From positions 1 through 64,000 of the forward strand of contig NZ_QJTI01000017.1 in the NCBI RefSeq assembly GCF_003217325.1: 64,000 bases of DNA, read 5' to 3'. The translations under genes were made by a program, and so were the position numbers. The notes under the pieces were generated by a model, which saw only the letters and a program-made list of their open reading frames with translations, made no database searches and was not told the origin of the DNA. Shown piece after piece: positions 1-64,000 of the stretch; position 1 is the first letter of the stretch; the number at the start of each line of letters is the position of its first letter. This stretch comes from Rhodopseudomonas faecalis. GTDB taxonomy: Bacteria > Pseudomonadota > Alphaproteobacteria > Rhizobiales > Xanthobacteraceae.

Positions 1-101
1 CGAAACGGCATGGAACGCCTCCCCAAAAAGAGCCATTCCAGCCATTGTGATGTGTCCGCTATGTCCCTGAACACCCGTCAGGGATGTCCCCGGGCTAAAC
101 A

Positions 102-201
102 CTTGTCGCGGGCATCCACGTCTTGCAAGCGCAGCAAGATCAGAGGCGTGGATGGTCGGGACGAAGCCCGGCCATGACGTGCGGATGGGTTGGTATCAAT
201 T
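102..201 (+). repeat. Intergenic palindromic repeat, copy 1
   Basis: About 100 bp that recur in inverted orientation at 58414-58513 with roughly 90% identity by eye. The shared part runs from CTTGTCGCGGGCATCC to GGGTTGGTATCAATT and contains nested inverted repeats such as GGGACGAAGCCCGG. Multicopy intergenic repeats of this kind are common in Bradyrhizobium/Rhodopseudomonas chromosomes. It is non-coding and marks native chromosome. Confidence 0.7.
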
Positions 202-235
202 GCCGTTATTATCACACGCATAGGGGCGCTCTCGG

Positions 236-907
236 CTACGGCTCTTCATGCGGCGGCTTGGAGCGATGGCTGTCGCCGCCGCGAAGTAGCACCGGCAGTC
301 CGAGCCAGGTCGACAATGGCGCAGGGTCATGGATCAGCCTTGCCCAGGTTTTCGGCGCCATCAGCAACGGCAAGCCCAACAGCCGCGACAGGAACAAATC
401 AGAGCGCAGCAGGCTGACCGGAAAGGTCGGCCGCTGATCGCCGAGCGAGCTGACCGTGATCGGCTTTGATTGAATGAGCACCGGCAGCTTGAGCAGCGAC
501 GACAACGGCGCGGCGACGTGGTCGCTCTTGCCGCGCAGCACCGAGCGCGACGGCGCGCGCTTGGATCGGTTGTCGGCGGCGCTCAGTGCCGGCGCAGGCC
601 GGCTCACGCCGTGACGATCAATGATCTGCTCCGCCAGGGTGCCGCGGCCGAACGGCGCCTCGACGCACAGCACCGCGCCGCCGCTGCCGAGCGTGGGCGC
701 AAGCCGCTCCGCTTCAGTGCGTGAAAAACCAGCGGCAATGATGGCGTCGTGCGCCGCTTCCGGGCGGCGGTTTTTATCTGGCGGCACCGTCGCGACGCGC
801 GGCGCAAAGCCGCTGGCCTTCAACTCGTCGGCGGCATTCTGGGCGGCCTTGACCGCATCCTTGCCGGCATCTTGGCCGGGGTCGAACAGACGGATGATTT
901 GCGCCAT
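236..907 (-). CDS. Hypothetical protein with C-terminal LGLP repeats
   Basis: A 223-residue protein of unknown function. The N-terminal ~100 residues (FDPGQDAGKDAVKAAQ..., later AERLAPTLGSGGAVLCVEA and IIDRHG) weakly recall stress-protein domains of the YflT/17M type, in which a short alpha/beta unit is followed by a glycine-rich strand. This is a resemblance only. The C-terminal third holds three degenerate copies of a short unit centred on LLKLPVL, LLGLPLL and WLGLPVLL, each preceded by a serine-rich stretch. No signal peptide or membrane segment is evident. It stands alone on the minus strand, and an AGGGAGA lies rather far upstream of the ATG at 907. Codon use looks native. Confidence 0.6.
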   Translation of the reverse strand: MAQIIRLFDPGQDAGKDAVKAAQNAADELKASGFAPRVATVPPDKNRRPEAAHDAIIAAGFSRTEAERLAPTLGSGGAVLCVEAPFGRGTLAEQIIDRHGVSRPAPALSAADNRSKRAPSRSVLRGKSDHVAAPLSSLLKLPVLIQSKPITVSSLGDQRPTFPVSLLRSDLFLSRLLGLPLLMAPKTWARLIHDPAPLSTWLGLPVLLRGGDSHRSKPPHEEP

Positions 908-1143
908 GGGTGCTCGGTTCTCCCTGCCGACGTGTCACGCCCGGAGAGGCACCCTAAAATGCGGAGCAAGCAGGTTCTGTTCCTGCTCGCCCGCAGACAA
1001 AGCAAAGCCGGCCGGTTCCGATGTCGCCGGAACCAGCGTGCCTTGCGCCGCCTCGTCAGCGGCAAACTCAAAAGGAATACTTGTCCGCACGCGCTCCCGC
1101 GGCCGCTACGGGCCGAGCGCTACGGATCGACTGCGCTGCTTCG

Positions 1144-1254
1144 TTACGACTTCGACAGCGCGGCTACGATCTGCCCTTGCACTTCGACGCCCAGCCAAAT
1201 CACGACGGTCGACAGCGCGGCGGCGGCGATCAGCAGAATGTCCGGAGTTGCCAT
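1144..1254 (-). CDS. Possible 36-residue single-pass membrane peptide
   Basis: A short ORF starting MATPDILLIAAAALSTV, followed by VIWLGVEVQGQIVAALSKS. One continuous hydrophobic stretch (residues 6-22) would make one transmembrane helix with a short polar tail. An AGGTG lies about 9 bases upstream of the ATG. It sits alone between two hypothetical genes. Function is unknown; the call rests on hydrophobicity and the start context, so an annotation artefact remains possible. Confidence 0.4.
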   Translation of the reverse strand: MATPDILLIAAAALSTVVIWLGVEVQGQIVAALSKS

Positions 1255-1481
1255 GACACGACACCTGGTTCGTGAGGATAATGCAGCGCACAAAATGATG
1301 CGCCTCTCCGCCGCACCGCACTTTGATATCGCTCAAAAACTCAGCTAGGCCGCCTAAGCTGGCGCGATGGGGCATGGCGCCGCGCGACCAGGCCAAGCCT
1401 TGTCATTCCGAGGCCATCTGGAACTGACTATGGTGGTCGGCTCTTACGCCTGCGCGCACCCTGTCTTAAGGAGACCTCATC

Positions 1482-1991
1482 ATGATTAAGCAGCCCGTTT
1501 TGCTCGGTCTGGCCACCTCGCTGCTGATCGGCAGCCCCGCCTGGTCGCTGGATCTGTTCGACGCGAAAATCGAGAGCGGCAGGCTGCAGATCACCGGCCG
1601 CACCGACAAGGCCAATCAGGAGGTCGAGATCGTCGGCAGCGGTGAGAAGGTCGTGAGCAATTCCTCGCGCCGTTTCCGTTTCTCGACGTCTTATCTGCCG
1701 GAAACCTGCAAATTCGACCTGAAAGCCGGCAAAGAGACGCTGCGCGATCTGCTGATCGCCAATTGCGGTCCGCGCGGCCCCAAAGGCGAGCCCGGCGCCA
1801 AGGGCGAAGCTGGCCCGCGCGGCGAAGCCGGCCCCAAAGGCGATATGGGACCGAAAGGCGATGTCGGACCCAAGGGCGAAGCTGGACCGAAGGGCGAGCC
1901 TGGTCCCAAGGGCGAGCCCGGACCTAAGGGTGATGCCGGCCCGAAGGGTGATGCCGGCCCGCAAGGTGAAGCCGGGCCGCGCGGCGGCTAG
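1482..1991 (+). CDS. Secreted collagen-like protein
   Basis: A 169-residue protein. The ATG follows an ideal AAGGAGA ribosome binding site. Residues 1-22 form a Sec signal peptide ending in SPAWS. Residues 25-90 are a small domain with one Cys pair (ETCKFDLK and IANCGPRG). From about residue 91 to the end the sequence is uninterrupted Gly-X-Y triplets ([18 protein letters not shown]), about 25 in all, rich in Pro, Lys and Glu as in bacterial collagens. It should form a triple helix outside the cytoplasm; the N-terminal domain may anchor or trimerise. There is no transmembrane anchor or LPXTG. Because the repeats are near-identical at DNA level, repeat number is likely to vary between strains. 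Confidence 0.8.
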
Positions 1992-2139
1992 CCGCAATCC
2001 GGTTTTTAACTTCGCGCCGCCGCGACCTGCCAGGCGGCACACCGGCGCCCGTGCGCGATTCAGTTTTCGTTAACGGATCGCGCGTCTACTCGCCACGCGA
2101 ACCAACAGAGCCGACGGCCGATTCTGCGGGAGTATGTCG

Positions 2140-2502
2140 ATGGCCGATATTATGAGCATTCTATCAACCGGCTACGTTCAGGCTAATCTGAATTCCGCCT
2201 CGAGCAAGCCGTACACCAATGTCGATCCAGAAGCCTATGAAGGCCGATGGGAAGGCAGCTACACCAACTCGAAGAAATTCAAGTTCACCATCTCGCAGGT
2301 GAACGGTTTTCGCGCGCAGGTTCGCTATGAAAGCGAAGGAACGATCAAGTTCCAGTCGGTGCTGATCCGCGACAACTCATTCCGCGTTGGCGACAGCAAG
2401 TTCATCCTCGCCGGCAACAATAAAGCGTCGATCCGCACAGCGGTCACCGATCCGGTGACCAATCAGACCAGCCTGGTCACCGGCAAAGCGGTCCGCTCCT
2501 AA
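2140..2502 (+). CDS. Hypothetical protein, 120 residues
   Basis: Two in-frame ATGs lie at 2134 and 2140. GGGAG at 2128-2132 is one base from the first but seven from the second, so 2140 (MADIMSILSTGYVQ) is preferred. After a short N-terminal helix there is a compact beta-rich domain: YEGRWEGSYTNSKKFKFTISQVNGFRAQVRYES, then KFQSVLIRDNSFRVGDSKFIL. Alternating hydrophobic strands suggest a small beta-barrel or lipocalin-like sandwich. No signal peptide, no recognised catalytic motif. It stands alone on the plus strand, convergent with the next gene. Function unknown. Confidence 0.6.
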   Translation: MADIMSILSTGYVQANLNSASSKPYTNVDPEAYEGRWEGSYTNSKKFKFTISQVNGFRAQVRYESEGTIKFQSVLIRDNSFRVGDSKFILAGNNKASIRTAVTDPVTNQTSLVTGKAVRS

Positions 2503-2593
2503 CACCTCGCGCGCAGCGCGCCCCTGCCGATCTTCGATCAAGGCTGCGCCGCGCGAAGCGGCGGCTTTCGGCTGCCCCTCAAAAGCTGGGCTG

Positions 2594-2797
2594 TCAGGAC
2601 AGCGGCTTCGGCGTCGCCAGTTGCGCGGCGGTGCGCTTGATGGTCTTGGCGATCAGCAGCGCCTGCTCCTTGTTGACGGCGAAATCCTGCACGCCTTTTT
2701 GCGTGGTCAACGAGATGATCATGATATCCGGCTGCTGCTCCGGCCAGCCGGTGGCGAAGGCGGTGACGAAATCGGCGGATGTCGAACGCTGCGTCAT
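2594..2797 (-). CDS. Small hypothetical protein, 67 residues
   Basis: The start MTQRSTSADFV at 2797 is preceded by AGAGGAC at suitable spacing; the longer open frame upstream lacks such support. The protein shows a predicted beta hairpin (DIMIISLTTQKGVQDFAVNKEQ) followed by a helix (ALLIAKTIKRTAAQL). No motif recognised. It is separated from its neighbours and convergent with the upstream plus-strand gene. The GC-rich stretch between them (2503-2593) can form a weak hairpin around GCCGCGCGAAGCGGC. Confidence 0.55.
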   Translation of the reverse strand: MTQRSTSADFVTAFATGWPEQQPDIMIISLTTQKGVQDFAVNKEQALLIAKTIKRTAAQLATPKPLS

Positions 2798-3039
2798 CGA
2801 ACAAGTCCTCTTGCACGCGAATGCTTGCGGTTCTGCCCCCAGAGCCGCAATAGTCGTTTTCTCACTGTGACACGTTATCCTGTCGCTGACTGGCAGCCAG
2901 TCGGCGCAGAAACGCTGCAAACTTCACGCGCCGCGACAAGCGGCAGCGCCGCCGCCACATACGCTGCCGCGCCCGGCAGCACAAGCGCGGCCGGCTGCCG
3001 CCAGCGGCCCGTCATGCACAGACGCCGGCCGCAGGTCGG

Positions 3040-3279
3040 CTACAGGCCCGCCGCCTTGCGCAGCGCGGCATTGATGCGGTCCTGCCAGCCCGGGCCGTCT
3101 TGCTGAAAATGCTCCAGCACGTCCTGGTCGATGCGCAGCGTCACCTGCTCGCGGATGCCGGGCACGGCCACCTGCTTGGGCGGCGCCTCGGCCTGCTTGG
3201 CGGTGATCTTCTTGAACGCGGCCTCGGCTTCGGTGCGTGCATCGGCGAGCGTTCGCGGGCGTCTTGGCGGTTGTGCCAT
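3040..3279 (-). CDS. Orphan BrnA-like antitoxin
   Basis: A 79-residue protein. The C-terminal half (QVTLRIDQDVLEHFQQDGPGWQDRINAALRKAAGL) matches the ribbon-helix-helix signature of BrnA-type antitoxins: a beta strand with alternating TLRID, then a helix, the GPGWQ turn and a final helix ending in ALRKAAG. The N-terminal part is a proline/lysine-rich linker that would bind a toxin. BrnT toxin normally lies immediately upstream of brnA in the same operon; the 470 bp upstream contain no BrnT-like ORF. It may therefore be an orphan regulator or relic. Confidence 0.7.
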   Translation of the reverse strand: MAQPPRRPRTLADARTEAEAAFKKITAKQAEAPPKQVAVPGIREQVTLRIDQDVLEHFQQDGPGWQDRINAALRKAAGL

Positions 3280-3749
3280 CGGAGATCTCTGGGAGTTTTG
3301 GTGAGTCCGGGTGAAGTTTTAGTGATAGCGCCCCGCTGCGCGCAGCGCCATGTTCTTCGTGGCCGAGCGACGCACTCCGCGCACCTCGTCACGGCGGCGT
3401 CATAGCCGTCGCGCCTGAAAGCCGGCGCTGCGACCTCGGCGCCGTTTCAGGGGCGAGGTACCGGATATGGCATCCGGCATCGGCGTCGATGGTCAAGTTT
3501 ACCCGCTGTTCCATCTTTGCAAGCGCACAATCGATCCCTCTGAGGTTATCGAACTAACTAGTTGGGATCGCCCCGCTTGCTACTCAGACCTGTCACATCA
3601 TGCAGCGCAACATTCATTTCTGCATTGCATGAAATCACACAGAGAACGCATTTATGTTGCGACATCGTCAGAGTTTCATGTGTAAGATGCCGCCATTCGA
3701 TATCAGGAACTAATTGTCAGCTGATCAACCAATGGTGAAGGAGGACACG
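3280..3749. other. Intergenic region, no supported gene
   Basis: This stretch of about 470 bp separates the divergent BrnA-like and zinc-ribbon genes. An open frame of 72 codons at 3467-3685 has no ribosome binding site and an atypical composition, so I do not call it. The region must hold both promoters; no operator was recognised. Confidence 0.5.
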
Positions 3750-3962
3750 ATGTCAGCAGCGATCGAAGTGCTGCCGCGTAGCGTACCTCGTCCCGCTCAG
3801 CAGCGCGGAAGCGATCGCCCGACCTGCCCGGTCTGCGCCGATTCAATGATTGCCGCCGAAGCATCGGCATTTCTCGCCGAGGATTCGATCAGCTATCTGT
3901 GGAGCTGCGACACCTGCGGCTACGGTTTCGTGACCAAATACGAGATCCACAAATCCCACTAA
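3750..3962 (+). CDS. Small zinc-ribbon protein
   Basis: The ATG at 3750 follows an excellent AAGGAGG (3738-3744); the longer frame starting at 3714 has no such site, so the protein is 70 residues. Two CxxC knuckles, CPVC (about residues 27-30) and CDTC (about 53-56), separated by about 22 residues, form a zinc ribbon, followed by GYGFVTKYE. Such small Cys4 proteins are common in Bradyrhizobium and uncharacterised; nucleic-acid or protein binding is a guess. It is a single-gene unit. Confidence 0.65.
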   Translation: MSAAIEVLPRSVPRPAQQRGSDRPTCPVCADSMIAAEASAFLAEDSISYLWSCDTCGYGFVTKYEIHKSH

Positions 3963-4222
3963 CGCGGCTGTGGAGATCGGGAAGGTTGTCCATTTTCAAG
4001 GTCATTCTGACCACTTTGGAACTTCTCCGATGACCATTCGAATTGGACGCCTGATCTCGAGAGGCAACTTCCCCGGCGCCCGCTCAGATCGTTTGGCGAG
4101 GTCTGACTAGCGTGGTCATCCCGCATGCATTTTATCCAGTATCTAGCGCCACCAATGTCCACCGGTAGCGTCCCTTCAAACGTCGATTCGCCGACGAGAG
4201 CGATGCCGTAATATTACGGCGC

Positions 4223-4615
4223 CTAGCTCTTAGAAAACTGCGGCATCCCTTCGTTTTCGGTCACCCGCTGACGACACCTATCTCTCCAGTGCTCGGCGAA
4301 GTGATTCTCGGTTGGCGACAGTTGGTCGAGGATACGGACGGGACAGAAATCGACAACAGGGCCCTCGTCCTCAGTCATTTCTTTGATCCGATATCCGTAA
4401 GAGCCGCCTTCTGGATCATGCTTAAGCATGAGAACGACGGCTCCCACCGGTCCAGAGGACTCGGGGGATTGCACGGCGGCGTAGGCGATCGCGGCGTACT
4501 CGCCCTCGTGGACGCCTCGCACCTCAATATCGACCACGTTGTCGTACCGTCGTGCGAGCCAGGCTTCCAATGCTTCAGTTACATCTCCGGCGATCCCGAT
4601 ATCTTCATAGCTCAT
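4223..4615 (-). CDS. Hypothetical acidic protein, 130 residues
   Basis: The start MSYEDIGIAGDV at 4615 is preceded by GTGGGAGG; the longer frame up to 4744 is unsupported. The protein is acidic and soluble, with an N-terminal helix (DVTEALEAWLARRYDNVVDIEV), then alternating strands (YAAIAYAAVQS, AVVLMLKH, YGYRIKEMTED) and a final His/Trp-containing helix (NHFAEHWRDRCRQR). Composition suggests a stand-alone cytoplasmic alpha/beta domain, possibly DNA-mimic-like given its charge, but no family was recognised. Confidence 0.6.
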   Translation of the reverse strand: MSYEDIGIAGDVTEALEAWLARRYDNVVDIEVRGVHEGEYAAIAYAAVQSPESSGPVGAVVLMLKHDPEGGSYGYRIKEMTEDEGPVVDFCPVRILDQLSPTENHFAEHWRDRCRQRVTENEGMPQFSKS

Positions 4616-5003
4616 GTTGTCCTCCCACTTCCGAGGCCAGCATACGGTTGATTGCAGCAAGTTACGAATTGATGCGGTTTGGCAACCTGCACCCCACAGC
4701 ATGAGACCCACGATTTGCAGAGAACAGAATGAGCCTGCGAACAAGTTTACTTAAATTGACGATTTCAAGCGGCGCGATGAACACCACGGCGAAAGCCGCA
4801 GCGACCATCAATAGAGAGGAATTGGCAGCTAGTCGGTGAAGAAGAGAAATCGACTGAGTATCTGTCGAAATGTTCCACCTGCGAAAGTACCGGGCGCTCT
4901 GGAAGACTCGTTCCGCGAATTGTAAATGCTGGCATAGGATGGCTGGATTCAGCCACAGTGTGCAGCAAATCACCCCAAAGATGAGCCGCACCCCTTGCGG
5001 CAA

Positions 5004-5035
5004 AAGAGAACCCGCTGGAAGCGGCGGGTTCTCTT
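5004..5035 (-). terminator. Rho-independent terminator-like hairpin
   Basis: Perfect 12-bp arms (AAGAGAACCCGC and GCGGGTTCTCTT) with an 8-base loop. Read on the minus strand the stem runs into a short T-rich tail (CTCTTTTG). It lies about 100 bp downstream of hipA and is well placed to end the hipBA transcript. Confidence 0.65.
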
Positions 5036-5062
5036 CGGTGAAAATGTTGTCAAGCGGTCAGT

Positions 5063-5100
5063 CGATAGGCGATTAGCAAGACCTTGCTAATCGCCTATCG
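5063..5100. repeat. Perfect 18-bp-arm palindrome downstream of hipA
   Basis: Arms CGATAGGCGATTAGCAAG (5063-5080) and its exact reverse complement (5083-5100) are separated by only AC. It lies 32 bp beyond the hipA stop codon and 27 bp before a second hairpin. It could be a terminator stem, a protein binding site or a remnant of inverted insertion. There is no T-tract directly after it on either strand. Confidence 0.75.
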
Positions 5101-5132
5101 AAGCTCTCCAATTGAGACAGCTCACACGAAGT

Positions 5133-6410
5133 TTATCCGGTCGCAGATGTTGAGTAGCCGTCGAATGCGTAGTCGTTCAGAAATTGGCGTTGCCATAGGA
5201 ACGTCCGATCGATCTCGCTCAAGCCGGCTTCGTCACAAACGTCGGCCCAACTCTGCCGGATCGTTACAACCTGACCGTCGATGACGGCGCGCGCGTCGTT
5301 ATCGTTCAGCAGAAACTTGGGCGCGGCCGCGCGGCAGGCTTCGAGCAAACTTCTGCGTTCGTTACCGTCGATGCCAATCGCCTGGTTCGGCCCCCGCGCG
5401 TTGCGAGCTTGCGGGCAGATGTCGTAGGCTGGCGTCAGTGTCAGAGTCGATCCGTCCCAGAACGCGGCATGATTGCGTGCATGATCATCGGTGTTGCCGA
5501 CCAGCACATTGAACACCATCCGCGCATACAGCTCACGCAACGTTTCCTTCGGAGCGGTGAAGCGCGCGCGAACGATGTCGGCGAGTTCGGTGTAACTCGC
5601 GTGGCGTGCCGATAGTTCATCGAGGCCGAACAGCGTAAGAGCGGAGACCATAGCGCGGCGGCACCACACTTTGCCCGCACGTGTGCGATCAAACCTTTCG
5701 ACCAGCAGCACATCTTTGCCCGCGACCGCGCACAAGGAGACCGGAGCAACAACGATACCGACCCGCGCAGCAAGCCGCATCGCGATGAATTCGGCTTTGA
5801 CGACCGCATAGGTGTCGTTCGTCGCGGAGAATTTCGCGATATACTTCTTGGAACCATCTTCAATCAGCGCCTTGGGTCGCGCGCCGCCGATCGAGGTGCC
5901 ATGAAAGTTGTCGAGCGCCTGCGGAATCGGCTCGCCGCGCTCGACGAACTCGGCCGCAGTCATTAATTGTTCCAGCGTTGCGCTGGCTTGGTCGCGCGGC
6001 GTGTAAACGCCGGGAGAGGTTTGAAAATCGAGAGCGCCGGCGCGATCCGAACCCGAATTCAGCATGAAGGTCAGCTCGTCGAATTCGACATCTTTGGCCG
6101 CGTCGCCTTTAAGACCCGTAAGGCGATTGATGATGACACGCCGCCCCCAGGCATCGGGCGCGCCGTCGCGCAGACAGTTCGCTATCATTAGCGGAGCGTT
6201 CGGCAGCATTGCGCCGCGCTGCAACGGCAACTCCGGCAAATAGATCGGGATCGCCTGCTTGTGCGCGAGATAGTTGCGACCGTAGGTGAAAGCGTAGAGA
6301 TCGCCATCGCGATCGACACGGCCAGCCACGATCGGTTCATCGGCATCTGGCAGCCAGATCCACACAAACGCAGTCTGTGGGGCCTCGCGCTTATCGTTCT
6401 TAGAAATCAT
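5133..6410 (-). CDS. hipA: HipA-family serine/threonine kinase toxin
   Basis: A 425-residue protein, typical length for HipA. The N-terminal ~100 residues are the HipA N-1 domain (VAGRVDRDGDLYAFTYGRNYL...). The Gly-rich phosphate loop is GTSIGGARPKA at about 171-181, and its serine is the position autophosphorylated in E. coli HipA. The catalytic loop GNTDDHARN lies at about 305-313 and the metal-binding YDICP at about 329-333. All kinase residues appear intact. HipA phosphorylates aminoacyl-tRNA synthetases (GltX in E. coli) and stops translation. Here the gene overlaps the end of hipB by 11 bp, implying co-translation. Strong hairpins follow the stop. Confidence 0.92.
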   Translation of the reverse strand: MISKNDKREAPQTAFVWIWLPDADEPIVAGRVDRDGDLYAFTYGRNYLAHKQAIPIYLPELPLQRGAMLPNAPLMIANCLRDGAPDAWGRRVIINRLTGLKGDAAKDVEFDELTFMLNSGSDRAGALDFQTSPGVYTPRDQASATLEQLMTAAEFVERGEPIPQALDNFHGTSIGGARPKALIEDGSKKYIAKFSATNDTYAVVKAEFIAMRLAARVGIVVAPVSLCAVAGKDVLLVERFDRTRAGKVWCRRAMVSALTLFGLDELSARHASYTELADIVRARFTAPKETLRELYARMVFNVLVGNTDDHARNHAAFWDGSTLTLTPAYDICPQARNARGPNQAIGIDGNERRSLLEACRAAAPKFLLNDNDARAVIDGQVVTIRQSWADVCDEAGLSEIDRTFLWQRQFLNDYAFDGYSTSATG

Positions 6411-6747
6411 CGTCGACCTCCTTGCTCAGACGACGGATCGACTTCGGGAGAAGCGCGAGCTTGTCGTTCAGCCGCTCCGATTGAGGTGCAAGTGTCGAGG
6501 CCTCGGGCACGAACAGGCTCACGCCGGCCAATGTCGCGGCTTCGAATGCGAGGCCAATCTCGACCTTGGGATCGCCCTTTTCGATCAGCTGAAGCGTGCT
6601 GCGCGCGATACCCACGCGAGCCGCCAGATCGGCCTCGGACATGCGACGCTGCTTGCGCGCGAGGCGCACTTGCTTACCCAGCAGCTCCAGAGCTTCTTTC
6701 GTGAGGCGCGAGTAGGTGCGCGGGCGTTTGGGAGACGAGATTTTCAT
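6400..6747 (-). CDS. hipB: HipB-family antitoxin, XRE-type repressor
   Basis: A 115-residue protein. Residues ~20-75 form a helix-turn-helix of the XRE/Cro type (LGKQVRLARKQRRMSEADLAARVGIARSTLQLIEKGDP), preceded by a basic tail. The C-terminal tail (LALLPKSIRRLSKEVDDDF) would contact HipA. It is the first gene of the hipBA operon and its stop overlaps hipA. Upstream, 6748-6880 holds repeated GACCGCC boxes that are the obvious autoregulatory operators. Confidence 0.88.
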   Translation of the reverse strand: MKISSPKRPRTYSRLTKEALELLGKQVRLARKQRRMSEADLAARVGIARSTLQLIEKGDPKVEIGLAFEAATLAGVSLFVPEASTLAPQSERLNDKLALLPKSIRRLSKEVDDDF

Positions 6748-6776
6748 TTTGACCGATATAGAAGGCTTAAGGGCCT

Positions 6777-6880
6777 AAATGACCGCCGCCTCAGTCATAT
6801 AGCGAACACTTGACCTTCTTGCAATATTTGACCGCCATAACAGTCATAATAGCCAAATTCGCCTGTTGTGGCGGTCATTT
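6777..6880. promoter_or_regulatory. hipBA operator repeats
   Basis: Two direct copies of GACCGCC, four bases, then CAGTCATA lie at 6781-6799 and 6830-6848, 49 bp apart. A third, inverted half (GGCGGTC) lies at 6870-6876, flanked by ATTT as the first copy is by AAAT. The 49-bp period is close to five helical turns. Position immediately upstream of hipB and the symmetry suggest cooperative HipB(A) binding. Confidence 0.6.
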
Positions 6881-7030
6881 AGGGTGGTTAGGCTAGCAGT
6901 GAAACCCGGCTATTCTGCCAGCGCCAAGCTGGTGGCCGCCTTAAGTCGCTGTTGGCGAAAGCCCGAAGACCTAGCCGGATCCCAAAAACGGAAAATCAAA
7001 GTTCTTTCGCGGCGATCGTCGGATTGCCGC

Positions 7031-7173
7031 TGACCTTGCCCCTCGGGCTTAATCCAGTTTGAAGTTCGTTCTGGCCCTAACGAGGACCAGAGCATGAAGC
7101 GCAGCCGCTTTTCGGAAGAGCAGATCATCGGGATTTTGAAGGAGCTCGAGGCTGGCGTTCCGGTCGCCGACGG
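7031..7173 (+). mobile_element. IS3-family (IS407-like) left-end fragment
   Basis: The sequence from TGACCTTGCCCCT through the first 26 or so codons of orfA (ATG at 7094, MKRSRFSEEQIIGILKE then VPVAD) matches the right end of the element at 34770-35528 read in reverse. Homology stops abruptly after GTCGCCGA, and the reading frame degenerates just before the qatD stop at 7192. It is a truncated IS end left at the downstream border of the qat operon. Confidence 0.8.
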
Positions 7174-7191
7174 GTTGAGCGTCACGGCCCT

Positions 7192-7941
7192 CTACTCTTG
7201 TTCTACAACCAGGCTTTTCAGATTGCGCATTACAGTCGCTGAAATGACGGCCGGAGGCATGCCGTGCAGGCGCGCTAAGCCCTCCACGGCGATCCACACA
7301 TCGCTCGTGGTGGGGCGGCCGTCGGTTTGGGTGAACGGTCCGTCCGTCTCCGTCAGAATGCGATCTAGAGGCAAAGCCTTGGTTATTGCCGCGCGTTTCT
7401 CGTTGACGAGCATTTCGGCGTTCACTGAAAAATAGCAGCCGAGATCGACGGCTCTCCTGGCCTCTGCTGTGGTGCCGGTGAACCAATGAAGCACCATCCG
7501 CCCACGCGAGGGCGGCATGTATTGCTCGACCATATCGAGCACGGCCTTGGTCGCACGGACACTATGCGTCGACACGATCTTGTTCCCCGCCGCCGCACAG
7601 AGCGATAGCACGCGAGCGAAGACCTCCTTTTGGGCGTCGAAAGACTTGTAGAACCGTGGGCCGGCATCCAGTCCAACCTCCCCAACATAGCGAGTTCGCG
7701 GCAGTAATTCCTCCCATAGCCCGATCTCATGAGCGCGAGCGGCGACCAACTGAGGGTGCAGGCCGAGAGCCGCGCGAACGTGACGGGTGGCGGATGCAAG
7801 TTCGTGGTTCCGCGGCCAAGCCATGGGCGTGGTGGTCACAGCGAGAGTGAACACGCCATCGTGCTCGCAACGCTCCACCGCGGCCTCGTGGTCGGGGTAG
7901 AGGTCGAGGTGGCAATGAAAATCGACCAGACCTGATCGCAT
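7192..7941 (-). CDS. qatD: QatD, TatD-family DNase
   Basis: A 249-residue protein of the TatD metallo-hydrolase family, with the metal-binding DFHCHLD at residues 7-13, a conserved Glu in YVGEVGLD, HSVRA, HWFTG and the C-terminal TETDGPF. TatD proteins are metal-dependent 3'-5' nucleases. Its position, 8 bp after qatC and last in the operon KAP ATPase / QatB / QueC-like / TatD, identifies it as QatD of the Qat anti-phage system. It ends next to an IS3 fragment. All metal ligands appear present. Confidence 0.88.
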   Translation of the reverse strand: MRSGLVDFHCHLDLYPDHEAAVERCEHDGVFTLAVTTTPMAWPRNHELASATRHVRAALGLHPQLVAARAHEIGLWEELLPRTRYVGEVGLDAGPRFYKSFDAQKEVFARVLSLCAAAGNKIVSTHSVRATKAVLDMVEQYMPPSRGRMVLHWFTGTTAEARRAVDLGCYFSVNAEMLVNEKRAAITKALPLDRILTETDGPFTQTDGRPTTSDVWIAVEGLARLHGMPPAVISATVMRNLKSLVVEQE

Positions 7942-7949
7942 GTGGCCTC

Positions 7950-9299
7950 TTACGACGGTGCGGCGCGAACGCCAGTAAGCAAGCGCCCGACTTCCTCCAA
8001 TCCACGGCGATATACATCGGCCAAGTCATCGTGGCGCGAGGGGGCATCATAGAGTGGCCCTGGCTTGTGGATGAGGGCCTTGGCGAGTTCCGGGCGCTTC
8101 GATAGTCGTTCGAATGCAATCTGGAAGGATCGGACCTGCTGACCTTCGGCCTGCCTGGTGTCCAATGTGGCAGCCTTCAGGTCAGGTACGCCGTAAATGG
8201 TCGCGTCTTTGCCTCGCAGAGAGGCCCGCCGAATGAGGCAAGGCAGGCAGTATCCGCAGTGTCCCTGCTGCTTCTTGGCCCAACGCCCCTTCGTCGGTGA
8301 CGAACATGATAGCGACAGCGGGACGAGCTGCTTCAACACGGACGGATCGGCACATTGGGCGACCATCTCCCCTTTGGTCTTATCCCAATAGGGATTCTCG
8401 ACTATCCCTCCAACGCCGAGCGCCTGGAGCAAATCGTTCCACCGGGTCATATAAAAAGGATGCGTCGTCCGGGTGCTGAGCGCGCCGAGCCGAAGCCGAT
8501 CGAGCGGTACATTGAGCGCGATCAGACCATTCTCCGGAACCTTGAGCACGAAGTCACGGCCTAGCGCGGTTCCAGCGGCGACGCCCAGGGAGAAGAATAG
8601 GAACGAGCGGCCGCGCGTGGTGCCCTCCGATGCGACATCCTCGACGAGCCCGCTATCGAAGTTCATCCACACCCGCAGCCGATCGAAGGCGGATGATTTG
8701 TAAGCGGCTTTCAAACCTTCGAAGCACTGCTCCTGCGACTTGCTCACCAACCCTTCGCCGGCGTGGCTGACTAGGAGGGGCGTCTCGCCAGCATTCAAGC
8801 TGTCGATCACGCCGATCAGACTGTCCAAACCACCGGAAAATAGACTCACGCCATCGAACGGGGCAGGTATAAAGGTGGGTGCCGCGACAGGAACCAGCTT
8901 CGCATAGTCCTTGGCACGTTTGCGGAAGCCAACATCCCATCTGTCGCCGGTCAGGAAGTTGAGGGCGCGGACCAATATCGGTGCCGCGGCGGTCCATCGC
9001 ACCGGATCGCTCACCGGGATGACCAGCCGAATTTCGCGCGTCCAGGCGTCCTGCGATTCCGTGAAGCGGGAGATGCGGGTGTCCGCTGCGTGGACATGGG
9101 CGGCAACGACGAGCATGTCCACGCCGACTTCGCTCGGGGTCAGGTGCAGCGCCTTGAGGTCGGCCAAGGCGCGGCCGATCCCATGATCGAGACGCGTGCC
9201 CGTTACCAACTGCAAGGTCGATGCAACCTCGTCGCTCGCCTTCGGGACACGGGTTTTGTCGTCCGGTCCGAAACGGCCGATGATGACATGGCGCCTCAT
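7950..9299 (-). CDS. qatC: QatC, QueC-like PP-loop protein
   Basis: A 449-residue protein, about twice the length of housekeeping QueC. A PP-loop ATP-binding motif SGGLDS sits at about residue 153, and a C-terminal zinc site in CSSPTKGRW...HCGYCLPC at about 330-350, as in QueC 7-cyano-7-deazaguanine synthase. The N-terminal ~150 residues are specific to the Qat form. Its start overlaps the qatB stop (ATGA), implying translational coupling. Gene order identifies it as QatC; the real substrate in defence is not known to me. Confidence 0.9.
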   Translation of the reverse strand: MRRHVIIGRFGPDDKTRVPKASDEVASTLQLVTGTRLDHGIGRALADLKALHLTPSEVGVDMLVVAAHVHAADTRISRFTESQDAWTREIRLVIPVSDPVRWTAAAPILVRALNFLTGDRWDVGFRKRAKDYAKLVPVAAPTFIPAPFDGVSLFSGGLDSLIGVIDSLNAGETPLLVSHAGEGLVSKSQEQCFEGLKAAYKSSAFDRLRVWMNFDSGLVEDVASEGTTRGRSFLFFSLGVAAGTALGRDFVLKVPENGLIALNVPLDRLRLGALSTRTTHPFYMTRWNDLLQALGVGGIVENPYWDKTKGEMVAQCADPSVLKQLVPLSLSCSSPTKGRWAKKQQGHCGYCLPCLIRRASLRGKDATIYGVPDLKAATLDTRQAEGQQVRSFQIAFERLSKRPELAKALIHKPGPLYDAPSRHDDLADVYRRGLEEVGRLLTGVRAAPS

Positions 9300-10168
9300 T
9301 TCGCTGCCTCCCCGTCGCCCATCGTATGCAACACGTCGAAGGCGGATTGATAAACGTTGGTTACAAAGCCCATCACCGCATCAGGGGTCAGCGACTGGAT
9401 GTTCACACCCGCGGCGTTGATGGCGTCGCTGACAGCACGCTGGATAAAATCACGCAATTGCGCTTGAACCCTCTCGGCTGCGCGCGGATCGGTGGGCAAG
9501 GTCACGACTTTGGTGCCGATGTCGTTGCAGATGCGCGCCTCGATCGCGTGCGTTGCATATAGTTCGAAGACGGTTTGTATCTGGCCGGGTGTGAGTGCAT
9601 CGATATCGGTAATGCCCGCACCGGCGAGATCGGCGATGGTCTCGACGAAGGCGTCTCGCGCGATTCCCTCGTCGATCGACCCGCCTTCGGGGCAAATGTA
9701 ATCGGCGAGCCCCGCGAATACTTCCTCAATCGGCCGCCCGGCGAGGCTTTCAAGGTTGAGCGTTCGCAGAGCTTCGCGAACGCCATTGGCACTGGCGTCA
9801 TTGAGGAATCTGACGAGCCCGGCACCCGCTCCGCGCGATGAGCCCATGCGCTGCGCTGCCTGGCGCGAACCGCCCGCCGATTTGGACACATATTGCGAGA
9901 CAGCGCGGCCGAGACTCCTGCGGTCGCGGCCGCCCGAGCTTACGAAGCGCGTGAAATTGCTTCGCGCCGATGTAAAGCGATCCGATGCTCCTGCTGGCGG
10001 AGCTGGTCGGGGTGCCGGGGCGGGAGGAACCGCTGGGGGCGATCCATCAGGCGACACGGGTTGCGTTACGTCGCCCGCGCTGGTCCCGCCGTCGCCGTCA
10101 CCCTGCAACCAACTCGGTATGAGCGGCGTGCCGCCGCCCGCACCTCCAAAAGCGTTCGACGTGCCCAT
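9296..10168 (-). CDS. qatB: QatB
   Basis: A 290-residue protein. The start chosen (MGTSNAFGGAGGGTPLIPSWL at 10168) overlaps the qatA stop (TGATG), so translation is coupled; the longer open frame is rejected. The N-terminal ~65 residues are Gly/Pro-rich and disordered, typical for QatB. The rest is helical (NFTRFVSSGGRDRRSLGRAVSQYV, then RFLNDASANGVREALR). QatB has no known enzymatic motif; it is an obligatory component of Qat systems. Identity rests on position and this architecture. Confidence 0.82.
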   Translation of the reverse strand: MGTSNAFGGAGGGTPLIPSWLQGDGDGGTSAGDVTQPVSPDGSPPAVPPAPAPRPAPPAGASDRFTSARSNFTRFVSSGGRDRRSLGRAVSQYVSKSAGGSRQAAQRMGSSRGAGAGLVRFLNDASANGVREALRTLNLESLAGRPIEEVFAGLADYICPEGGSIDEGIARDAFVETIADLAGAGITDIDALTPGQIQTVFELYATHAIEARICNDIGTKVVTLPTDPRAAERVQAQLRDFIQRAVSDAINAAGVNIQSLTPDAVMGFVTNVYQSAFDVLHTMGDGEAAK

Positions 10169-12126
10169 CAGCGCCCACCTTTCCGAGTGCGAAGCGCGGC
10201 GCTCGCCGTCGTCTTCAGGAACGATGATCGGGACGTCGACCACCCTTGGAGCAGTTTTTCGAATCGAGCAACGGCGTCGGAATCCTTGATGACGCCTTCC
10301 CAGCCGGACGTGGGCCACGGCCCGCACCGATCGGCCGGCAAGGCTTCGAGCAGGTCGAGAAGATTGGCTTGAAGTGTCGGGTGCGCGCGAACCAACACGG
10401 CAAGTCCATCAATGCCGGGGGGCGCAATATCGAAGGCATCTCCGCCCATGACGCGCCCGCGCAGTTCCTCGAAGACCTGGGCGGCCTCGGCCGGAACGAG
10501 CTGCTTGAGTTCGCCTTCGAACGCCTGGACGGCAAGTTTCGGACCGAGCAGTTTTTCGACCACAGCAGCGAGTCGCCCGAGGACGGAGGCCGCCCCGAAA
10601 TAGTCCTTCCGGTCCTTGGTCACGAACAGATAGGGACGCAGATCAACTTCGGCCAAGGCCGGAGACAACCGCGCCCAGGCGCGTATCGCGTCCGCTGCCT
10701 TCCATTCTGTCAGGATGGCGCTGTCTTTGGAGTCAGGTACGGCTGTCGGCTTGGCGTCATCAAGGGAACTGATCTTCGGCCCGGTCCGCTTAGGTTTAGG
10801 AGACGGCTTCTCTTGCGAAGCGTCAGCTTCCAGCGCCGCCAAGTCTGCGCAGTGACCATCCGGATCGCGGGCGGCAGCGCTGGCAATCTGGTCGAACAAT
10901 CTGGAGAGGAAGCGTTCGGCCAGCATGAACTTCGCCAGGACGGGCAGCTTCACCTCTTCTCCAAAGCCGCGAGCGAGCGCGGTTTGATGGCGCAGCAGCA
11001 GGGTGTTCAGGAAGCGCTTGATCTGCCGCGGATTGCCTTGCGTGCCGCTGGCCAGGATCGGACCGATCTGGTCGCTCAAGGTGAGCGCGTTCTGGACCTT
11101 GCTGGCTTTATCGCCCAAGGCGGTTTTGACCGTCTGCGCGTCGAGCCCGGCCGTCTTCCAGGGCCGTTTGAGCAGTTCACGCGCGACGTTGATCAGCGCT
11201 GAGTAAGCGGGGGCGTCCTCGCCTAGCTCGGCGCCAATGAGCAACATGGTGACATAGATGCGGGTTTCGGTCTCGCCCAAAGCTGGAATACGGAACGGTA
11301 TTTGGATCAGCTTTTCGAGATAGTTGCGCGCGTAGTCGCGGGGGCCGGTCGTGTCCGGCAACTCCGGGAAATGCTTGCGCACCGAATATTCGATCATCGC
11401 CTCGTCGGCCGCGACGATGAACGCGGTGCGGGCAGTGAATACGAACAGGCGAACCGCTTCGAGGGTTTCAATCGCCGTATCCGGCAGGCAGCGGTCGAGA
11501 TCGTCGATGAGAACGATCAGTTGCTCGACGCCCGCCTGCTTGAGCAGATCGTCAAAAGCCTTTCGGAACGCCTCAATCTCTTCGGGTACATTCTTCGACT
11601 CACCGGGTTTCAGCAGACCCTGCACACCGTCGATGGCTTTGTCGTAATTCTCCTGCGTGGCGAGTTTTGAGGGATCGGAGAAAATGCCCTTCAAGGTGCC
11701 GACCACCGCGCCAACCTGATCGGCTGTGGGAATGCCGGTGAATGCGGTGAAAGCGAGACCGCCGCCGTGCCGCGCGATCTTGAGCCAGTCGATCCGCCGG
11801 AAAATGTCTTTCACGGCCATGCCGGCCTGAGTAAGCGACGGACGTCTTTCGATAAGCCCGGTGACGATGCCCTCGATCAGCGCGATCTTGGCGTCTTCGA
11901 ATCCCTGAAAACGCCAGCCATTGAATTTGATACAGAGGACGTCCTTGTCAGAACTGAGGCCATTCTCGATCATCTCCAGGATGCTGGATTTGCCGGCGCC
12001 CCAGTCACCATGAACACCGATAGTGACGGCCCGCTCGGGCTTTTCGCGCAACAGCCCGATGATGGTCTTTGCGATCGCTTCATTGTTGAGAAGATCTACC
12101 TTTGTCTCATTATCCGTTAGAATCAT
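10168..12126 (-). CDS. qatA: QatA, KAP-family P-loop ATPase
   Basis: A 652-residue KAP NTPase. Walker A is GDWGAGKSS at about residues 40-48 and Walker B LIVLIDDLDRC at about 200-210, with the DLDRC signature of the KAP family. Unlike many KAP proteins there are no evident membrane helices inserted between them. It starts the qatABCD operon. The 30 bp between it and the herA remnant leave little room for a promoter, so the operon may once have been co-transcribed with herA and may now depend on a promoter inside or beyond the IS1595 element. Confidence 0.9.
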   Translation of the reverse strand: MILTDNETKVDLLNNEAIAKTIIGLLREKPERAVTIGVHGDWGAGKSSILEMIENGLSSDKDVLCIKFNGWRFQGFEDAKIALIEGIVTGLIERRPSLTQAGMAVKDIFRRIDWLKIARHGGGLAFTAFTGIPTADQVGAVVGTLKGIFSDPSKLATQENYDKAIDGVQGLLKPGESKNVPEEIEAFRKAFDDLLKQAGVEQLIVLIDDLDRCLPDTAIETLEAVRLFVFTARTAFIVAADEAMIEYSVRKHFPELPDTTGPRDYARNYLEKLIQIPFRIPALGETETRIYVTMLLIGAELGEDAPAYSALINVARELLKRPWKTAGLDAQTVKTALGDKASKVQNALTLSDQIGPILASGTQGNPRQIKRFLNTLLLRHQTALARGFGEEVKLPVLAKFMLAERFLSRLFDQIASAAARDPDGHCADLAALEADASQEKPSPKPKRTGPKISSLDDAKPTAVPDSKDSAILTEWKAADAIRAWARLSPALAEVDLRPYLFVTKDRKDYFGAASVLGRLAAVVEKLLGPKLAVQAFEGELKQLVPAEAAQVFEELRGRVMGGDAFDIAPPGIDGLAVLVRAHPTLQANLLDLLEALPADRCGPWPTSGWEGVIKDSDAVARFEKLLQGWSTSRSSFLKTTASAALRTRKGGR

Positions 12127-12156
12127 ACCTTCCCCCCAATGTATTCACAGCCGCTC

Positions 12157-12630
12157 TTAGCCGCTGTTACGAGATTGTCCTCGTAAACATTCGATTGCTG
12201 ACGCAATGGCAGCATCATCCGGCTTCACCGTCCCCCATTCCTTCCAAAACTCTCGAGTCGCGCTATCCGGTACCACCTTAGGGATGTCGAGCTTGATCCG
12301 CGTCGGCAGCAGAACGGCGTCACCCAGCAACAGCGCCTCCCCCGTGTCGAGTAGCGGCAATATGCTCGTCAGCCCTGCTAAAGAGTCCGGCATTAAGCGC
12401 TTGATGACACCTTGATCAGTCTCATTAGTGAGGCGCAACGCCAAAAAATTATTGCACTGGCTAAGAATGGTCCGACTGACGTCCGAGGGACGCTGGCTCA
12501 CAACAAGCAAGGAGAACCCATACTTTCGGCCTTCCTTGGCGATCCTTTCGAACGATCCTAGAGCCTGACGTTGAACCGCATCAGCGTCATCACGAACCGG
12601 AAGATAAAGGTGCGCTTCGTCGCACAACAG
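12157..12630 (-). pseudogene. herA 3' remnant (HerA-FtsK ATPase)
   Basis: Only the last ~155 residues of a HerA-type hexameric ATPase remain: LLCDEAHLYLPV (Walker B region), the SQRPSDVS sensor region, CNNFLALRLTN and the C-terminal FWKEWG. The Walker A half is missing. The reading frame begins exactly inside the IS1595-family terminal repeat, whose end supplies an apparent ATG. The N-terminal half is not found at the other end of the element (16040 onward), so insertion was followed by a deletion. The fragment is probably inactive. Confidence 0.8.
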
Positions 12631-12750
12631 CGGCATTAGGTAGCAAGCGCCACCAGACCTATTCTAACTCCCTGAAATATATAAGGTCTTTGATTCGCAA
12701 ATTTTGAGCGCTGCAAGCGATTGATCGACTTTGACCGAAGGTCACATGCC

Positions 12751-13695
12751 TCACATCGAAGGTGCCGATACACTCATATCGCGAAGGTCGTTATCGAGCT
12801 TGCGTCGTGCCTGGCTGACCGGAATCGGGCGACGGTAGTCTGCCAAGCTTTCAGTGGAAACGCAGATGATTGCATCTGGATCGAACCGTCTTGCCTCGCT
12901 TCTCAGACACGCGGCAATTTGCGGATCAGGCGGAAAATGCAGCGCTGGGTAAGAAACGGTTGTGCCGTTTATCGTTCGCGTTTCGTGGCGGGCGAAGGGC
13001 TTTCGGTCGATTTGGTCATAGAATCCGTCCCATTTCGCGTCCGACAGAAGTGCTTCAGCAACTACCTCGTAGATGGTGCCGTCTCTGTTTGGGGCAACGT
13101 AGACTCGGGTAGATCTTGCTGTAGACCAGATGTGGTTTCGATCAAGGAAGTTGAACTGAAGGTCGCACAGGCTCTTCATTCGAGACGAGTTGAAAAAGCC
13201 AAAGTCCGGGTGTCGTTGATCGAGAATTTCTCGCACTGTGTTGACGTCGGCTGCCAGCTTTTCGGCGACGTGCCGGGACAGTTGTCCGAGATGATCACTG
13301 ATTATCTGATTGGTCGTTCTTATATCAGGCCACGACATCCGCTGGATTTCGCGGATTTGCGAAAAGATACGATGACCTTCGAATGTCCAAGACCTTCCCA
13401 AACCGACGTCATTCCTTGACCTCGCTTGGTCTAGGTCAAAGCTGATCAGGATGTTCAGACAATCAAATGCATCCATGAGGAACGGGTCGATGCTGACAGG
13501 TCCCAACAGAAAGTTGTGCCGCTTCGATGCATGCATTTTGTCGAACCGCGCGATGTCGTCGAAGTAGAGTATGGATTTGGTAGCTTTGTCGAATCGTTCC
13601 CTTATGGCGCCCGACCAGGGAATACTCGCTACCCCATCGAATTTCCGCATGGCCTCTTTCTGAAACATCCGGTTCAGCGCGTCATTCAAATCCAT
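12751..13695 (-). CDS. Passenger protein of unknown function, 314 residues
   Basis: A soluble protein with no recognised domain. Noticeable features: a basic N-terminal helix, a central LDQARSRNDVGLGRSWTFEGHRIF segment, and a C-terminal region FDPDAIICVSTESLADYRRP that could be a strand-loop with acidic residues. It lies between the left terminal repeat of IS1595 copy 1 and the divergent transposase region, so it is a cargo gene. Base composition is visibly lower in GC than the core genes, in line with transfer. No counterpart exists in the other IS1595 copy. Confidence 0.65.
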   Translation of the reverse strand: MDLNDALNRMFQKEAMRKFDGVASIPWSGAIRERFDKATKSILYFDDIARFDKMHASKRHNFLLGPVSIDPFLMDAFDCLNILISFDLDQARSRNDVGLGRSWTFEGHRIFSQIREIQRMSWPDIRTTNQIISDHLGQLSRHVAEKLAADVNTVREILDQRHPDFGFFNSSRMKSLCDLQFNFLDRNHIWSTARSTRVYVAPNRDGTIYEVVAEALLSDAKWDGFYDQIDRKPFARHETRTINGTTVSYPALHFPPDPQIAACLRSEARRFDPDAIICVSTESLADYRRPIPVSQARRKLDNDLRDMSVSAPSM

Positions 13696-13831
13696 ACAGA
13701 TGCCATTCCGTTTGCTTAAGCCTGGACGAAATAATGATTGCCGGCGAGCAACAGAGCAAAGCCAATCTTAGGCATTTGCTAACCATAGATTCCCATGGAT
13801 CTCGGCTACGGTCTCCGATATCTCAGGCCGC

Positions 13832-13921
13832 ATGACCCTTCGTTCTCACATAGCCCTGCGTGGCGCGCGGACCGACCGCCGACATCATGCACGTGTTCTG
13901 GCTATGACTGGGACCGTCTGA
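13832..13921 (+). CDS. Conserved small ORF a upstream of transposase
   Basis: A 29-codon ORF (MTLRSHIALRGARTD...). A related 27-codon ORF at the same place in the other IS1595 copy (38039-38122, minus) begins MTYRSHIALRGERTI. The first dozen codons are strongly conserved; the rest drifts with a small in-frame length difference. No clear ribosome binding site. It may be a leader peptide or the coding relic of a longer gene. Confidence 0.4.
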   Translation: MTLRSHIALRGARTDRRHHARVLAMTGTV

Positions 13922-13991
13922 TCCGGAAACGTCGTTCGCTCGCCATGCAGCCCGTGACTGCTGTGTTCTGCGTATCGAACGAAGGTTTCCC

Positions 13992-14063
13992 ATGTTCTCC
14001 CATCATCCTCTTCGAGGTGCTGCCCTGACGATCGTCGTCGGGGGCTGGTCCATACGTTGCTGA
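13992..14063 (+). CDS. Conserved small ORF b (leader peptide) upstream of transposase
   Basis: A 23-codon ORF starting MFSHHPLRGAALT and ending VVGGWSIRC. An AAGG lies 8 bases before the ATG. The equivalent ORF in the other element (37911-37979) shares 15 of 22 residues, including MFS, GAALT and VGGWSIR, with an equally placed GAGG. It ends 30 bp before the transposase ATG, suggesting translational coupling or attenuation of transposase expression. Confidence 0.5.
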   Translation: MFSHHPLRGAALTIVVGGWSIRC

Positions 14064-14093
14064 CCGATTTGCTTCCTTTCGGAGGAAGTGCTG

Positions 14094-15092
14094 ATGGGAC
14101 AGCATTTCCTCCTCTCCAAAGACGCTCGTGATCTGCCGCTTCAGAAGGTCATGCGAATGACCGAGCCTGGGGCGTATCGCTGGTTCAAGCGAGCCCGCTG
14201 GCCGGAAACCAACGGCGAGCCGTATTGCCCTTCCTGCGGCAATCTGCGGTGCTACGAGCTTGCTCGTGGCAGCCGCTTCAAATGCTCGGCCAAGGAATGC
14301 CGCAAGGAGTTTACCGTCACCAGCGGCACCATCTTTGCCAGCCGGAAGCTGAAGTTTCGGCAGATTCTGGCGGTCATCGCCATGTCGGCCAATGCCGCGA
14401 AAGGCAAGGCTGCGCTGCAGGTTGCCCGAGAGCTTGGGGTCCAGACGAAGACCGCATGGCACAACCTTATGAAGCTGAGAGAGGCGTTGGCGGCTCGACG
14501 TGAGGAGATGCAGCTCGATGGCCAGGTCGAGATCGACGGCATGTATCTCGCCGGTCACATCCGCCCCGAGAACCGCAAGGAAGATCGGGAGGACCGACGT
14601 AAGATTCAGTCGCCGAAGCGCGTGGTCGTCATGGCAGTCCGGGAGCGGGATTCCTCCGGCCAGACGCTGACCCGCGTTACCCTGAGCGAGAACTCCGATT
14701 GCGCATGGGACATGGTCCGGTCACACGTGTCCCGGAAGGCCCACGTCTACGCGGACGAGCATCTGGCCTACGACGAACTTTGCGGCTTGAATCCGCTGAC
14801 CCGCGTGAACCATTCGGAGGCGTACCAGCACGGCTTTGGTGTATCGACCAACATCATCGAGAGCTTCTTCTCTCGCGTCCGACGATCGTACCGTGGGATT
14901 CATCACCGGTTCTCGATGAAGTACCTCGACTGGTATGCCGCCGAACTGGCCTGGCGCGAAGATCGCCGGCGTGTTGGCAATGGAGGGCACGTTCTCGAGA
15001 TGCTGAAGCGCGCCTTGGCGCATCCGACGTCGCGCAATCTCTGCGGATACTGGCAGGGAAACAAGCCGGACGATCTTGTGTGGACGGGATAA
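14094..15092 (+). CDS. IS1595-family transposase, copy 1
   Basis: 332 residues from the ATG at 14094, eight bases after GGAGG (a GTG at 14088 is too close to it). An N-terminal zinc ribbon (CPSCGNLRC and CSAKEC), a helix-turn-helix (GVQTKTAWHNLMKLREAL), and an ISXO2-like DDE domain follow: VEIDGMYLAG (first Asp), VYADEHLAYD (second Asp) and the NIIESFFSRVRRSYRGIHHRFSM region with the third catalytic residue. Very similar to copy 2 at 36882-37880. It appears intact, so it may mobilise either element in cis or trans. Confidence 0.92.
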   Translation: MGQHFLLSKDARDLPLQKVMRMTEPGAYRWFKRARWPETNGEPYCPSCGNLRCYELARGSRFKCSAKECRKEFTVTSGTIFASRKLKFRQILAVIAMSANAAKGKAALQVARELGVQTKTAWHNLMKLREALAARREEMQLDGQVEIDGMYLAGHIRPENRKEDREDRRKIQSPKRVVVMAVRERDSSGQTLTRVTLSENSDCAWDMVRSHVSRKAHVYADEHLAYDELCGLNPLTRVNHSEAYQHGFGVSTNIIESFFSRVRRSYRGIHHRFSMKYLDWYAAELAWREDRRRVGNGGHVLEMLKRALAHPTSRNLCGYWQGNKPDDLVWTG

Positions 15093-15147
15093 TCACGCCC
15101 ACAATAATCGGGTTACGCTATCGCAAAAAACTCGGGAAGTCTTTTGA

Positions 15148-15381
15148 ATGAAGAGGAATCGAAATCGCTGGAATACGCCGCCAGCGTATTTTGACGGTTA
15201 CATGGGGTTCTTGGGCCATAAGTGCGGTTTCGACTTGAAACCGAAGAAGGACATGCAATTCCGCGTAATGTGTGTCGAGCTAAGTGGATTCCCAGACGGA
15301 CCAGTCGTCACACTTCTGCTTGAAGATGATATTCACGAGTGTTTTTGGGAGGTCAAGCGGATGTCCTTTGCGATGAATTGA
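15148..15381 (+). CDS. Hypothetical protein in IS1595 copy 1, 77 residues
   Basis: The start MKRNRNRWNTPPAYF follows GGGAAG at 9 bases. The protein is small and mostly beta (QFRVMCVELSGFPDGPVVTLLLEDDIHECFWEVKRMSF). It sits between transposase and the winged-helix gene and is absent from copy 2, where those two genes overlap by 4 bp. It is therefore an extra insertion into the IS core. No family recognised. Confidence 0.5.
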   Translation: MKRNRNRWNTPPAYFDGYMGFLGHKCGFDLKPKKDMQFRVMCVELSGFPDGPVVTLLLEDDIHECFWEVKRMSFAMN

Positions 15382-15522
15382 GGCGCCAAAAGACCGCAAC
15401 GATTCGTATTTTCCGCGGAAGAAAGTGTACAGACGAGTATAACGTACCGACAAAGGTGCTGCGATCACCAAAAGCTCGTCAGCACATCGAGACCGCATCA
15501 AGCCAGTCGTAGTCCTTGGCCA

Positions 15523-15960
15523 CTACGCCGCGACCTTCCATAGGAGGGATCGGCCGTCGCCTCTGATCGGCTCGACGCGACTGCGCTTTGCGAGACCGGA
15601 CAATGAGATTGCAACCCTGTTCGCGATCTCCGGCATTCTGGGGTCGTCTTCTGGAACGTTCTTTTGCAAGGCCACCCGGATCGCGCATTCATGGGACGAA
15701 ATTGGCACTTGTGCGAGGCGGAGCGTATTCAGGATGCGCGCGGACAGATTATCGTCGGCGAACAATCCACCAAGGAACGTGCCGCGCGTGCTAGAACGCC
15801 GCGTTTTTGATTTTGTCAGCGTGTGGTCTGGTTTGTAGATCTGGATAACCGTATCAATCGCCGCGATGTCACGGTCGATCTTCGCAATTTGGTCAATCAA
15901 TTCCTGACGAACAGACCTCAGTTCATCGTGCTTGCTGCACAGTTCGCGAACAACATCCAT
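15523..15960 (-). CDS. IS1595 accessory winged-helix protein, copy 1
   Basis: 145 residues. The N-terminal ~45 residues form a coiled coil (ELCSKHDELRSVRQELIDQIAKIDRDIAAIDTVIQIY), followed by a basic linker and a winged helix (LSARILNTLRLAQVPISSHECAIRVAL...ISLSGLAKRSRVEPI) ending in WKVAA. The same gene lies beside the terminal repeat of copy 2, about 80 bp from the end and convergent with the transposase. It is therefore a fixed part of this IS group and probably a repressor or end-binding cofactor; that role is inferred. Confidence 0.75.
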   Translation of the reverse strand: MDVVRELCSKHDELRSVRQELIDQIAKIDRDIAAIDTVIQIYKPDHTLTKSKTRRSSTRGTFLGGLFADDNLSARILNTLRLAQVPISSHECAIRVALQKNVPEDDPRMPEIANRVAISLSGLAKRSRVEPIRGDGRSLLWKVAA

Positions 15961-16173
15961 TGGAACGCCCCAAATATAGATGGGGCCATTATGAAGTCGG
16001 GTGGGGCGTTGGTCTGGTGGCGTTTGCTACCTAATGCCGGATGTCTGCGTAGGACGGCTAATACGGCGTCGACAAGGTGCGCACATCGAATGACACCGCC
16101 GTCGGCCTAGATTGAGGCCATACTAGTTAACACTGCTTTGGCCATCATCGGCACTGTCCTGATCAGCGAGGCG

Positions 16174-19100
16174 TTAGGTGTCGTTGCCAAGGCCGCCTTC
16201 GAGCGCATCGGAGCCAGCGCCGCCCGACAGGGTGTCGTTGCGGTTGTCGAAGCCAATCAGATGATCGTCAGCAGCCGTGCCCATCAGCATTCGATCGATG
16301 ATCGACTCGATGGACAGAGTCCGCCCGTCGGCGAATTCGAACTGTTCGACACGGGTGGTCGAAAGCCCATTCACGACCGTCAGGACGTCGACACCATTAC
16401 CGAGGTCGATGAGGAGATCGTTGCCGTTGCGGGAGATGATGATGTCTTCGACCCGGACGGAGGCACCGAAGACAACATGGTCGATGACGCCAGCTGCGTC
16501 TGTCTTCTCGATGATATGGTCGAAGCCATAGCCGGCCGAGAAGGCGTAAGTATCAGTTCTGTTGCCACCGTAGAGAGTATCGTCGCCCTGGCGACCGTCG
16601 AGGACATTCTCCTGATTGGAAAGACCGGTGAGGATATTGTCGCCGCGGTTGCCTCCGGCAATCTGCAGAAGCTCCTCGACGTCGGAGATTTTAATGGTCG
16701 ATCCATCGTAAAAACGAAAAAGCTCGACACCATCTTCTGCGTCGCGAAACTGATTTCTGATGCGCAAGGTATCGGCGCGCCCGTTGATCGAAATCAGGAG
16801 GTCAATGCCGTCCTTGGTGAAGACGATGTTGTCGCGGGTGATGGCGCTGCCGAATTCCACCACGTCATCGATAGGCACGCGAACCCCACGGCGGTCTTGC
16901 CAGCTCGCTCGCACCCGCCGATCGAGCACGACGTCCTGACCGTAACCGGCGTCGAACTTGTAGATGTCACCGCCGTCACCGCCGATCAGAGTGTCGTTAC
17001 CCTCCCTACCGTCGAGGACTTCACTAAAGTTCGAGCCGGTGATGATGTCATCACCGTTAACGCCGACAAGGTCAATGTCCTCGGCATTCACATCGGTGAA
17101 CGATACCGTGCGGTCGGTGAAGACAAGGTTTTCAACCGCATAAGTCTGTCTTTCGTCGCGCACATACTGGTTTTCCAGCACGAAACGCTGACCTGTTGCG
17201 CGGACAGTGATGATCAGGTCGAGCGCGGTACGGGTAAATTCGACGTCGACCGTAGCAATGCCCGAGAAGATCAGTTGATCATGACCCGAGCTGTCGAGGA
17301 TAACGTCGTCCCCCTCTCCGATCGCGACATGATAAACGTCGTTACCGCCGAAGCCGATTAGACGGTCGTCGCCAGCGCCGCCATCGATAGAATCCGACAA
17401 TTCCTCGTAGCCGTAGATGGTATCGTCAGCGCTGGTTTTCGCGATATCGATATAGTGCTGTGCGAGTTTGAAGCCAGTCCAGGTTGTGCCGTCGCCAAAG
17501 ACGATGTCCTCGATGATGTTGGCGAAACCAAATATGCTGATGACAAGGAAGTCCTCCAGCACGACCTCGTCGTTCGTACCCTTGACACGCATCCGCAGCG
17601 TATCGGTTGGGCCGTCTCGCAGGAAGTCAAGGTCGGTCCAGCGTATCTCATCGATGAACTGAAGCTTGTCCTTTTGAGGCGGATCGAACAGCGCGGGAGG
17701 CGAGTTGTCGATGATTACGTCCCGACCGTAACCGCGACCGTAGATATAGGTGTCGTCGCCTTCCTTCCCCGACAGGAAGTCATCGCCCGTCCCGCCGTCA
17801 AGCTTGTTGACGTTGAGCATGCCGTAGATCGCGTCGTCGCCCGTCGTCTTGGCGTTCTGAAGCACCTGCTCGAAGACCTGTTGGAAATCGAGGCCGGTAC
17901 CATCATCGAAAAGGAAGCGTTCGATCATGTTCGGGGCGACGTAGTCGAGGCCGTCGCTGCTGCCCAGCAGGTCCGAGAACAGGCCGAGCCCGGTCCTGAT
18001 GCCGGAGAACTGCCCGACGATCTCCAGCGTGTCGCCGGTGGCATTGCCGTCATTGTCGAGGAAGATGATCCTGAGGTTGCCGCTTTCGCCGTCGCGGATC
18101 AGTTTCAGATTTTCGGCGGTGATGCCGCCCTTGAAGCTGAGCACGTCGAGGCCGGCCTTCACCGCGCCGAAGGAGAAGGTGCCGAGATCGTCGATGACGT
18201 CCTGTCCGTCGCCGGCCTGGAAGATATAGATATCTCCCCCGGCACCGCCGCTCATATAGTCGTTGCCCTTGCCGCCCCACAGGATGTCGGCGGAGCCCGA
18301 GCCGATCAGACTGTCGTTGTACAGCCCGGCGGCGCGATCCTTGTCGAGCACCTCCATCGACATCCGGAACCGATCCCAGGCCACGCCGTCGGCGAACACG
18401 ATGGAATCGACGCCGGAATCCATCCGCTTACCGTTGGAGAGCAGTTCGTTGAGCTCGCCGAGGAACTGGTCGGTCAGGCGGATCGTGTCGGTGCGACCAC
18501 GGATCTGCAGGATCAGGTCCTCGCCGTCGCGGATCGCCTTGACGTCGCTCGACAGCACATCGCTGAAGCGCAGTTGGTCGGCGTCGCCATAGTCCTTGTC
18601 GTCGATGAGATCGGCGCCGGAATTGCGACCGACGAAGTAGTAGTCGGCGCCGCGGCCGCCGCGCAGCGTCTGGTTGCCCGCCGTCATATAGAAGTAGTCG
18701 ATCGAATCGGTGCCGTCGACCACGGTCGCGTCGGCGGCGTGGGTGATGATGCGCTCTTCGCTGATCGACAGCGCGTGCGCCACGCCGCGGATGTCGAGAT
18801 CGATGCCGACGGTCTCGAACGCCGGCAGCAGCATCTGCATGATGAAGGCCTGGTCGACGGTGAGCGTCGAGCCGCCGAGATTACCTTCGCCCGAGGGATG
18901 ATAATCCGGATAGACCTGCGCCAGGATCCCGTTCCACTCGGTGAGATAATCCAGCACGGCATCGTCGGCGTTGCTGGCCGGCGCGCCGCGGAAGATCGCC
19001 TCGAACAGCGGCGCGAGTTCGCGGTTGGTGGTCGGCTTGTAGCTGTCGGAGGCGACGTCGTAGCTGACGCCCTGGAAAAATTCCTTGAGCCCGCCCTGCA

Positions 19101-21186
19101 TGGCGAGGCGCACCGCGTAGCGTCGCGATGTGGTGATATACTGCTCCATCACCGGCTGCAGCATGTCGATCATGGTAGCGATGCCGGAGACGTATTGCGC
19201 CGGATCGGTCGACAGATTGGCGCTGCCGCCGGGACCGACCGCGTAGGCGATGTGTCCGGTGGCATTGTCGAGCTGCGCCGTCAGCATCTCGGGACGGAAA
19301 TCGATGCCGCCGAGCGAGGTCGCGAAATGAAACTGAGCCGGCGTCAGCATTTCGACGCGGTAGGTGGAATCGTCGGTGGAATTCACCTCGTCGAGCGTGT
19401 CGAAATCGATCGCGTAATTGCGCAGATTAAATTCGCGGCTGTCGCCGGTCTTCCATTCGAGCTGCAGCGCGCGATCGAGATTGCGCGCCCAGACATAGAA
19501 GCTGCCGTCCTGGTCGGTAACCTCGACGGTGTAGTCGACCGCTATGCCGTCGGTGAAGCGCACGCCGATGCGGTCGACCGGAAGGTTGGCGTAAGGATTG
19601 AAGCCGAGCTGCTCGGTGCGCCATTCGGTGCCGGTCGGATGCGCCAGCGCCAGGATGGCGTCCTTGCTGGCGTAGCTGGTGGCGAAATCGGACGCCAGTT
19701 TCCAACTGCCGTCGGCCTGTTCGATGCCGTAGTCGAGAATCACGGCGCGGCCGTTCTCGACGCGCATCAGATAGGGCGCGGCATCGCGATCGCTCAGCGC
19801 GTGGTCGCGGCCGGACGGCGACCAGGTCTGCTCGAGCCGCCAGCCGGCGCCAGACGCCGCGGCCTGCGGCAGCACCTCCTGCAGCGTCGCCCGCGCAATC
19901 GCGTTGCCCTGCGCGTCCCGCACCGGCGCGCCGGAGGCGAGCGTCCAGTAGCCGCCGTCGGCGTCCTCGACATAGACGCCGCGGTCGAGCAGCACCGCCT
20001 TGCCGCCGGCATCGGTGCCGACCAGCACCGGCGTCAATTCGCGGGTCTGCTCCAGCGCCTCGCCCCAGGCGCCGAGCACGCTGCCGGCCTGCGCCACCAG
20101 CGTGCGCAGCTTCGGCGTGGTCATCGCAGCGGCGGTCGACGTCACCAATTCGCTGAAGCCGACATCGTTGGCCATCGCAACCGCGAGGTTGGTGACGCGG
20201 CCAAAGCCCTTGACGTCGAGCGTCGAATTGGACTGCCAGGCGGCGTGGCCGGACTCGCCGGCGTATTTGGTATCGGTATCGTTGGAGGCCAGAATCGCGT
20301 CGTAGAGATGCCGCACTGCGCCGGTCTCAAAAGTGACGTCGCCGACGCCGGTCAGCCGCGCGCCCTGCGGGGTGGTGATGTCGATCGCGGCGGCGGCGAG
20401 ATCGAGGGTGACGATGCCGAGCTGGTCGAGCGTCTTCAACTCGCCGGGATCGGTGACGCCGTCGCGGTCATAGTCCTGCCAGACCTTCAACTCCGACCAC
20501 AGCACGTCGGCGCGCGTGATCTTGCCGTCGCCGTTGAAATCCAACTGCGACAGCTGCGCAAAGCCGGACTGGCCGACGCCGCCGAACATCTCCGAAATAT
20601 CCTCGATCCGGCCATTGCCGTTGACGTCGCGGACCAGAAAGCCGTCATCGCCGCTGAGCCAGCCGCTGCGCTCGGCGAACAGATCATTGTCGATATCGAA
20701 ATACACCTGGCTGGTGGCGATCTCGGTTGTCTCGATGCCGTCGCCGTCAAGATCGATCACCAGAGGATCGGCGCCTTCGGCCCATTTCAGGCCCTTGGCG
20801 AAGCGCGTCGCGGCGGCGGCCAGCGTCGCCGCCTGATCGATCAGCACGTTGCCGCCATATTGCGCGGCCATCGCGATGCCGTAGATCCCGAGCAGCGGTT
20901 CGAGCAGCGTCATCAGATCGGCAATCGGATTGACCGCCTTGAACACCATGCCGAAGGTGCCCTGCCCGGTCAGCTCCGCCTGCTGGAAGCCGATGAAGCT
21001 GCCGACCAGGTCGAAGTTTTCGACCTTCATCCAGCCCTTCAGGATGCCCTGGGAATCCAGCGCCTGCTGCGCCTTGTAGGCGTCGCTCGCGGTGCCGCCG
21101 AACACCGCGGTAAACAGCTGGTCGAACTGGTTGGTGATATACATGTCCAGCCCGCCATTGCCGTTGGGCCGGAACACATAGGTCAT
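16174..21186 (-). CDS. RTX calcium-binding protein, C-terminal part of a split gene
   Basis: 1670 residues, secreted by the type I system at 25.8-29.5 kb by inference. It contains EF-hand-like calcium sites (DLDGDGIETTE, DVNGNGRIEDI, DFNGDGKITRADV at about 150-230) and at least seven blocks of RTX nonapeptides in the C-terminal half (GGKGNDYMSGGAGGD, DGGTGDDFLSG, DGGAGDDRLIG, DGREGNDTLIG, DGRQGDDTLYG, SGGAGSDALEG). The frame upstream of its ATG is continuous with the preceding ORF except for one TAG (21208-21210). It ends in GLGNDT followed by TAA, beyond which RLADQDSADDG continues in frame, so the natural end is probably also lost. Confidence 0.8.
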   Translation of the reverse strand: MTYVFRPNGNGGLDMYITNQFDQLFTAVFGGTASDAYKAQQALDSQGILKGWMKVENFDLVGSFIGFQQAELTGQGTFGMVFKAVNPIADLMTLLEPLLGIYGIAMAAQYGGNVLIDQAATLAAAATRFAKGLKWAEGADPLVIDLDGDGIETTEIATSQVYFDIDNDLFAERSGWLSGDDGFLVRDVNGNGRIEDISEMFGGVGQSGFAQLSQLDFNGDGKITRADVLWSELKVWQDYDRDGVTDPGELKTLDQLGIVTLDLAAAAIDITTPQGARLTGVGDVTFETGAVRHLYDAILASNDTDTKYAGESGHAAWQSNSTLDVKGFGRVTNLAVAMANDVGFSELVTSTAAAMTTPKLRTLVAQAGSVLGAWGEALEQTRELTPVLVGTDAGGKAVLLDRGVYVEDADGGYWTLASGAPVRDAQGNAIARATLQEVLPQAAASGAGWRLEQTWSPSGRDHALSDRDAAPYLMRVENGRAVILDYGIEQADGSWKLASDFATSYASKDAILALAHPTGTEWRTEQLGFNPYANLPVDRIGVRFTDGIAVDYTVEVTDQDGSFYVWARNLDRALQLEWKTGDSREFNLRNYAIDFDTLDEVNSTDDSTYRVEMLTPAQFHFATSLGGIDFRPEMLTAQLDNATGHIAYAVGPGGSANLSTDPAQYVSGIATMIDMLQPVMEQYITTSRRYAVRLAMQGGLKEFFQGVSYDVASDSYKPTTNRELAPLFEAIFRGAPASNADDAVLDYLTEWNGILAQVYPDYHPSGEGNLGGSTLTVDQAFIMQMLLPAFETVGIDLDIRGVAHALSISEERIITHAADATVVDGTDSIDYFYMTAGNQTLRGGRGADYYFVGRNSGADLIDDKDYGDADQLRFSDVLSSDVKAIRDGEDLILQIRGRTDTIRLTDQFLGELNELLSNGKRMDSGVDSIVFADGVAWDRFRMSMEVLDKDRAAGLYNDSLIGSGSADILWGGKGNDYMSGGAGGDIYIFQAGDGQDVIDDLGTFSFGAVKAGLDVLSFKGGITAENLKLIRDGESGNLRIIFLDNDGNATGDTLEIVGQFSGIRTGLGLFSDLLGSSDGLDYVAPNMIERFLFDDGTGLDFQQVFEQVLQNAKTTGDDAIYGMLNVNKLDGGTGDDFLSGKEGDDTYIYGRGYGRDVIIDNSPPALFDPPQKDKLQFIDEIRWTDLDFLRDGPTDTLRMRVKGTNDEVVLEDFLVISIFGFANIIEDIVFGDGTTWTGFKLAQHYIDIAKTSADDTIYGYEELSDSIDGGAGDDRLIGFGGNDVYHVAIGEGDDVILDSSGHDQLIFSGIATVDVEFTRTALDLIITVRATGQRFVLENQYVRDERQTYAVENLVFTDRTVSFTDVNAEDIDLVGVNGDDIITGSNFSEVLDGREGNDTLIGGDGGDIYKFDAGYGQDVVLDRRVRASWQDRRGVRVPIDDVVEFGSAITRDNIVFTKDGIDLLISINGRADTLRIRNQFRDAEDGVELFRFYDGSTIKISDVEELLQIAGGNRGDNILTGLSNQENVLDGRQGDDTLYGGNRTDTYAFSAGYGFDHIIEKTDAAGVIDHVVFGASVRVEDIIISRNGNDLLIDLGNGVDVLTVVNGLSTTRVEQFEFADGRTLSIESIIDRMLMGTAADDHLIGFDNRNDTLSGGAGSDALEGGLGNDT

Positions 21187-21207
21187 CCAGGGAAACAGGT
21201 GATCGAA

Positions 21208-22935
21208 CTAGACCGAGCGCGCCGGATCGTATTTGCCGTTGGCATCCAGCGAACTGTAGAAATTGGCCAGGCCGGTGACCGCCCCGATGCCGCCGAACGC
21301 CAGCAGACCGGCCACGCCGCCCTCGGCATTGCCGCCGGTGAGCGTCAGGCCATAGAACTTGAGCACGTCATGATGCTGCGCATCCATGACCTTGGTATTG
21401 GCCGAGTACCAGATGTTGTCGGCGTTGGCGGCGGAGTCTTCGACCTTCCGGCCGGTGACAGGATCGATCCCGTCGATCGTATCGCCGTAGATGATGCCGC
21501 CGTTGGAGCGGTTGTAGATCCAGTCGCGACCGGTACCGCCAACCGTGGTAGCGTTCTGACCGCCGGCAGCGATGACCCAATCGTTGCCCGAACCGCCTCG
21601 AGCGGTTCCACTTTTGGAATCCGCCCCATAGTAGAATACGATGTCATTACCCTCGCCGGCGTCCACATCGTTGACATTCGCCGCGAATATTAAATCGTTG
21701 CCGTTGGTGCCCGTTGTCTCCCTTGAGCCGAAAGCGAGAATCGTTTTGCCTTCGACAGGAGTCGACTCTGCCATCATTGCAAGGAAATCCGGCGCGCGGT
21801 CTTGTTGAACTCCTAGTACTGAGTCGCTCACCGGATTCGGAGCTTTTCCGCTATCAACCGCTGTCAGCATCTCATAAATATGGATACCCATGCTGACGAC
21901 GCCGACGGCCGTCAGGACCACGCCGATTCCGGCAATGACGGGGGCAGCCACGGGAATTGCCCACGTTATGCCTATCGCCGCGACGCCAATCGCAGCACCG
22001 ACCGCAAATCCCTGGCCCTCTTCGTAAAGCGCATTCCAAAAGCCAGTGGCACCGCCCTTGTAGGCCGAGATGATGACATTGGCAGCGCTCTCTCCGAGGC
22101 CAATCCAGCCGAGCACCTTTCCGAACTTCGTCAGAAGTCCGTATAAATTTTTGTTGCCGGAACTCTTTCCCCCGGACTCGCCATCGTCACCGACGATCGT
22201 TTGGCCCGCCTTGATCTGGCCGATGAATCTCGCGATTGCCGTGTCTTGCGCCACCCGTGCCGCGATCAGTACCGCACGTGCCGCTGCGCTATCGGCCGCG
22301 TTAAGCGCGGCCGAAAAGGCAGATTGGCCACGCATGAAGCTTTGAGTCTCGCGGATCTTTCTTATGTCAAGCGTCAGCGACCGATTGTCCTGACCGGTCC
22401 GGGTATCGCCTGATGACAACTTGATGTCAGTGCTCGTGGGTTTGCCCGTTTCCGGGTCGACGCCCATCGACAACCTCTCGGCAACATAATTCTGTAAGCC
22501 GGCGATATCTGCAGCAGCCGCCTTCAGCTTATCAACCGGAGCGTCAATCACGGAACTTCCGGGTGCAAAGTATTCGGTATAAATTTGCCTCAGCAACGTA
22601 TTTAAGTATCCACGATAGGCTGGATGACTATCACCTGGATTATGTAATGCCATCATCGTGGCATTTGCATCAGCTTGGTTGGTCGGAAGGCTAATGCAGT
22701 TTTGGATCGAATCTCGAACGCTGAACAAACCTTTTTCTGTCAGCGCCCTCAACATTGTTTGGACATCGAGATCGACGGTGGAGCCAGTCAGAAATGACTG
22801 CGGAATAATATGATGCCCCTGGGGCGCACTAGCCCACTGCCGCAGTTTTTCAAACTTATTATCGACTGCACCAATAAAGCTCGTTTGCGTCGAGTCGGCA
22901 TAAGCGCCGCTAAGATCGTAAATCGTGCTGGCCAT
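21208..22935 (-). CDS. AHH-nuclease-type RTX protein, N-terminal part of a split gene
   Basis: 575 residues. Near the N-terminus GHHIIPQSFL (His at 41 and 42) matches the AHH/HNH-fold nuclease signature of polymorphic toxins. Residues ~300-355 are strongly hydrophobic and Gly-rich (VGAAIGVAAIGITWAIPVAA...), suggesting membrane insertion. From ~400 degenerate RTX-like Gly-Asn-Asp units follow (GTNGNDLIF, DAGEGNDIV, GGSGNDWV). It ends at an amber codon; the next codons read in frame into the 1670-residue ORF, so both were once a single ~2250-residue protein. Which strand of activity survives is uncertain. Confidence 0.75.
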   Translation of the reverse strand: MASTIYDLSGAYADSTQTSFIGAVDNKFEKLRQWASAPQGHHIIPQSFLTGSTVDLDVQTMLRALTEKGLFSVRDSIQNCISLPTNQADANATMMALHNPGDSHPAYRGYLNTLLRQIYTEYFAPGSSVIDAPVDKLKAAAADIAGLQNYVAERLSMGVDPETGKPTSTDIKLSSGDTRTGQDNRSLTLDIRKIRETQSFMRGQSAFSAALNAADSAAARAVLIAARVAQDTAIARFIGQIKAGQTIVGDDGESGGKSSGNKNLYGLLTKFGKVLGWIGLGESAANVIISAYKGGATGFWNALYEEGQGFAVGAAIGVAAIGITWAIPVAAPVIAGIGVVLTAVGVVSMGIHIYEMLTAVDSGKAPNPVSDSVLGVQQDRAPDFLAMMAESTPVEGKTILAFGSRETTGTNGNDLIFAANVNDVDAGEGNDIVFYYGADSKSGTARGGSGNDWVIAAGGQNATTVGGTGRDWIYNRSNGGIIYGDTIDGIDPVTGRKVEDSAANADNIWYSANTKVMDAQHHDVLKFYGLTLTGGNAEGGVAGLLAFGGIGAVTGLANFYSSLDANGKYDPARSV

Positions 22936-22937
22936 TG

Positions 22938-23894
22938 TCAGCCATTCCGTGTGATGACAGGAACAGGTGTTTGGTTCTTCCAGAGGATCGGCCGAAGCCT
23001 TTCGGCCAACGCAGCGGAGATGATCGGCCGGTCACTACTAAGCGCGTCATCGACAGCGTAATGGCGCCCAGCCATCGCGTCGGCCCGCACGACGATCCGA
23101 TTTTCCGCCGCCTCGGTATGCATCCAAGGGACGTAACTCGAAAAATAAGATGTCCCATCGTCGCGAAATTTCTCGATGAAGCACGATGCGATCGGGTCGA
23201 TCGCACGTACGCTGCCGCGATGCACGAAAATCCAGTAATCCTCGGCAATGCGACCGTCGTCACACCGAATTTCATAGGGAAAGAAGTGATGAATGCGCGG
23301 CTCAACGGCTTCGATGGCGTCTTTAAAAGCCGTGTTGACGACCTTCAGCATGCCGCGCCCACGGTCGTCGCTGACAAAACTTTCGTATCCAATGTCGGTA
23401 TAAAGCCCCTTTCGGAACAGCCCGTATCGTGGCACCAACTCGGACAGCGCCCGCTGCGCCTCGTCGTAGTCCTTCGACCCGATCTCAGGATCGCCGCATT
23501 TCCAGCCCTCCGGGTGGAAATAGCGCCAAAGTTTCGAGCTGGCATCTTGCTCGCTCGAACGTGGCTTCACACGTTTTTGAAACTTGAGAATATGATGTTG
23601 TGGACGTGCTCGCGGCCAGGAAATCCTGCCGTCGATGCCGAGCAAATAGTGGCGAACCGGGTCATCGTGCTGCCGTGCCGGCGGGACCGGTTGAATGAGG
23701 TGTTGAGGCTCCATACTGATCGCATTCCATCCGCGGGCTTCCATCTCTGGAATCGTTGTCTTCTGGAACACGTCCTCGTCGTCGATATCGATGAACTTTT
23801 CGGGCGAGCCCAGATAGAGGCGCGGCGGCTTTGCTCTCGGCTTGCTGCCTGGCATGTTTCCGTGGATTAAATCCATGATGCCAGTGTTCATCAC
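22938..23894 (-). CDS. Possible immunity protein (Imm11/DUF1629-like)
   Basis: A 318-residue soluble protein. It starts at an ATGA overlapping the stop of the upstream gene and ends 2 bp before the RTX/AHH ORF, so it is co-transcribed with the toxin. The C-terminal region (AVDDALSSDRPIISAALAERLRPIL, preceded by a beta-rich segment VHRGSVRAIDPIASCFIEKF) resembles the closing motif of Imm11/DUF1629 proteins, where a display-like sentence of strands is followed by the SxRxxxALxxA helix. Coupling directly upstream of a nuclease-type toxin supports an immunity role. The family call is tentative. Confidence 0.5.
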   Translation of the reverse strand: MMNTGIMDLIHGNMPGSKPRAKPPRLYLGSPEKFIDIDDEDVFQKTTIPEMEARGWNAISMEPQHLIQPVPPARQHDDPVRHYLLGIDGRISWPRARPQHHILKFQKRVKPRSSEQDASSKLWRYFHPEGWKCGDPEIGSKDYDEAQRALSELVPRYGLFRKGLYTDIGYESFVSDDRGRGMLKVVNTAFKDAIEAVEPRIHHFFPYEIRCDDGRIAEDYWIFVHRGSVRAIDPIASCFIEKFRDDGTSYFSSYVPWMHTEAAENRIVVRADAMAGRHYAVDDALSSDRPIISAALAERLRPILWKNQTPVPVITRNG

Positions 23895-24724
23895 CCGCGC
23901 TCCGCAAGTTGGAGTTTCAGCACTTGGGTATCGACGCCGTCAAAACGCGATACTTCGTATCGTATGGTTCCGATGGGATTTCCGCCATCCGAGATACTCG
24001 CTCCGTCCTCGAATTTGGCGCCGCTATGAACGATGTAGCGCGCAATGCCGAGAACAAGACCGGCAAGATCACCTGGATTGAGCGACACCGGGCCGCATTC
24101 GAGTTCACGACCAGCGAACGGAATCAGGCCGCTCGTTCGGCAAACCAGATGATCTGCTGAGACGAAGCCGGGAAAGAACCGCGGAGAAATCCAAAGGTCC
24201 GCGGGCGGCGTGGTTTCGTTTGCCTCCCGCGCCACGCGCACGAAACGTCCGGGCTCGATGACGCTCTCCGAAGCGGTCCAAAAGACCCCCAACGCGTTTC
24301 CGAGTCCGCAAAGTGCAGCGACAGTAACGGTCAACCGAAATGCCTTGAGGCGACTTATCTCGAAATCCTTGCCGAGACCCATCACGCTGACGAGCAGATG
24401 TGCCTTCGATCGGGAGAACGCGTCGGCCGCCCCGTTCCATATCAATTCATTCCCCAGTGCCGCTCGCACGGTCTCGGCTGGTATTGAAAAGGGCAAAGCA
24501 ACGATTGCGACAAGCATATCCCCCCAGGGAAAGACCAAGCTCGGCTGATCGATTCCATCAGACCGCACAACGCCGATGGAAGCCGTACTGCGCGGAAACA
24601 GGTTCTTGATCTCTTCGACTAACCGCATCTCAGCAAGACGAGCCTGCGCGGGAAGCGCCACGAGCGCCGTAAATCGCGCATTCTCAAGGTCTGCACTAAG
24701 CAGCGATGGGTCATCGTCTTGCAT
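23891..24724 (-). CDS. DUF4261-like protein
   Basis: 277 residues, soluble. The core (PWGDMLVAIVALPFSIPAETVRAALGNELIWNGAADAFSRSKAHLLVSVMG) fits the DUF4261 pattern: a small-residue strand, an acidic helix, a Trp and a conserved Ala-His-Leu strand. It starts 2 bp after the acyltransferase stop and overlaps the next gene by ATGA, so it is an integral part of the toxin operon. DUF4261 proteins often accompany polymorphic toxins as candidate immunity or accessory factors; the precise role here is unknown. Confidence 0.55.
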   Translation of the reverse strand: MQDDDPSLLSADLENARFTALVALPAQARLAEMRLVEEIKNLFPRSTASIGVVRSDGIDQPSLVFPWGDMLVAIVALPFSIPAETVRAALGNELIWNGAADAFSRSKAHLLVSVMGLGKDFEISRLKAFRLTVTVAALCGLGNALGVFWTASESVIEPGRFVRVAREANETTPPADLWISPRFFPGFVSADHLVCRTSGLIPFAGRELECGPVSLNPGDLAGLVLGIARYIVHSGAKFEDGASISDGGNPIGTIRYEVSRFDGVDTQVLKLQLAERG

Positions 24725-24726
24725 AA

Positions 24727-25398
24727 CTATTCCCTATCCGAATCAGCCGCTTTTCGAAGTGTACGCGTCGCCAAACCGTTATGCGCTCCTAGACTTCCCC
24801 CCCCCGCCTCTCCCACCGGCCGCACCTTCATCTTGTCCAGCACGGCCGGATCGACCAACTGGCTGACGATGGGATGGATACGCACCGGCTTGTCCTTCAC
24901 CACCTGCTTGAAGTTCGCCAGCACCGCGGTGGCGACTTTTTGCGAGGGGGCGATGACGTCGAGCAGCCAATGGGTGTCGCCGCTATTCCAGTCCTCGGCC
25001 TTGAGCCGGACCGGAAACACGCGGGCCTGGATCTGTTCACGAATTTTGGCGTCGACCTCGTCGGAGACGCTGGCCCAGATCGCGATGCCGGCGGTCTCCT
25101 CCAGCTTGCCATCGCCGCCGGATTTGGCGATGGCAATGCGGTCGCGGATCATCGGCTCGACCACCAGATGCATGACATCGGCGAGTGTCTGGTTGCGATA
25201 ACGCGGAAGATTCAGCATCGCCAGCACGACCTCGCCGACGCTGGCCTGGATCCTGGTGCGAAACGCGGTGATCTGACTAAGCAGCTCAGGATCAAGCGGC
25301 CGGTCTTTTGGCGCGGCGTGCTCGGCGGCAGCCCCGCCATTGATCCCGTTCAGGCCTGGCTGCTCGGCTGCTGCTTGCTCGTTGCTGTTCGTCGCCAC
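24727..25398 (-). CDS. HlyC/RtxC-like toxin-activating lysine acyltransferase
   Basis: A GTG start at 25398 (VATNSNEQAAAEQPG) with AGAGGG upstream gives 223 residues; the longer open frame is unsupported. The core, from VGEVVLAMLNLPRYRNQTLADVMHLVVEPMIRD to IAIWASVSDEVDAKI and LKAEDWNSGDTHWLLDVIAPSQKVATAVLANFKQVV, matches the HlyC family, in which a His and an Asp in these segments transfer a fatty acyl group from acyl-ACP to RTX toxin lysines. It would act in the cytoplasm before export. Genetic linkage with RTX and T1SS genes agrees. Confidence 0.78.
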   Translation of the reverse strand: MATNSNEQAAAEQPGLNGINGGAAAEHAAPKDRPLDPELLSQITAFRTRIQASVGEVVLAMLNLPRYRNQTLADVMHLVVEPMIRDRIAIAKSGGDGKLEETAGIAIWASVSDEVDAKIREQIQARVFPVRLKAEDWNSGDTHWLLDVIAPSQKVATAVLANFKQVVKDKPVRIHPIVSQLVDPAVLDKMKVRPVGEAGGGSLGAHNGLATRTLRKAADSDRE

Positions 25399-25558
25399 AG
25401 GATACCCTCTCAGTCTTTCAATCCGCCCGGCGGGCGTGACGTTGTCATTCGGTAGGACGCGAAGACCGGCGGACGACCGTGCGCACCATCGCTTGGTGCC
25501 CCCGCACGAGAGCCGGTAATTCGCGGCGGCCGCTTCGCGACTGCATGTTCTCCCACCC

Positions 25559-25810
25559 CTACCCGTTTTCATGGAGCTTATGGTTGATACAACCGCAAGA
25601 TGAAATCAACACTACAGTGGGAAAAGTTGTGCAATTTGTCAGTCTGTTGTGCTCTGCGTAGGTCTTGCCGGTATCATCGCCACGCGGCGGACCTCCGAAG
25701 CTGCCTCCGTCCAAGAGCCGGGATCGTTTGCTAATTAGTAGCGAAATGCTTCGCGTCGGGAGGAAGTCTGCACTCGACACCGGGAGGTCCCGAGTTCCGG
25801 TGGTCGTCAC
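25559..25810 (-). CDS. Possible 83-residue cysteine-containing peptide, coupled to hlyD-like gene
   Basis: A GTG overlaps the stop of the membrane fusion gene (GTGA), which favours translational coupling. The peptide has a Gly-rich middle (DGGSFGGPPRGDD) and a Thr/Ser/Cys-rich C-terminus (TNCTTFPTVVLISSCGCIN). It fills most of the 408-bp gap before the acyltransferase gene. It could be a small exported substrate, or simply noncoding leader sequence; no homologue is recognised and there is only one line of support. Confidence 0.3.
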   Translation of the reverse strand: MTTTGTRDLPVSSADFLPTRSISLLISKRSRLLDGGSFGGPPRGDDTGKTYAEHNRLTNCTTFPTVVLISSCGCINHKLHENG

Positions 25811-27267
25811 CGCTCCCGGCCTGCTTCGTCGAGAGCTCTTGTGATCGGCGACAGCAAATACTGGATGATCCGTCGTTCGCCGGTCTTGATCTCGGCCTGC
25901 ACCGAGAGCCCGGGGCCAAGCAGTTGCTGCCGGTCGCCAATACGGATGCTGGTCTGCAGCAGGCGGATTCGCGCGGCATAGACAAGTCCGGTCTGGATTG
26001 GCCGGTTTTTCTCGTCACGCTGCGGCCCGTTCGCTTGCGAGAGGTCGATCGCATCGCGGCTGATGCCCTCGACGATTCCTGGCACGAGCCCGTAGTCGGT
26101 GAAGGGGAACGCCTCGAGCTTGACCCGAACGGCTTGGCCTTCGCGCACGAAGCCGACATCCTTGTTGAGGACATGGGCCTCGACCTCGATCTCGGTGCCG
26201 TCAGGAACGATCAGCATCAGCGGCTGCGCCGGCTGCACGACGCCGCCGATTGTCGCGACCGCAAGTTGCTGCACCGTGCCGGCGACCGGCGCGCGCAGCT
26301 GGAGAAACTCGCGGCGGCGCGTGGTCTTGCGCAGCTCCTCAGCGGCAAGCTGCGCCTTGTCGCGGGCCTGGACGAGTTCGGTCATGGCGGTCTTGCCAAA
26401 CGTCTCGCGCAGCTTGCGAATCTCGGACTCGAGCGCGATCATCGCCGCGCGCGCGCGCGCGGCATTGGCACGGTGCACATCGATATTCTGGACGTGCTCG
26501 ATGCGCTGCTGCTCATATTCGAGCAGCTTCAGGCGCGCGAAATTACCCTGTTTGGTGAGCAGCCTGCGGCCTTCCAGCGACTGATCGACGAGCGGGAGAG
26601 TGAGCTCGAGCTTGTTGATTTCAACTTCAGCCGATGTGAGTTCGGCCGCCCGCTGCGCAATCTGTTCACGCAGGCTCGCGACCTGCGCCTCGTATTCCGC
26701 GATGCTTGCGCGGATGAATTGTTCTTCGACCATCACTGCCGAAGCGGGGGCGTCATCAGGGGCGACGAAGGCACTGGGACGGCCGTCGAGATAGGCGAGC
26801 AGCGCGGCATTGCGGGCCTGCACAAGCTTCGAAGTCTGCAGGTTCTGACGCGCCTGCGCCTCGTCAGCGGTGGCGAGTGTCGGGTCGAGCTCGACCAGAA
26901 GCTGGCCCTCTTCAACATGCTGGCCGTTGCTGACATGGATGGCGCGCACCGAGCCGATTTCCATAGGCTGGATGGTCTTCACCTTGCTGGACGGGATGAT
27001 CTTGCCGCTGGCAACGGCCACTACGTCGACCGAGCCCATGACAGACCAGATGAGAGCTATGGTGAAGAAAGCGCAAGTCATGAGCAGCAGCATGCGCAGG
27101 CCGGGGCTCGGCGGCTTCTCCATGATCTCAAGGGCTGCAGGCAGAAACTCGTGATCGGAGATCGGGCGCTTGTTGCGATCGGCCTCGTTCTGCATGCCCC
27201 AGCTCACACGCAGCACCGCCCAGTGCTTGGCGAGCGTCGGAAAGCGATCGGCTACCCAAGCGGTCAT
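25807..27267 (-). CDS. Type I secretion membrane fusion protein (HlyD family)
   Basis: 486 residues from MTAWVADRFPTLAKHW, whose ATG overlaps the transporter stop (ATGA). One N-terminal transmembrane helix (LRMLLLMTCAFFTIALIWSVMG), a biotinyl-lipoyl-like beta region (VVAVASGKIIPSSKVKTIQPME), a long coiled-coil hairpin (about 130-330) and a C-terminal barrel domain ending in a HlyD-type tail (GERRIIQYLLSPITRALDEAGRER). It bridges the inner-membrane ABC transporter to an outer-membrane TolC, which is not encoded in this window. Confidence 0.92.
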   Translation of the reverse strand: MTAWVADRFPTLAKHWAVLRVSWGMQNEADRNKRPISDHEFLPAALEIMEKPPSPGLRMLLLMTCAFFTIALIWSVMGSVDVVAVASGKIIPSSKVKTIQPMEIGSVRAIHVSNGQHVEEGQLLVELDPTLATADEAQARQNLQTSKLVQARNAALLAYLDGRPSAFVAPDDAPASAVMVEEQFIRASIAEYEAQVASLREQIAQRAAELTSAEVEINKLELTLPLVDQSLEGRRLLTKQGNFARLKLLEYEQQRIEHVQNIDVHRANAARARAAMIALESEIRKLRETFGKTAMTELVQARDKAQLAAEELRKTTRRREFLQLRAPVAGTVQQLAVATIGGVVQPAQPLMLIVPDGTEIEVEAHVLNKDVGFVREGQAVRVKLEAFPFTDYGLVPGIVEGISRDAIDLSQANGPQRDEKNRPIQTGLVYAARIRLLQTSIRIGDRQQLLGPGLSVQAEIKTGERRIIQYLLSPITRALDEAGRER

Positions 27268-29483
27268 GTGCCGAGCCCCATCTGCTTGGTGTAGAGCTGG
27301 GCGTAGCGTCCTCCCGATTTCAGCAACGTCGCATGGTCGCCCGTCTCGGTGATCTCGCCGGCTTCGACCGTGATGATCCTGTTGCATTGGCGGACGGCGG
27401 ACAGGCGATGGGCGATGATAATGACGGTGCGGCCCCGGGCGATGCCGGCGAGATTGTGCTGAATGATGTCCTCGCTCTCGGCGTCCAACGCGCTGGTCGC
27501 CTCGTCGAGTATCAGAATGCGCGGATTGCCGATCAGCGCCCGGGCGATAGCCATGCGCTGACGCTGCCCACCCGAGAGGTTGCCGCCACGCTCGTCGATC
27601 ACCGTATCGTAGCCATGCGAGAGTGACAGGATGAAGTCATGCGCGCCGGCGAGCTGGGCGGCAGCAATCACCCTTTCCATCGGCAAGGTGACGTCGGCCA
27701 GCGCAATGTTCTCCCGCACCGAACGATTGAACAGGATGTTCTCCTGCAACACCACGCCGATCTGCCGTCGTAGCCAGGCGGGATCGACAAGAGCGAGATC
27801 GACGCCGTCGACCAGCACCCGGCCCTGCTCCGGCACATAGAGACGCTGCACCAGCTTTGTGAGAGTTGACTTGCCCGAACCGGAGGGACCGACAATACCG
27901 ATCATCTCGCCAGGCTTAATCGCAAGTGTGACGCCACGCAGGGCCTCAGGCGCATCCGGACGATAGCGAAAACGAACCCGGTCGAAGGTCACGCCGCCCT
28001 TGATCGGGGGGAGGCTCGCCCGGTTAGGATTGTGGTCGGGTTCGGCGGGGGTGTTCAGCACGTCGCCGAGACGATCGACGGAGATACGGACCTGCTGGAA
28101 ATCCTGCCAGAGCTGAGAGAGGCGTAGGATCGGTTGGGCGACACGCCCGGCGAGCATATTGAACGCGACCAGAGAGCCAACCGAGAGATCGCCGGCGATG
28201 ACCGCCTTCGCCCCGAAAAACAGGATCGCGACCGTGGTCAGCTTGGAGACCAGCTGGATCAGATGGCTACCCCAGTTCGCCAGCGTCGCGACCTGAAACC
28301 CAGTGCTGGTGTAACCCGCGAACTGCTTCTCCCATTTTGCTCGCATTTGCGGCTCGACCGCCATCGCCTTCAGCGTCCCTATGCCGGTGACGCTTTCGAC
28401 GAGGAACGACTGGTTCTCCGCACCGCGACGAAATTTCTCGTCGAGGCGAGCGCGCAGCGGCGGCGTCACGACGACTGAAATCGCAACATAGAGCGGGATC
28501 GACAACGTGACGATCAGTGTCAGTAGCGGGCTATAGGCATACATCACCGCGAAGAACACGATGGTGAAGAACAGGTCGATCACTACGGTGACGGCGTTCG
28601 AGGTAAGGAATTCCCGGATGCGCTCGAGCTCGCGTACCCGGGCAACGCTGTCTCCTACACGCCGCGCCTCGAAATACGACAGTGGCAAATTGAGAAGGTG
28701 CCGGAACAACTGTGCCGACAGCTCGCTGTCGACGCGATTGGTCGTGTGCGCGAACAGCCAGTTGCGCAGGGCCGAAAGTCCGGTCTCAAAGATCAGTACG
28801 GCCGAAAGCCCGATCGCGAGCACGTCTAGCGTGGTCAATGACTGATGCACCAGAACCTTGTCGATGACCAGCTGGAAGAAGATCGGCGAGATCAGCCCCA
28901 TGAGCTGCAGGAAGAACGACCCAATCAGCACGTCGCGCAACGGCCCACGATATTTCACCAACGCCGGAATGAACCAGCTGATGTCGAAGGGTCGGGCAGC
29001 GCCCGCCATCAGCTCGCGCGTCGTCATCAGTAGGAGCCGTCCGGCGAAGCGGACGGAGAAATCCTCTTCCGTCCATACCTCCGGACGATCCCCGGCACCC
29101 CGCTGAACAAGGAGGCGGGTCCCGTCCGGCTGCCTGTCGACCTTTAGAAGGATGACGGACTCATCGTCTCGAAGCTCGGCGATCGCCGGCAGAGGAACCT
29201 TCTCCAGGCCGTCTACGGCAACGGACTTGATGCGGGCGACAATCTTCAATCGCTTGGCAATTCGAGCCAGATCCTCAAGGCGATAGCTCTCGCCGGGCGC
29301 GCCGTGGTCATGAACGATCTGAGCGGGATCGGCAGGAACGCCAAGGAATTTCGCTACAAGGACAAAGGCCAGCAGAGTTTCAGCTAAAACCGGAGCAGCT
29401 TCTGCCCGGCTTTCGGCCTCGTGCGCAACGTCCGAGACGAGCTTGGGAGACGCAGAGGTTGGCATGGCTTTCTTGGCTGACAT
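27264..29483 (-). CDS. Type I secretion ABC transporter (HlyB-like, C39-like domain)
   Basis: 739 residues. The N-terminal ~130 residues resemble a C39 peptidase fold but lack the catalytic Cys, as in HlyB-type C39-like domains that bind RTX substrates. A six-helix membrane domain follows (about 170-460). The ATPase domain carries GPSGSGKST (about 533), NLSGGQRQRMA and ILILDEATSALD, with the H-loop IIAHRLS. It is the first large gene of the operon and overlaps the fusion-protein gene by ATGA. Likely exports the RTX protein encoded downstream. Confidence 0.93.
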   Translation of the reverse strand: MSAKKAMPTSASPKLVSDVAHEAESRAEAAPVLAETLLAFVLVAKFLGVPADPAQIVHDHGAPGESYRLEDLARIAKRLKIVARIKSVAVDGLEKVPLPAIAELRDDESVILLKVDRQPDGTRLLVQRGAGDRPEVWTEEDFSVRFAGRLLLMTTRELMAGAARPFDISWFIPALVKYRGPLRDVLIGSFFLQLMGLISPIFFQLVIDKVLVHQSLTTLDVLAIGLSAVLIFETGLSALRNWLFAHTTNRVDSELSAQLFRHLLNLPLSYFEARRVGDSVARVRELERIREFLTSNAVTVVIDLFFTIVFFAVMYAYSPLLTLIVTLSIPLYVAISVVVTPPLRARLDEKFRRGAENQSFLVESVTGIGTLKAMAVEPQMRAKWEKQFAGYTSTGFQVATLANWGSHLIQLVSKLTTVAILFFGAKAVIAGDLSVGSLVAFNMLAGRVAQPILRLSQLWQDFQQVRISVDRLGDVLNTPAEPDHNPNRASLPPIKGGVTFDRVRFRYRPDAPEALRGVTLAIKPGEMIGIVGPSGSGKSTLTKLVQRLYVPEQGRVLVDGVDLALVDPAWLRRQIGVVLQENILFNRSVRENIALADVTLPMERVIAAAQLAGAHDFILSLSHGYDTVIDERGGNLSGGQRQRMAIARALIGNPRILILDEATSALDAESEDIIQHNLAGIARGRTVIIIAHRLSAVRQCNRIITVEAGEITETGDHATLLKSGGRYAQLYTKQMGLGT

Positions 29484-29505
29484 AGGAGAGCGGCGGCGTT
29501 TACGA

Positions 29506-29658
29506 CTAATCGTTAGGAAGTTGGATCGCCTTCAGGAACAACGCTCGTTGGTCAGCGGAACAATCACTCTGAGACTGAGAGGGCGCAGGCATTGCTGCCG
29601 CTGGCATAGCCAGAGCACAACCGACCGAAAACAGGCCGCGCCAGTTAAGCCACTTCAT
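29506..29658 (-). CDS. Small secreted peptide upstream of the transporter
   Basis: A 50-codon ORF: MKWLNWRGLFSVGCALAMPA then AAMPAPSQSQ..., a convincing signal peptide with a cleavage site after AMPA or AAMPA, followed by a short tail with one Cys (SDCSADQRALFLKAIQLPND). It ends 22 bp before the transporter ATG, which itself follows a GGAG-containing leader. The ribosome binding site is weak. It could be a lead gene of the secretion operon; function unknown. Confidence 0.4.
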   Translation of the reverse strand: MKWLNWRGLFSVGCALAMPAAAMPAPSQSQSDCSADQRALFLKAIQLPND

Positions 29659-30016
29659 CGGCGCCGCCGCCCGCTTCTATCGCCAATTTCGACAGGTGCG
29701 CCTGTCAAATCGCGTCGACCCGAATCAGCCCCCCCTTCGATCATCGCCTTGCGATGATCGTCGAACTCGGCACGCAACAGCGGATTGCAATGGCGCTGAT
29801 CCGTGCGGACGTCGTAAAGGCCAAACGAGACATTCACTCGCACACCAACCAAATAATTGCACTCCGCTTTCTACACTACCCACGCGCACACTCCGACGTC
29901 AACCAAAGGTAGATTTTGCAGAAGAAATATACGTGCGCGCGCAACATTTTCTGCACTTGAAACGCACATTCAGATAGGGCAGCTTCGGTTAGCTGAATGA
30001 GAAGCTGGAATCATTC
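29659..30016. other. Upstream region of the secretion operon
   Basis: A stretch of about 360 bp without a supported gene. It must hold the promoter for the minus-strand T1SS operon. It is locally AT-rich near 29860-29990 with alternating GCGCGC, unlike its surroundings. An inverted repeat around CGATCATCG and CGATGATCG lies near 29740-29762. Confidence 0.4.
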
Positions 30017-30074
30017 TGGCATTGGGTAGCAAACGGCACCAAACCAATATCCCGCCCGACTTTGACCTATAGCC
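30017..30074 (+). repeat. Solo IS1595-type terminal sequence (decayed)
   Basis: TGGCATTGGGTAGCAAAC followed by GGCACCAAACCAATATCCCG aligns over nearly 60 bp with the left end of IS1595 copy 2 (36370-36427), up to and including the TAGCCCC block just before its winged-helix gene. Several substitutions show decay. No element body follows; it runs straight into an IS3 orfB remnant. Confidence 0.7.
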
Positions 30075-30726
30075 CCCAAGTCTTATGCAGCGGCGAGTTC
30101 GCTCCTGGCTGTTGAGCCGCCCTGATGGGGCGGTGGAGCGGCGGGAGGTGGTGCGGATGGAGGGTGATGGCGAAGGAAGGTGTTTGCCATCCGAGTTTCG
30201 AGTGGGGGCGAGCGTATAGTCGGGGCGCCAACACCCGAGGATAATGCGGGCCTGGGCCAGTGACGTAAACAGCGTCTCGTTCAGCAATTCATCCCGGAGC
30301 CGGCCGTTGAAACTCTCGATGAAGACGTTTTGCGTGGGTTTGCCGGTGCGATGTAATGCCAATCGACGTGCGCTATCGGCCCATGCCAGGATAGCGTTGC
30401 TGGTCAGTTCGCTCCTTCAGGGCTGCATTGTCCAGCATGGCGTCAGCCAACAAACAGCCGCTCCATTCGCGTATTCTGTCCTCCAGCGCCTTCAGCCGCT
30501 AGGCCTCCGACACGTCCATTCCGCGAATTTCGCCTTCCACCTGTAAATGTTGCCCACCTGTAAATGCCGCGTCGTTCACGCCGCGCTTGCGGCACAGATG
30601 GGCGACCGGAACGCCAGCCTCGTGCTCCTTCAAAATCCCAATGATCTGCTCTTCCGAAAAGCGGTTGCGCTTCATGATCAGGTCCTCATCTTGGGCCGAG
30701 CGAATTAAGCCCAAGGGGCAACGACA
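30075..30726 (-). mobile_element. IS3-family remnant with orfA and orfB pieces
   Basis: On the minus strand, an orfA start (MKRNRFSEEQIIGILKEHEAGVPVAH at 30675) is followed after ~45 codons by frameshifts. A C-terminal orfB piece ([25 protein letters not shown], ending near [13 protein letters not shown]) lies at 30140-30340 with the integrase DDE Glu region. The middle of orfB is deleted. The outer end is probably the TGTCGTTGCCCC at 30726-30715 (reverse). Non-functional. Confidence 0.75.
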
Positions 30727-30958
30727 TTGATATTGATCAGGCCGAAGCCGTAAGATGTCGAAGAACTTCAAATAATTTAGCACGATCGCCGATATCGAGG
30801 GAACTATGCAGACTTCTGGCCGGAACGCGCCCACTGCCAGCGCGCATGCTCTCGATGGAGAGAGTTGCCTGGGAGTGCTTGGGCAACGAGATGTGAGAGA
30901 CACCCTCACTTTCAATGAACTAGGCCTGAAACAGACCTTTTTGAGACAGCGGCCGTGT

Positions 30959-32836
30959 TCACAGAGGTGGAAAGAGGCCTTGACGATAGACGCCATTCTG
31001 CCCGGAAAAGACTTCGATCCGGGCGAGCTTCTCAGTGCCAGAAGGAGGATCGGCGTTTTCGATCACTATGAATTGGCCGAGATCTGAGATTGAAGCCAGG
31101 TGTTCGTAGAATTTGCGATCAAGTGAGGTTTGGCTAACGGCAAGCTCGTCGGCGGCCAACTCACCATGCTTCTCGTACATGATCGGCTTTCGGTATGTGA
31201 CAAGTGGTGAATCCAAGAAGATGAAGCCGGGATGTGGCAAAGACTTCCTGCGGCAATAAATCAAAACGGCCACCTTCAGCGCGGAGTGAAAGATTGCCTT
31301 CACACCCTTGCCATTCGTCTTACGGGCCCAGCCGTTGACCTCAATGTCGTCTGATACGGGGTCCCATCGGACTGCTTCTACAAATGGAAACTCCCATTTC
31401 TGAAGCACTTCTTTGACGATCATGCTGAGCTCATGCCCGATGTTCGAGGCGATCCCCATTGGTACCTCTTCGTCCCGCCTGACCGTACTCCTTGCCTTCC
31501 GAACCTCGTCCAATTGCCGTTGCAGGGCATCACGTTGTGCGACGGCGTTCTCGCGAAATCGCCCCCCATCCGCGCGTGACAACGTGGCAAGGTATTGCTG
31601 ACGAAGTGAAGCCTCCTTTGGAGAATTATGGAGAATGCCTACGTCCGTTTGCGCAAGCGCGGCATTTAGGCGTTCTTCGCGCGCCCGCAGCCCATCCAAA
31701 CGCGCGGATAGCGAAATGATTAACTCGCGAAGATCGCGACTGTCTCGATCGATCTTCGCCATTTCGATAACGGCTGCCTGATGTTGTCTCTCGAGGTCTT
31801 CAGGCTCATGGGAGGTATGCTGATGACTTGGTTCAGCACCACAAAGCGGGCACGGTTGATCGTCGAACCGCCGAAGCAGGAATCCTCCCTCCTCGATCGC
31901 CTCCAATCGCCGTATGTCAGAACGGAAAATATCTTCAAGATCATTGTAGCGAACAATTGTTGTGTCGAGCTCGCTCGCTTCAGCCCGAAGGGAGTCCAAG
32001 TCATTCATGGTTTGTCGACGCTGAAGACGCAGTCGATCAAGGTTCATCTGGTGCTCGGCTATCTGACGTCCAAGCGATTCCAGCGCTTCTTTGTCCGCGT
32101 CGGAAAACTCGGGGGTATCGGCGAGCCTTTCAACCTTCGCATTTGCATCCCTCAGCATGCCTTCGAGGAGCTCGATCTTGCCTGCTTTTGATGCCCTAGC
32201 CTCCTGCGGCGTCGCTGTCCGAGCAATCGATGAGTCGTCGCAACCAGTGAGGATAAAACGAAACGAATTCTTGTCGGTGCCGGGCTTGGAACGTTTGCTC
32301 TGCTTGAGTGGGCTGTCCTCCCCAAGCATGCGCCCCTCGTTCACCAAGACATACGGAATGAAATTTCTGAACGTGAAGGTTTCGGGAGTACCGGATTTGT
32401 TGGAAGCGATTTTAGCGACGCCGATTCCGATGTGATCAAGAAGCCTCTCTGAAAGCGAACCAGCGCCTTTGCGGCCCTTGCCATGGATCTGATGCAGCGT
32501 TTCTGCCTTGACGCCTTCGATGGCCCCCTCGTTCTGCACGCCCTCATACCAGTCGACACCACCTCCGCGAATGGAGCGCCGAATTGTGACCGTGCGCCCC
32601 TGAGGCAAGAGACGGAACGACAAAAAGACGTTCTCGTAATCTTGAGATTCTTTAACTCCTGGGAAGTCGTCGCCGCTTCCGGTGACGAAATCGACCGCCT
32701 TCAGAACAAATGATTTTCCGGCATTGGATCCGCCATATAGCAAGTTGAGCCCGCTAGCGAAGTCAAGCGCAGCCACAGGCTTACCCGCTCCAGTGAAACT
32801 CAGACGCAGTATCACAATGGATCGTGGTACTGTCAT
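30959..32836 (-). CDS. ABC-3C system SMC-like ATPase (DUF3732-like)
   Basis: 625 residues. Walker A GGSNAGKS at about 35-42, a long coiled coil (about 200-450) interrupted by a zinc-hook-like CPLCGAEPSHQH at about 327, and a C-terminal Walker B GFIFLDSP near 537. This Rad50-like layout with DUF3732 features is the ATPase of ABC-three-component conflict systems. Its ATG overlaps the stop of the middle-component gene (ATGA). It would sense nucleic acid and gate the effector; the trigger is unknown. Confidence 0.8.
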   Translation of the reverse strand: MTVPRSIVILRLSFTGAGKPVAALDFASGLNLLYGGSNAGKSFVLKAVDFVTGSGDDFPGVKESQDYENVFLSFRLLPQGRTVTIRRSIRGGGVDWYEGVQNEGAIEGVKAETLHQIHGKGRKGAGSLSERLLDHIGIGVAKIASNKSGTPETFTFRNFIPYVLVNEGRMLGEDSPLKQSKRSKPGTDKNSFRFILTGCDDSSIARTATPQEARASKAGKIELLEGMLRDANAKVERLADTPEFSDADKEALESLGRQIAEHQMNLDRLRLQRRQTMNDLDSLRAEASELDTTIVRYNDLEDIFRSDIRRLEAIEEGGFLLRRFDDQPCPLCGAEPSHQHTSHEPEDLERQHQAAVIEMAKIDRDSRDLRELIISLSARLDGLRAREERLNAALAQTDVGILHNSPKEASLRQQYLATLSRADGGRFRENAVAQRDALQRQLDEVRKARSTVRRDEEVPMGIASNIGHELSMIVKEVLQKWEFPFVEAVRWDPVSDDIEVNGWARKTNGKGVKAIFHSALKVAVLIYCRRKSLPHPGFIFLDSPLVTYRKPIMYEKHGELAADELAVSQTSLDRKFYEHLASISDLGQFIVIENADPPSGTEKLARIEVFSGQNGVYRQGLFPPL

Positions 32837-33321
32837 TCGCTCGCTCCCGGCGCTTCGCGCTCTTGAAACTCAATTGACCAACGTTCGATGAGGCAGCGCA
32901 GCCCTTTAAGAAATGAACTGTTTTCTGCGCATTGCTCGCGAAGCCACTCAGAACGTTTCACCAGTTCTCGGTTATAGGTCGTGCGGAGGAGGTCTACGAA
33001 TGCTGGCGCGTCATCCCCTGCTCGGAAGACTATGCCTCGTTCATGATCGGCCACGACCTCAATAAGGCGGATTCTTTGAAGTAACTGGATGCCATCATCT
33101 ATACGGCGTCGGCGGATATGATATTCGCTGAAGCTCGATGGACCAGTGGGGTGGATATCGGACGGCCCGCCTGCTTGCGACGTGTGAACGACGAAATAAT
33201 CCAGCAAGCCCAATTCATCCCTATCCAAATCGATCGACCGGAATGCATTCAGGATGACGAGCGCGCGCATCCCCGTTTCGAGGACGCCGTTGAACAAATC
33301 TGCTTGGGTCGAAGATTTCAT
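32833..33321 (-). CDS. ABC-3C middle component 2
   Basis: 162 residues from MKSSTQADLFNGVLETGMRALVIL at 33321, preceded by GGAAGGAAAA and overlapping the effector stop (ATGA); the longer open frame is rejected. It has a winged-helix-like domain (LDYFVVHTSQAGGPSDIHP...SFSEYHIRRRRIDDGIQLLQRIRLIEVV), the signature of the small middle component that couples ATPase and effector. Overlaps on both sides make a tight three-gene operon. Confidence 0.8.
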   Translation of the reverse strand: MKSSTQADLFNGVLETGMRALVILNAFRSIDLDRDELGLLDYFVVHTSQAGGPSDIHPTGPSSFSEYHIRRRRIDDGIQLLQRIRLIEVVADHERGIVFRAGDDAPAFVDLLRTTYNRELVKRSEWLREQCAENSSFLKGLRCLIERWSIEFQEREAPGASE

Positions 33322-34331
33322 TTTTCCTTCCACCAAGGCATTATCCCTTCGTTGGCAAACACGTGACAAGTGCCTTGCCGAACAAGAGTGGTCACTCGCG
33401 AGTGCCTATCAAACAGGCCGCCTACGTTTGCCGCGCCGGCGGCGGTCATGATGGAGCGAACGCGATCGAGACCCGCCTTCGACTTGTAGATATCTGAAAC
33501 AGTCGCCAACATGTTCTCGCGATAATCGTCCACGTTTTTACTGTCGAGTTTCACGCGGAAATGTCGCTCGAATTCGACAGCGTCGAAATATCGTCGCCGA
33601 TGAAGCTGAAAGTCACCGCCGTGATCGGGGTGAGACAGCACTGACGTCACGTCCGGATACATCTGACCATCGTGCTCGGAATAAACGTTGCGTAGCTGTT
33701 CGCCGTAATGTTCAGACAACGGATCGACAACAGAAGGAACGATCCCTCGCGGAGCCTCTCCGGGATCGTCTCCGAAAGTCTTAGCTGCAGCGTACGTTAC
33801 GTTGGGAAGCGTCAAGATCTTTCCATGCTCCCATGACTCGACGTTCGAGAAGTCGAATGCATCGATCTTCGATTGAATATCTTGATCAAGCGGAATCGTG
33901 ACGCCTTTGGCAATCTTCGTTGCGCAGAGAGAGTCCCACTCATGAACTAAACGTCGCTTTAGTTCACTTTTCCGGTCGAGAAGATCGCGGGCGGGCTGTG
34001 CGAAATTGTTCGGCACCACGAACACATATTTCGATGGTAAGATGAAGTGACCACGCGAGCTGTAGTAGAACAGCTTGCCAAGCTCTTCGAAGATGTATGA
34101 CGCTCCAAGCGGCCTGCGATATTGCTTGCATTGAAAGTTGTGCCAATCCCCCTCGTGGCGGCTCTTTGTCAAGAATCCGACGACGTCCCGACCCATGTCT
34201 CCTGAGCCGCCGTACCGGTCATGATCAACGTACTTTTCGGTTTCGAGCGAAACCAAATGGTGGATGAAGATTTCAAGATCGTTAGCGGTGGCCGACAGCA
34301 GACGGCGGCTGAATTTTTCGTCCTGGGGCAT
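33318..34331 (-). CDS. ABC-3C effector with PD-(D/E)XK nuclease domain
   Basis: The conserved part starts at MPQDEKFSRRLLSATANDLE (34331, 337 residues); an in-frame start at 34493 would add 54 residues without support. Residues ~10-110 form a restriction-endonuclease-like domain: GDMGRDVVGFL (Asp 49) and NFQCKQYRRPL (Gln-Cys-Lys, about 67-69), as in Mrr-type nucleases. The C-terminal half would be the ABC-3C partner-binding domain (RRRYFDAVEFERHFRVK...). First gene of the operon effector / middle component / ATPase. It probably cleaves DNA when activated. Confidence 0.72.
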   Translation of the reverse strand: MPQDEKFSRRLLSATANDLEIFIHHLVSLETEKYVDHDRYGGSGDMGRDVVGFLTKSRHEGDWHNFQCKQYRRPLGASYIFEELGKLFYYSSRGHFILPSKYVFVVPNNFAQPARDLLDRKSELKRRLVHEWDSLCATKIAKGVTIPLDQDIQSKIDAFDFSNVESWEHGKILTLPNVTYAAAKTFGDDPGEAPRGIVPSVVDPLSEHYGEQLRNVYSEHDGQMYPDVTSVLSHPDHGGDFQLHRRRYFDAVEFERHFRVKLDSKNVDDYRENMLATVSDIYKSKAGLDRVRSIMTAAGAANVGGLFDRHSRVTTLVRQGTCHVFANEGIMPWWKEK

Positions 34332-34769
34332 GGAAGGATTGAGGCTTCCTTTAAGGATATGCCGAGCATCGAAAGGCGATTTGTCACAAAGGTGTTCTCT
34401 AAAACATAATATCGGAGCGTTAAAGAGGATGCCGCCTCGCGAACGGATGACAGTCAACGGTCCGCATCGCGAGATTTGCGTCAATCTCGTCATTGAGAAG
34501 AAGACAATTACGTAAGAGCTGCCCGTGGGTCAGGCAGTGGCTGTACGTTGGCAGTCGCCGAGCAAGGAATGCTCCGACTTCTGTGATCGTTGTCCGGAAT
34601 TGCCGCGATGGACTGGCATCTGAAATGCCCGCCTTCCGTTCGTTTTCAATGCTACGACATCAGTCTTGCGCACCCCATAAGACTGCACTTCATCCCAAAT
34701 GAACGTCACGGCGCCCCATAAGACCGTCGTGCTCTCTGCCACGCACAGAACCCCGGAACGGTACCGTAG
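34332..34769. other. Intergenic region between ABC-3C operon and IS3 remnant
   Basis: About 440 bp. It holds the ABC-3C promoter and noncoding sequence up to the broken end of the IS3 remnant. The open frame continuing from orfB into 34530 is random after the break. No other feature seen. Confidence 0.4.
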
Positions 34770-35528
34770 GGTGCAGTCGTAGACCACAGTCAGAGTGCGG
34801 AAGCGTCGACCATCGGTCATCTGATCCGACACGAAGTCGAGCGACCAGCGATCATTCGGGAGCACCGGCACAGTCATAGGTGCTCGTGTGCCGAGGGCCC
34901 GTTTGCGGCCACCCCTGCGACGCACTGTGAGCTTCTCCTCACGGTACAGCCGGAACAGCTTCTTGTGATTGACGTGGTAGCCCTCACGCTTGAGCATGAC
35001 GTGGAGGCGCCGATAGCCAAAGCGCCGGCGCTCATGGGCGATCGCCCTCATACGTTGGCGCAGCCCGGCATCATCGCTCCGGCTCGTCTGATATCTGACT
35101 GTCATGCGGCAGCAGCCGATGGCTTTACACGCCCGCCGTTCGCTCATCCCGTGAATGCCAACGAGATGCGCGACAGCTTTCCGCTTGGCCGCGGGCGTCA
35201 CCAGTTCTTTCCCAGAAGATCCTTCAGGGCTGCATTGTCCAGCATGGCGTCCGCCAGCAGCCGCTTGAGCCGCGTGTTCTCGTCCTCCAGCGCCTTCAGC
35301 CGCTTGGCCTCCGACACGTCCATTCCACCGAATTTGGCCTTCCACTTGTAAATGCTGGCGTCGCTGACGCCGCGCTTGCGGCACAGATCGGCGACCGGAA
35401 CGCCAGCCTCGTGCTCCTTCAGAATCCCGATGATCTACTCTTCCGAAAAGCGACTGCGCTTCATGCTCTGATCCTCGTTAGGGCCAGAACGAACTTCAAA
35501 CTGGATTAAGCACGAGGGACAAGGTCAG
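34770..35528 (-). mobile_element. IS3-family (IS407-like) truncated element
   Basis: The right end TGACCTTGTCCCTCG (reverse strand, 35528 inward) is intact, followed by orfA and the first ~150 residues of orfB (SGKELVTPAAKRKAVAHLVGI..., YHVNHKKLFRLYREEKLTVRRR). Homology ends at about VVYDCTLRY, so the catalytic core is incomplete. The same left end is seen at 7031. The element is dead. Confidence 0.8.
35198..35463 (-). pseudogene. IS3 orfA with amber codon
   Basis: The frame reads MKRSRFSEE, then TAG where the family has Gln, then IIGILKEHEAGVPVADLCRK with an intact helix-turn-helix and leucine-zipper region (LKALEDENTRLKRLL) down to the stop at 35198. A single CAG-to-TAG change inactivates it. 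Confidence 0.8.
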
Positions 35529-35581
35529 GAGGCATGAGATGCGGAGAATCTGCCCTGCCAGCGAGGACAGACACTGCCGGA

Positions 35582-35758
35582 TTAAACGGCTCTCGGGGCG
35601 CGGTTGTGCTTGAGGTCGGCAATGACCGCTCGCCAGTCCGCCGCGGGCATCTCGTGCCCTGTATGGCTCTCCGGAACTCCTTTCCGACGTGCTTCGGCGG
35701 CCAGCCTCTCCATTTGCTTTGGTGTGGGCATACGCCAGCTTGCAGGTCGATCAGACAT
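35582..35758 (-). CDS. Hypothetical protein, 58 residues
   Basis: MSDRPASWRMPTPKQMERLA, then a helical, basic sequence ending DLKHNRAPRAV. No signal peptide, no motif recognised. The start is uncertain (a TTG three codons upstream is in frame), and no strong ribosome binding site is visible. It lies between an IS3 remnant and the divergent phosphatase gene. Amino-acid composition and codon bias are protein-like, but support is limited. Confidence 0.4.
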   Translation of the reverse strand: MSDRPASWRMPTPKQMERLAAEARRKGVPESHTGHEMPAADWRAVIADLKHNRAPRAV

Positions 35759-35919
35759 GGCGCACAAGAACGTACCATGAACATGGAGTCTAACCTGAAG
35801 AGGTGGCGAAGCTGGTGGGAGCCAGGCTCCGCGGCCACCGCTTTCTCAATGCAAAGCTTTCCGCAGCAATTGCTGCGCAAGGTTTTCCCCAAGACCTCCC
35901 ATCTGCTCCGGATCGAACA

Positions 35920-36369
35920 ATGAATCTGCTGAATCTACCATCGACGGTATGCGCGATAGGCGACGTACACGGGCGCGCTGACCTGCTTAGGCTCCTGATC
36001 GACTTTCTCGATGACCAGTCAGCCCGAGCCCCGCAGCCCCCTCGCGTCTACTTCTTAGGAGACATCGTTGATCGTGGGCCTGACAGTCGCCAAGCAATGG
36101 AAATCGTTTGCGAGACGCTCCGACGCTGGCCCGAAAGTCGCTTCGTCATGGGCAACCACGACTGGCTATTTCGAGACGGTTTGACGTCGCAATTGCTGGT
36201 TCACGATTGGCTTGAACGCGGGGCGATCAACACCCTCGCCTCATACCTAGGTGACTCGGATTCATACACCTTCGACGATCTCTGGCTCATCAAAGATCGA
36301 TATCCCGAACATCTCCGTATTCTTCAGTCCGCATCCCTAATCGAACGCATTGGCAAATATGCATTCATT
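35920..36369 (+). pseudogene. Serine/threonine metallophosphatase, 5' part (interrupted)
   Basis: MNLLNLPSTVCAIGDVHGRA starts a PPP-type metallophosphatase: GDVHGR (metal ligands), FLGDIVDRGPDS and MGNHDW are intact. The frame reaches KYAFI and is cut by the IS1595 transposon at 36370. The gene resumes at 44144 with HAGIDP. Before insertion it encoded a protein of roughly 245 residues of the bacterial PrpA/ApaH-like type that dephosphorylates proteins or nucleotides. Confidence 0.88.
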
Positions 36370-36447
36370 CGGCATTAGGTAGCAAACGCCACCAGACCAA
36401 CATCCCGTCCGACTTCATAATAGCCCCATCTATAATTGGGGTTTTCG

Positions 36448-36885
36448 ATGGACGTTGTTCGCGAACTGCGCCGCAAGCAGGATGATTTGAAGGCTGATCG
36501 AAAGGCGCTTGTCGAGCAGATCGCGGAGATCGACAGGAAGATTGCCGCCGTCGATGCAGTTATTCAGATTTACGAGCCTGGACATTCGCCTCGGAAGGCT
36601 GCCGCTCAACGTGGCAGGAAGGGCGGGCAGTTCCTCGGGGGATTGTTCGCCGAGGACAATTTCTCCGCCCGAATCCTCAACACGCTCCGTTTGGCGCAAA
36701 CGCCGATTTCAACGCACGAATGCGCCATTCGCGTTGCTCAGCAAAAGGACATCGCTGAGGACGATCCTCGCATGTCCGAGATCGCTGGTCGGGTGTCGAT
36801 CCAATTGTCCGGCCTCGCGAAGCGAAATCGTGTCGAGCAGATTAAGGGAGATGGACGGGCCTATCTATGGCGGGTTGCTGCCTAG
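36448..36885 (+). CDS. IS1595 accessory winged-helix protein, copy 2
   Basis: 145 residues from MDVVRELRRKQDDLKADRKAL (start chosen by comparison with copy 1; three extra upstream codons are ignored). Coiled coil to about residue 45, basic linker (AAAQRGRKGGQ), then winged helix (SARILNTLRLAQTPISTHECAIRVA...SIQLSGLAKRNRVEQI). It overlaps the convergent transposase stop by 4 bp. Conserved position at the terminal repeat in both elements implies a role in transposition control. Confidence 0.78.
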   Translation: MDVVRELRRKQDDLKADRKALVEQIAEIDRKIAAVDAVIQIYEPGHSPRKAAAQRGRKGGQFLGGLFAEDNFSARILNTLRLAQTPISTHECAIRVAQQKDIAEDDPRMSEIAGRVSIQLSGLAKRNRVEQIKGDGRAYLWRVAA

Positions 36886-37880
36886 CCCGTCCACACAAGA
36901 TCGTCCGGCTTGTTTCCTTGCCAGTATCCGCAGAGATTACGAGACGTTGGATGCGCCAAGGCCCGCTTCAGCATCTCGAGAACGTGCCCTCCATTGCCGA
37001 CACGCCGGCGATCTTCACGCCAGGCCAGTTCGGCTGCGTACCAGTCGAGGTACTTCATCGAGAACCGGTGATGAATCCCGCGATACGAGCGCCGGACACG
37101 AGAGAAGAACGACTCGATGATGTTGGTCGAGACGCCGAAGCCGTGCTGGTAGGCCTCCGAATGGTTCACCCGGGTGAGCGGGTTAAGGCCGCAGAGTTCG
37201 TCATACGCTAGATGTTCGTCGGCATAGACGTGAGCCTTGCGGCTGACGTGCGCCCGGACCATGTCCCAGGCGCAATCAGAGTTCTCGGACGGGGTGACGC
37301 GGGTGAGCGTCTGCCCAGTCAGGCGACGTTCTCGGACAGCCATGACGACAAGGCGCTTCGGCGACTGAATCTTGCGTCGGTCCTCCCGATCCTCCTTACG
37401 ATTCTCGGGTCTGATGTGACCGGCCAGGTACATGCCGTCGATCTCGACTTGACCATCGAGCTGCATCTGCTCACGTCGAGCTGCCAACGCCTCTCTCAGC
37501 TTCATCAGGTTGTGCCATGCGGTCTTCGTCTGGACTCCAAGCTCTCGGGCGACCTGCAGCGCAGCCTTGCCTTTTGCGGCATTGGCCGACATGGCGATGA
37601 CCGCCAGAATCTGCCGAAACTTCAGCTTCCGGCTGGCGAAGATGGTGCCGCTGGTGACCGTGAATTCTTTACGACATTCCGCGAACGAGCACTTGAAGCG
37701 GCCACCACGCTTCAACGTGTAACACCGCACGTTGCCACACTCGGGACAGGTCGGTTCGCCATTGGTCAGAGGCCAGCGGGCTCGCTTGAACCAACGGTAC
37801 GCCCCAGGTTCGGTCATTCGCATGACCTTTTGGAGCGGCAGATCGCGAGCTTCTTTCGAGAGGAGGAAATGCTGTCCCAT
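36882..37880 (-). CDS. IS1595-family transposase, copy 2
   Basis: 332 residues, ATG at 37880 preceded by GGGGGAGG. Zinc ribbon (CPECGNVRC, CSFAEC), helix-turn-helix (GVQTKTAWHNLM), DDE domain (VEIDGMYLAG, VYADEHLAYD, NIIESFFSRVRRSYRG). Differs from copy 1 at scattered residues mainly in the zinc ribbon and around RRLTGQTLTRVTPSE. Intact, so the transposon is probably still mobile. Confidence 0.93.
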   Translation of the reverse strand: MGQHFLLSKEARDLPLQKVMRMTEPGAYRWFKRARWPLTNGEPTCPECGNVRCYTLKRGGRFKCSFAECRKEFTVTSGTIFASRKLKFRQILAVIAMSANAAKGKAALQVARELGVQTKTAWHNLMKLREALAARREQMQLDGQVEIDGMYLAGHIRPENRKEDREDRRKIQSPKRLVVMAVRERRLTGQTLTRVTPSENSDCAWDMVRAHVSRKAHVYADEHLAYDELCGLNPLTRVNHSEAYQHGFGVSTNIIESFFSRVRRSYRGIHHRFSMKYLDWYAAELAWREDRRRVGNGGHVLEMLKRALAHPTSRNLCGYWQGNKPDDLVWTG

Positions 37881-37910
37881 CAGCACCTCCCCCGAGAGGA
37901 AACGAGATGG

Positions 37911-37979
37911 TCACCGTATGGACCAGCCCCCGACCATGGTCGTCAGAGCCGCACCGATAAAATGGAGATTGGAAAACAT
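37911..37979 (-). CDS. Conserved small ORF b (leader peptide), copy 2
   Basis: 22 codons, MFSNLHFIGAALT to VGGWSIR, with GAGG 8 bases before the ATG. Counterpart of 13992-14063. The identical parts are MFS, GAALT and VGGWSIR. It ends about 30 bp before the transposase start. Confidence 0.5.
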   Translation of the reverse strand: MFSNLHFIGAALTTMVGGWSIR

Positions 37980-38038
37980 GGGATACCTCGTTCTGGATGC
38001 ACATCGCAGTGATCTGCGTGGCGAACGACGGTGTCCGA

Positions 38039-38122
38039 TCAGACGATCCCGAACATAGCCGGGAGACGTGCAATGCGGATTGTCCGCTCGCCACGCAGGG
38101 CTATGTGAGAACGATAGGTCAT
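38039..38122 (-). CDS. Conserved small ORF a, copy 2
   Basis: 27 codons, MTYRSHIALRGERTI to MFGIV. Counterpart of 13832-13921; the first ~12 codons are nearly identical. No clear ribosome binding site. An 8-bp-arm hairpin (ACGTGAGC, loop GAGAT, GCTCACGT) lies just beyond its upstream side at about 38175-38195 and separates it from the FtsH-like gene. Confidence 0.4.
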   Translation of the reverse strand: MTYRSHIALRGERTIRIARLPAMFGIV

Positions 38123-38197
38123 GGCGGCCTCTTAGCCGGGACACCTGATCAGATCCAGGCCGAACGGCAGTCAACGTGAGCGAGATGCTCACGTGGC

Positions 38198-40141
38198 TTA
38201 ATCAATTTTAGCCTTAGTTTCGATAACCAGCTTGAATCGAGGTTGACGCAAGAGGATTTCCCGGACCTCATCTCCGGAAAGCGGTCGCTCCATCAAGCAT
38301 TCTGCAAGTCGTTCAACTGCCTCAAGCTGAGATCCAATAATGCGCCGCGCGACATCGAGCTGTTTGGCGAGAATAGCTTCGACGCGCATCCGTAACTCGC
38401 GATTGGATTGAAGGCTGGCCAGCAGGTCAGCCTCTTCTCGAGACGAAAGATAGGTCAGGTGTTCTCCCAGACCCACGCTTGCTTCCATCAAGGTCGCTTT
38501 GACTGTGGCGAGATGGAGATCGGTGCCAGGACTGCCTCCGGCTCCATCCGAGCGACATCCGAAGAAGAGATCTTCGGCGGCAATGCCTGCCAGCAAGACG
38601 GCGATGTCTGCAAGATACGTATCATGCGTGCAATCATAGGAAGTGATCGGTCGCGCTCGTACGCCGCCGGCAATGCCGGACTTGCCGACTTCAACATGCG
38701 CAGCGATAGCGGCCACCAGGACCATATCGAAGCCAAATTCGGTGATGACCGCGGCATGTCCAGCTTCGTGGATGGCCGCTCGCCAACGGGAGTTATCTGG
38801 AATCTCGATCAGCTCAGGAAGCGACGCCAAGACGTCGTCGACAACCATCTGGCGTCGCTCTCGTCTGGCCCGTCGGCGGGCCTCGCGAACGAAGCGCTCA
38901 AGGTCGGCGCTGCTGGCACCACTGGTTCTCCCAACGATCGAGGATAAAGCGACATCGGCGAGCGCGCCTCTCAGATGCCATCTCAGGATGCCGTCACGGC
39001 TGGATTCGTCGGGCAACGGAATCTCGATGGTTCGATCAAGACGACCTGAACGGATCAATGCCTTGTCGATGCGGGACGGGTGGTTGCAGGCGCCGATTAC
39101 GACTACACCTTCACGAGAATCAGCTCCATCGATGCATTCCAATAGTGCGTTGACGACTTCTGTGGAGTATTGGGCATTGTGGTCCCCAAATCGCTCTCGA
39201 TCACCGACTGCATCAATCTCGTCCAGAAACAGAATACTCGGCGCTTTGTTTTTGGCTTCATCAAATGCTGCACGCATGGCCTTCAGGAGGTCGCCGAGAT
39301 GCCCTTTGGCCTGCCACCTCGCAATACTGCCCATGATCAGCGGAACGCCGCAGGTCTTTGCCAAAGCCTTGGCATAGGTCGTCTTGCCCGTACCCGGGAC
39401 GCCATGCAGCAGAACGCCACGATCGACATCGCTCCAAGGTAACATCCCATCTGCCCACGCTTTCAAGTCGACAGCCAGTTCATGGCCCCAACTGCCTGCC
39501 TCGCCGAGGCCATGCATCTCGCTGAGGGATGGCACCGTGGACTTATCGGCCCCCGTGTTTAATTTCAGTTGCGCCGTTTTCAGCCTCTGCAAGCGCTCCA
39601 GCGTTTGCCGAACGGATCGGCCCCGGCGAATGGCCTGACCGATCATGGAGGCCGGAGCCTGCATCATCAGATCGAGTGCCGAGGGCTCAGGCACCTGCCC
39701 CAGCGTGAGCCGACAAGACGCCTCCAAATGACTTCGTGTTGGCCTTTCCATGACGACGACTGTGTCGGCTGCGGCAATGATCGGCTCCGGAGTGAACTGG
39801 ACGCTTTCTGCAATCACCAGAAGGCGAGATCTTCGTAGGGCCGAATTCAATTCCGATTCACCGAGGATCGGTCGTGATCCGGTCCTGCGCATTTTGGTGA
39901 GGTTCAAAACCTCGTAGCTACTTTCTCGAACAAATAGGTCTGCGGCGTCGCTGACGTCGGCCGACGTCAATCCCTCCGCGATCATGACCACGACAATCGA
40001 CGGTAATCCCCGACGAACGTGATATTCGTTTCGAAGTGCGCGAGCGAGACAACAATACGCAAGGAACAGGGCCGCGTTGGCTTTGAAGGTCTTCAGAAGG
40101 CTGGATTGATGGCGTGAAAGGCTAGCAGATGGCTTGGGCAT
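38198..40141 (-). CDS. Soluble FtsH-like AAA+ zinc protease (transposon cargo)
   Basis: 647 residues from MPKPSASLSRHQ (a GTG at 40174 is an alternative). The N-terminal ~210 residues are a unique domain without membrane helices. The AAA+ domain has GVPGTGKTT (about 246), SILFLDEIDAVG and the second region RSGRLDRTIEIPLP. The peptidase domain has HEAGHA (about 456) and a distal Asp in PGTDLHLAT, the three zinc ligands of M41/FtsH proteases. Real FtsH has two N-terminal membrane helices; none are seen, so this is a cytosolic protease. A paralogue lies at 49397-51313. Confidence 0.82.
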   Translation of the reverse strand: MPKPSASLSRHQSSLLKTFKANAALFLAYCCLARALRNEYHVRRGLPSIVVVMIAEGLTSADVSDAADLFVRESSYEVLNLTKMRRTGSRPILGESELNSALRRSRLLVIAESVQFTPEPIIAAADTVVVMERPTRSHLEASCRLTLGQVPEPSALDLMMQAPASMIGQAIRRGRSVRQTLERLQRLKTAQLKLNTGADKSTVPSLSEMHGLGEAGSWGHELAVDLKAWADGMLPWSDVDRGVLLHGVPGTGKTTYAKALAKTCGVPLIMGSIARWQAKGHLGDLLKAMRAAFDEAKNKAPSILFLDEIDAVGDRERFGDHNAQYSTEVVNALLECIDGADSREGVVVIGACNHPSRIDKALIRSGRLDRTIEIPLPDESSRDGILRWHLRGALADVALSSIVGRTSGASSADLERFVREARRRARRERRQMVVDDVLASLPELIEIPDNSRWRAAIHEAGHAAVITEFGFDMVLVAAIAAHVEVGKSGIAGGVRARPITSYDCTHDTYLADIAVLLAGIAAEDLFFGCRSDGAGGSPGTDLHLATVKATLMEASVGLGEHLTYLSSREEADLLASLQSNRELRMRVEAILAKQLDVARRIIGSQLEAVERLAECLMERPLSGDEVREILLRQPRFKLVIETKAKID

Positions 40142-40506
40142 AGCGAAAACCGATGCGTTGGAAGCACACCGCACGGCGGTGCAGGCATCGGATGGAACGG
40201 CTGATTGCGGGGTGCACGACTATGAGGACGCCGCAGCGTCTAAGATCAACTCGAATTCGAATTATCAGTCGCTAAAGGGGCTTTCACCGCCCGCTGAATC
40301 GTCATCGTCCCACCCGCGTTCGGGCGATTCGTGAGCGATCAGCGTATGAAGCGGTGGAATTTCATGACGAGAACGTATAGAGAACATCTGCGCTCCCGTC
40401 AACCGTTTTCGAACTCGAATGTCCTGAACCGCTTGCCAGAGCCGTTGACCCTAAGCGGGATCTTTCGACATCGCCGAATCCGATTTTCTAGTCGACCCGC
40501 ATTACG

Positions 40507-42636
40507 TCACGACTCTGCCGGATCGAATACCTGTTCCGGCTCCCCCTCGGAAACCTTTGGAGCCTCGATGAGCTTCGGCCTTGACCTGCTCAAACCTGCA
40601 GCGCGTAAAGTCGCCCTGTTTCGCATCCATGCGTCGTTCACAAGGTCTTGCCATTGGATAACTTCAATCGATCCTCGATACTGGTTCTTCAGTGGCCGAA
40701 TGCGGCCTTGGCCATTTGCCGTTGTCTCCCAATTCGACAGCTGTTGCTTCAAGTCCCCAACGATATCAGCGATGACATAGCAGTAGAACACGCAATCGTC
40801 CGCCACCCGGATACGGCTGCGGTCGAATGATTCAAGTTCACCGCCGCGTAGTTGACCGAGGTACTTCACTATTTGTGCTTCTATTTGATCATCGGCTTCT
40901 TTGTAGTCTTCCCGCCCGGGTCTCTTGAATTCGACTATCATCATCGTCCGCAGCGGTTCAGATGTGTCTACGGAGTCGCCCTCGGTCACACCCAAGCCAT
41001 ATGCTAGATTCCATACTAATAGGTCCGGCCGTTCCGCTGATCCACCACTGGCCATAATCGCGTCGAGCCGCTTGTCGGAGGAGAACGCCCTTGTGAACGC
41101 TAATCGTTCGTCCACAATCCAGAGTTCATGAGCACGGTTCTTTACCTCCGTGGAATCATCGCCACGTATCCCCATTGGACAGATGAATGAGTGTAACGTC
41201 TTCTCAAGATAGTGATCGTCGTCCTTATCTTTCCGGGAGCGAAGACGTTTGATCAGCTTCTCTAAAAGCTCTAGAGCAAGTTTTCGACGAACGACGTGCT
41301 GAGCGAGAGCCAGTTGCTCAGACGATTGTATACCCCTGGCAGCATCGCTGACCGTCTTGTCGAAATTCGCAGGGATGTCCTGCAGATCCAACGTATCGAT
41401 TAGCGACTGCAATGCTCGTTGTCGCTCTTCTTCCCGCCTAATCTGATACTTCACCAAGCCCGCGGCAAAATCTTCTGCAGTTGTTGCATGAAATGGGACT
41501 CGTTGCAGTTGCGTTTCGTCATCGTCGAAGCCAAAAGTCGGATATCGCGTCACAAATGACTGGTAGTTCTCTTTTCGTTTTTCGACATAGGCCGAAACTT
41601 GTGCTGGAAGAAGTTTCGTTCGGACCTGCTCCATGCAGCCGCGACTGATCTCGTTGAGCGTCTTCTCAGGTAGATTGAATGCGGTACGCCCCTCGTTCAC
41701 TCGCAGGTCCAAGTATTCGCCTGAAACGCAGCCGTGAAATACGAGGTCGTTCTTTGCATCGCGTGTAAGGTCCGTCACGCCGAGCAGTCCATCGACCTTG
41801 CGCGTCTCGACGGTCCGGCCATTTGCGAGTAGGTGAAGCTGATGCTTCCCGTCAAGGCCAGTGCTGGCCTCAGCCTTACACGTGAATCCGACGATGGATA
41901 GCGTTCCAAAATCCTTCAACTCAAAATGGCCGGTTTCTAACGGCGAGCCGACTGTGAGTTCGGCCACCGCATTGGGGAAGGTGGTAATATCACCTTCGAG
42001 ATCGACGATGATTGTGGGGCCTACGCCCAATAGGAAGTCTGAGATGAAGTGCGCACTGAAATACCGAAGAAACGTGTCGGCTCGCTTCGGGAACGTGTCC
42101 GCATACTCTTTCGTTCTTATTCCACAGAACGTGATCGTGGTGCCGGTCGAAAGGCCAGTTGCTAGCTCGTCTGCCCGCGTTGGCTTAACTTGATCCTCGT
42201 GTTCCAAAACGAAGGAGAAACCACGTCGGAACCGCCCTGTTGGATCGTCGTAGACGCTCTCAACGACGATCGACTTGAAGGCATCCAACCAGAACAGCCG
42301 ACCAACGCCTTTGCCGCCCTTGACGCGCTTGAAATCCGTGTCGACTTCGCAAAATGCGTCGTAACGACTAGCATCGAGACCTATCCCGGTGTCCGCCACG
42401 ACGATCTCAATCTTGTCAGAGTCGGAGAGCGACTTGACGCGTATCGAGATCTTTCCTTTGGCGACATCTGTGCCCAGCAGATCTTCTATCGCGTACATCG
42501 AATTGCTGACAGCCTCGAAAAGTGGCTGTAGCGCCTGAGCAGCATTTGAAGGTTTCGGCAGCTTCCTAATACGGTTTTCGATGTTTTGAGTAAGCGTCGC
42601 CACGATGAAATCCCGAAAGGTGTCAACGGGCACCAT
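40507..42636 (-). CDS. GHKL ATPase fused to PD-(D/E)XK nuclease-like domain
   Basis: 709 residues from MVPVDTFRDFIVATL (in-frame GTG at 42699 possible). The N-terminal Hsp90/MutL/MORC-type ATPase shows the N box EAVSNSMYAIED (41-52), DTGIG (82-86) and GGKGVGRLF (107-115). A helical middle follows, then a C-terminal nuclease-like region: DERLAFTRAFS, RPDLLVWNLAYG and MIVEFKRPGREDY (E-x-K at about 570). GHKL-nuclease fusions occur in restriction-like systems. It is adjacent to and co-oriented with the FtsH-like gene, about 365 bp upstream of it. Confidence 0.75.
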   Translation of the reverse strand: MVPVDTFRDFIVATLTQNIENRIRKLPKPSNAAQALQPLFEAVSNSMYAIEDLLGTDVAKGKISIRVKSLSDSDKIEIVVADTGIGLDASRYDAFCEVDTDFKRVKGGKGVGRLFWLDAFKSIVVESVYDDPTGRFRRGFSFVLEHEDQVKPTRADELATGLSTGTTITFCGIRTKEYADTFPKRADTFLRYFSAHFISDFLLGVGPTIIVDLEGDITTFPNAVAELTVGSPLETGHFELKDFGTLSIVGFTCKAEASTGLDGKHQLHLLANGRTVETRKVDGLLGVTDLTRDAKNDLVFHGCVSGEYLDLRVNEGRTAFNLPEKTLNEISRGCMEQVRTKLLPAQVSAYVEKRKENYQSFVTRYPTFGFDDDETQLQRVPFHATTAEDFAAGLVKYQIRREEERQRALQSLIDTLDLQDIPANFDKTVSDAARGIQSSEQLALAQHVVRRKLALELLEKLIKRLRSRKDKDDDHYLEKTLHSFICPMGIRGDDSTEVKNRAHELWIVDERLAFTRAFSSDKRLDAIMASGGSAERPDLLVWNLAYGLGVTEGDSVDTSEPLRTMMIVEFKRPGREDYKEADDQIEAQIVKYLGQLRGGELESFDRSRIRVADDCVFYCYVIADIVGDLKQQLSNWETTANGQGRIRPLKNQYRGSIEVIQWQDLVNDAWMRNRATLRAAGLSRSRPKLIEAPKVSEGEPEQVFDPAES

Positions 42637-43053
42637 GACTAGCCGACGTTGCGTTGTAAATGGGCGACGATGGACTTTCGCTGATCGCGTTTCTGACACC
42701 GCGAATCATGTGAACTCAAAGAGGCGTCTTTCTGACCGTAGGGTCTTCTGCTCCGCCGCAGACCGAAGTTCGATCTTGGGCGTGTGGCGGACTTTGGCGT
42801 GAATTCACGTGTTTAGTCGCCACGAAGATCACAAGACGAATATATCTCACCTTTTCAGGAGGTTACGGGCTTCAGTGGCGTTCACGGACTAGCGGTCCGG
42901 TTGCCGTCGGTCCGACTCCTTGCTACTATCATTTTTGGCTTGCCACCTTCGACCTGTCGCCGGGTCAAACGGCCCCTTAACAATCATCCCGGTCCTTTCG
43001 GATATGGGCATCTGGCGTAATCGGCGAACCGTTGCCCTAACCGAGGATCGAAG
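42637..43053. promoter_or_regulatory. Divergent promoter region with 12-bp palindrome
   Basis: About 415 bp between the minus-strand GHKL-nuclease gene and the plus-strand 212-aa gene. It contains the perfect palindrome CGTGAATTCACG (42799-42810), a candidate operator. No coding sequence seen. Confidence 0.4.
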
Positions 43054-43692
43054 ATGAAGTTGTCCATTGGAATTTCCGACGTTGAAGCAATGAAGGCAGA
43101 CCTGCGGGCTGTACTCCCTGACGTCAAATCATCCCATCGTACCGAAGCCTTTGCCCGAGGACTCGGTTGGCGTACAAACGCAGCAATGCGTGTTGAACTG
43201 GCGTCTGGCCCCGTCTCAGTCGCTCCTGATGATGATGCGTTCTTCGGATATCTTAGCGAACACTCGTTCGAGGCACCGAATGGTTGCTTGACTAGGATTC
43301 TGGCAAAGTCTGGAATCCGCCATGCGATGGCGCTTGAACCAACATTGACGCATTTCGGATACGGCATCTTCCGTGACCGTAGTCAGTCCCCCGAAGTTCG
43401 AAAGGCCAAGTTCGCAGAGAATCGTGCGGCAATGCTCGAGGAGTACGCTGTCGAGGAATTCATTCGCGCGGTCGACTATCTATCCCGATTTGGGAAGCGT
43501 AAGACCATCAATCGTAATTCCAATAGCTACGGCTTGAAGCACCAGGCGGAACGATTTGCGAAGGGTTATGTCGCGAACGGCATGCTGATCGCGGCCGGTC
43601 TTGCACTGGGGTATACTGTCAGACCGACCGACCCGGGCTCCCCAAATGCATTCTTTAACATCACTTCCAAGCCTGCAGGAAAGAGGACCTAA
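43054..43692 (+). CDS. Hypothetical cargo protein, 212 residues
   Basis: MKLSIGISDVEAMKADLRAVL. N-terminal part contains a helix (VEAMKADLRAVLPDV) and HRTEAFARGLGWRTNAAMRVELASG, a pattern seen in uncharacterised mobile-element proteins. The middle is rich in aromatic residues (ALEPTLTHFGYGIFRD) and the C-terminus has a conserved-looking NRNSNSYGLKHQAERFAKGYVANGMLIAAGLALGY, which could be a DNA-binding or replication-accessory helix. No domain recognised. Cargo of IS1595 copy 2. Confidence 0.65.
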   Translation: MKLSIGISDVEAMKADLRAVLPDVKSSHRTEAFARGLGWRTNAAMRVELASGPVSVAPDDDAFFGYLSEHSFEAPNGCLTRILAKSGIRHAMALEPTLTHFGYGIFRDRSQSPEVRKAKFAENRAAMLEEYAVEEFIRAVDYLSRFGKRKTINRNSNSYGLKHQAERFAKGYVANGMLIAAGLALGYTVRPTDPGSPNAFFNITSKPAGKRT

Positions 43693-43810
43693 ACGGTCGT
43701 GACATTCGGACGCTAGGTGAAAGATCGGGTGAAACTGACCGGGTCTTCAGCTGGCGTCCATTCCATGCCTCCCAGAAAACCGGTCAAGAACCTGCGATGA
43801 AGGTGGCTAT

Positions 43811-44032
43811 ATGTGTAACTCGGTACGTTATGCCGGTCGCGAGTATCAATCGCCGCGCGAACTCGCCCAGCTTGTTGGAGGCGTGGACCATCTCGTTTGG
43901 TTAGACAATCGACCTGGCGAAATGAATAGCTGCCTGTGTCCGGTCGACTTGGAAGCAACGCTTGGACATGCGGGATTTCGCTGGGAGCGCGGCGCTGATC
44001 CCATGGAGTGGACAGCGTTCAAGGGCACCTAG
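43811..44032 (+). CDS. Hypothetical cargo protein, 73 residues
   Basis: MCNSVRYAGREYQSPRELAQ with GAAGG upstream. It has four Cys/His-poor strands and CLCPVDLEATLGHAGFRWERG; small compact domain. It ends 110 bp before the right terminal repeat. Function unknown; a full ORF with a plausible start. Confidence 0.5.
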   Translation: MCNSVRYAGREYQSPRELAQLVGGVDHLVWLDNRPGEMNSCLCPVDLEATLGHAGFRWERGADPMEWTAFKGT

Positions 44033-44143
44033 GCCGACAAGATTGCAAGGTGTTGGATGGAGGCATTGTTCTGAGGCGATAGATAATCTTTCGATATATC
44101 AATGCGTTAAACGGGTTTTGGTGGCGGTTGCTACCTAATGCCG

Positions 44144-44497
44144 CATTCATTCATGCTGGAATCGACCCTTGCCGTCCGATTGACAAGCAAGATTTGAAGG
44201 TTTCTCCTCCAAATCAGGGGGCCATTCTTAGATCATGTAGGACCGCTGTCGCACGTTGTCGTCCATGGTCACTCTCCATTGACGCCACCCCAGCCTGTTG
44301 TAACTGAAAACCGGATCTCGATAGACACCGGCGCCGTCAAATCTGGCGTCTTGACGATGGCTCTCATCGACACGAACAGCGACCGTATTCAGTTCTATTC
44401 AACTGATCACAGGGGAAGTGTGAATCAGGTCGATCCGGTTCGTCTCGATCGCGGGTTCGGAACGGTCGGCGCTCTAATCTGCGAAGTCAACGGTTAA
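44144..44497 (+). pseudogene. Serine/threonine metallophosphatase, 3' part
   Basis: After the second CATTCATT copy the frame continues HAGIDPCRPIDKQDLKV. Near 44205-44216 a one-base frameshift follows; the next frame gives IRGPFLDHVGPLSHVVVHGH, then PPQPVVTENRISIDTGAVKSG, the C-terminal metal-ligand region of the family. So this gene carries a frameshift in addition to the transposon. It ends ALICEVNG at 44497. Confidence 0.85.
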
Positions 44498-44714
44498 CCA
44501 TGCACTCTTCCAATGCGCGCTAATTGCGTTGAGCAGAAGATTCGACGATTCATCGATCACTCAAGGCCGCGTTCTGTTCAGCTCACAGGCGCGATGAAAA
44601 CACTTCAGGGAAAGTGCACGCGCAATCTTACCAGGAACACTATCTCGGTTAACATCACGACTTTTCTTTGAGAACATGATCGTTTGGTCGTCCATTTGCA
44701 GCTCGGCCGAGGGA

Positions 44715-47700
44715 TCAATGATATTTCTCACCTCGGTTATCGAAGGCACTTTTTGTTCCTTCTAAGACGTCAACGACGGCCTTATTCAGAGTTTCATCCT
44801 CGATTGACCCGGACTGATAGACAATATGTATCCCATTCCGCCTTTCGAGCGTCGCGTGAATGATTTGCTCGGCATCGCACACAACCGCTAAGTTTGGATT
44901 GTGAGTGACCATGATGATCTGTCGAGATTTTTTGGCCTCGTTTACGACCGGAACCAGAAGGCTCACAACCGTTTCGTTGTCCAAATTCTCTTCTGGTTGA
45001 TCTAGCAGAATTGGGTTGCGACCTTTGTCCACTAGCAGATAGAAAATCAACAAGAGTGCGCCGCGTTGTCCAGGCGACAGCTGCTCAATCGGTGCATCTT
45101 GAAATAACAGAGTATATTTAGGCTCTAGGTACTGGAGGCCAAAGAGGTAGTTATAGACATCTGCCGGGCTTTTGTCCTTCCGCATCAGGGCGCGGATTCC
45201 CGGAATGCCAGCCACAGACAGTGCGGCTGTAGCCGAAAGCAAGGTTGCAACGTCCGAAGCAAATCCCTTCGCGTCGTTGGCGCTGTCAAATCGATACTTT
45301 TCAAAGCGGCTGCGGATCGCGGCGAAACTCTCATCCTCGCCCCGAAGGTCGCCAGCATTCTGCTTGACCATTCCGAACAAGTTGGAGCCGACCGTTTCAG
45401 GTGACCCCAACAACCGGGCTTGGAACTGAAGTTTATATTCCTGACGGATTAGAGCGTTATCTTGAATTAGCTTTTGCAGTGGAGCAAACAAGCCTTCGCG
45501 GGCCGATCTCTGCCCCTCCAAGACAGAAAAAATTTCCATGGTGACATCAAGCCGAGACGCTTCAAGAGATGCAAGCGCGGCTGGAAGTGCCTGTATCTGA
45601 GAAAGGCGCTTTTGTAAGCCCTTGAGGCTGTCCGGCTCGGTGTCAGAGCCCTGTATTGCGTCGAGACCATTCTGCCATACAGTGAAAGCTTGAATGTAAG
45701 CTTGGTATTTCTTTTGTGGTTCATTGAGGGTTGCAGATAACTGTTGCCGCTCGGCGAGAAGCTTGTCTATGTCAGAGCGGTTCTTCTCAATCGCCGTCTT
45801 TGTGGCTTCCTCCCGTGCCACCAAAGCGGACTGCTCCTGTGTTAGGAGATCCTCGCGGATCCTCAAAGCAACAAAATTCGCTGGCGGTATTCCGACAACG
45901 GAAAGGTCATCAGCGATCTCGGATAAGAACGAGGCGAACTGCGTCTTAAACAGGCTGATGCGCTCCGCAATATTGCGCAGTGCACGTTGTTGTCTACTGA
46001 TGGCCTGGCTGTTGTCAGCCTCGGCCTTGGCCTCCGCCTTCAATACTTCCAGTTCATCGCTGATGTTTGTAAGTCGCTCACTGGCAGCTCTTTGAGCCTC
46101 AGTCAGTTCATCCGTAGGTTTATCGACAACGGTAGGAACGGTTGCGTTATGTTCCTTGATCTGGTTTTCTTTAAGTCGGATCTGTTCTTCTATGTTCTTT
46201 CGGACCGTGGGATGTAACTGATCTTCGATGTCTACTATCCGCTCGTTGATGGCGCGTAACGACTTGCGAAGCTCATCGGTACGAGCTCTAAAGACTTTCT
46301 CTTGGGCCTCAATCAATTGGTCGAAGCTCAGGGCCTCAAGACGAACATTCGTAGGCACGTGAGAGAAAATGACATCTCGCAATTCTTTCTCGAATACGTC
46401 GGTTTTTCCAGACACGTGATCGTTGCAAAGCGCCTCGAAACGGCCTTGCGGGATATATCGCACAAGCTCAACGCGCTCAGCTGATGGATCGTCGGCGAGA
46501 TTCATCGAACATGGATTGCCCGCGATCCAAGAGAGCGTACCAACAAACTGACGGGCCGGTTCGCCGGATTTTCCTCGGAAACGGTCGCGCTTTAAGAAAG
46601 AGAAGTGCGCGCTCTGCTGTGAGTTTCCGAGTAAAGCCATAATGTCAGCAAGTGCGCTTTTGCCGCTTCCCTTGTTTCCTATGATCGCGACAAGGTCAGG
46701 GTTCAATGGTATGTCGGTTCCGTGTAGCCACGTGTCGACAAGTGTACTATTTGGCGATCGGGTGACCCCAACCCGATCTATGTAGAATGTCTTGTGGTTA
46801 TTGATCCGCTCGAGTTTAGGGGGAACTCCACCAAGGAATGAGCGATTTGCAGGTTCCTTTATTGCTTGTAGTAGGCCCTTCCAAGTCGGATCCGCCTTGA
46901 TCCACGTACGTTTACCCATTGGAAAATCGCCGTACCCGCGCTTGTCGTTCGTGCCGTTGCCCATAAATTGGTGAGCGTCGCTTCCTGAAACGGCTAATCG
47001 GGGCTTCTTGAGCGCAGCTTTAAAGTTGTCGATATACTTTGCGTTGCCAGCGGTCGTTATCCCGCAAAAGGCAGCCCAAAGATCGGGGTTGCGAGTTTCA
47101 AAAATCGGCGAACTCTCAAAGAGGGATAACGTGTAAGCGTAGTGCTCCATATGATCGATAGAGCAAAGACCGTCATTGGTGGAGAATGGCATGAAGCCTA
47201 CGGCATGTCCGTTTGGAACGCACTCTATTGCCTCTTTATAGGAGGCGACCGTTAACTCGGCGATCGTACATCCAGCGCGGTGCGCCTCTTCCTCATCTGA
47301 ATCGACGGCGGATTTATCGAAGCCATGCTTCGACAACTTGTCCGCACCGACGTAACGAGCATATGAAACCAGAGCGGTGCGCGAGAGCGGCTGGTTCGTT
47401 AGCTCAAGTCTTAGTCGAGCAAGGAAATCCCTGAGATCTTGATCGTCGATTTTATCTGAAAAGACGACATGAGCATTTAGGCGCTTTTCCATCGGAGCAG
47501 CGAGACGCAATTCGATTCCAGGGAAGACGGTCTTTTTGAGCGATGGTGCACTGGCGTCCTCGCAACGGCTCTTGAGTGCGAACCAGCCGTCAAATGTCCA
47601 ATAATCCATGAGCGCATACGCCGCTGGATTGGCGTCGTTGAGAACGCCAATCATTTCGTCAATGAGCGATGCGTTGCGGTCTTTGTCGGCGCCGAAGCGT

Positions 47701-47777
47701 TCGCCTTCCCAATGGAAGGATGCGGGTGAGTGAATGTGTAGGTCCCACTCGCGCCATTCTGACCCCCTCGAATACAT
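44715..47777 (-). CDS. TrlF-type PHP-SMC ATPase
   Basis: 1020 residues from MYSRGSEWREWDLHIHSPAS (GGTGGGGG just upstream; six extra codons rejected). The N-terminal PHP phosphoesterase domain has DLHIHSP (12-18), a conserved DYWTFDGW and SGSDAHQ. The ATPase part has GNKGSGKS near 366, a coiled coil (about 480-760), and a C-terminal signature LSPGQRGALLLI with Walker B NPILLDQPEENLD (about 924) and a MVTHNPN H-loop. This matches TrlF-type proteins, SMC-like ATPases with a PHP nuclease domain found in defence islands. It stands alone on the minus strand. Confidence 0.82.
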   Translation of the reverse strand: MYSRGSEWREWDLHIHSPASFHWEGERFGADKDRNASLIDEMIGVLNDANPAAYALMDYWTFDGWFALKSRCEDASAPSLKKTVFPGIELRLAAPMEKRLNAHVVFSDKIDDQDLRDFLARLRLELTNQPLSRTALVSYARYVGADKLSKHGFDKSAVDSDEEEAHRAGCTIAELTVASYKEAIECVPNGHAVGFMPFSTNDGLCSIDHMEHYAYTLSLFESSPIFETRNPDLWAAFCGITTAGNAKYIDNFKAALKKPRLAVSGSDAHQFMGNGTNDKRGYGDFPMGKRTWIKADPTWKGLLQAIKEPANRSFLGGVPPKLERINNHKTFYIDRVGVTRSPNSTLVDTWLHGTDIPLNPDLVAIIGNKGSGKSALADIMALLGNSQQSAHFSFLKRDRFRGKSGEPARQFVGTLSWIAGNPCSMNLADDPSAERVELVRYIPQGRFEALCNDHVSGKTDVFEKELRDVIFSHVPTNVRLEALSFDQLIEAQEKVFRARTDELRKSLRAINERIVDIEDQLHPTVRKNIEEQIRLKENQIKEHNATVPTVVDKPTDELTEAQRAASERLTNISDELEVLKAEAKAEADNSQAISRQQRALRNIAERISLFKTQFASFLSEIADDLSVVGIPPANFVALRIREDLLTQEQSALVAREEATKTAIEKNRSDIDKLLAERQQLSATLNEPQKKYQAYIQAFTVWQNGLDAIQGSDTEPDSLKGLQKRLSQIQALPAALASLEASRLDVTMEIFSVLEGQRSAREGLFAPLQKLIQDNALIRQEYKLQFQARLLGSPETVGSNLFGMVKQNAGDLRGEDESFAAIRSRFEKYRFDSANDAKGFASDVATLLSATAALSVAGIPGIRALMRKDKSPADVYNYLFGLQYLEPKYTLLFQDAPIEQLSPGQRGALLLIFYLLVDKGRNPILLDQPEENLDNETVVSLLVPVVNEAKKSRQIIMVTHNPNLAVVCDAEQIIHATLERRNGIHIVYQSGSIEDETLNKAVVDVLEGTKSAFDNRGEKYH

Positions 47778-48324
47778 GTTAACCCCCACCGCCAAACATG
47801 CTCTTAGACTTCTACACTAAATCAATCACCTATATGACACGCACGCAGCGCGGCCGCACGCCCCCGAACAGATCAGCAGCCCTGACCAATAGGCGCAGCG
47901 TATCGACGGTCTCGTTCTGTGCCGCCGCAGAGGCTCCTGCCACGAGTAACGCCGTTAACCTGATCGGATCGGATATTATGTTCCGCAGCTACTAAGTTGG
48001 TATCACAATCCCACACAACGCGATTGAAGATCATCGCTTACTGAAGCTAACGTCAGCATCGCGCTGATATCAGTCAACCCAATGCAAAGCGGCCATTGGT
48101 CATTTCCGGGGAAAACTCGAGCCGAAAGATTCCTCATTGACATCGGCGCAAAGTTCGCTATTTGTTCTCTCCATGTCAAGTGCGATCACCCACCTCAAGG
48201 TCTCTGGAAAGCGCCTGCTGCGCCCCGATGGATCGCGCCTTTCTTACATACGCTGATACCCACGACGCCTCGCCTTTGAAGGTATCGCGGATACCACCCA
48301 ATCCTTTTGGGGGACTAGCGTATC
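47778..48324. other. Divergent intergenic region
   Basis: About 550 bp between the TrlF gene and the TnsA-like gene. It must hold both promoters. GGCCATTGGTCATTTCCGGGG near 48090 is locally palindromic. No supported ORF, no recognised transposon end. Confidence 0.4.
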
Positions 48325-48969
48325 ATGTCCAGACCTCAGCGCTCTGACCACCAGCAGCATCAACTCTCGAAGCTTCTTCAGCGCACCCGGGATGAAGCTG
48401 CAGCCCTGTTCTTTTCTCCAAGGAGCACGATGCGATGCATCGGTGCGCCGATCTTCCGGACGCGGTTGGCGCGCGACGTGGGGTGCCTTCTCGACCTCGA
48501 TCCAACGGTGATCTCTTGGACCTGCCTGCCGCTGGTTCTGAGCCGCCGTAATCGCCACCACGTTCCGGATTTCTCGGTCACCCGACCCGAAGGTGCCAGC
48601 CTGGTGGATGCCAAGCCCACATTTGGAAAGCGGACCGCGCTCGACTGGGTCGGCGAAGCTGCTCAGTCGCTGGGCTACCAGTACGAGACGCGCCAGGAAG
48701 CCGAATTGCGCGGGAGCGTCCGTCTCGAGAACGCGCGCGATCTTCTCCAATACGCGGCCTATAGACCCTCCTTGGGGGATCGCGTCCGCATTCTAACCGT
48801 CCTTGAGGAATGCGGCTCTTTGCCGCTCTCAAGCTGCCTGCAGGCCATCCGGAGTGGGCATGACGCGATAGCGGTCATCGCCTCGCTGGCGCTGCAACGC
48901 TTCATCGAGATTGAACTCGATGAAGCCCGCATTGGTCCCGGCACCATAATCTCCCGCTTCCGCGGCTGA
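48325..48969 (+). CDS. TnsA-like endonuclease-domain protein (not in the tns operon)
   Basis: 214 residues. FRTRLARDVGCLLDLDPTV, then PLVL...HHVPDFSV and ASLVDAKP follow the TnsA N-terminal nuclease pattern, with Asp in PDF and Lys in DAK. The helix Glu usually found before CLLD is not obvious. The C-terminal ~70 residues (RVRILTVLEECGSLPLSSCL... LQRFIEIEL) form a winged helix like TnsA's C domain. It heads a three-gene set with DUF6634 and an FtsH-like protease. It is separate from the true tnsA 3.2 kb downstream. Confidence 0.72.
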   Translation: MSRPQRSDHQQHQLSKLLQRTRDEAAALFFSPRSTMRCIGAPIFRTRLARDVGCLLDLDPTVISWTCLPLVLSRRNRHHVPDFSVTRPEGASLVDAKPTFGKRTALDWVGEAAQSLGYQYETRQEAELRGSVRLENARDLLQYAAYRPSLGDRVRILTVLEECGSLPLSSCLQAIRSGHDAIAVIASLALQRFIEIELDEARIGPGTIISRFRG

Positions 48970-49037
48970 TCCCTTCACCTTCTCCCGTCCACCTTAACCG
49001 AACGCAGCTCGTGCGTCCGGCAACAATGGAGCACGTC

Positions 49038-49373
49038 ATGTCTTACATGGTTACAGGCCGCATTCCCGTCCCCGAGCTTCGGTCCGACATCGATCGCCTG
49101 CGTCGTCTGCTCGAAGACCTCGAGTGCATTCGGCGTGGAGACCATCCCAGCCCGGCCCGAATTGCCAAGGCGCCGGTCTTGAACAACTGGGAAATGGCGC
49201 AGCGCCTCGAGCTGTGCCTCACAGGTGTCGTCAACGGTCATCCCATCATCACCGACGACAAGGAGGCCTACACCTCGGCTCTGTGGGTGATTTCGCCGGA
49301 GCTTGGATACGCCAGGACCTTCTCTCGCCTCTACAGGCTGGGCACTCCCTTCGCCGACCCCTGTCTCCATTGA
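49038..49373 (+). CDS. DUF6634 family protein
   Basis: 111 residues from MSYMVTGRIPVPELRSDIDRL; GGAG lies 6 bases before the ATG, the earlier in-frame GTG/ATG codons lack support. The sequence follows the DUF6634 pattern: LLEDLECIRRGDHP, AKAPVLNNWEMA, CLTGVVNGHP, and the C-terminal ARTFSRLYRLGTP. Function unknown. It lies 68 bp after the TnsA-like gene and 23 bp before the protease gene. Confidence 0.75.
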   Translation: MSYMVTGRIPVPELRSDIDRLRRLLEDLECIRRGDHPSPARIAKAPVLNNWEMAQRLELCLTGVVNGHPIITDDKEAYTSALWVISPELGYARTFSRLYRLGTPFADPCLH

Positions 49374-49396
49374 GCGCATCGATCTCGGAGAGAACA

Positions 49397-51313
49397 ATGA
49401 ATCTGAGAAAGCTCTCGAGATCGCAAGTGATCCCACGCCAACGTCCAACGGACGTCGGCGTGGCGGTCGCGCGCCATCTTCTGGTTCGATCTCTAAGGCA
49501 GAACTATCTGCATCACGTGCTGGCAGGATGCCCCTCCGTTATTGGTTTCATCCTGAGCAATCCGGCTGACGGCGACACGTTCGTGGAGGCGGGTCGGACG
49601 CTTCATCGAAATCGCAATCGAACCAAACGCACCATCCGTCCAGAGATTCTGCATTGGGACAGTGATGCTTCGGGCCGACGAACACGGGAAAAGGATCTCG
49701 GCAAGACGCTTACGGACAATGATCACGTTGTTGCGTTTGCCTACGGTGCCGATGCGTTCCCGCCGACATTTCGCCTTGCGGCCGATGGAATCTTAGCCCT
49801 CCCAGTTGCCGACCTCTCGGCTCTGAAGACAGCATCCCAGGCCGTCGGAATTCGTGGCCTGCCTGATGAAATTCTGGCGATTGCGGTTGGAGAGCCTCTC
49901 TCCCTGCTGAGCATCCTGATCAAGCCAGGTCGGAGCACGCGTCACATCGTGCGGAGCCTGAGGGAGGTCAGGAAGGACCAGCTCGGAAGGCACCGTCCCA
50001 AGCCGTCCCTGACGCTGACTTTGGACAATCTGCATGGATTTGGCGAGGCAGCTGCCTGGGGCCGTGAACTCGCCAAGGATCTCGATGAATATCGGTCTGG
50101 GCAGCTGCCGTGGGCAGATGTCAATCGAGGCGTCTTGGTCTCTGGTCCGACTGGGACTGGCAAAACCACGTTTGCGCAGGCGCTAGCCCGAACTTGCAAC
50201 GTCCCAATTTACATCCATTCGCTCGCCCGCTGGCAGGCGGCTGGCTACCTCAACGACCTTCTGAAAGCCATGCGGCGAGCCTTCCACGAAGCGATCGCGG
50301 ACGCCCCCAGCATCCTTTTCATCGACGAACTCGATTCCTTTGGAGATCGGGAAATCCTCGACGGAAAGAACGAGCAGTATACGCGAGAGGTCATCAACGC
50401 ATTCCTTGAATGTTTGGATGGCGTTGACGGCCGAGAAGGCGTGGTTGTCGTCGGTGCCACCAACCTTCCGGACAAGATCGACAAGGCTATCCTCCGGCCG
50501 GGGCGACTGGGAAAACACGTCAAAATCCCCCTTCCCGATCTCGATGCCCGAATTGGCATTCTGCGTCACCATCTCAGGGACGACGCCGCCTCTGCCGATC
50601 TGGCTGACATCGCATCCCGGCTTGAGGGCGCTTCCGGAGCTGTGATCGAGCAGGTGGTCCGGGACGCAAGGCGAAAGGCCCGTTCCGAACGGCGTCCCCT
50701 GACCTTCACGGACCTCATGCACGGCCTCCCGGTGCGGATTGTGCAGTCCGAGGAGGCCTTCCATGAGGCCTGTGTCCACGAAGCTGGCCACGCCATTGTT
50801 GGCCACTTCCTCGGGAGCGAGGCTGGCAGTCAATTGCTCGAATGTCAGGTACTCCGAGAGGTCGGGATGGACGGCTCTGGCGGCCGCACCATCATGCGGC
50901 AGATTCCCGGCCGGAACCTTGGGAAGGCTGCTTACGTCGCCCAGATCGCGATCTTGCTCGCTGGGATCGCGGCCGAGGAATTCGTGTTCGGCGACCATGC
51001 TGACGGAGCTGGCGGATCGGACGATTCCGATCTCAGACAGGCTACGTTGATTGCAGCGACAATGGAAGTTTCGCTCGGTCTGGGGGAAAGCCTCGTTTAC
51101 CTAACCTCGAAACAACCGGACGACGTTTTGGCACGACTGCGATTGGATCCTTTGCTCCGGCAGACCGTCGCAAGGACGATGGATCGATGCTTCCAGAGAG
51201 CGAGAGGCATCATCACAGAACGTAGAGATGCCTTCGATAGAATCGTTCAGCTTTTGATGGAGCGCGGACGCGCATCAGCAGAGGACCTCAAGCACGCAAT
51301 TGTTACAGTTTAG
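49397..51313 (+). CDS. Soluble FtsH-like AAA+ zinc protease (second copy)
   Basis: 638 residues from MNLRKLSRSQVIPRQRPTDVG, with GGAGAG upstream; the longer frame from 49124 is rejected. N-terminal domain (about 1-200) without membrane helices; AAA+ domain GPTGTGKTT (about 249), SILFIDELDSFGDRE, GVVVVGATNLPDKID and RPGRLGKHVKIPLP; M41-type peptidase with HEAGHA (about 460) and Asp in DDSDLRQAT (about 542). It is a clear paralogue of 38198-40141, aligning through all three parts. Third gene of the TnsA-like / DUF6634 set. Confidence 0.82.
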   Translation: MNLRKLSRSQVIPRQRPTDVGVAVARHLLVRSLRQNYLHHVLAGCPSVIGFILSNPADGDTFVEAGRTLHRNRNRTKRTIRPEILHWDSDASGRRTREKDLGKTLTDNDHVVAFAYGADAFPPTFRLAADGILALPVADLSALKTASQAVGIRGLPDEILAIAVGEPLSLLSILIKPGRSTRHIVRSLREVRKDQLGRHRPKPSLTLTLDNLHGFGEAAAWGRELAKDLDEYRSGQLPWADVNRGVLVSGPTGTGKTTFAQALARTCNVPIYIHSLARWQAAGYLNDLLKAMRRAFHEAIADAPSILFIDELDSFGDREILDGKNEQYTREVINAFLECLDGVDGREGVVVVGATNLPDKIDKAILRPGRLGKHVKIPLPDLDARIGILRHHLRDDAASADLADIASRLEGASGAVIEQVVRDARRKARSERRPLTFTDLMHGLPVRIVQSEEAFHEACVHEAGHAIVGHFLGSEAGSQLLECQVLREVGMDGSGGRTIMRQIPGRNLGKAAYVAQIAILLAGIAAEEFVFGDHADGAGGSDDSDLRQATLIAATMEVSLGLGESLVYLTSKQPDDVLARLRLDPLLRQTVARTMDRCFQRARGIITERRDAFDRIVQLLMERGRASAEDLKHAIVTV

Positions 51314-51370
51314 AGCTACATACTACTGCTTGGCCTAGGCTCGAAAACTACACTTCTCGTATCGTTGTCT

Positions 51371-51398
51371 GTGTAGTGGCATTTGGCACCTAAGCCGG
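51371..51398 (-). repeat. Decayed IS1595-like terminal sequence
   Basis: Read on the minus strand, CGGCTTAGGTGCCAAATG followed by CCACTACAC aligns with the consensus CGGCATTAGGTAGCAAAC/GCCACCAGAC at about 20 of 28 positions, with one gap. It lies 58 bp after the protease gene, facing left. No partner end was found to its left. Confidence 0.4.
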
Positions 51399-51917
51399 AT
51401 CGCAGCATAGACAATGTCCGTGGGGACACCCAACCGATGCGGCCGGAGCTTCCATCGAAGAAGCGCGTCTACTCCAAATACATCACCGGTCGGGAGCGCT
51501 ACTTTTGGCCCGAACTCTGGGTGAAGTTATCTTCTGCCACTATTCAGCGCAGCATCAACATTGATCTCCCGGATTCCATGGGAACGAAAACGCTTATACA
51601 GGCGCGACTCTCTTGCTTAGCTCGATAAAGCGCGACGTAAGCCCATGCGAAGAGATCGCCCGCGTCGGTCACTCCCGTGAAGGCGAACGATCGGATGCCT
51701 ACTTCCGATGGAAGTAAATATTCTTGGAAAAATTGCGCACCGTGAGTTAATGGTTGTTAACCATTTGCAATGACCGTTTTCCGTAGGATCTTTTCAAGTC
51801 AGGCTCCCTCATGTACCTAACGGCACACCAAACAAAGCAATGTTTGGCCGCGTTCGCTGCTGCGAACATTGAGTGCACCGGGATCAGTCGATTGATCCGA
51901 AAAAGAGGAGGCAAAAC

Positions 51918-51992
51918 GTGCTGATTACCGCTTACGCCTCCGCCGCTAGCACTCTCCTGACCTCTACCGCATTCTCCAAAATAGCCGACTGA
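51918..51992 (+). CDS. Possible leader ORF 1 of tns operon
   Basis: GTG start eight bases after AAGAGGAGG. 24 codons, rich in Ala, Ser, Thr and Leu (LITAYASAASTLLTSTAFS), ending TGA. No homologue recognised. The excellent ribosome binding site is the main support. Confidence 0.35.
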   Translation: MLITAYASAASTLLTSTAFSKIAD

Positions 51993-52093
51993 TCGATCGG
52001 CGCCGCGGCGCTGTTCTGTCAATCGTACGATCCGGAACGCGTTTTCTGGAAAATTCGTCCGACGCATCATGTGTTCGGTCGAGGAGAACTGCT

Positions 52094-52138
52094 GTGTTGA
52101 ACGGTCCCATCCTCCACAACGGCCTCATAGCCCGCTGA
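52094..52138 (+). CDS. Possible leader ORF 2 of tns operon
   Basis: GAGGAG precedes a GTG followed by 13 codons (LNGPILHNGLIAR) and TGA, ending 55 bp before tnsA. Together with ORF 1 it could form a leader. Evidence limited to the start signal and spacing. Confidence 0.3.
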   Translation: MLNGPILHNGLIAR

Positions 52139-52193
52139 CGCCGCGGCCAACTCCGCGGCTCACGGTCCTCTCGATACATCGATCGGGAGGAAA

Positions 52194-52910
52194 ATGTTCG
52201 CTCAAGGCTGCCGGTTAATAAGTCCCGGAACGCTTGAGATGCGTCCGGAGGTCGTCGTGAACTACTCTATCCCGCCCGAGCAATCCCGCTCCACGCGTAA
52301 GATCGCCTTGAAGTCTCGCGGCTCCTGTCGCGGCTTCGCCGTCTTCCAGAACCGTGTAATCGTGTTCGAGAGCCATCTTGAGCTCATGGTGTTCTTTATG
52401 CTCACGCTACGTACGCAGACGGCCACGGTTGAAGACCAGCCGCCCGCCGTAACTTATCGCGACGGTAACAATCTTCGCCAGCACACTTTCGATTTCCTTG
52501 TGATCAACCACGATGGCAGCCGCATGTACGTCGCGGTCAAGCCCGCCAAGCGTGTTGAACGCTCCGGGATCAACACGACCCTTCGCCTAATCGCGGCGCA
52601 GATGCCGCCGCGAACTGCTACCGTGCATTTGGTGACCGATGCTGATTTCTCCTACGCAGCGCGCTACAATGCCACGCAGGCGTTCGATTTCCTTCGTTTC
52701 CCCGTCAAGGAACACGATGAGGCAATGGCCGCTTTTGCCAACCAAATCACCACTTCAGTGCGCATTGCCGATCTCGTGGCTGCAAGCGGCCTCGGTGCGA
52801 TGGGCTTCCGTTCCATTGTTCGCCTCATCGTTCATCGCGTATTCGAGCCGGTAAGTCCGAGAGAGCGTATCACCTACGACTCGTTCATTCGTCCCGTCCT
52901 CGTTACGTAG
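52194..52910 (+). CDS. tnsA: TnsA-like transposase subunit (Tn7-like)
   Basis: 238 residues, ATG after GGGAGGAAA. The nuclease triad fits TnsA: FESHLELMVFF (Glu about 60), HTFDFLV (Asp about 99) and YVAVKPAKR (Lys about 117). A C-terminal winged-helix region follows (ITTSVRIADLVAASGLGAMGFRSIVRLIVH). TnsA cuts the 5' ends of the transposon so that it moves by cut-and-paste. First gene of tnsA-tnsB-tnsC-tniQ, 110 bp before tnsB. Confidence 0.85.
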   Translation: MFAQGCRLISPGTLEMRPEVVVNYSIPPEQSRSTRKIALKSRGSCRGFAVFQNRVIVFESHLELMVFFMLTLRTQTATVEDQPPAVTYRDGNNLRQHTFDFLVINHDGSRMYVAVKPAKRVERSGINTTLRLIAAQMPPRTATVHLVTDADFSYAARYNATQAFDFLRFPVKEHDEAMAAFANQITTSVRIADLVAASGLGAMGFRSIVRLIVHRVFEPVSPRERITYDSFIRPVLVT

Positions 52911-53020
52911 CCCACGCATCGCCCCGACGCTCGCCTTCACAGCGAGCATTCACACCCCGATGAGCGTCGGCAGTAGCGGCCCGACGCATCGCTCCCACAT
53001 GCCCGCAGTTCGAGACCGTC

Positions 53021-55105
53021 ATGACCAAGATCAATATCGGCGAAAACGATCGCATCATTCTGAAGAACTCTGAACGTCGTGTCGTATCCAGTGACGCCGT
53101 CGGATACGTCCTTGCCCGTACGGGCCACAGCGTTGAGCTGCACGAACCCTTCACGCACGAAGAGATCGTCAAGTTGATCGATGCCGGCGAGATGCGCATC
53201 GACCGCAATTGGTTCGAAGAATCCCGTGCCCGCGCTCGCCTTATGGCAGGCGTGGACAGCCTGTCGAACCTCAAAACTGAGGAGCAAAACCTTTTGCTGC
53301 GCCGTGAATACTACGTATCGCAATTCCTCGCGATGGAGGCCGCTGACAATAAAGTGACCCGCACCGATCCGCAGATCAAGAAGGCAATCATCGATATCGA
53401 GGTTAGTCGTCTCACCGATGGAACCCGTTGCGACGTCTGGATCAAGGACAAGCGGCCGCCTTCGCCCCGAACCTTGCGCCGTTGGCTGAAACACTACGAG
53501 GATGGCCAGCGAAACGTCATTGCACTGCGCACTCGGTATCGTCACAGCGGCAATCCCATCTCGAACATCGATCCAGAAGTCCACTCTCTACTGACTAAGT
53601 ACGCCATCGCATACTGTCACGAGTCGCGACCACCTATCAGCTTGCTTCACGGGAGGCTGCTTTCGGAGCTCGCCACGGTGAACCTGCAGCGTGATGCCGA
53701 CGGACTACCGCGACTTACGGCCCCCGCGAAGGCAACGCTTCAGCGTCGAATTCAGAAACTGAATCAATTCGAGGTTCATGCGAGTCGACACGGTATTTCG
53801 AGCGCTCGCGCACGCTTTGCCGTCGTCGGCAATGGCCTTGATGTGACCCGCCCGCTACAGCACGTCCAAATCGACACCTGGACGATCCAGTTGCACACGA
53901 TCGTGAACGACCTTGGTCTCGATCAGCAACTGACGGCCGAAGATCGCAAACGTCTCAAGAAGGAGCGACTCAAATTTTGTGTGGTGTTTGACGTTGCGAC
54001 GAGGTGCGTCCTCGGATTTCGCATCTCCAGACTCGACGATGCGCAGAATGCGATCGCCGCTCTCGCGATGAGCGTTTCCGACAAAAGCGCTATCGCCAAA
54101 TCCGCAGGATGCAAGTCCGACTGGATGCAACGCGGCCCCGGGTCTTGCTACTCGCCTGATGCTGGTTCTCCCTTCATTGATTCTGGATTCCGCGGAACGA
54201 TCGCTTGTCTCGGCTCTGTTTACGAAAACGCTCCCGCCGGACTGTCGCATATGCGCGGGCACATCGAGCGATCGCTTGGCACGTTTCACACCATGTTGAT
54301 GCCCAACTTCACTGGGCGATCCTTCAGCAATGTCATTGAGAAGGGAGATTACGAAGCGGACGACCGTATCTCGATCCTAAGTAAGCAGCTTCCGATGATC
54401 TTCACGCGCTTTATTGTCGATATCTATCACCACACGCCGCACGAAGGTCTCTGCGGCGAGACGCCCTATAATGCGTGGGTCCGTCTGACGGCCCTCTACG
54501 GAACCGCCCCCTGCCCCAATATCCACGAGCGTCGTGACATTTTTGGCGTACCTTTGAAGCGCACTCTCCACACCCGCGGCATTCGCGTTGGCGGCAATTA
54601 TTACCAGTCCGAGGAGATCCAAGAGTGGCGCCGCCAGGTCGGGGACACCGATCTCGACGTACGCTTCGACACCTCCGACATCGGCCACATCTCAGCCTGG
54701 TTCGATGGCCGCTGGAACGTCGTTCCGGCCGTTCGCTCATCTCTTCGCGGCGTCGATTTCAATACCTGGAAGGACGCTGTTGCGGACCTCCGTCGCCGTC
54801 ACGCTGCTGGTGCCCGTGTCTACGAACACATCGTCCACGACGCGATCCGGGCGATCTCTGCAATCGCCGAAGACGCTGTCTGCCGCACTGCCATCTCCGG
54901 CACGCGTCCGACCGCGAAGGAACTTGACTTGGAGGAGGATCGCCTCACGCTCGGCTTTGACATCGTCAGCGATGACATTGCCGAAGAAAAGCACCCGGAC
55001 GACATCTTGGGCACCAGTTTCCCGGGGCCGGCCGGCCAGCCCGAGGCGACTCCGATCCTCGGTGACAGTCCGGACGCTGCCTACCGCCCCGAACTCGAGG
55101 ACTGA
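53021..55105 (+). CDS. tnsB: TnsB-like DDE transposase
   Basis: 694 residues. N-terminal helix-turn-helix DNA-binding domains (about 30-250), a retroviral integrase-type core with HVQIDTW (Asp about 285), YSPDAGSPF (Asp about 381) and HMRGHIERSLG (Glu about 416), then a Mu-transposase-like C-terminal beta-barrel (RDIFGVPLKRTLHTRGIRVGGNYYQS) and an acidic tail that in Tn7 binds TnsC. All three catalytic acids are present. It joins transposon 3' ends to the target and binds the repeated sites at the ends. Confidence 0.9.
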   Translation: MTKINIGENDRIILKNSERRVVSSDAVGYVLARTGHSVELHEPFTHEEIVKLIDAGEMRIDRNWFEESRARARLMAGVDSLSNLKTEEQNLLLRREYYVSQFLAMEAADNKVTRTDPQIKKAIIDIEVSRLTDGTRCDVWIKDKRPPSPRTLRRWLKHYEDGQRNVIALRTRYRHSGNPISNIDPEVHSLLTKYAIAYCHESRPPISLLHGRLLSELATVNLQRDADGLPRLTAPAKATLQRRIQKLNQFEVHASRHGISSARARFAVVGNGLDVTRPLQHVQIDTWTIQLHTIVNDLGLDQQLTAEDRKRLKKERLKFCVVFDVATRCVLGFRISRLDDAQNAIAALAMSVSDKSAIAKSAGCKSDWMQRGPGSCYSPDAGSPFIDSGFRGTIACLGSVYENAPAGLSHMRGHIERSLGTFHTMLMPNFTGRSFSNVIEKGDYEADDRISILSKQLPMIFTRFIVDIYHHTPHEGLCGETPYNAWVRLTALYGTAPCPNIHERRDIFGVPLKRTLHTRGIRVGGNYYQSEEIQEWRRQVGDTDLDVRFDTSDIGHISAWFDGRWNVVPAVRSSLRGVDFNTWKDAVADLRRRHAAGARVYEHIVHDAIRAISAIAEDAVCRTAISGTRPTAKELDLEEDRLTLGFDIVSDDIAEEKHPDDILGTSFPGPAGQPEATPILGDSPDAAYRPELED

Positions 55106-55166
55106 TCGTCCGAACAATAGCGCTCGCAAGTCGCGCTACGCTTTTCTACAAACCGGAGCAACTATC

Positions 55167-56258
55167 ATGCCTCACGACAACATGACCGATGTCGCAGAAA
55201 TCACCGCTGACCCGGTCGCGCTCCTCCATGAAGAAGCCTGCAACTCAACCGAGTTCAGGATCATGGAGACCATCCGCGCCAAATTTCTCCCGACCAAGCG
55301 GGATGCTAAGCTGGCCGAGGCCCTTCGCTTGCTCATTCGCGAAGCCGTCAAACGCAAGGACGAAAAACTTCCGCCGTCGTTCGAGAATCGCGGAAAGAGC
55401 GGCGGTGGATTGGCACTGATCGGTCGTACGGGAGGCGGAAAATCCCGCTCGCTCCAGCGATATTTCGAGAAACACTCAGTTTTGCGAGGATACGCTGAAG
55501 CGACGTCCCGATCCCCCTTGATTAGCATCACAGTGCCGAGCCCTTGCACCTCCATGCAGCTTGCTCGCGCGCTGCTTCGTGCGACCGGCTACGCGGTCCA
55601 ACGCGATCTCCCTGCCCACCGCTTGTGGGAGATGGCCTTCGAACGATTGCACCACATGCGAAAATTCATCGTGCATTTCGACGAAATGCAGCATGTCGTT
55701 CATAACATGCCTGACAAAGAACTCCAGCAGATGGCGGACACGCTCAAGATTGCCATCGACGATCACCGCATCACGATCATTCTCTCGGGCGTCGAAACCT
55801 TAAAGCCGTTTCTTCAATTCGACACGCAGGTCCTCCGACGTTTTACGATCGTTCCATTTGAGGAGATCAATCACGACAACCACGGCGAAATCGTCCATAT
55901 GGTCGAGTCCTACGCTAAGGCAGCCAACCTGAAGGCAAAGCTGGGCGACCGTGAAGAAGTCAAGGCTGACTTTATCGCGCGACTCGCTCATGCAGCGTTG
56001 AATGCCTATGGATACTCTATCGTTCTGACGCATCTGGCCATCGAGCATGCCTTGCAGGGCGGCTACCCCCATCTCGTCCCCGAGGACTTCGCGACCGTCT
56101 TCGCGCGTAAGACCGGATTTGCCGCCGATCGCAATCCGTTCATCGCCCCGGCCTGGCTCGACATCGACTGCTCGAAGATTTTCATCGCGCCGAAAATCGG
56201 TGGGCCGACCGATCCCATCAAAACCAAGGCCAAGGCCAAAAGCAAGGGAGCGGCATGA
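55167..56258 (+). CDS. tnsC: TnsC-like AAA+ target-selection ATPase
   Basis: 363 residues, GGAG nine bases before the ATG. Walker A GRTGGGKS (about 85-92), Walker B KFIVHFDEMQHV (about 167-178), sensor region TIILSGVETL, and a basic C-terminus (KTKAKAKSKG). TnsC bridges the target selector TniQ and the TnsAB transposase. It overlaps tniQ by ATGA. Confidence 0.9.
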   Translation: MPHDNMTDVAEITADPVALLHEEACNSTEFRIMETIRAKFLPTKRDAKLAEALRLLIREAVKRKDEKLPPSFENRGKSGGGLALIGRTGGGKSRSLQRYFEKHSVLRGYAEATSRSPLISITVPSPCTSMQLARALLRATGYAVQRDLPAHRLWEMAFERLHHMRKFIVHFDEMQHVVHNMPDKELQQMADTLKIAIDDHRITIILSGVETLKPFLQFDTQVLRRFTIVPFEEINHDNHGEIVHMVESYAKAANLKAKLGDREEVKADFIARLAHAALNAYGYSIVLTHLAIEHALQGGYPHLVPEDFATVFARKTGFAADRNPFIAPAWLDIDCSKIFIAPKIGGPTDPIKTKAKAKSKGAA

Positions 56259-58087
56259 TGTCCATGAAGCTGACGCTTCGCGTTCCGTTGATGCCGGATG
56301 AGCTGACTACCGACTACTGCGCCCGGCTCGCGATCCGCAATTTCCGGTCCGCATCCTCGTTCGCGCTGGATATGGGGTTTTCGTTCTCCGACCTCGCGAG
56401 CGGATCGGAAATGGCGCTTACCAAACTTGCAGAAATTAGTGGCGAGCCTCTGACATCGCTGCAAGAAAACCAACTTCATTGGATGAGAACCGATCGCGGA
56501 CATCTGAAGGGCCAGCTTCTGACTAGGCAGACGCTGCGTCATGGACACTACGTCGGCTGTCCGGAGTGCTTCAGGGAAGACATTGAGACCTCCGCCGTCC
56601 CCGCGGCTGCGGCAGTGCGACACAGGATGCACTGGATTCTTGCTTCAGTCCAAACCTGTGAGAAGCACCACATCGCGCTTCAAAAGATCGGTAATAGAAC
56701 CAACGGTGGAGTTAAGAAGAACTGGTCGGACATTGCAAACTCAATCGCCCACGATCTTCCAGCCCTCGCTGCGGTCGCCATGTCACGATCGCCTTCGGGT
56801 TTCGAGCTGTATCTTATCAATCGCCTTTACGGTGCGCCGACGGAGAGCTGGCTCGATCGCCTCGAATTCTTCGCGGCAGAACACACCGCCAAGATCTTCG
56901 GAGCCAGTTCGAAGCCGGATCTTAAGGCTCCGCTCGATGGATTGAACGATCGCGAACTCCGCGAAGTGGGGCAAGCCGGGTTCAGTGTCCTAAACGGGGG
57001 AGGAGCTTCCATCTCCCGCTTCCTGTCCGACCTGAAACGAAACTATGTGCATGATATGGCGAAGCTTCGCACTCGGGCGCTCACCCCCGCGAAGGTTTAT
57101 GGTCACGTGTACGCCAGCTTGAAACGATTGGAAAAGAACCCTGCATTCCGTCCCGTGCAGCAGACCGTTGCGGAACACGCCCTTGCCAACTTCCCACTCG
57201 GTCCCGGCGATACAGTCTTCGGCGTTGAGATGAAAGTACGCCAATTGCATTCAGTTGCGACGGCCGCGAAACATTGCAAAATCGGATCTGCGCGTGTTCT
57301 GAAAATTCTTACCGCGGGCGGTCTGTTGCCTCAACCTGGCTGGTCTAATCACGACGCGGTGGTTAACGCCCAAGAGGCAGAGCGCCTGATTGGCCTACAA
57401 ATGGAAAGCATCACTCAAGTCGAAGCTCAGCGTCATTTGAATGTGTCCGAGAACGTAATGAATAGACTGATCGCAAGCAATCTGATCTCTCGCCACAAGC
57501 AGAGCACGGGAGTCTATGCGTACCGCTATATCGTTTCGGAATTGGACGCTTTGCTCGCGGACGTCTTTCGCGATGCATTGCCGGTCAGTCCCGACACGAA
57601 AGGTGCTTTGTCACTGGGTAGAGCTGCCCAAGCCGTTCAATCGTCGGTCGACGCAATTACGAACCTGATTGTCAATCGACGCCTGAAATGGGTTGGATAC
57701 AGAACAGACTTGCGCGGGTTCTCTTCCCTCGTCGTAGATCCCGTGGACGTCGCGAGTGTCCTGCGACAATCGCATCCATCGAAGCTGAGCACGGCCGCGA
57801 CGGCGTCTCGGCTGAACGTGTCCAAGCGTGCTGTACGCTATCTCATCGGAAAGCTTCTCGTGTCAGCGCCGATGAAACATCCGGTGTCTCACAAGATCTG
57901 CCACTTTTTTGATCCCACGGATATCGATCGCTTTGACGCAGAGTACATTTCTCTTTTTAACCTGAGCCGTTTGACTAGCCGTCGCGCCGCCACACTAAAG
58001 AAGGAGTTGGATGAACGGTCAATTCTTCCGGTACTGGCGGAATGGCGCGTAACGACGATCTACCGACGGGCAGATCTCGGTCTCTGA
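56255..58087 (+). CDS. tniQ: TniQ/TnsD-like target selector
   Basis: 610 residues, translationally coupled to tnsC. The N-terminal TniQ domain has LPLMPDELTTDYCARLA-like start, and a zinc finger CPECFRED (about 100) with CEKHH about 30 residues later. The long C-terminal part contains two or three helix-turn-helix units (VEAQRHLNVSENVMNRLI, LSTAATASRLNVSKRAVRYLI), as in TnsD-type proteins that recognise a specific chromosomal site. It is the only TniQ here, and there is no CRISPR array or Cas gene, so a DNA-binding TnsD mode is likely. Confidence 0.85.
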   Translation: MMSMKLTLRVPLMPDELTTDYCARLAIRNFRSASSFALDMGFSFSDLASGSEMALTKLAEISGEPLTSLQENQLHWMRTDRGHLKGQLLTRQTLRHGHYVGCPECFREDIETSAVPAAAAVRHRMHWILASVQTCEKHHIALQKIGNRTNGGVKKNWSDIANSIAHDLPALAAVAMSRSPSGFELYLINRLYGAPTESWLDRLEFFAAEHTAKIFGASSKPDLKAPLDGLNDRELREVGQAGFSVLNGGGASISRFLSDLKRNYVHDMAKLRTRALTPAKVYGHVYASLKRLEKNPAFRPVQQTVAEHALANFPLGPGDTVFGVEMKVRQLHSVATAAKHCKIGSARVLKILTAGGLLPQPGWSNHDAVVNAQEAERLIGLQMESITQVEAQRHLNVSENVMNRLIASNLISRHKQSTGVYAYRYIVSELDALLADVFRDALPVSPDTKGALSLGRAAQAVQSSVDAITNLIVNRRLKWVGYRTDLRGFSSLVVDPVDVASVLRQSHPSKLSTAATASRLNVSKRAVRYLIGKLLVSAPMKHPVSHKICHFFDPTDIDRFDAEYISLFNLSRLTSRRAATLKKELDERSILPVLAEWRVTTIYRRADLGL

Positions 58088-58108
58088 AAACAGCAAAGAC
58101 GCCGAAAT

Positions 58109-58133
58109 GGCTCCCATCCGGGAGCCTTTTTTT
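58109..58133 (+). terminator. Rho-independent terminator of tns operon
   Basis: GGCTCCC, loop ATCC, GGGAGCC, then seven T residues, 21 bp after the tniQ stop. A textbook intrinsic terminator. Confidence 0.9.
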
Positions 58134-58413
58134 GGCTTCTGCCTTTGGTAACGGCCAGACTAGCCGATGTCTGATGGCCATTTTCGCCAATCGGAAATCT
58201 CAAGACCCCCTATAAAATCGCGGTTTCTTGAATCGACGTTGGACGATCTAGATGTTCCATCACAGCGGCGATTGTCGCCGCGTTACGCACTCAGGATCAG
58301 CGCAACGCCTGCGGGGCCAGTTGGTTCCGTTTCGGGAGCTTATCGCGTTTTCCAGCGAAGTGGATTCCGGTTCGCGTCAAGAAAACGCATTGGAACAAAG
58401 CTATACCAACGAA

Positions 58414-58523
58414 AATTGATACCAACCCATCCGCACGTCATGGCCGGGCTTCGTCCCGGCCATCCACGTCTTTGATCTTGCAGCGCTTTCAAGACGTGGA
58501 TGCCCGCGACAAGCGGGCATGAC
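58414..58523 (-). repeat. Intergenic palindromic repeat, copy 2
   Basis: Inverted counterpart of 102-201, with the same outer TTGGTATCAATT and the internal GGGACGAAGCCCGG stem, extended by TGCCCGCTTGTCGCGGGCA at its other end. Marks native chromosome. Confidence 0.75.
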
Positions 58524-58556
58524 GAGCAATGGTAGGAGCCGTTGGTATTAGAGCTT

Positions 58557-58579
58557 CGGTTCTGATTCTATCAGAACCG
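58557..58579. terminator. Short palindrome after tgt
   Basis: CGGTTCTGAT-TCT-ATCAGAACCG, a perfect 10-bp stem with a 3-base loop, 23 bp downstream of the tgt stop. The sequence is a common short palindrome in this bacterial group; may end the tgt transcript although no T-tract follows. Confidence 0.5.
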
Positions 58580-58602
58580 ACAAAGCTTAACGCCAGCGCG
58601 CC

Positions 58603-59736
58603 TCACAGCGCGGCAATATCGCCGCGCGCCCAGTCGGCGTGGGTCTGCTCGCGGAACTCGGCGAACCGTCCTTGCGCGATCGCGGCGCGCATGCCGGCCA
58701 TCAGGCTCTGATAGTAAGCGATGTTGATTTCCGACAGCAGCATCGCGCCGAGTGTCTCGCCGGACTTCACCAGATGGTGCAGATAGGCGCGCGAGCAGTT
58801 GCGGGTCGAAGGCCACTCGCTGCTCTCATCGAGCGGACGCGGATCGTCGGCATGGCGGGCGTTGCGCAGATTGACCGGCCCAAAGCGCGTGAACGCCACG
58901 CCATGGCGGCCATTGCGGGTCGGCATCACGCAGTCGAACATGTCGATGCCGCGCGCCACCGCTTCCAAAATATCTTCCGGCGTGCCGACGCCCATCAGAT
59001 AGCGCGGTCGGTCGGCGGGCAGGATCGGCGCCGCCTCCTCGATCATCGCCAGCATCACTTCCTGCGGCTCGCCGACCGCGAGGCCGCCGATCGCATAGCC
59101 GTGAAAGCCGATTTCGATCAGGCCGCGCGCCGAAGCGTGGCGCAGCTGCGGAATATCGCCGCCCTGCACGATGCCGAACAGCATGTGGCCCTCGGGTGCG
59201 CGCTCGAACGCGCGCTTGCAGCGTTCGGCCCAGCGCAGCGACAGCTCCATGGCGCGCAAAATGTCATCGCGCTCGGCCGGCAGCCGCACGCATTCGTCGA
59301 GCTGCATGGCGATGTCCGAGCCGAGCAGCAGCTGCACTTCGATGGCGCGCTCGGGCGACAATTCAATCGCGGCGCCGTCGATATGCGAGCGGAATTTCAC
59401 GGCCTGTTCGGTGACTTTGCGCAGCTGCGCCAGCGACATCACCTGAAAGCCGCCGGAGTCGGTCAGCATCGGCCCGTTCCAGGTGGTGAAACGCTGCAGG
59501 CCGCCGAGCGCCGCGATCCGTTCGGCGCCGGGCCGCAGCATCAGATGATAGGTGTTGCCGAGCACGATGTCGGCGCCGGCATCGCGCACCTCGCGCCAAT
59601 GCAGGCCCTTCATGGCGCCCGCGGTACCGACCGGCATGAACGCCGGGGTGCGAACGACGCCATGCGGCGTGGTCAGCCGCCCGGTGCGCGCCGCACCGCT
59701 TTGTCCGAGCAGTTCAAAATGATTGGGAAGGCTCAT
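58603..59736 (-). CDS. tgt: tRNA-guanine transglycosylase
   Basis: 377 residues. Exchanges guanine-34 for preQ1 in GUN tRNAs in the queuosine pathway. Motifs: [34 protein letters not shown] (catalytic Asp), [18 protein letters not shown] and [13 protein letters not shown] (nucleophile Asp). The zinc-binding tail, usually CxCxxC before the YSRAYLHHL helix, reads [18 protein letters not shown], so the usual Cys ligands are missing. Its ATG overlaps the queA stop (ATGA). Last gene of the operon. Confidence 0.97.
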
Positions 59737-60809
59737 GGCGTGGTCCGGAATAACAAGCAGGCGTCGCCATAGGAATAGAACCGATAGCCGCTGCTAATGG
59801 CGTGCGCGTAAGCGTGCTGCATGGTGCCCAGCCCGGCAAAGGCCGACACCAGCATGAACAGCGTCGAACGCGGCAGGTGAAAATTGGTCATCAGCACATC
59901 GACCGCTTTGAAGCGATAGCCGGGCGTGATGAAGATTGAGGTTTCGTCGGCGAACGGTTTGAGCTGACCATCCTCGGCCGCCGCGCTCTCCAACAGCCGC
60001 AGCGAGGTCGTGCCGACCGCGATAATGCGGCCGCCCGCGGCGTGCACCGCATTGAGCGCGGCCGCGGTTTCGCTGCTGATACAGCCCCATTCGGCATGCA
60101 TCTTGTGCTCAGCGGTATCGTCGGTCTTCACCGGCAGAAAGGTGCCGGCGCCGACATGCAGCGTGACGCGGTGCAGGCTGACGCCGCGCGCCGCCAGCGC
60201 TTCCTGCAAGGCCGGCGTAAAATGCAGACCAGCGGTCGGTGCCGCGACGGCACCTTCGCGGGCGGCAAACATGGTTTGATAGTCGCTGGCATCGCGATCG
60301 TCCGGGGTACGTTTTGAGGCGATGTAAGGCGGCAGAGGCGGCGCGCCGAGTTCGGCGATCGCCTGGTCGAGCACCGCGCCATGCATCGCAAAACTAAGGA
60401 TGATCTCACCGGCGTCGCCCTTGTGTTCAACGGTGGCGTCGAGCTGGCCGAGCAGGCAGACCCGGCCGTCATGGCCAAAGCGCACCACATCACCGGGCGT
60501 CAGCTTCTTGGCCGGTTTCACCAGCGCCTGCCAGCGCGAACCATCGAGCCGCTTGATCAGCGTCGCCTCGATCTTCGGCTCAGTGGCGCGGCCGATGCGG
60601 CGGCCGCTGAGCTGCGCGGCAATGACCTTGGTGTCGTTGACCACCAGCGCATCGCCGGGCCGCAGCCAATCCGGCAGATCGCGGACGATCTGATCATGTA
60701 GCGCCCGGCCCGGCTCGACCACCAGCATGCGCGCGGCATCGCGCGGGCTGGCAGGCCGCAGCGCGATCGCGCTGGCCGGCAATTCAAAGTCAAACAGATC
60801 GGTGCGCAT
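59733..60809 (-). CDS. queA: S-adenosylmethionine:tRNA ribosyltransferase-isomerase
   Basis: 358 residues from [20 protein letters not shown]; upstream codons in the long open frame are not used. Contains [75 protein letters not shown] and the final [18 protein letters not shown], all QueA signatures. It converts preQ1-34 to epoxyqueuosine on tRNA. Co-translated with tgt. The preceding 60810-61010 holds two hairpins. Confidence 0.97.
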
Positions 60810-60830
60810 GAAGGCCTGGCACGACATTCG

Positions 60831-60856
60831 CCTACTTTCCGCCTGCGGAAAGTAGG
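60831..60856. repeat. Inverted repeat upstream of queA
   Basis: CCTACTTTCCGC-CT-GCGGAAAGTAGG, perfect 12-bp arms and a 2-base loop, 22 bp before the queA ATG. So close to the start that it could occlude the ribosome binding site in mRNA; alternatively a dispersed repeat. Confidence 0.6.
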
Positions 60857-60936
60857 CTGGGATCAGGGTTTGATGAGTCCGCGCTGCGGTAAGACGCCCC
60901 TCACCCGGCTCAGCTACGCTGCGCGTCGTCGGGCCG

Positions 60937-60962
60937 ACCTCTCCCCGCAAGCGGGGAGAGGT
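60937..60962. repeat. GC-rich REP-like hairpin
   Basis: ACCTCTCCCCGC-AA-GCGGGGAGAGGT with perfect 12-bp arms, between the ppi and queA genes. This motif is a frequent intergenic palindrome in Bradyrhizobiaceae. Confidence 0.65.
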
Positions 60963-61010
60963 GAAGAGGCCGTGCTCTGCAGTTCTGAGCCGATCAGAAC
61001 CGCAACGGCA

Positions 61011-61478
61011 TTAGGCCGCGTCGTCGATCGCCATGCGCGCCTTGACGATCTTGTCCGGGTCCTGCACCGGCTCGCCGCGCTTGATTTTGTCGACATTCTC
61101 CATGCCTTCGGTGACCGCGCCCCAGACGGTGTACTGACGATCCAGGAACCGGGCGTCGTCGAAGCAGATGAAGAACTGGCTGTCAGCCGAATCCGGATTG
61201 GCGGCGCGCGCCATCGACGCGGTGCCACGCACATGCGGCTCCTTGTTGAACTCGGCCTTCAGCTTCTTGCCAGAGCCGCCGGTGCCGGTGCCATGCGGGC
61301 AGCCGGTCTGGGCCATGAAGCCCTCGATCACCCGGTGAAACACGATGCCGTCATAAAAGCCTTCGCGCACCAGCTCCTTGATACGCGCCACGTGGTTCGG
61401 CGCCAGGTCGGGGCGCATTTCGATGGTGACGGGGCCCTGGGTGGTTTCGAGGATCAAAGTATTTTCGGTGACAGCCAT
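61011..61478 (-). CDS. Cytosolic cyclophilin-type peptidyl-prolyl isomerase
   Basis: 155 residues, no signal peptide. Cyclophilin motifs FYDGIVFHRVIEGFMAQTGCPHGTGTGGSG, ASMARAANPDSADSQFFICF and YTVWGAVTEGMENVDKI. Catalytic Arg and Phe/Gln are present. Overlaps the upstream 147-aa gene by about 25 bp. Part of coaD-ppi-hyp-ppi-queA-tgt. Confidence 0.95.
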   Translation of the reverse strand: MAVTENTLILETTQGPVTIEMRPDLAPNHVARIKELVREGFYDGIVFHRVIEGFMAQTGCPHGTGTGGSGKKLKAEFNKEPHVRGTASMARAANPDSADSQFFICFDDARFLDRQYTVWGAVTEGMENVDKIKRGEPVQDPDKIVKARMAIDDAA

Positions 61479-61897
61479 GCTCTCTTCTCTGTTGGTCGTT
61501 GGGGACTATGTCGGCGGTCGTCAAACCGCAATGTCATTGGGCGGCCGGCAATGGCGCCGCCCAGGCTTTCGGTCAATGGCAGCGGCGTACAGCGCTGCAA
61601 GGTCTCCATCACCGCGACCCGATAAGCGAGCCGCTGATCGTCGCCCGCCTCGTCGGATTCAAAGGTGATCTTCGGCTTACCGAAGATCGATCCATCGCGC
61701 CGGAAGCTGACCATCACCGTGATCTGCATCCCGGAGGCGCCGCGCGGCAGCGCCGGAGCTTGCCAACAACGCTGCAACGCGCCGAACAGCTCATTGAGGG
61801 TATTGATCTGAGCTTGGTCAGCACGCGCCAGGCTGACGCAGCACAAAAGCCCGGCCACTGCCGCAGCGAGCCACAGGGTTCGCCGCGCCAGCATCAA
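61454..61897 (-). CDS. Secreted TonB-C-like hypothetical protein
   Basis: 147 residues. Signal peptide (MMLARRTLWLAAAVAGLLCCVSLARA), then a small domain LNELFGALQRCWQAPALPRGASGMQITVMVSFRRDGSIFGKPKITF, typical of the TonB C-terminal-like fold in which RDGSI precedes a strand. Two Cys (ALQRCW and LQRCTP) may form a disulfide. Periplasmic; function unknown. Its stop overlaps the following ppi gene and it starts 4 bp after the preceding one. Confidence 0.75.
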   Translation of the reverse strand: MMLARRTLWLAAAVAGLLCCVSLARADQAQINTLNELFGALQRCWQAPALPRGASGMQITVMVSFRRDGSIFGKPKITFESDEAGDDQRLAYRVAVMETLQRCTPLPLTESLGGAIAGRPMTLRFDDRRHSPQRPTEKRAWLSPKIL

Positions 61898-61901
61898 AGG
61901 T

Positions 61902-62465
61902 TCACTTCAGGTCGGACGCGACCTGGACCTTCACCATCTTGTCGGGATCGGCAACCGCGCCGCCCGCGGAGCCCGCCGAAGCCTTCTTCAGGCTATCGAC
62001 CACTTCCATGCCGGACACCACTTCACCGATCACGGTGTACTGGCCGTTCAGGCTCGGACCGTCGGCGAACATGATGAAGAACTGCGAATTGGCGGAATCG
62101 ACGCTGTCGCCGCGGCGCGCCATGCCGACGATGCCGCGCTTGAACGGAACGCTGGAAAATTCCTGTTTCAGGTTGGGGTATTTCGAACCGCCGGTGCCGT
62201 TGAATTTCTCGCCGTCGCCGGTCTGCGCCATGAAGCCGCCGATCACGCGATGGAACGGCACGTTGTTGTAATAGCCTTCGCGGGCGAGCAGCTTGATGCG
62301 CTCGGCGTGCTGCGGCGCCACGTCGGTGCGCAGCTTGATCACGATCCGCCCCTTGGTGGAATCGATGACGATGGAATTGGCCTTATCGAGGCCCGCCGGC
62401 AACGACTGAGCAAAGGCGGGAAACGCCAGCAGCAAGGCGGCGAAAATGCCAAGGATACGGATCAT
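61902..62465 (-). CDS. Periplasmic cyclophilin-type peptidyl-prolyl isomerase
   Basis: 187 residues with a Sec signal peptide (MIRILGIFAALLLAFPAFAQS). Cyclophilin core: YYNNVPFHRVIGGFMAQTGDGEKFNGTGGSKYPNLKQEF and GMARRGDSVDSANSQFFIMFADGPSLNGQYTVIGEV. It probably assists folding of exported proteins. Tandem with the cytosolic paralogue two genes downstream. Confidence 0.95.
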   Translation of the reverse strand: MIRILGIFAALLLAFPAFAQSLPAGLDKANSIVIDSTKGRIVIKLRTDVAPQHAERIKLLAREGYYNNVPFHRVIGGFMAQTGDGEKFNGTGGSKYPNLKQEFSSVPFKRGIVGMARRGDSVDSANSQFFIMFADGPSLNGQYTVIGEVVSGMEVVDSLKKASAGSAGGAVADPDKMVKVQVASDLK

Positions 62466-62492
62466 GACGACTCCGAAGCTGAAAAAAGCCGG

Positions 62493-62990
62493 CTAGCCGG
62501 CGAATTTGGTCTTGAGCTGCGCCGCAACCAGCGGCGGAACGAAAGTGGCAACGTCGCCACCCATCTTCGCGATCTGGCGCACCAGTGTGGCGGTGATCGG
62601 GCGAACCGCGACCGCGGCCGGCACAAACACGGTCTGAATGTTGGGCGCCATCGCCTCATTCATGCCGGCGATCTGCATCTCGTAGTCGAGATCGGTGCCG
62701 TCACGCAGGCCGCGCACCATGATGCTGGCCCCGGCCTGCTCGGCGGCCGTGACGGTGAGATTGTCATAGGTGATGCAGTCGAAGCCGCAGCCGGCCTGCG
62801 CAGCGATCGGGCCAAATACCTCCCGGACCATCGCCAGCCGCTCCTCGGTCGAGAACAGCGGCTGTTTGCCCGGATGAACGCCGATCGCCACGATCAGGCG
62901 ATCGCACAGCATGACAGCGCGGCGCACCACGTCGAGGTGGCCATTGGTGACAGGATCGAAAGAGCCTGGATACAGAGCAATGCGGGACAT
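62493..62990 (-). CDS. coaD: Phosphopantetheine adenylyltransferase
   Basis: 165 residues, usual length. The nucleotidyltransferase signature [16 protein letters not shown] (TxGH-type) is near the N-terminus, [20 protein letters not shown] lies in the middle, and the C-terminal region [16 protein letters not shown]. It makes dephospho-CoA from 4'-phosphopantetheine and ATP. First gene of the minus-strand operon leading to tgt. Confidence 0.97.
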
Positions 62991-63312
62991 TCCCTCGTCT
63001 AGCCTGCCCGTGGCCGGCTCGCAAGCGGCGCCGGTTCCCGCCGCAACCCCAATGCCGCCAGGGTTTATTTTTCACAGAACGCCGAACCAAACAGCCTGGT
63101 CGCGCGTCTTATTGATGCGCGCCGGGGAGCTGAAAACACTCAGTTTTTCGGCCTGATGTGTCGTTATCGGCGACACGCGAAACACAATAGCGCGTCCACG
63201 AAACGCAATTGCCGGCCCGCGAAGACGTCCCGAAACCACGGGGCGGTACTTCATGTGTGCCGCAACATGACAATGACGGTCAGAATGACGAAAGGTTCAG
63301 GGGGACGAAGTC
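62991..63312. other. Divergent intergenic region
   Basis: About 320 bp between coaD and the plus-strand 85-aa gene. Holds the promoters for both. No ORF or RNA gene recognised. Confidence 0.4.
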
Positions 63313-63570
63313 ATGATCAAGGCTCTCGCCGCCATCGCCATCGCAGCCTTCATCGCTGCCGCATTGACCATCCTGCCGGGCTTTGCGCCCGAGGTTGAAG
63401 CCCGGGAGCCGATAGCGCTGGCCAAGGGCGATCGCCTGGATATTCGGCCGGTCGGCCGCAATTGCTCCGAACAGGCCTGGCCGCATTTCGAGGCCTCCTG
63501 CCTGCGCACCGCCGGCACCAAGACGCTGACCATCCGCGAAGTCCGGATGGTCACCACCGAGCGGCAGTAA
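63313..63570 (+). CDS. Small exported hypothetical protein
   Basis: 85 residues with AGGGGGA ahead of the ATG. N-terminal signal anchor (MIKALAAIAIAAFIAAALTILPG), then a short domain with one Cys pair (NCSEQAW and ASCLRT) and a basic end. Similar small envelope proteins are common in the group; function unknown. Followed by a bidirectional terminator. Confidence 0.7.
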   Translation: MIKALAAIAIAAFIAAALTILPGFAPEVEAREPIALAKGDRLDIRPVGRNCSEQAWPHFEASCLRTAGTKTLTIREVRMVTTERQ

Positions 63571-63633
63571 GTTTCGCGGAGGGTTTTAGCCACCGCACCA
63601 GTTTGCCTCGCGCTTTCCTCCAAGAGCGCACTA

Positions 63634-63667
63634 AAAAGGCCTCCGGGATGCCCCCCGGAGGCCTTTT
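63634..63667. terminator. Bidirectional terminator
   Basis: AAAAGGCCTCCGGG, loop, CCCGGAGGCCTTTT: perfect stem with A- and T-tracts on both sides. It separates the plus-strand 85-aa gene from the convergent gyrA end. Confidence 0.9.
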
Positions 63668-63709
63668 CGATTCGTTCAGGCGCAGCGCGCCCGCCGCTGC
63701 TGGCTGTGA

Positions 63710-64000
63710 TCAGGCCCCGTCGCCGTTGTCGGTCTCACCGCCATGGCCGTTGCCATTGCCGTTCTCGCCGTCATCGGTGTCGGTGATGTGATCGACCGAC
63801 ACGACATGCTCGTCATCGGCGGTGTTGAACACAATCACGCCCTGGGTCGAACGGCCGGCCACCCGGATGCCTTCCACCGGGCAGCGGATCAGCTGGCCTG
63901 CATCAGTGACCAGCATGATCTGATCATTGTCCTCGACCGGGAACGACGCCACCAGCTTGCCGTTGCGCTCGTTGACCGACATCGCGACGATGCCTTTGCC
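63710..64000 (-). CDS. gyrA: DNA gyrase subunit A, C-terminal end (partial)
   Basis: The last 96 codons are present; the gene continues beyond the right edge. GKGIVAMSVNERNGKLVASFPVEDNDQIMLVTDAGQLIR and GIRVAGRSTQGVIVFNTADDEHVVSV are the final beta-pinwheel blades of GyrA, followed by a Gly/Asn/Asp-rich tail (DTDDGENGNGNGHGG). Converges on a bidirectional terminator. Confidence 0.95.
   Translation of the reverse strand, partial: GKGIVAMSVNERNGKLVASFPVEDNDQIMLVTDAGQLIRCPVEGIRVAGRSTQGVIVFNTADDEHVVSVDHITDTDDGENGNGNGHGGETDNGDGA

What the first reader, a model, noticed from the sequence alone, without database searches (positions are those of the whole stretch)
36370..44143. A 7.8-kb IS1595-family transposon carrying a protease and a GHKL-nuclease, with an exact 8-bp target duplication
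Seen: matching inward ends (CGGCATTAGGTAGCAA plus CGCCACC, one mismatch in 24), an exact CATTCATT on both sides, and restoration of the phosphatase reading frame (KYAFI to HAGID) after removing the element. IS1595-family elements are known to make 8-bp duplications and some carry passengers. Here the cargo is a soluble FtsH-like protease, a GHKL-ATPase/PD-(D/E)XK fusion and two unknown proteins. That combination looks like a conflict system moving on an IS1595 vehicle.
Basis: partly seen in the sequence, partly recalled or inferred. Interest (0 to 1): 0.85.

Follow-up and report, generated by a model that had tools for sequence, protein, structure and literature searches.

The report
Gene-carrying IS1595 transposon with swappable cargo
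A 7.8-kb jumping element has landed in a phosphatase gene, bringing a protease and a likely anti-virus nuclease, and it belongs to a widespread group of such elements that share the same jumping machinery but carry different cargo, in many cases DNA-restriction genes.

Summary
The transposon is real. Ends (24 bp, one mismatch) and the exact 8-bp duplication were confirmed, and a relative (G014) carries the uninterrupted phosphatase with one copy of the target. A second element (12631-16039) has a 95%-identical transposase and different cargo. Of 80 loci kept from one transposase scan, 74 have the accessory gene convergent and 44 have matching ends with an exact 8-bp duplication; with further loci 49 of 86, control 0 of 86. 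Restriction, R-M or DNA-methylase genes were placed in 17 of 46 other insertions, none in this element's own transposase clade. The GHKL protein has the architecture of Shedu type I-D (VcSduA, antiviral in print); sequence-profile membership is inconclusive. The cargo is not one conserved system: inspected GHKL relatives lack an FtsH-like neighbour. The FtsH-like gene does sit beside this transposase in Afipia (76% identical). Verdict: new variant of the known cargo-carrying IS1595 kind ('transporter IS'); defence is likely for the nuclease, unproven for the rest.

The parts
35923..36369 (+). 5' part of the interrupted calcineurin-like phosphatase gene (target)
   Evidence: PF00149 9.3e-12; uninterrupted in G014
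36362..36369 (.). target-site duplication, left copy CATTCATT
   Evidence: single copy in G014
36370..36393 (+). terminal inverted repeat, accessory-gene side
36448..36885 (+). accessory protein 'acc', 145 aa: N-terminal 40-residue helix plus winged helix; part of the mobile core
36882..37886 (-). IS1595-family transposase, 334 aa, zinc ribbon + DDE domain
   Evidence: PF12762 2.1e-43, PF12760 1.6e-7; NF033547 133 bits
38198..40141 (-). cargo: soluble FtsH-like AAA+ / M41 protease (ORF can start at 40174)
   Evidence: PF00004 5.5e-35, PF01434 7.1e-11; Walker A/B and HEAGH present; 76% identical homologue next to tnp in Afipia L037
40507..42636 (-). cargo: GHKL ATPase + C-terminal PD-(D/E)XK protein, Shedu type I-D-like architecture (ORF can start at 42699)
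   Evidence: HATPase_c 1.9e-4; N, G1, G2 and PD..ExK, QxxxY motifs conserved in 12 of 12 sequences; hhalign with an SduA_C set prob 85%
43054..43692 (+). cargo: 212-aa protein of unknown function
   Evidence: no Pfam/PADLOC/NCBIfam match; PHROG 9576 6e-7, unknown function; 57% homologue on a Bradyrhizobium plasmid
44120..44143 (-). terminal inverted repeat, cargo side
44144..44151 (.). target-site duplication, right copy CATTCATT
44152..44500 (+). 3' remainder of the phosphatase gene, out of frame relative to G014
   Evidence: alignment (end approximate)
12631..16039 (.). second element of the same family: tnp 14088-15092 (+), acc 15523-15960 (-), cargo 12751-13695 (-, 314 aa unknown); no target duplication
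30017..30062 (+). lone decayed accessory-side end of a third copy
   Evidence: 88.9% over 45 bp to this element's end

Best explanation
36370-44143 is one cargo-carrying IS1595-type transposon, probably autonomous. Shown: ends, 8-bp duplication, empty site in a relative, a complete transposase ORF with zinc ribbon and DDE domain, and membership in a large group in which the transposase is paired with a convergent winged-helix protein and cargo differs from element to element. Inferred: the transposase acts at the 24-bp ends and inserts with an 8-bp stagger; the winged-helix protein binds DNA and regulates or assists transposition; cargo is exchanged outside the conserved transposase-accessory block. 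Inferred for the cargo: the GHKL/PD-(D/E)XK protein is a stand-alone nuclease that restricts phage or plasmid DNA in the manner of VcSduA. The FtsH-like protein is a soluble AAA+ metalloprotease, perhaps a second independent conflict or quality-control gene, and the 212-aa protein is unknown. The cargo is a set of separate genes, not one machine.
For: Empty site. Family: 49 of 86 loci with ends >=15/18 and exact 8-bp TSD, control 0 of 86 (the second window element was added by hand, making 50 of 87 in the printed tally); acc convergent in 74 of 80 scan loci. Cargo exchange: tnp 95% identical between the two window elements, yet DNA similarity stops about 245 bp beyond tnp and resumes only in the last 25 bp. 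Movement as units: a nearly identical 6.5-kb type III R-M element in two Acinetobacter species at unrelated sites, and two identical 3,243-bp copies with different duplications in one Methylobacter genome. FtsH-like + tnp + acc in the same order in Afipia L037, 74.6% DNA identity over about 4 kb. GHKL and nuclease motifs invariant in 12 of 12; VcSduA architecture and activity in PMC12137116, passages read. Acc fold: winged helix.
Against: Pfam SduA_C is not matched by the GHKL protein even at E<=10; only profile-profile comparison sees it (prob 85%), and the AlphaFold2 model of this protein failed (pLDDT 41). No convincing solved-structure match by sequence (best E 0.098). No R-M gene placed in the 15 other elements of the same transposase clade. 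GHKL and the 212-aa protein were not met in any other element of the family that I looked at. The Afipia element lacks a recognisable left end. Foldseek gave the accessory model no match at E<=0.001. No activity was measured.
Confidence: 0.75

Rival explanations
1. The FtsH-like protease and the GHKL nuclease form one two-gene conflict system (for example protease-controlled nuclease) that the transposon carries.
For: They are co-directional neighbours in this element. The AAA part of the protease resembles IetA of the two-gene IetAS defence system (1.9e-28).
Against: Three inspected GHKL homologues (77%, 56%, 56%) have no FtsH-like gene within about 9 kb, and seven homologues in order genomes have none within 1.5 kb. 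In 297 genomes the two occur together in three and are adjacent only in the window's own genome. The Afipia locus has the FtsH-like gene with tnp but no GHKL. No S8 peptidase (IetS type) was found in the element.
Confidence: 0.08
2. A generic island: an IS1595 insertion sequence that happens to sit among unrelated island genes, the outer ends being chance or older insertions.
For: The region is an island with other mobile genes, including TnsA-like, Mu-type transposase and TniQ genes and IS remnants read by eye.
Against: Exact 8-bp duplication at the outer ends and an empty site at exactly those ends in G014; the family-wide pattern of ends enclosing cargo.
Confidence: 0.02
3. The cargo is mainly transposon self-management or selfish ballast (protease and ATPase acting on transposition), not defence.
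For: A second, 40%-identical FtsH-like gene lies in the surrounding island near tns-like genes, so this protease type recurs in mobile DNA; Rhizobiales-clade elements carry mostly small, unknown or LysR-like genes.
Against: The GHKL/PD-(D/E)XK architecture matches an antiviral protein; restriction, R-M or methylase genes in 17 of 46 other insertions.
Confidence: 0.15

Closest known systems
IS1595 family with passenger genes, 'transporter IS' (Siguier et al. 2009, not held; known here only through passages in PMC3129680 and PMC11891212)
   Same: IS1595 transposase, 8-bp duplications, passenger genes inside the ends; PMC11891212 names ISNha5 (IS1595) as carrying transcription regulators
   Different: Convergent winged-helix gene as a near-constant partner (74 of 80), cargo elements up to 11.6 kb, R-M and GmrSD cargo in part of the group; the subgroup (ISNha5, ISNwi1, ISSod11) could not be assigned because ISfinder is not held, and the ISNha5 regulator may be this same protein
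VcSduA, Shedu type I-D / paraMORC3 (PMC12137116, passages read)
   Same: N-terminal GHKL ATPase with motifs, C-terminal PD-(D/E)XK with the ExK lysine, single gene
   Different: No Pfam SduA_C match at E<=10; relation rests on profile-profile comparison and motifs; activity untested
FtsH (M41 AAA+ protease)
   Same: AAA and M41 domains, Walker motifs, HEAGH
   Different: Far below the FtsH equivalog cut-off (184.7 against 600 bits); no membrane-helix-like window in the N-terminal 240 residues
IetAS defence system
   Same: AAA domain of the cargo protease matches IetA models
   Different: No IetS-type subtilase in the element; the protease domain is a fused M41

Membership tests
IS1595 family | DDE_Tnp_IS1595 catalytic domain | tested here: met
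   PF12762 148 bits, cut-off 27; NF033547 133 bits, cut-off 75
IS1595 family | N-terminal zinc ribbon | tested here: met
   PF12760 31.6 bits, cut-off 25.4
IS1595 family | 8-bp target duplication | tested here: met
   exact, with empty site
IS1595 family | assignment to a named subgroup (ISNha5, ISNwi1, ISSod11 ...) | not testable with these tools
   ISfinder is not held; paper searches gave no sequences
transporter IS (passenger-carrying IS) | non-transposition genes inside one pair of ends | tested here: met
Shedu type I-D | N-terminal GHKL ATPase | tested here: met
   HATPase_c E 1.9e-4 but 22.3 bits, under the cut-off of 26.4; N, G1, G2 motifs 12 of 12
Shedu type I-D | SduA_C / DUF4263 nuclease domain | tested here: inconclusive
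   Pfam SduA_C not hit at E<=10; hhalign prob 85%, E 6e-6 for one comparison; PD..ExK invariant in 12
Shedu type I-D | anti-phage activity | not testable with these tools
   needs a phage assay
FtsH | AAA + M41 with HEXXH | tested here: met
FtsH | membrane-anchored N-terminus | tested here: not met
   Kyte-Doolittle 19-residue windows >=1.6 only at residues 473-476 and 520-521; N-terminal 240 residues peak at 1.43; hence 'FtsH-like', not FtsH
IetAS | IetA ATPase with IetS subtilase | tested here: not met
   IetA-like AAA only; no S8 peptidase among the element proteins scanned

The most novel reading that the evidence does not exclude
Transposons built as 'ends + IS1595 transposase + convergent winged-helix partner' are a widespread bacterial class of vehicles that repeatedly pick up and swap defence genes (type IIG, type II and type III R-M, GmrSD, Shedu-like nuclease), so that defence genes move as single transposition units without plasmid, phage or Tn7-like machinery. 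The partner protein is the dedicated factor that lets an IS-sized transposase move loads of up to about 11.6 kb.
Probability: 0.4. Interest if true: 0.75.

Novelty: new variant of a known kind. Interest (0 to 1): 0.58.

Why it matters
How defence genes move between genomes is an open question usually answered with plasmids, prophages, ICEs and Tn7-like elements. This element and its relatives show a much simpler vehicle: one transposase, one DNA-binding partner, short ends, exchangeable load. The elements are small enough to test for transposition in a laboratory strain, and the accessory protein gives a searchable handle to list further cargo, much of it unknown. My paper searches turned up no report of R-M cargo on this group in the listings and passages I saw; many subscription papers, including the founding 2009 paper, are not held.

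Tried and rejected
Cargo as one conserved two-gene system: rejected by co-occurrence. One inspected neighbour (Rhizobium indicum, L032) has a gene labelled 'AAA family ATPase' 3.4 kb from GHKL; it is not an FtsH-like relative at E<=1e-5. G004 as evidence that the FtsH-like cargo travels with the transposase: first noted as possible, then rejected, because its M41 fragment looks like the resident FtsH-like gene of a Tn7-like island broken by an IS1595 remnant whose transposase piece is 96% identical to this one over 162 residues. Vibrio fluvialis 'Shedu' label on a GHKL homologue: the label belongs to the neighbouring gene, overlapping by 4 bp. Left end of the Afipia element: not found. Solved structures for the GHKL protein: none convincing. 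AlphaFold2 of the GHKL protein with 4 rows: pLDDT 41, unused. Phage records: no match to the Microvirga accessory protein (E<=1e-3), to the GHKL N-terminal 479 residues (E<=1e-3) or to the Afipia FtsH-like protein (E<=1e-30). Placing all R-M cargo: one Pfam RE_XamI member and one ResIII member of the pooled scan were not assigned to an element. A search for RE_XamI in the genomes of L101 and 12 Rhizobiales-clade loci found none, but the search rang nowhere, so it does not exclude it; the three plasmid elements were not in that search. PADLOC control has limits: the alignment mode counts members per family, not proteins with any match, so 343 against 80 families is a coarse contrast; several PADLOC models are near-duplicates, and cargo and control sets were both called by a greedy ORF script of mine. 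The flank control also held defence families (Lmu, Gaj, Cas6). The scan kept the best 80 of 145 relatives.
Full report
OBSERVATION. The sequence holds what was described: CATTCATT, 24-bp end, 7.7 kb, inverted end with one mismatch, CATTCATT. The own genome has the end pattern five times, all in this window, and the backward control none. In G014, the best-matching same-genus genome, the phosphatase is open through 294 aa at 95% identity, and the target octamer is there once with one base different. After the junction the window's own gene has a one-base length difference to G014, so it would be broken even without the insertion.

FAMILY. A scan with four transposases kept the best 80 of 145 relatives. 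The accessory gene lies convergent within 3 kb downstream in 74 of 80; one lies farther off and five have none, one of these with only 145 bases held there. Adding four plasmid loci, G028 and this element gives 86 loci searched for ends: 49 have ends matching at >=15 of 18 with an exact 8-bp duplication, and the same test with reversed, uncomplemented ends gives 0 of 86. The second window element was added by hand because it has no duplication. Of the loci without a pair, many show one end only, or two ends without an exact duplication, and some are cut by contig ends. Ends share CGGNATTA(G/T)GTAGCA; duplications are A/T-rich, 37% GC over 47 elements. Elements span 2,377-11,609 bp, median 4,350 (48 elements, two duplicates removed, both window elements included).

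CARGO ACROSS THE FAMILY. 106 cargo proteins of 150 aa or more (103 from other elements and the second window element, 3 from this one) matched 343 PADLOC families at 1e-5, led by one Mads family and DNA methyltransferases; 106 size-matched proteins from the flanks of 44 loci matched 80, none with more than two members. Individual Pfam scans of 40 chosen proteins and homology links place restriction, R-M or DNA-methylase genes in 17 of 46 other distinct insertions: L071, L081, L082, L083, L085, L086, L089, L091, L096, L100, L101, L106, L107, L109, L110, L114, L115. L071 and L110 are assigned by homology to L082 and L107, and L107 and L110 are copies of one element at two sites. The 17 include type IIG, type III, type II (HindVP with a C5 methylase) and GmrSD kinds. 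On the transposase tree this label needs 4 changes and is clustered: 15 of 23 rows in one beta/gamma/Campylobacterota clade plus L101, and 0 of 17 rows in the Rhizobiales clade that includes both window elements (L110 left out as a near-copy). For that clade seven other elements had their largest cargo protein scanned singly and the rest only in the pooled scan, in which one RE_XamI and one ResIII member stayed unplaced. So 'restriction carrier' describes part of the group, not the close kin of this element, whose cargo is mostly unknown, LysR-like or an ATPase.

MOBILITY AND EXCHANGE. A 6.5-kb type III R-M element is practically identical (99.95-100%, apart from a short gap) in two Acinetobacter species at unrelated sites; two identical 3,243-bp copies with different duplications sit in one Methylobacter genome. 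The two window elements have transposases 95% identical, but their DNA agrees only over the accessory-transposase block and the last 25 bp of the other end. The Afipia locus L037 agrees with this element from just after the GHKL gene through FtsH-like, transposase and accessory gene (74.6% over about 4 kb; FtsH-like proteins 76% identical), with other genes beyond and no recognisable left end. Cargo is therefore exchanged on the far side of the conserved block; how is not shown.

CARGO HERE. GHKL protein: motifs N, G1 and G2, PD..ExK and QxxxY are invariant in 12 sequences (Pseudomonadota, one Actinomycetota, two viral contigs), and a six-member SduA_C set matches its C-terminus at 85% probability, although Pfam SduA_C does not. 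VcSduA of the same architecture is antiviral and needs both domains (PMC12137116, passages). FtsH-like protein: AAA and M41 with HEAGH, no membrane-helix-like window in the N-terminal 240 residues. 212-aa protein: unknown; a 57% homologue sits on a plasmid with no FtsH-like, GHKL or transposase relative in the 18.6 kb fetched. Homologues of GHKL and the FtsH-like protein were not neighbours elsewhere in what I inspected.

SETTING. The element lies in an island that also has TnsA-like (under the Pfam cut-off), Mu-type transposase and TniQ genes at 52194-58087 and a second FtsH-like gene. The 20 kb fetched from G014 share the phosphatase, a 1026-aa ATPase and the second FtsH-like gene; its tns region was not fetched. 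The insertion is thus probably nested in a Tn7-like element, whose own ends I did not determine.

COMPARISON. Passenger-carrying IS, including IS1595 members, are known as transporter IS; I saw this in passages of PMC3129680 and PMC11891212, not in the 2009 paper. What I did not find in print (listings, with passages of PMC9296519, PMC10214660 and PMC6563490) is the constant winged-helix partner and the R-M cargo of this group. PMC10214660 reports an R-M cluster upstream of an IS1595 element in Acidithiobacillus, as a neighbour rather than as cargo.

Noticed in passing
window 30959-34493: Probable Lamassu-type defence locus: 33318-34493 matches LmuA (PADLOC 1.2e-69); the neighbouring 625-aa SMC-like and 178-aa genes look like LmuB and LmuC by eye (not scanned).
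   Followed up: partly
window 44715-47795: 1026-aa PHP/ATPase-like protein; best PADLOC match Ppl 3.3e-20; present in G014.
   Followed up: partly
window 48325-58087: Tn7-like gene set: TnsA-like (PF08722 5e-4, under cut-off), Mu-type transposase, TniB-like by eye, TniQ, next to tgt/queA (by eye); a soluble FtsH-like gene at 49124-51313 lies beside it. G004 (L027) shows a similar gene set by eye, with its FtsH-like gene broken by an IS1595 remnant.
   Followed up: partly
window 35923-36369 and L035:9205-11791, L036:8365-18003: Soluble FtsH-like genes and metallophosphoesterase genes lie near each other in the window island, in Rhizobium acidisoli (adjacent) and in Shinella (about 7 kb apart); possible functional link.
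   Followed up: no
window 12631-16039: The second element has no target duplication and separates a truncated HerA-like gene from an RTX-like gene (both by eye), as after an element-mediated deletion or rearrangement.
   Followed up: partly
L078, L079, L089, L099, L106, L112: Two accessory genes in tandem in some elements.
   Followed up: no
L010:9922-15101: Microvirga element with a second end of the same orientation 2.4 kb beyond the first: alternative end use could be a way to capture cargo.
   Followed up: no
L037:3679-3767 and 7518-7612: The roughly 95-bp stretch upstream of the FtsH-like gene is repeated upstream of a GmrSD-like gene (by eye) in the Afipia locus.
   Followed up: no
L149:974-4368: In Vibrio fluvialis a GHKL homologue forms an apparent operon with a separate SduA_C nuclease gene beside a type I specificity subunit.
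   Followed up: no
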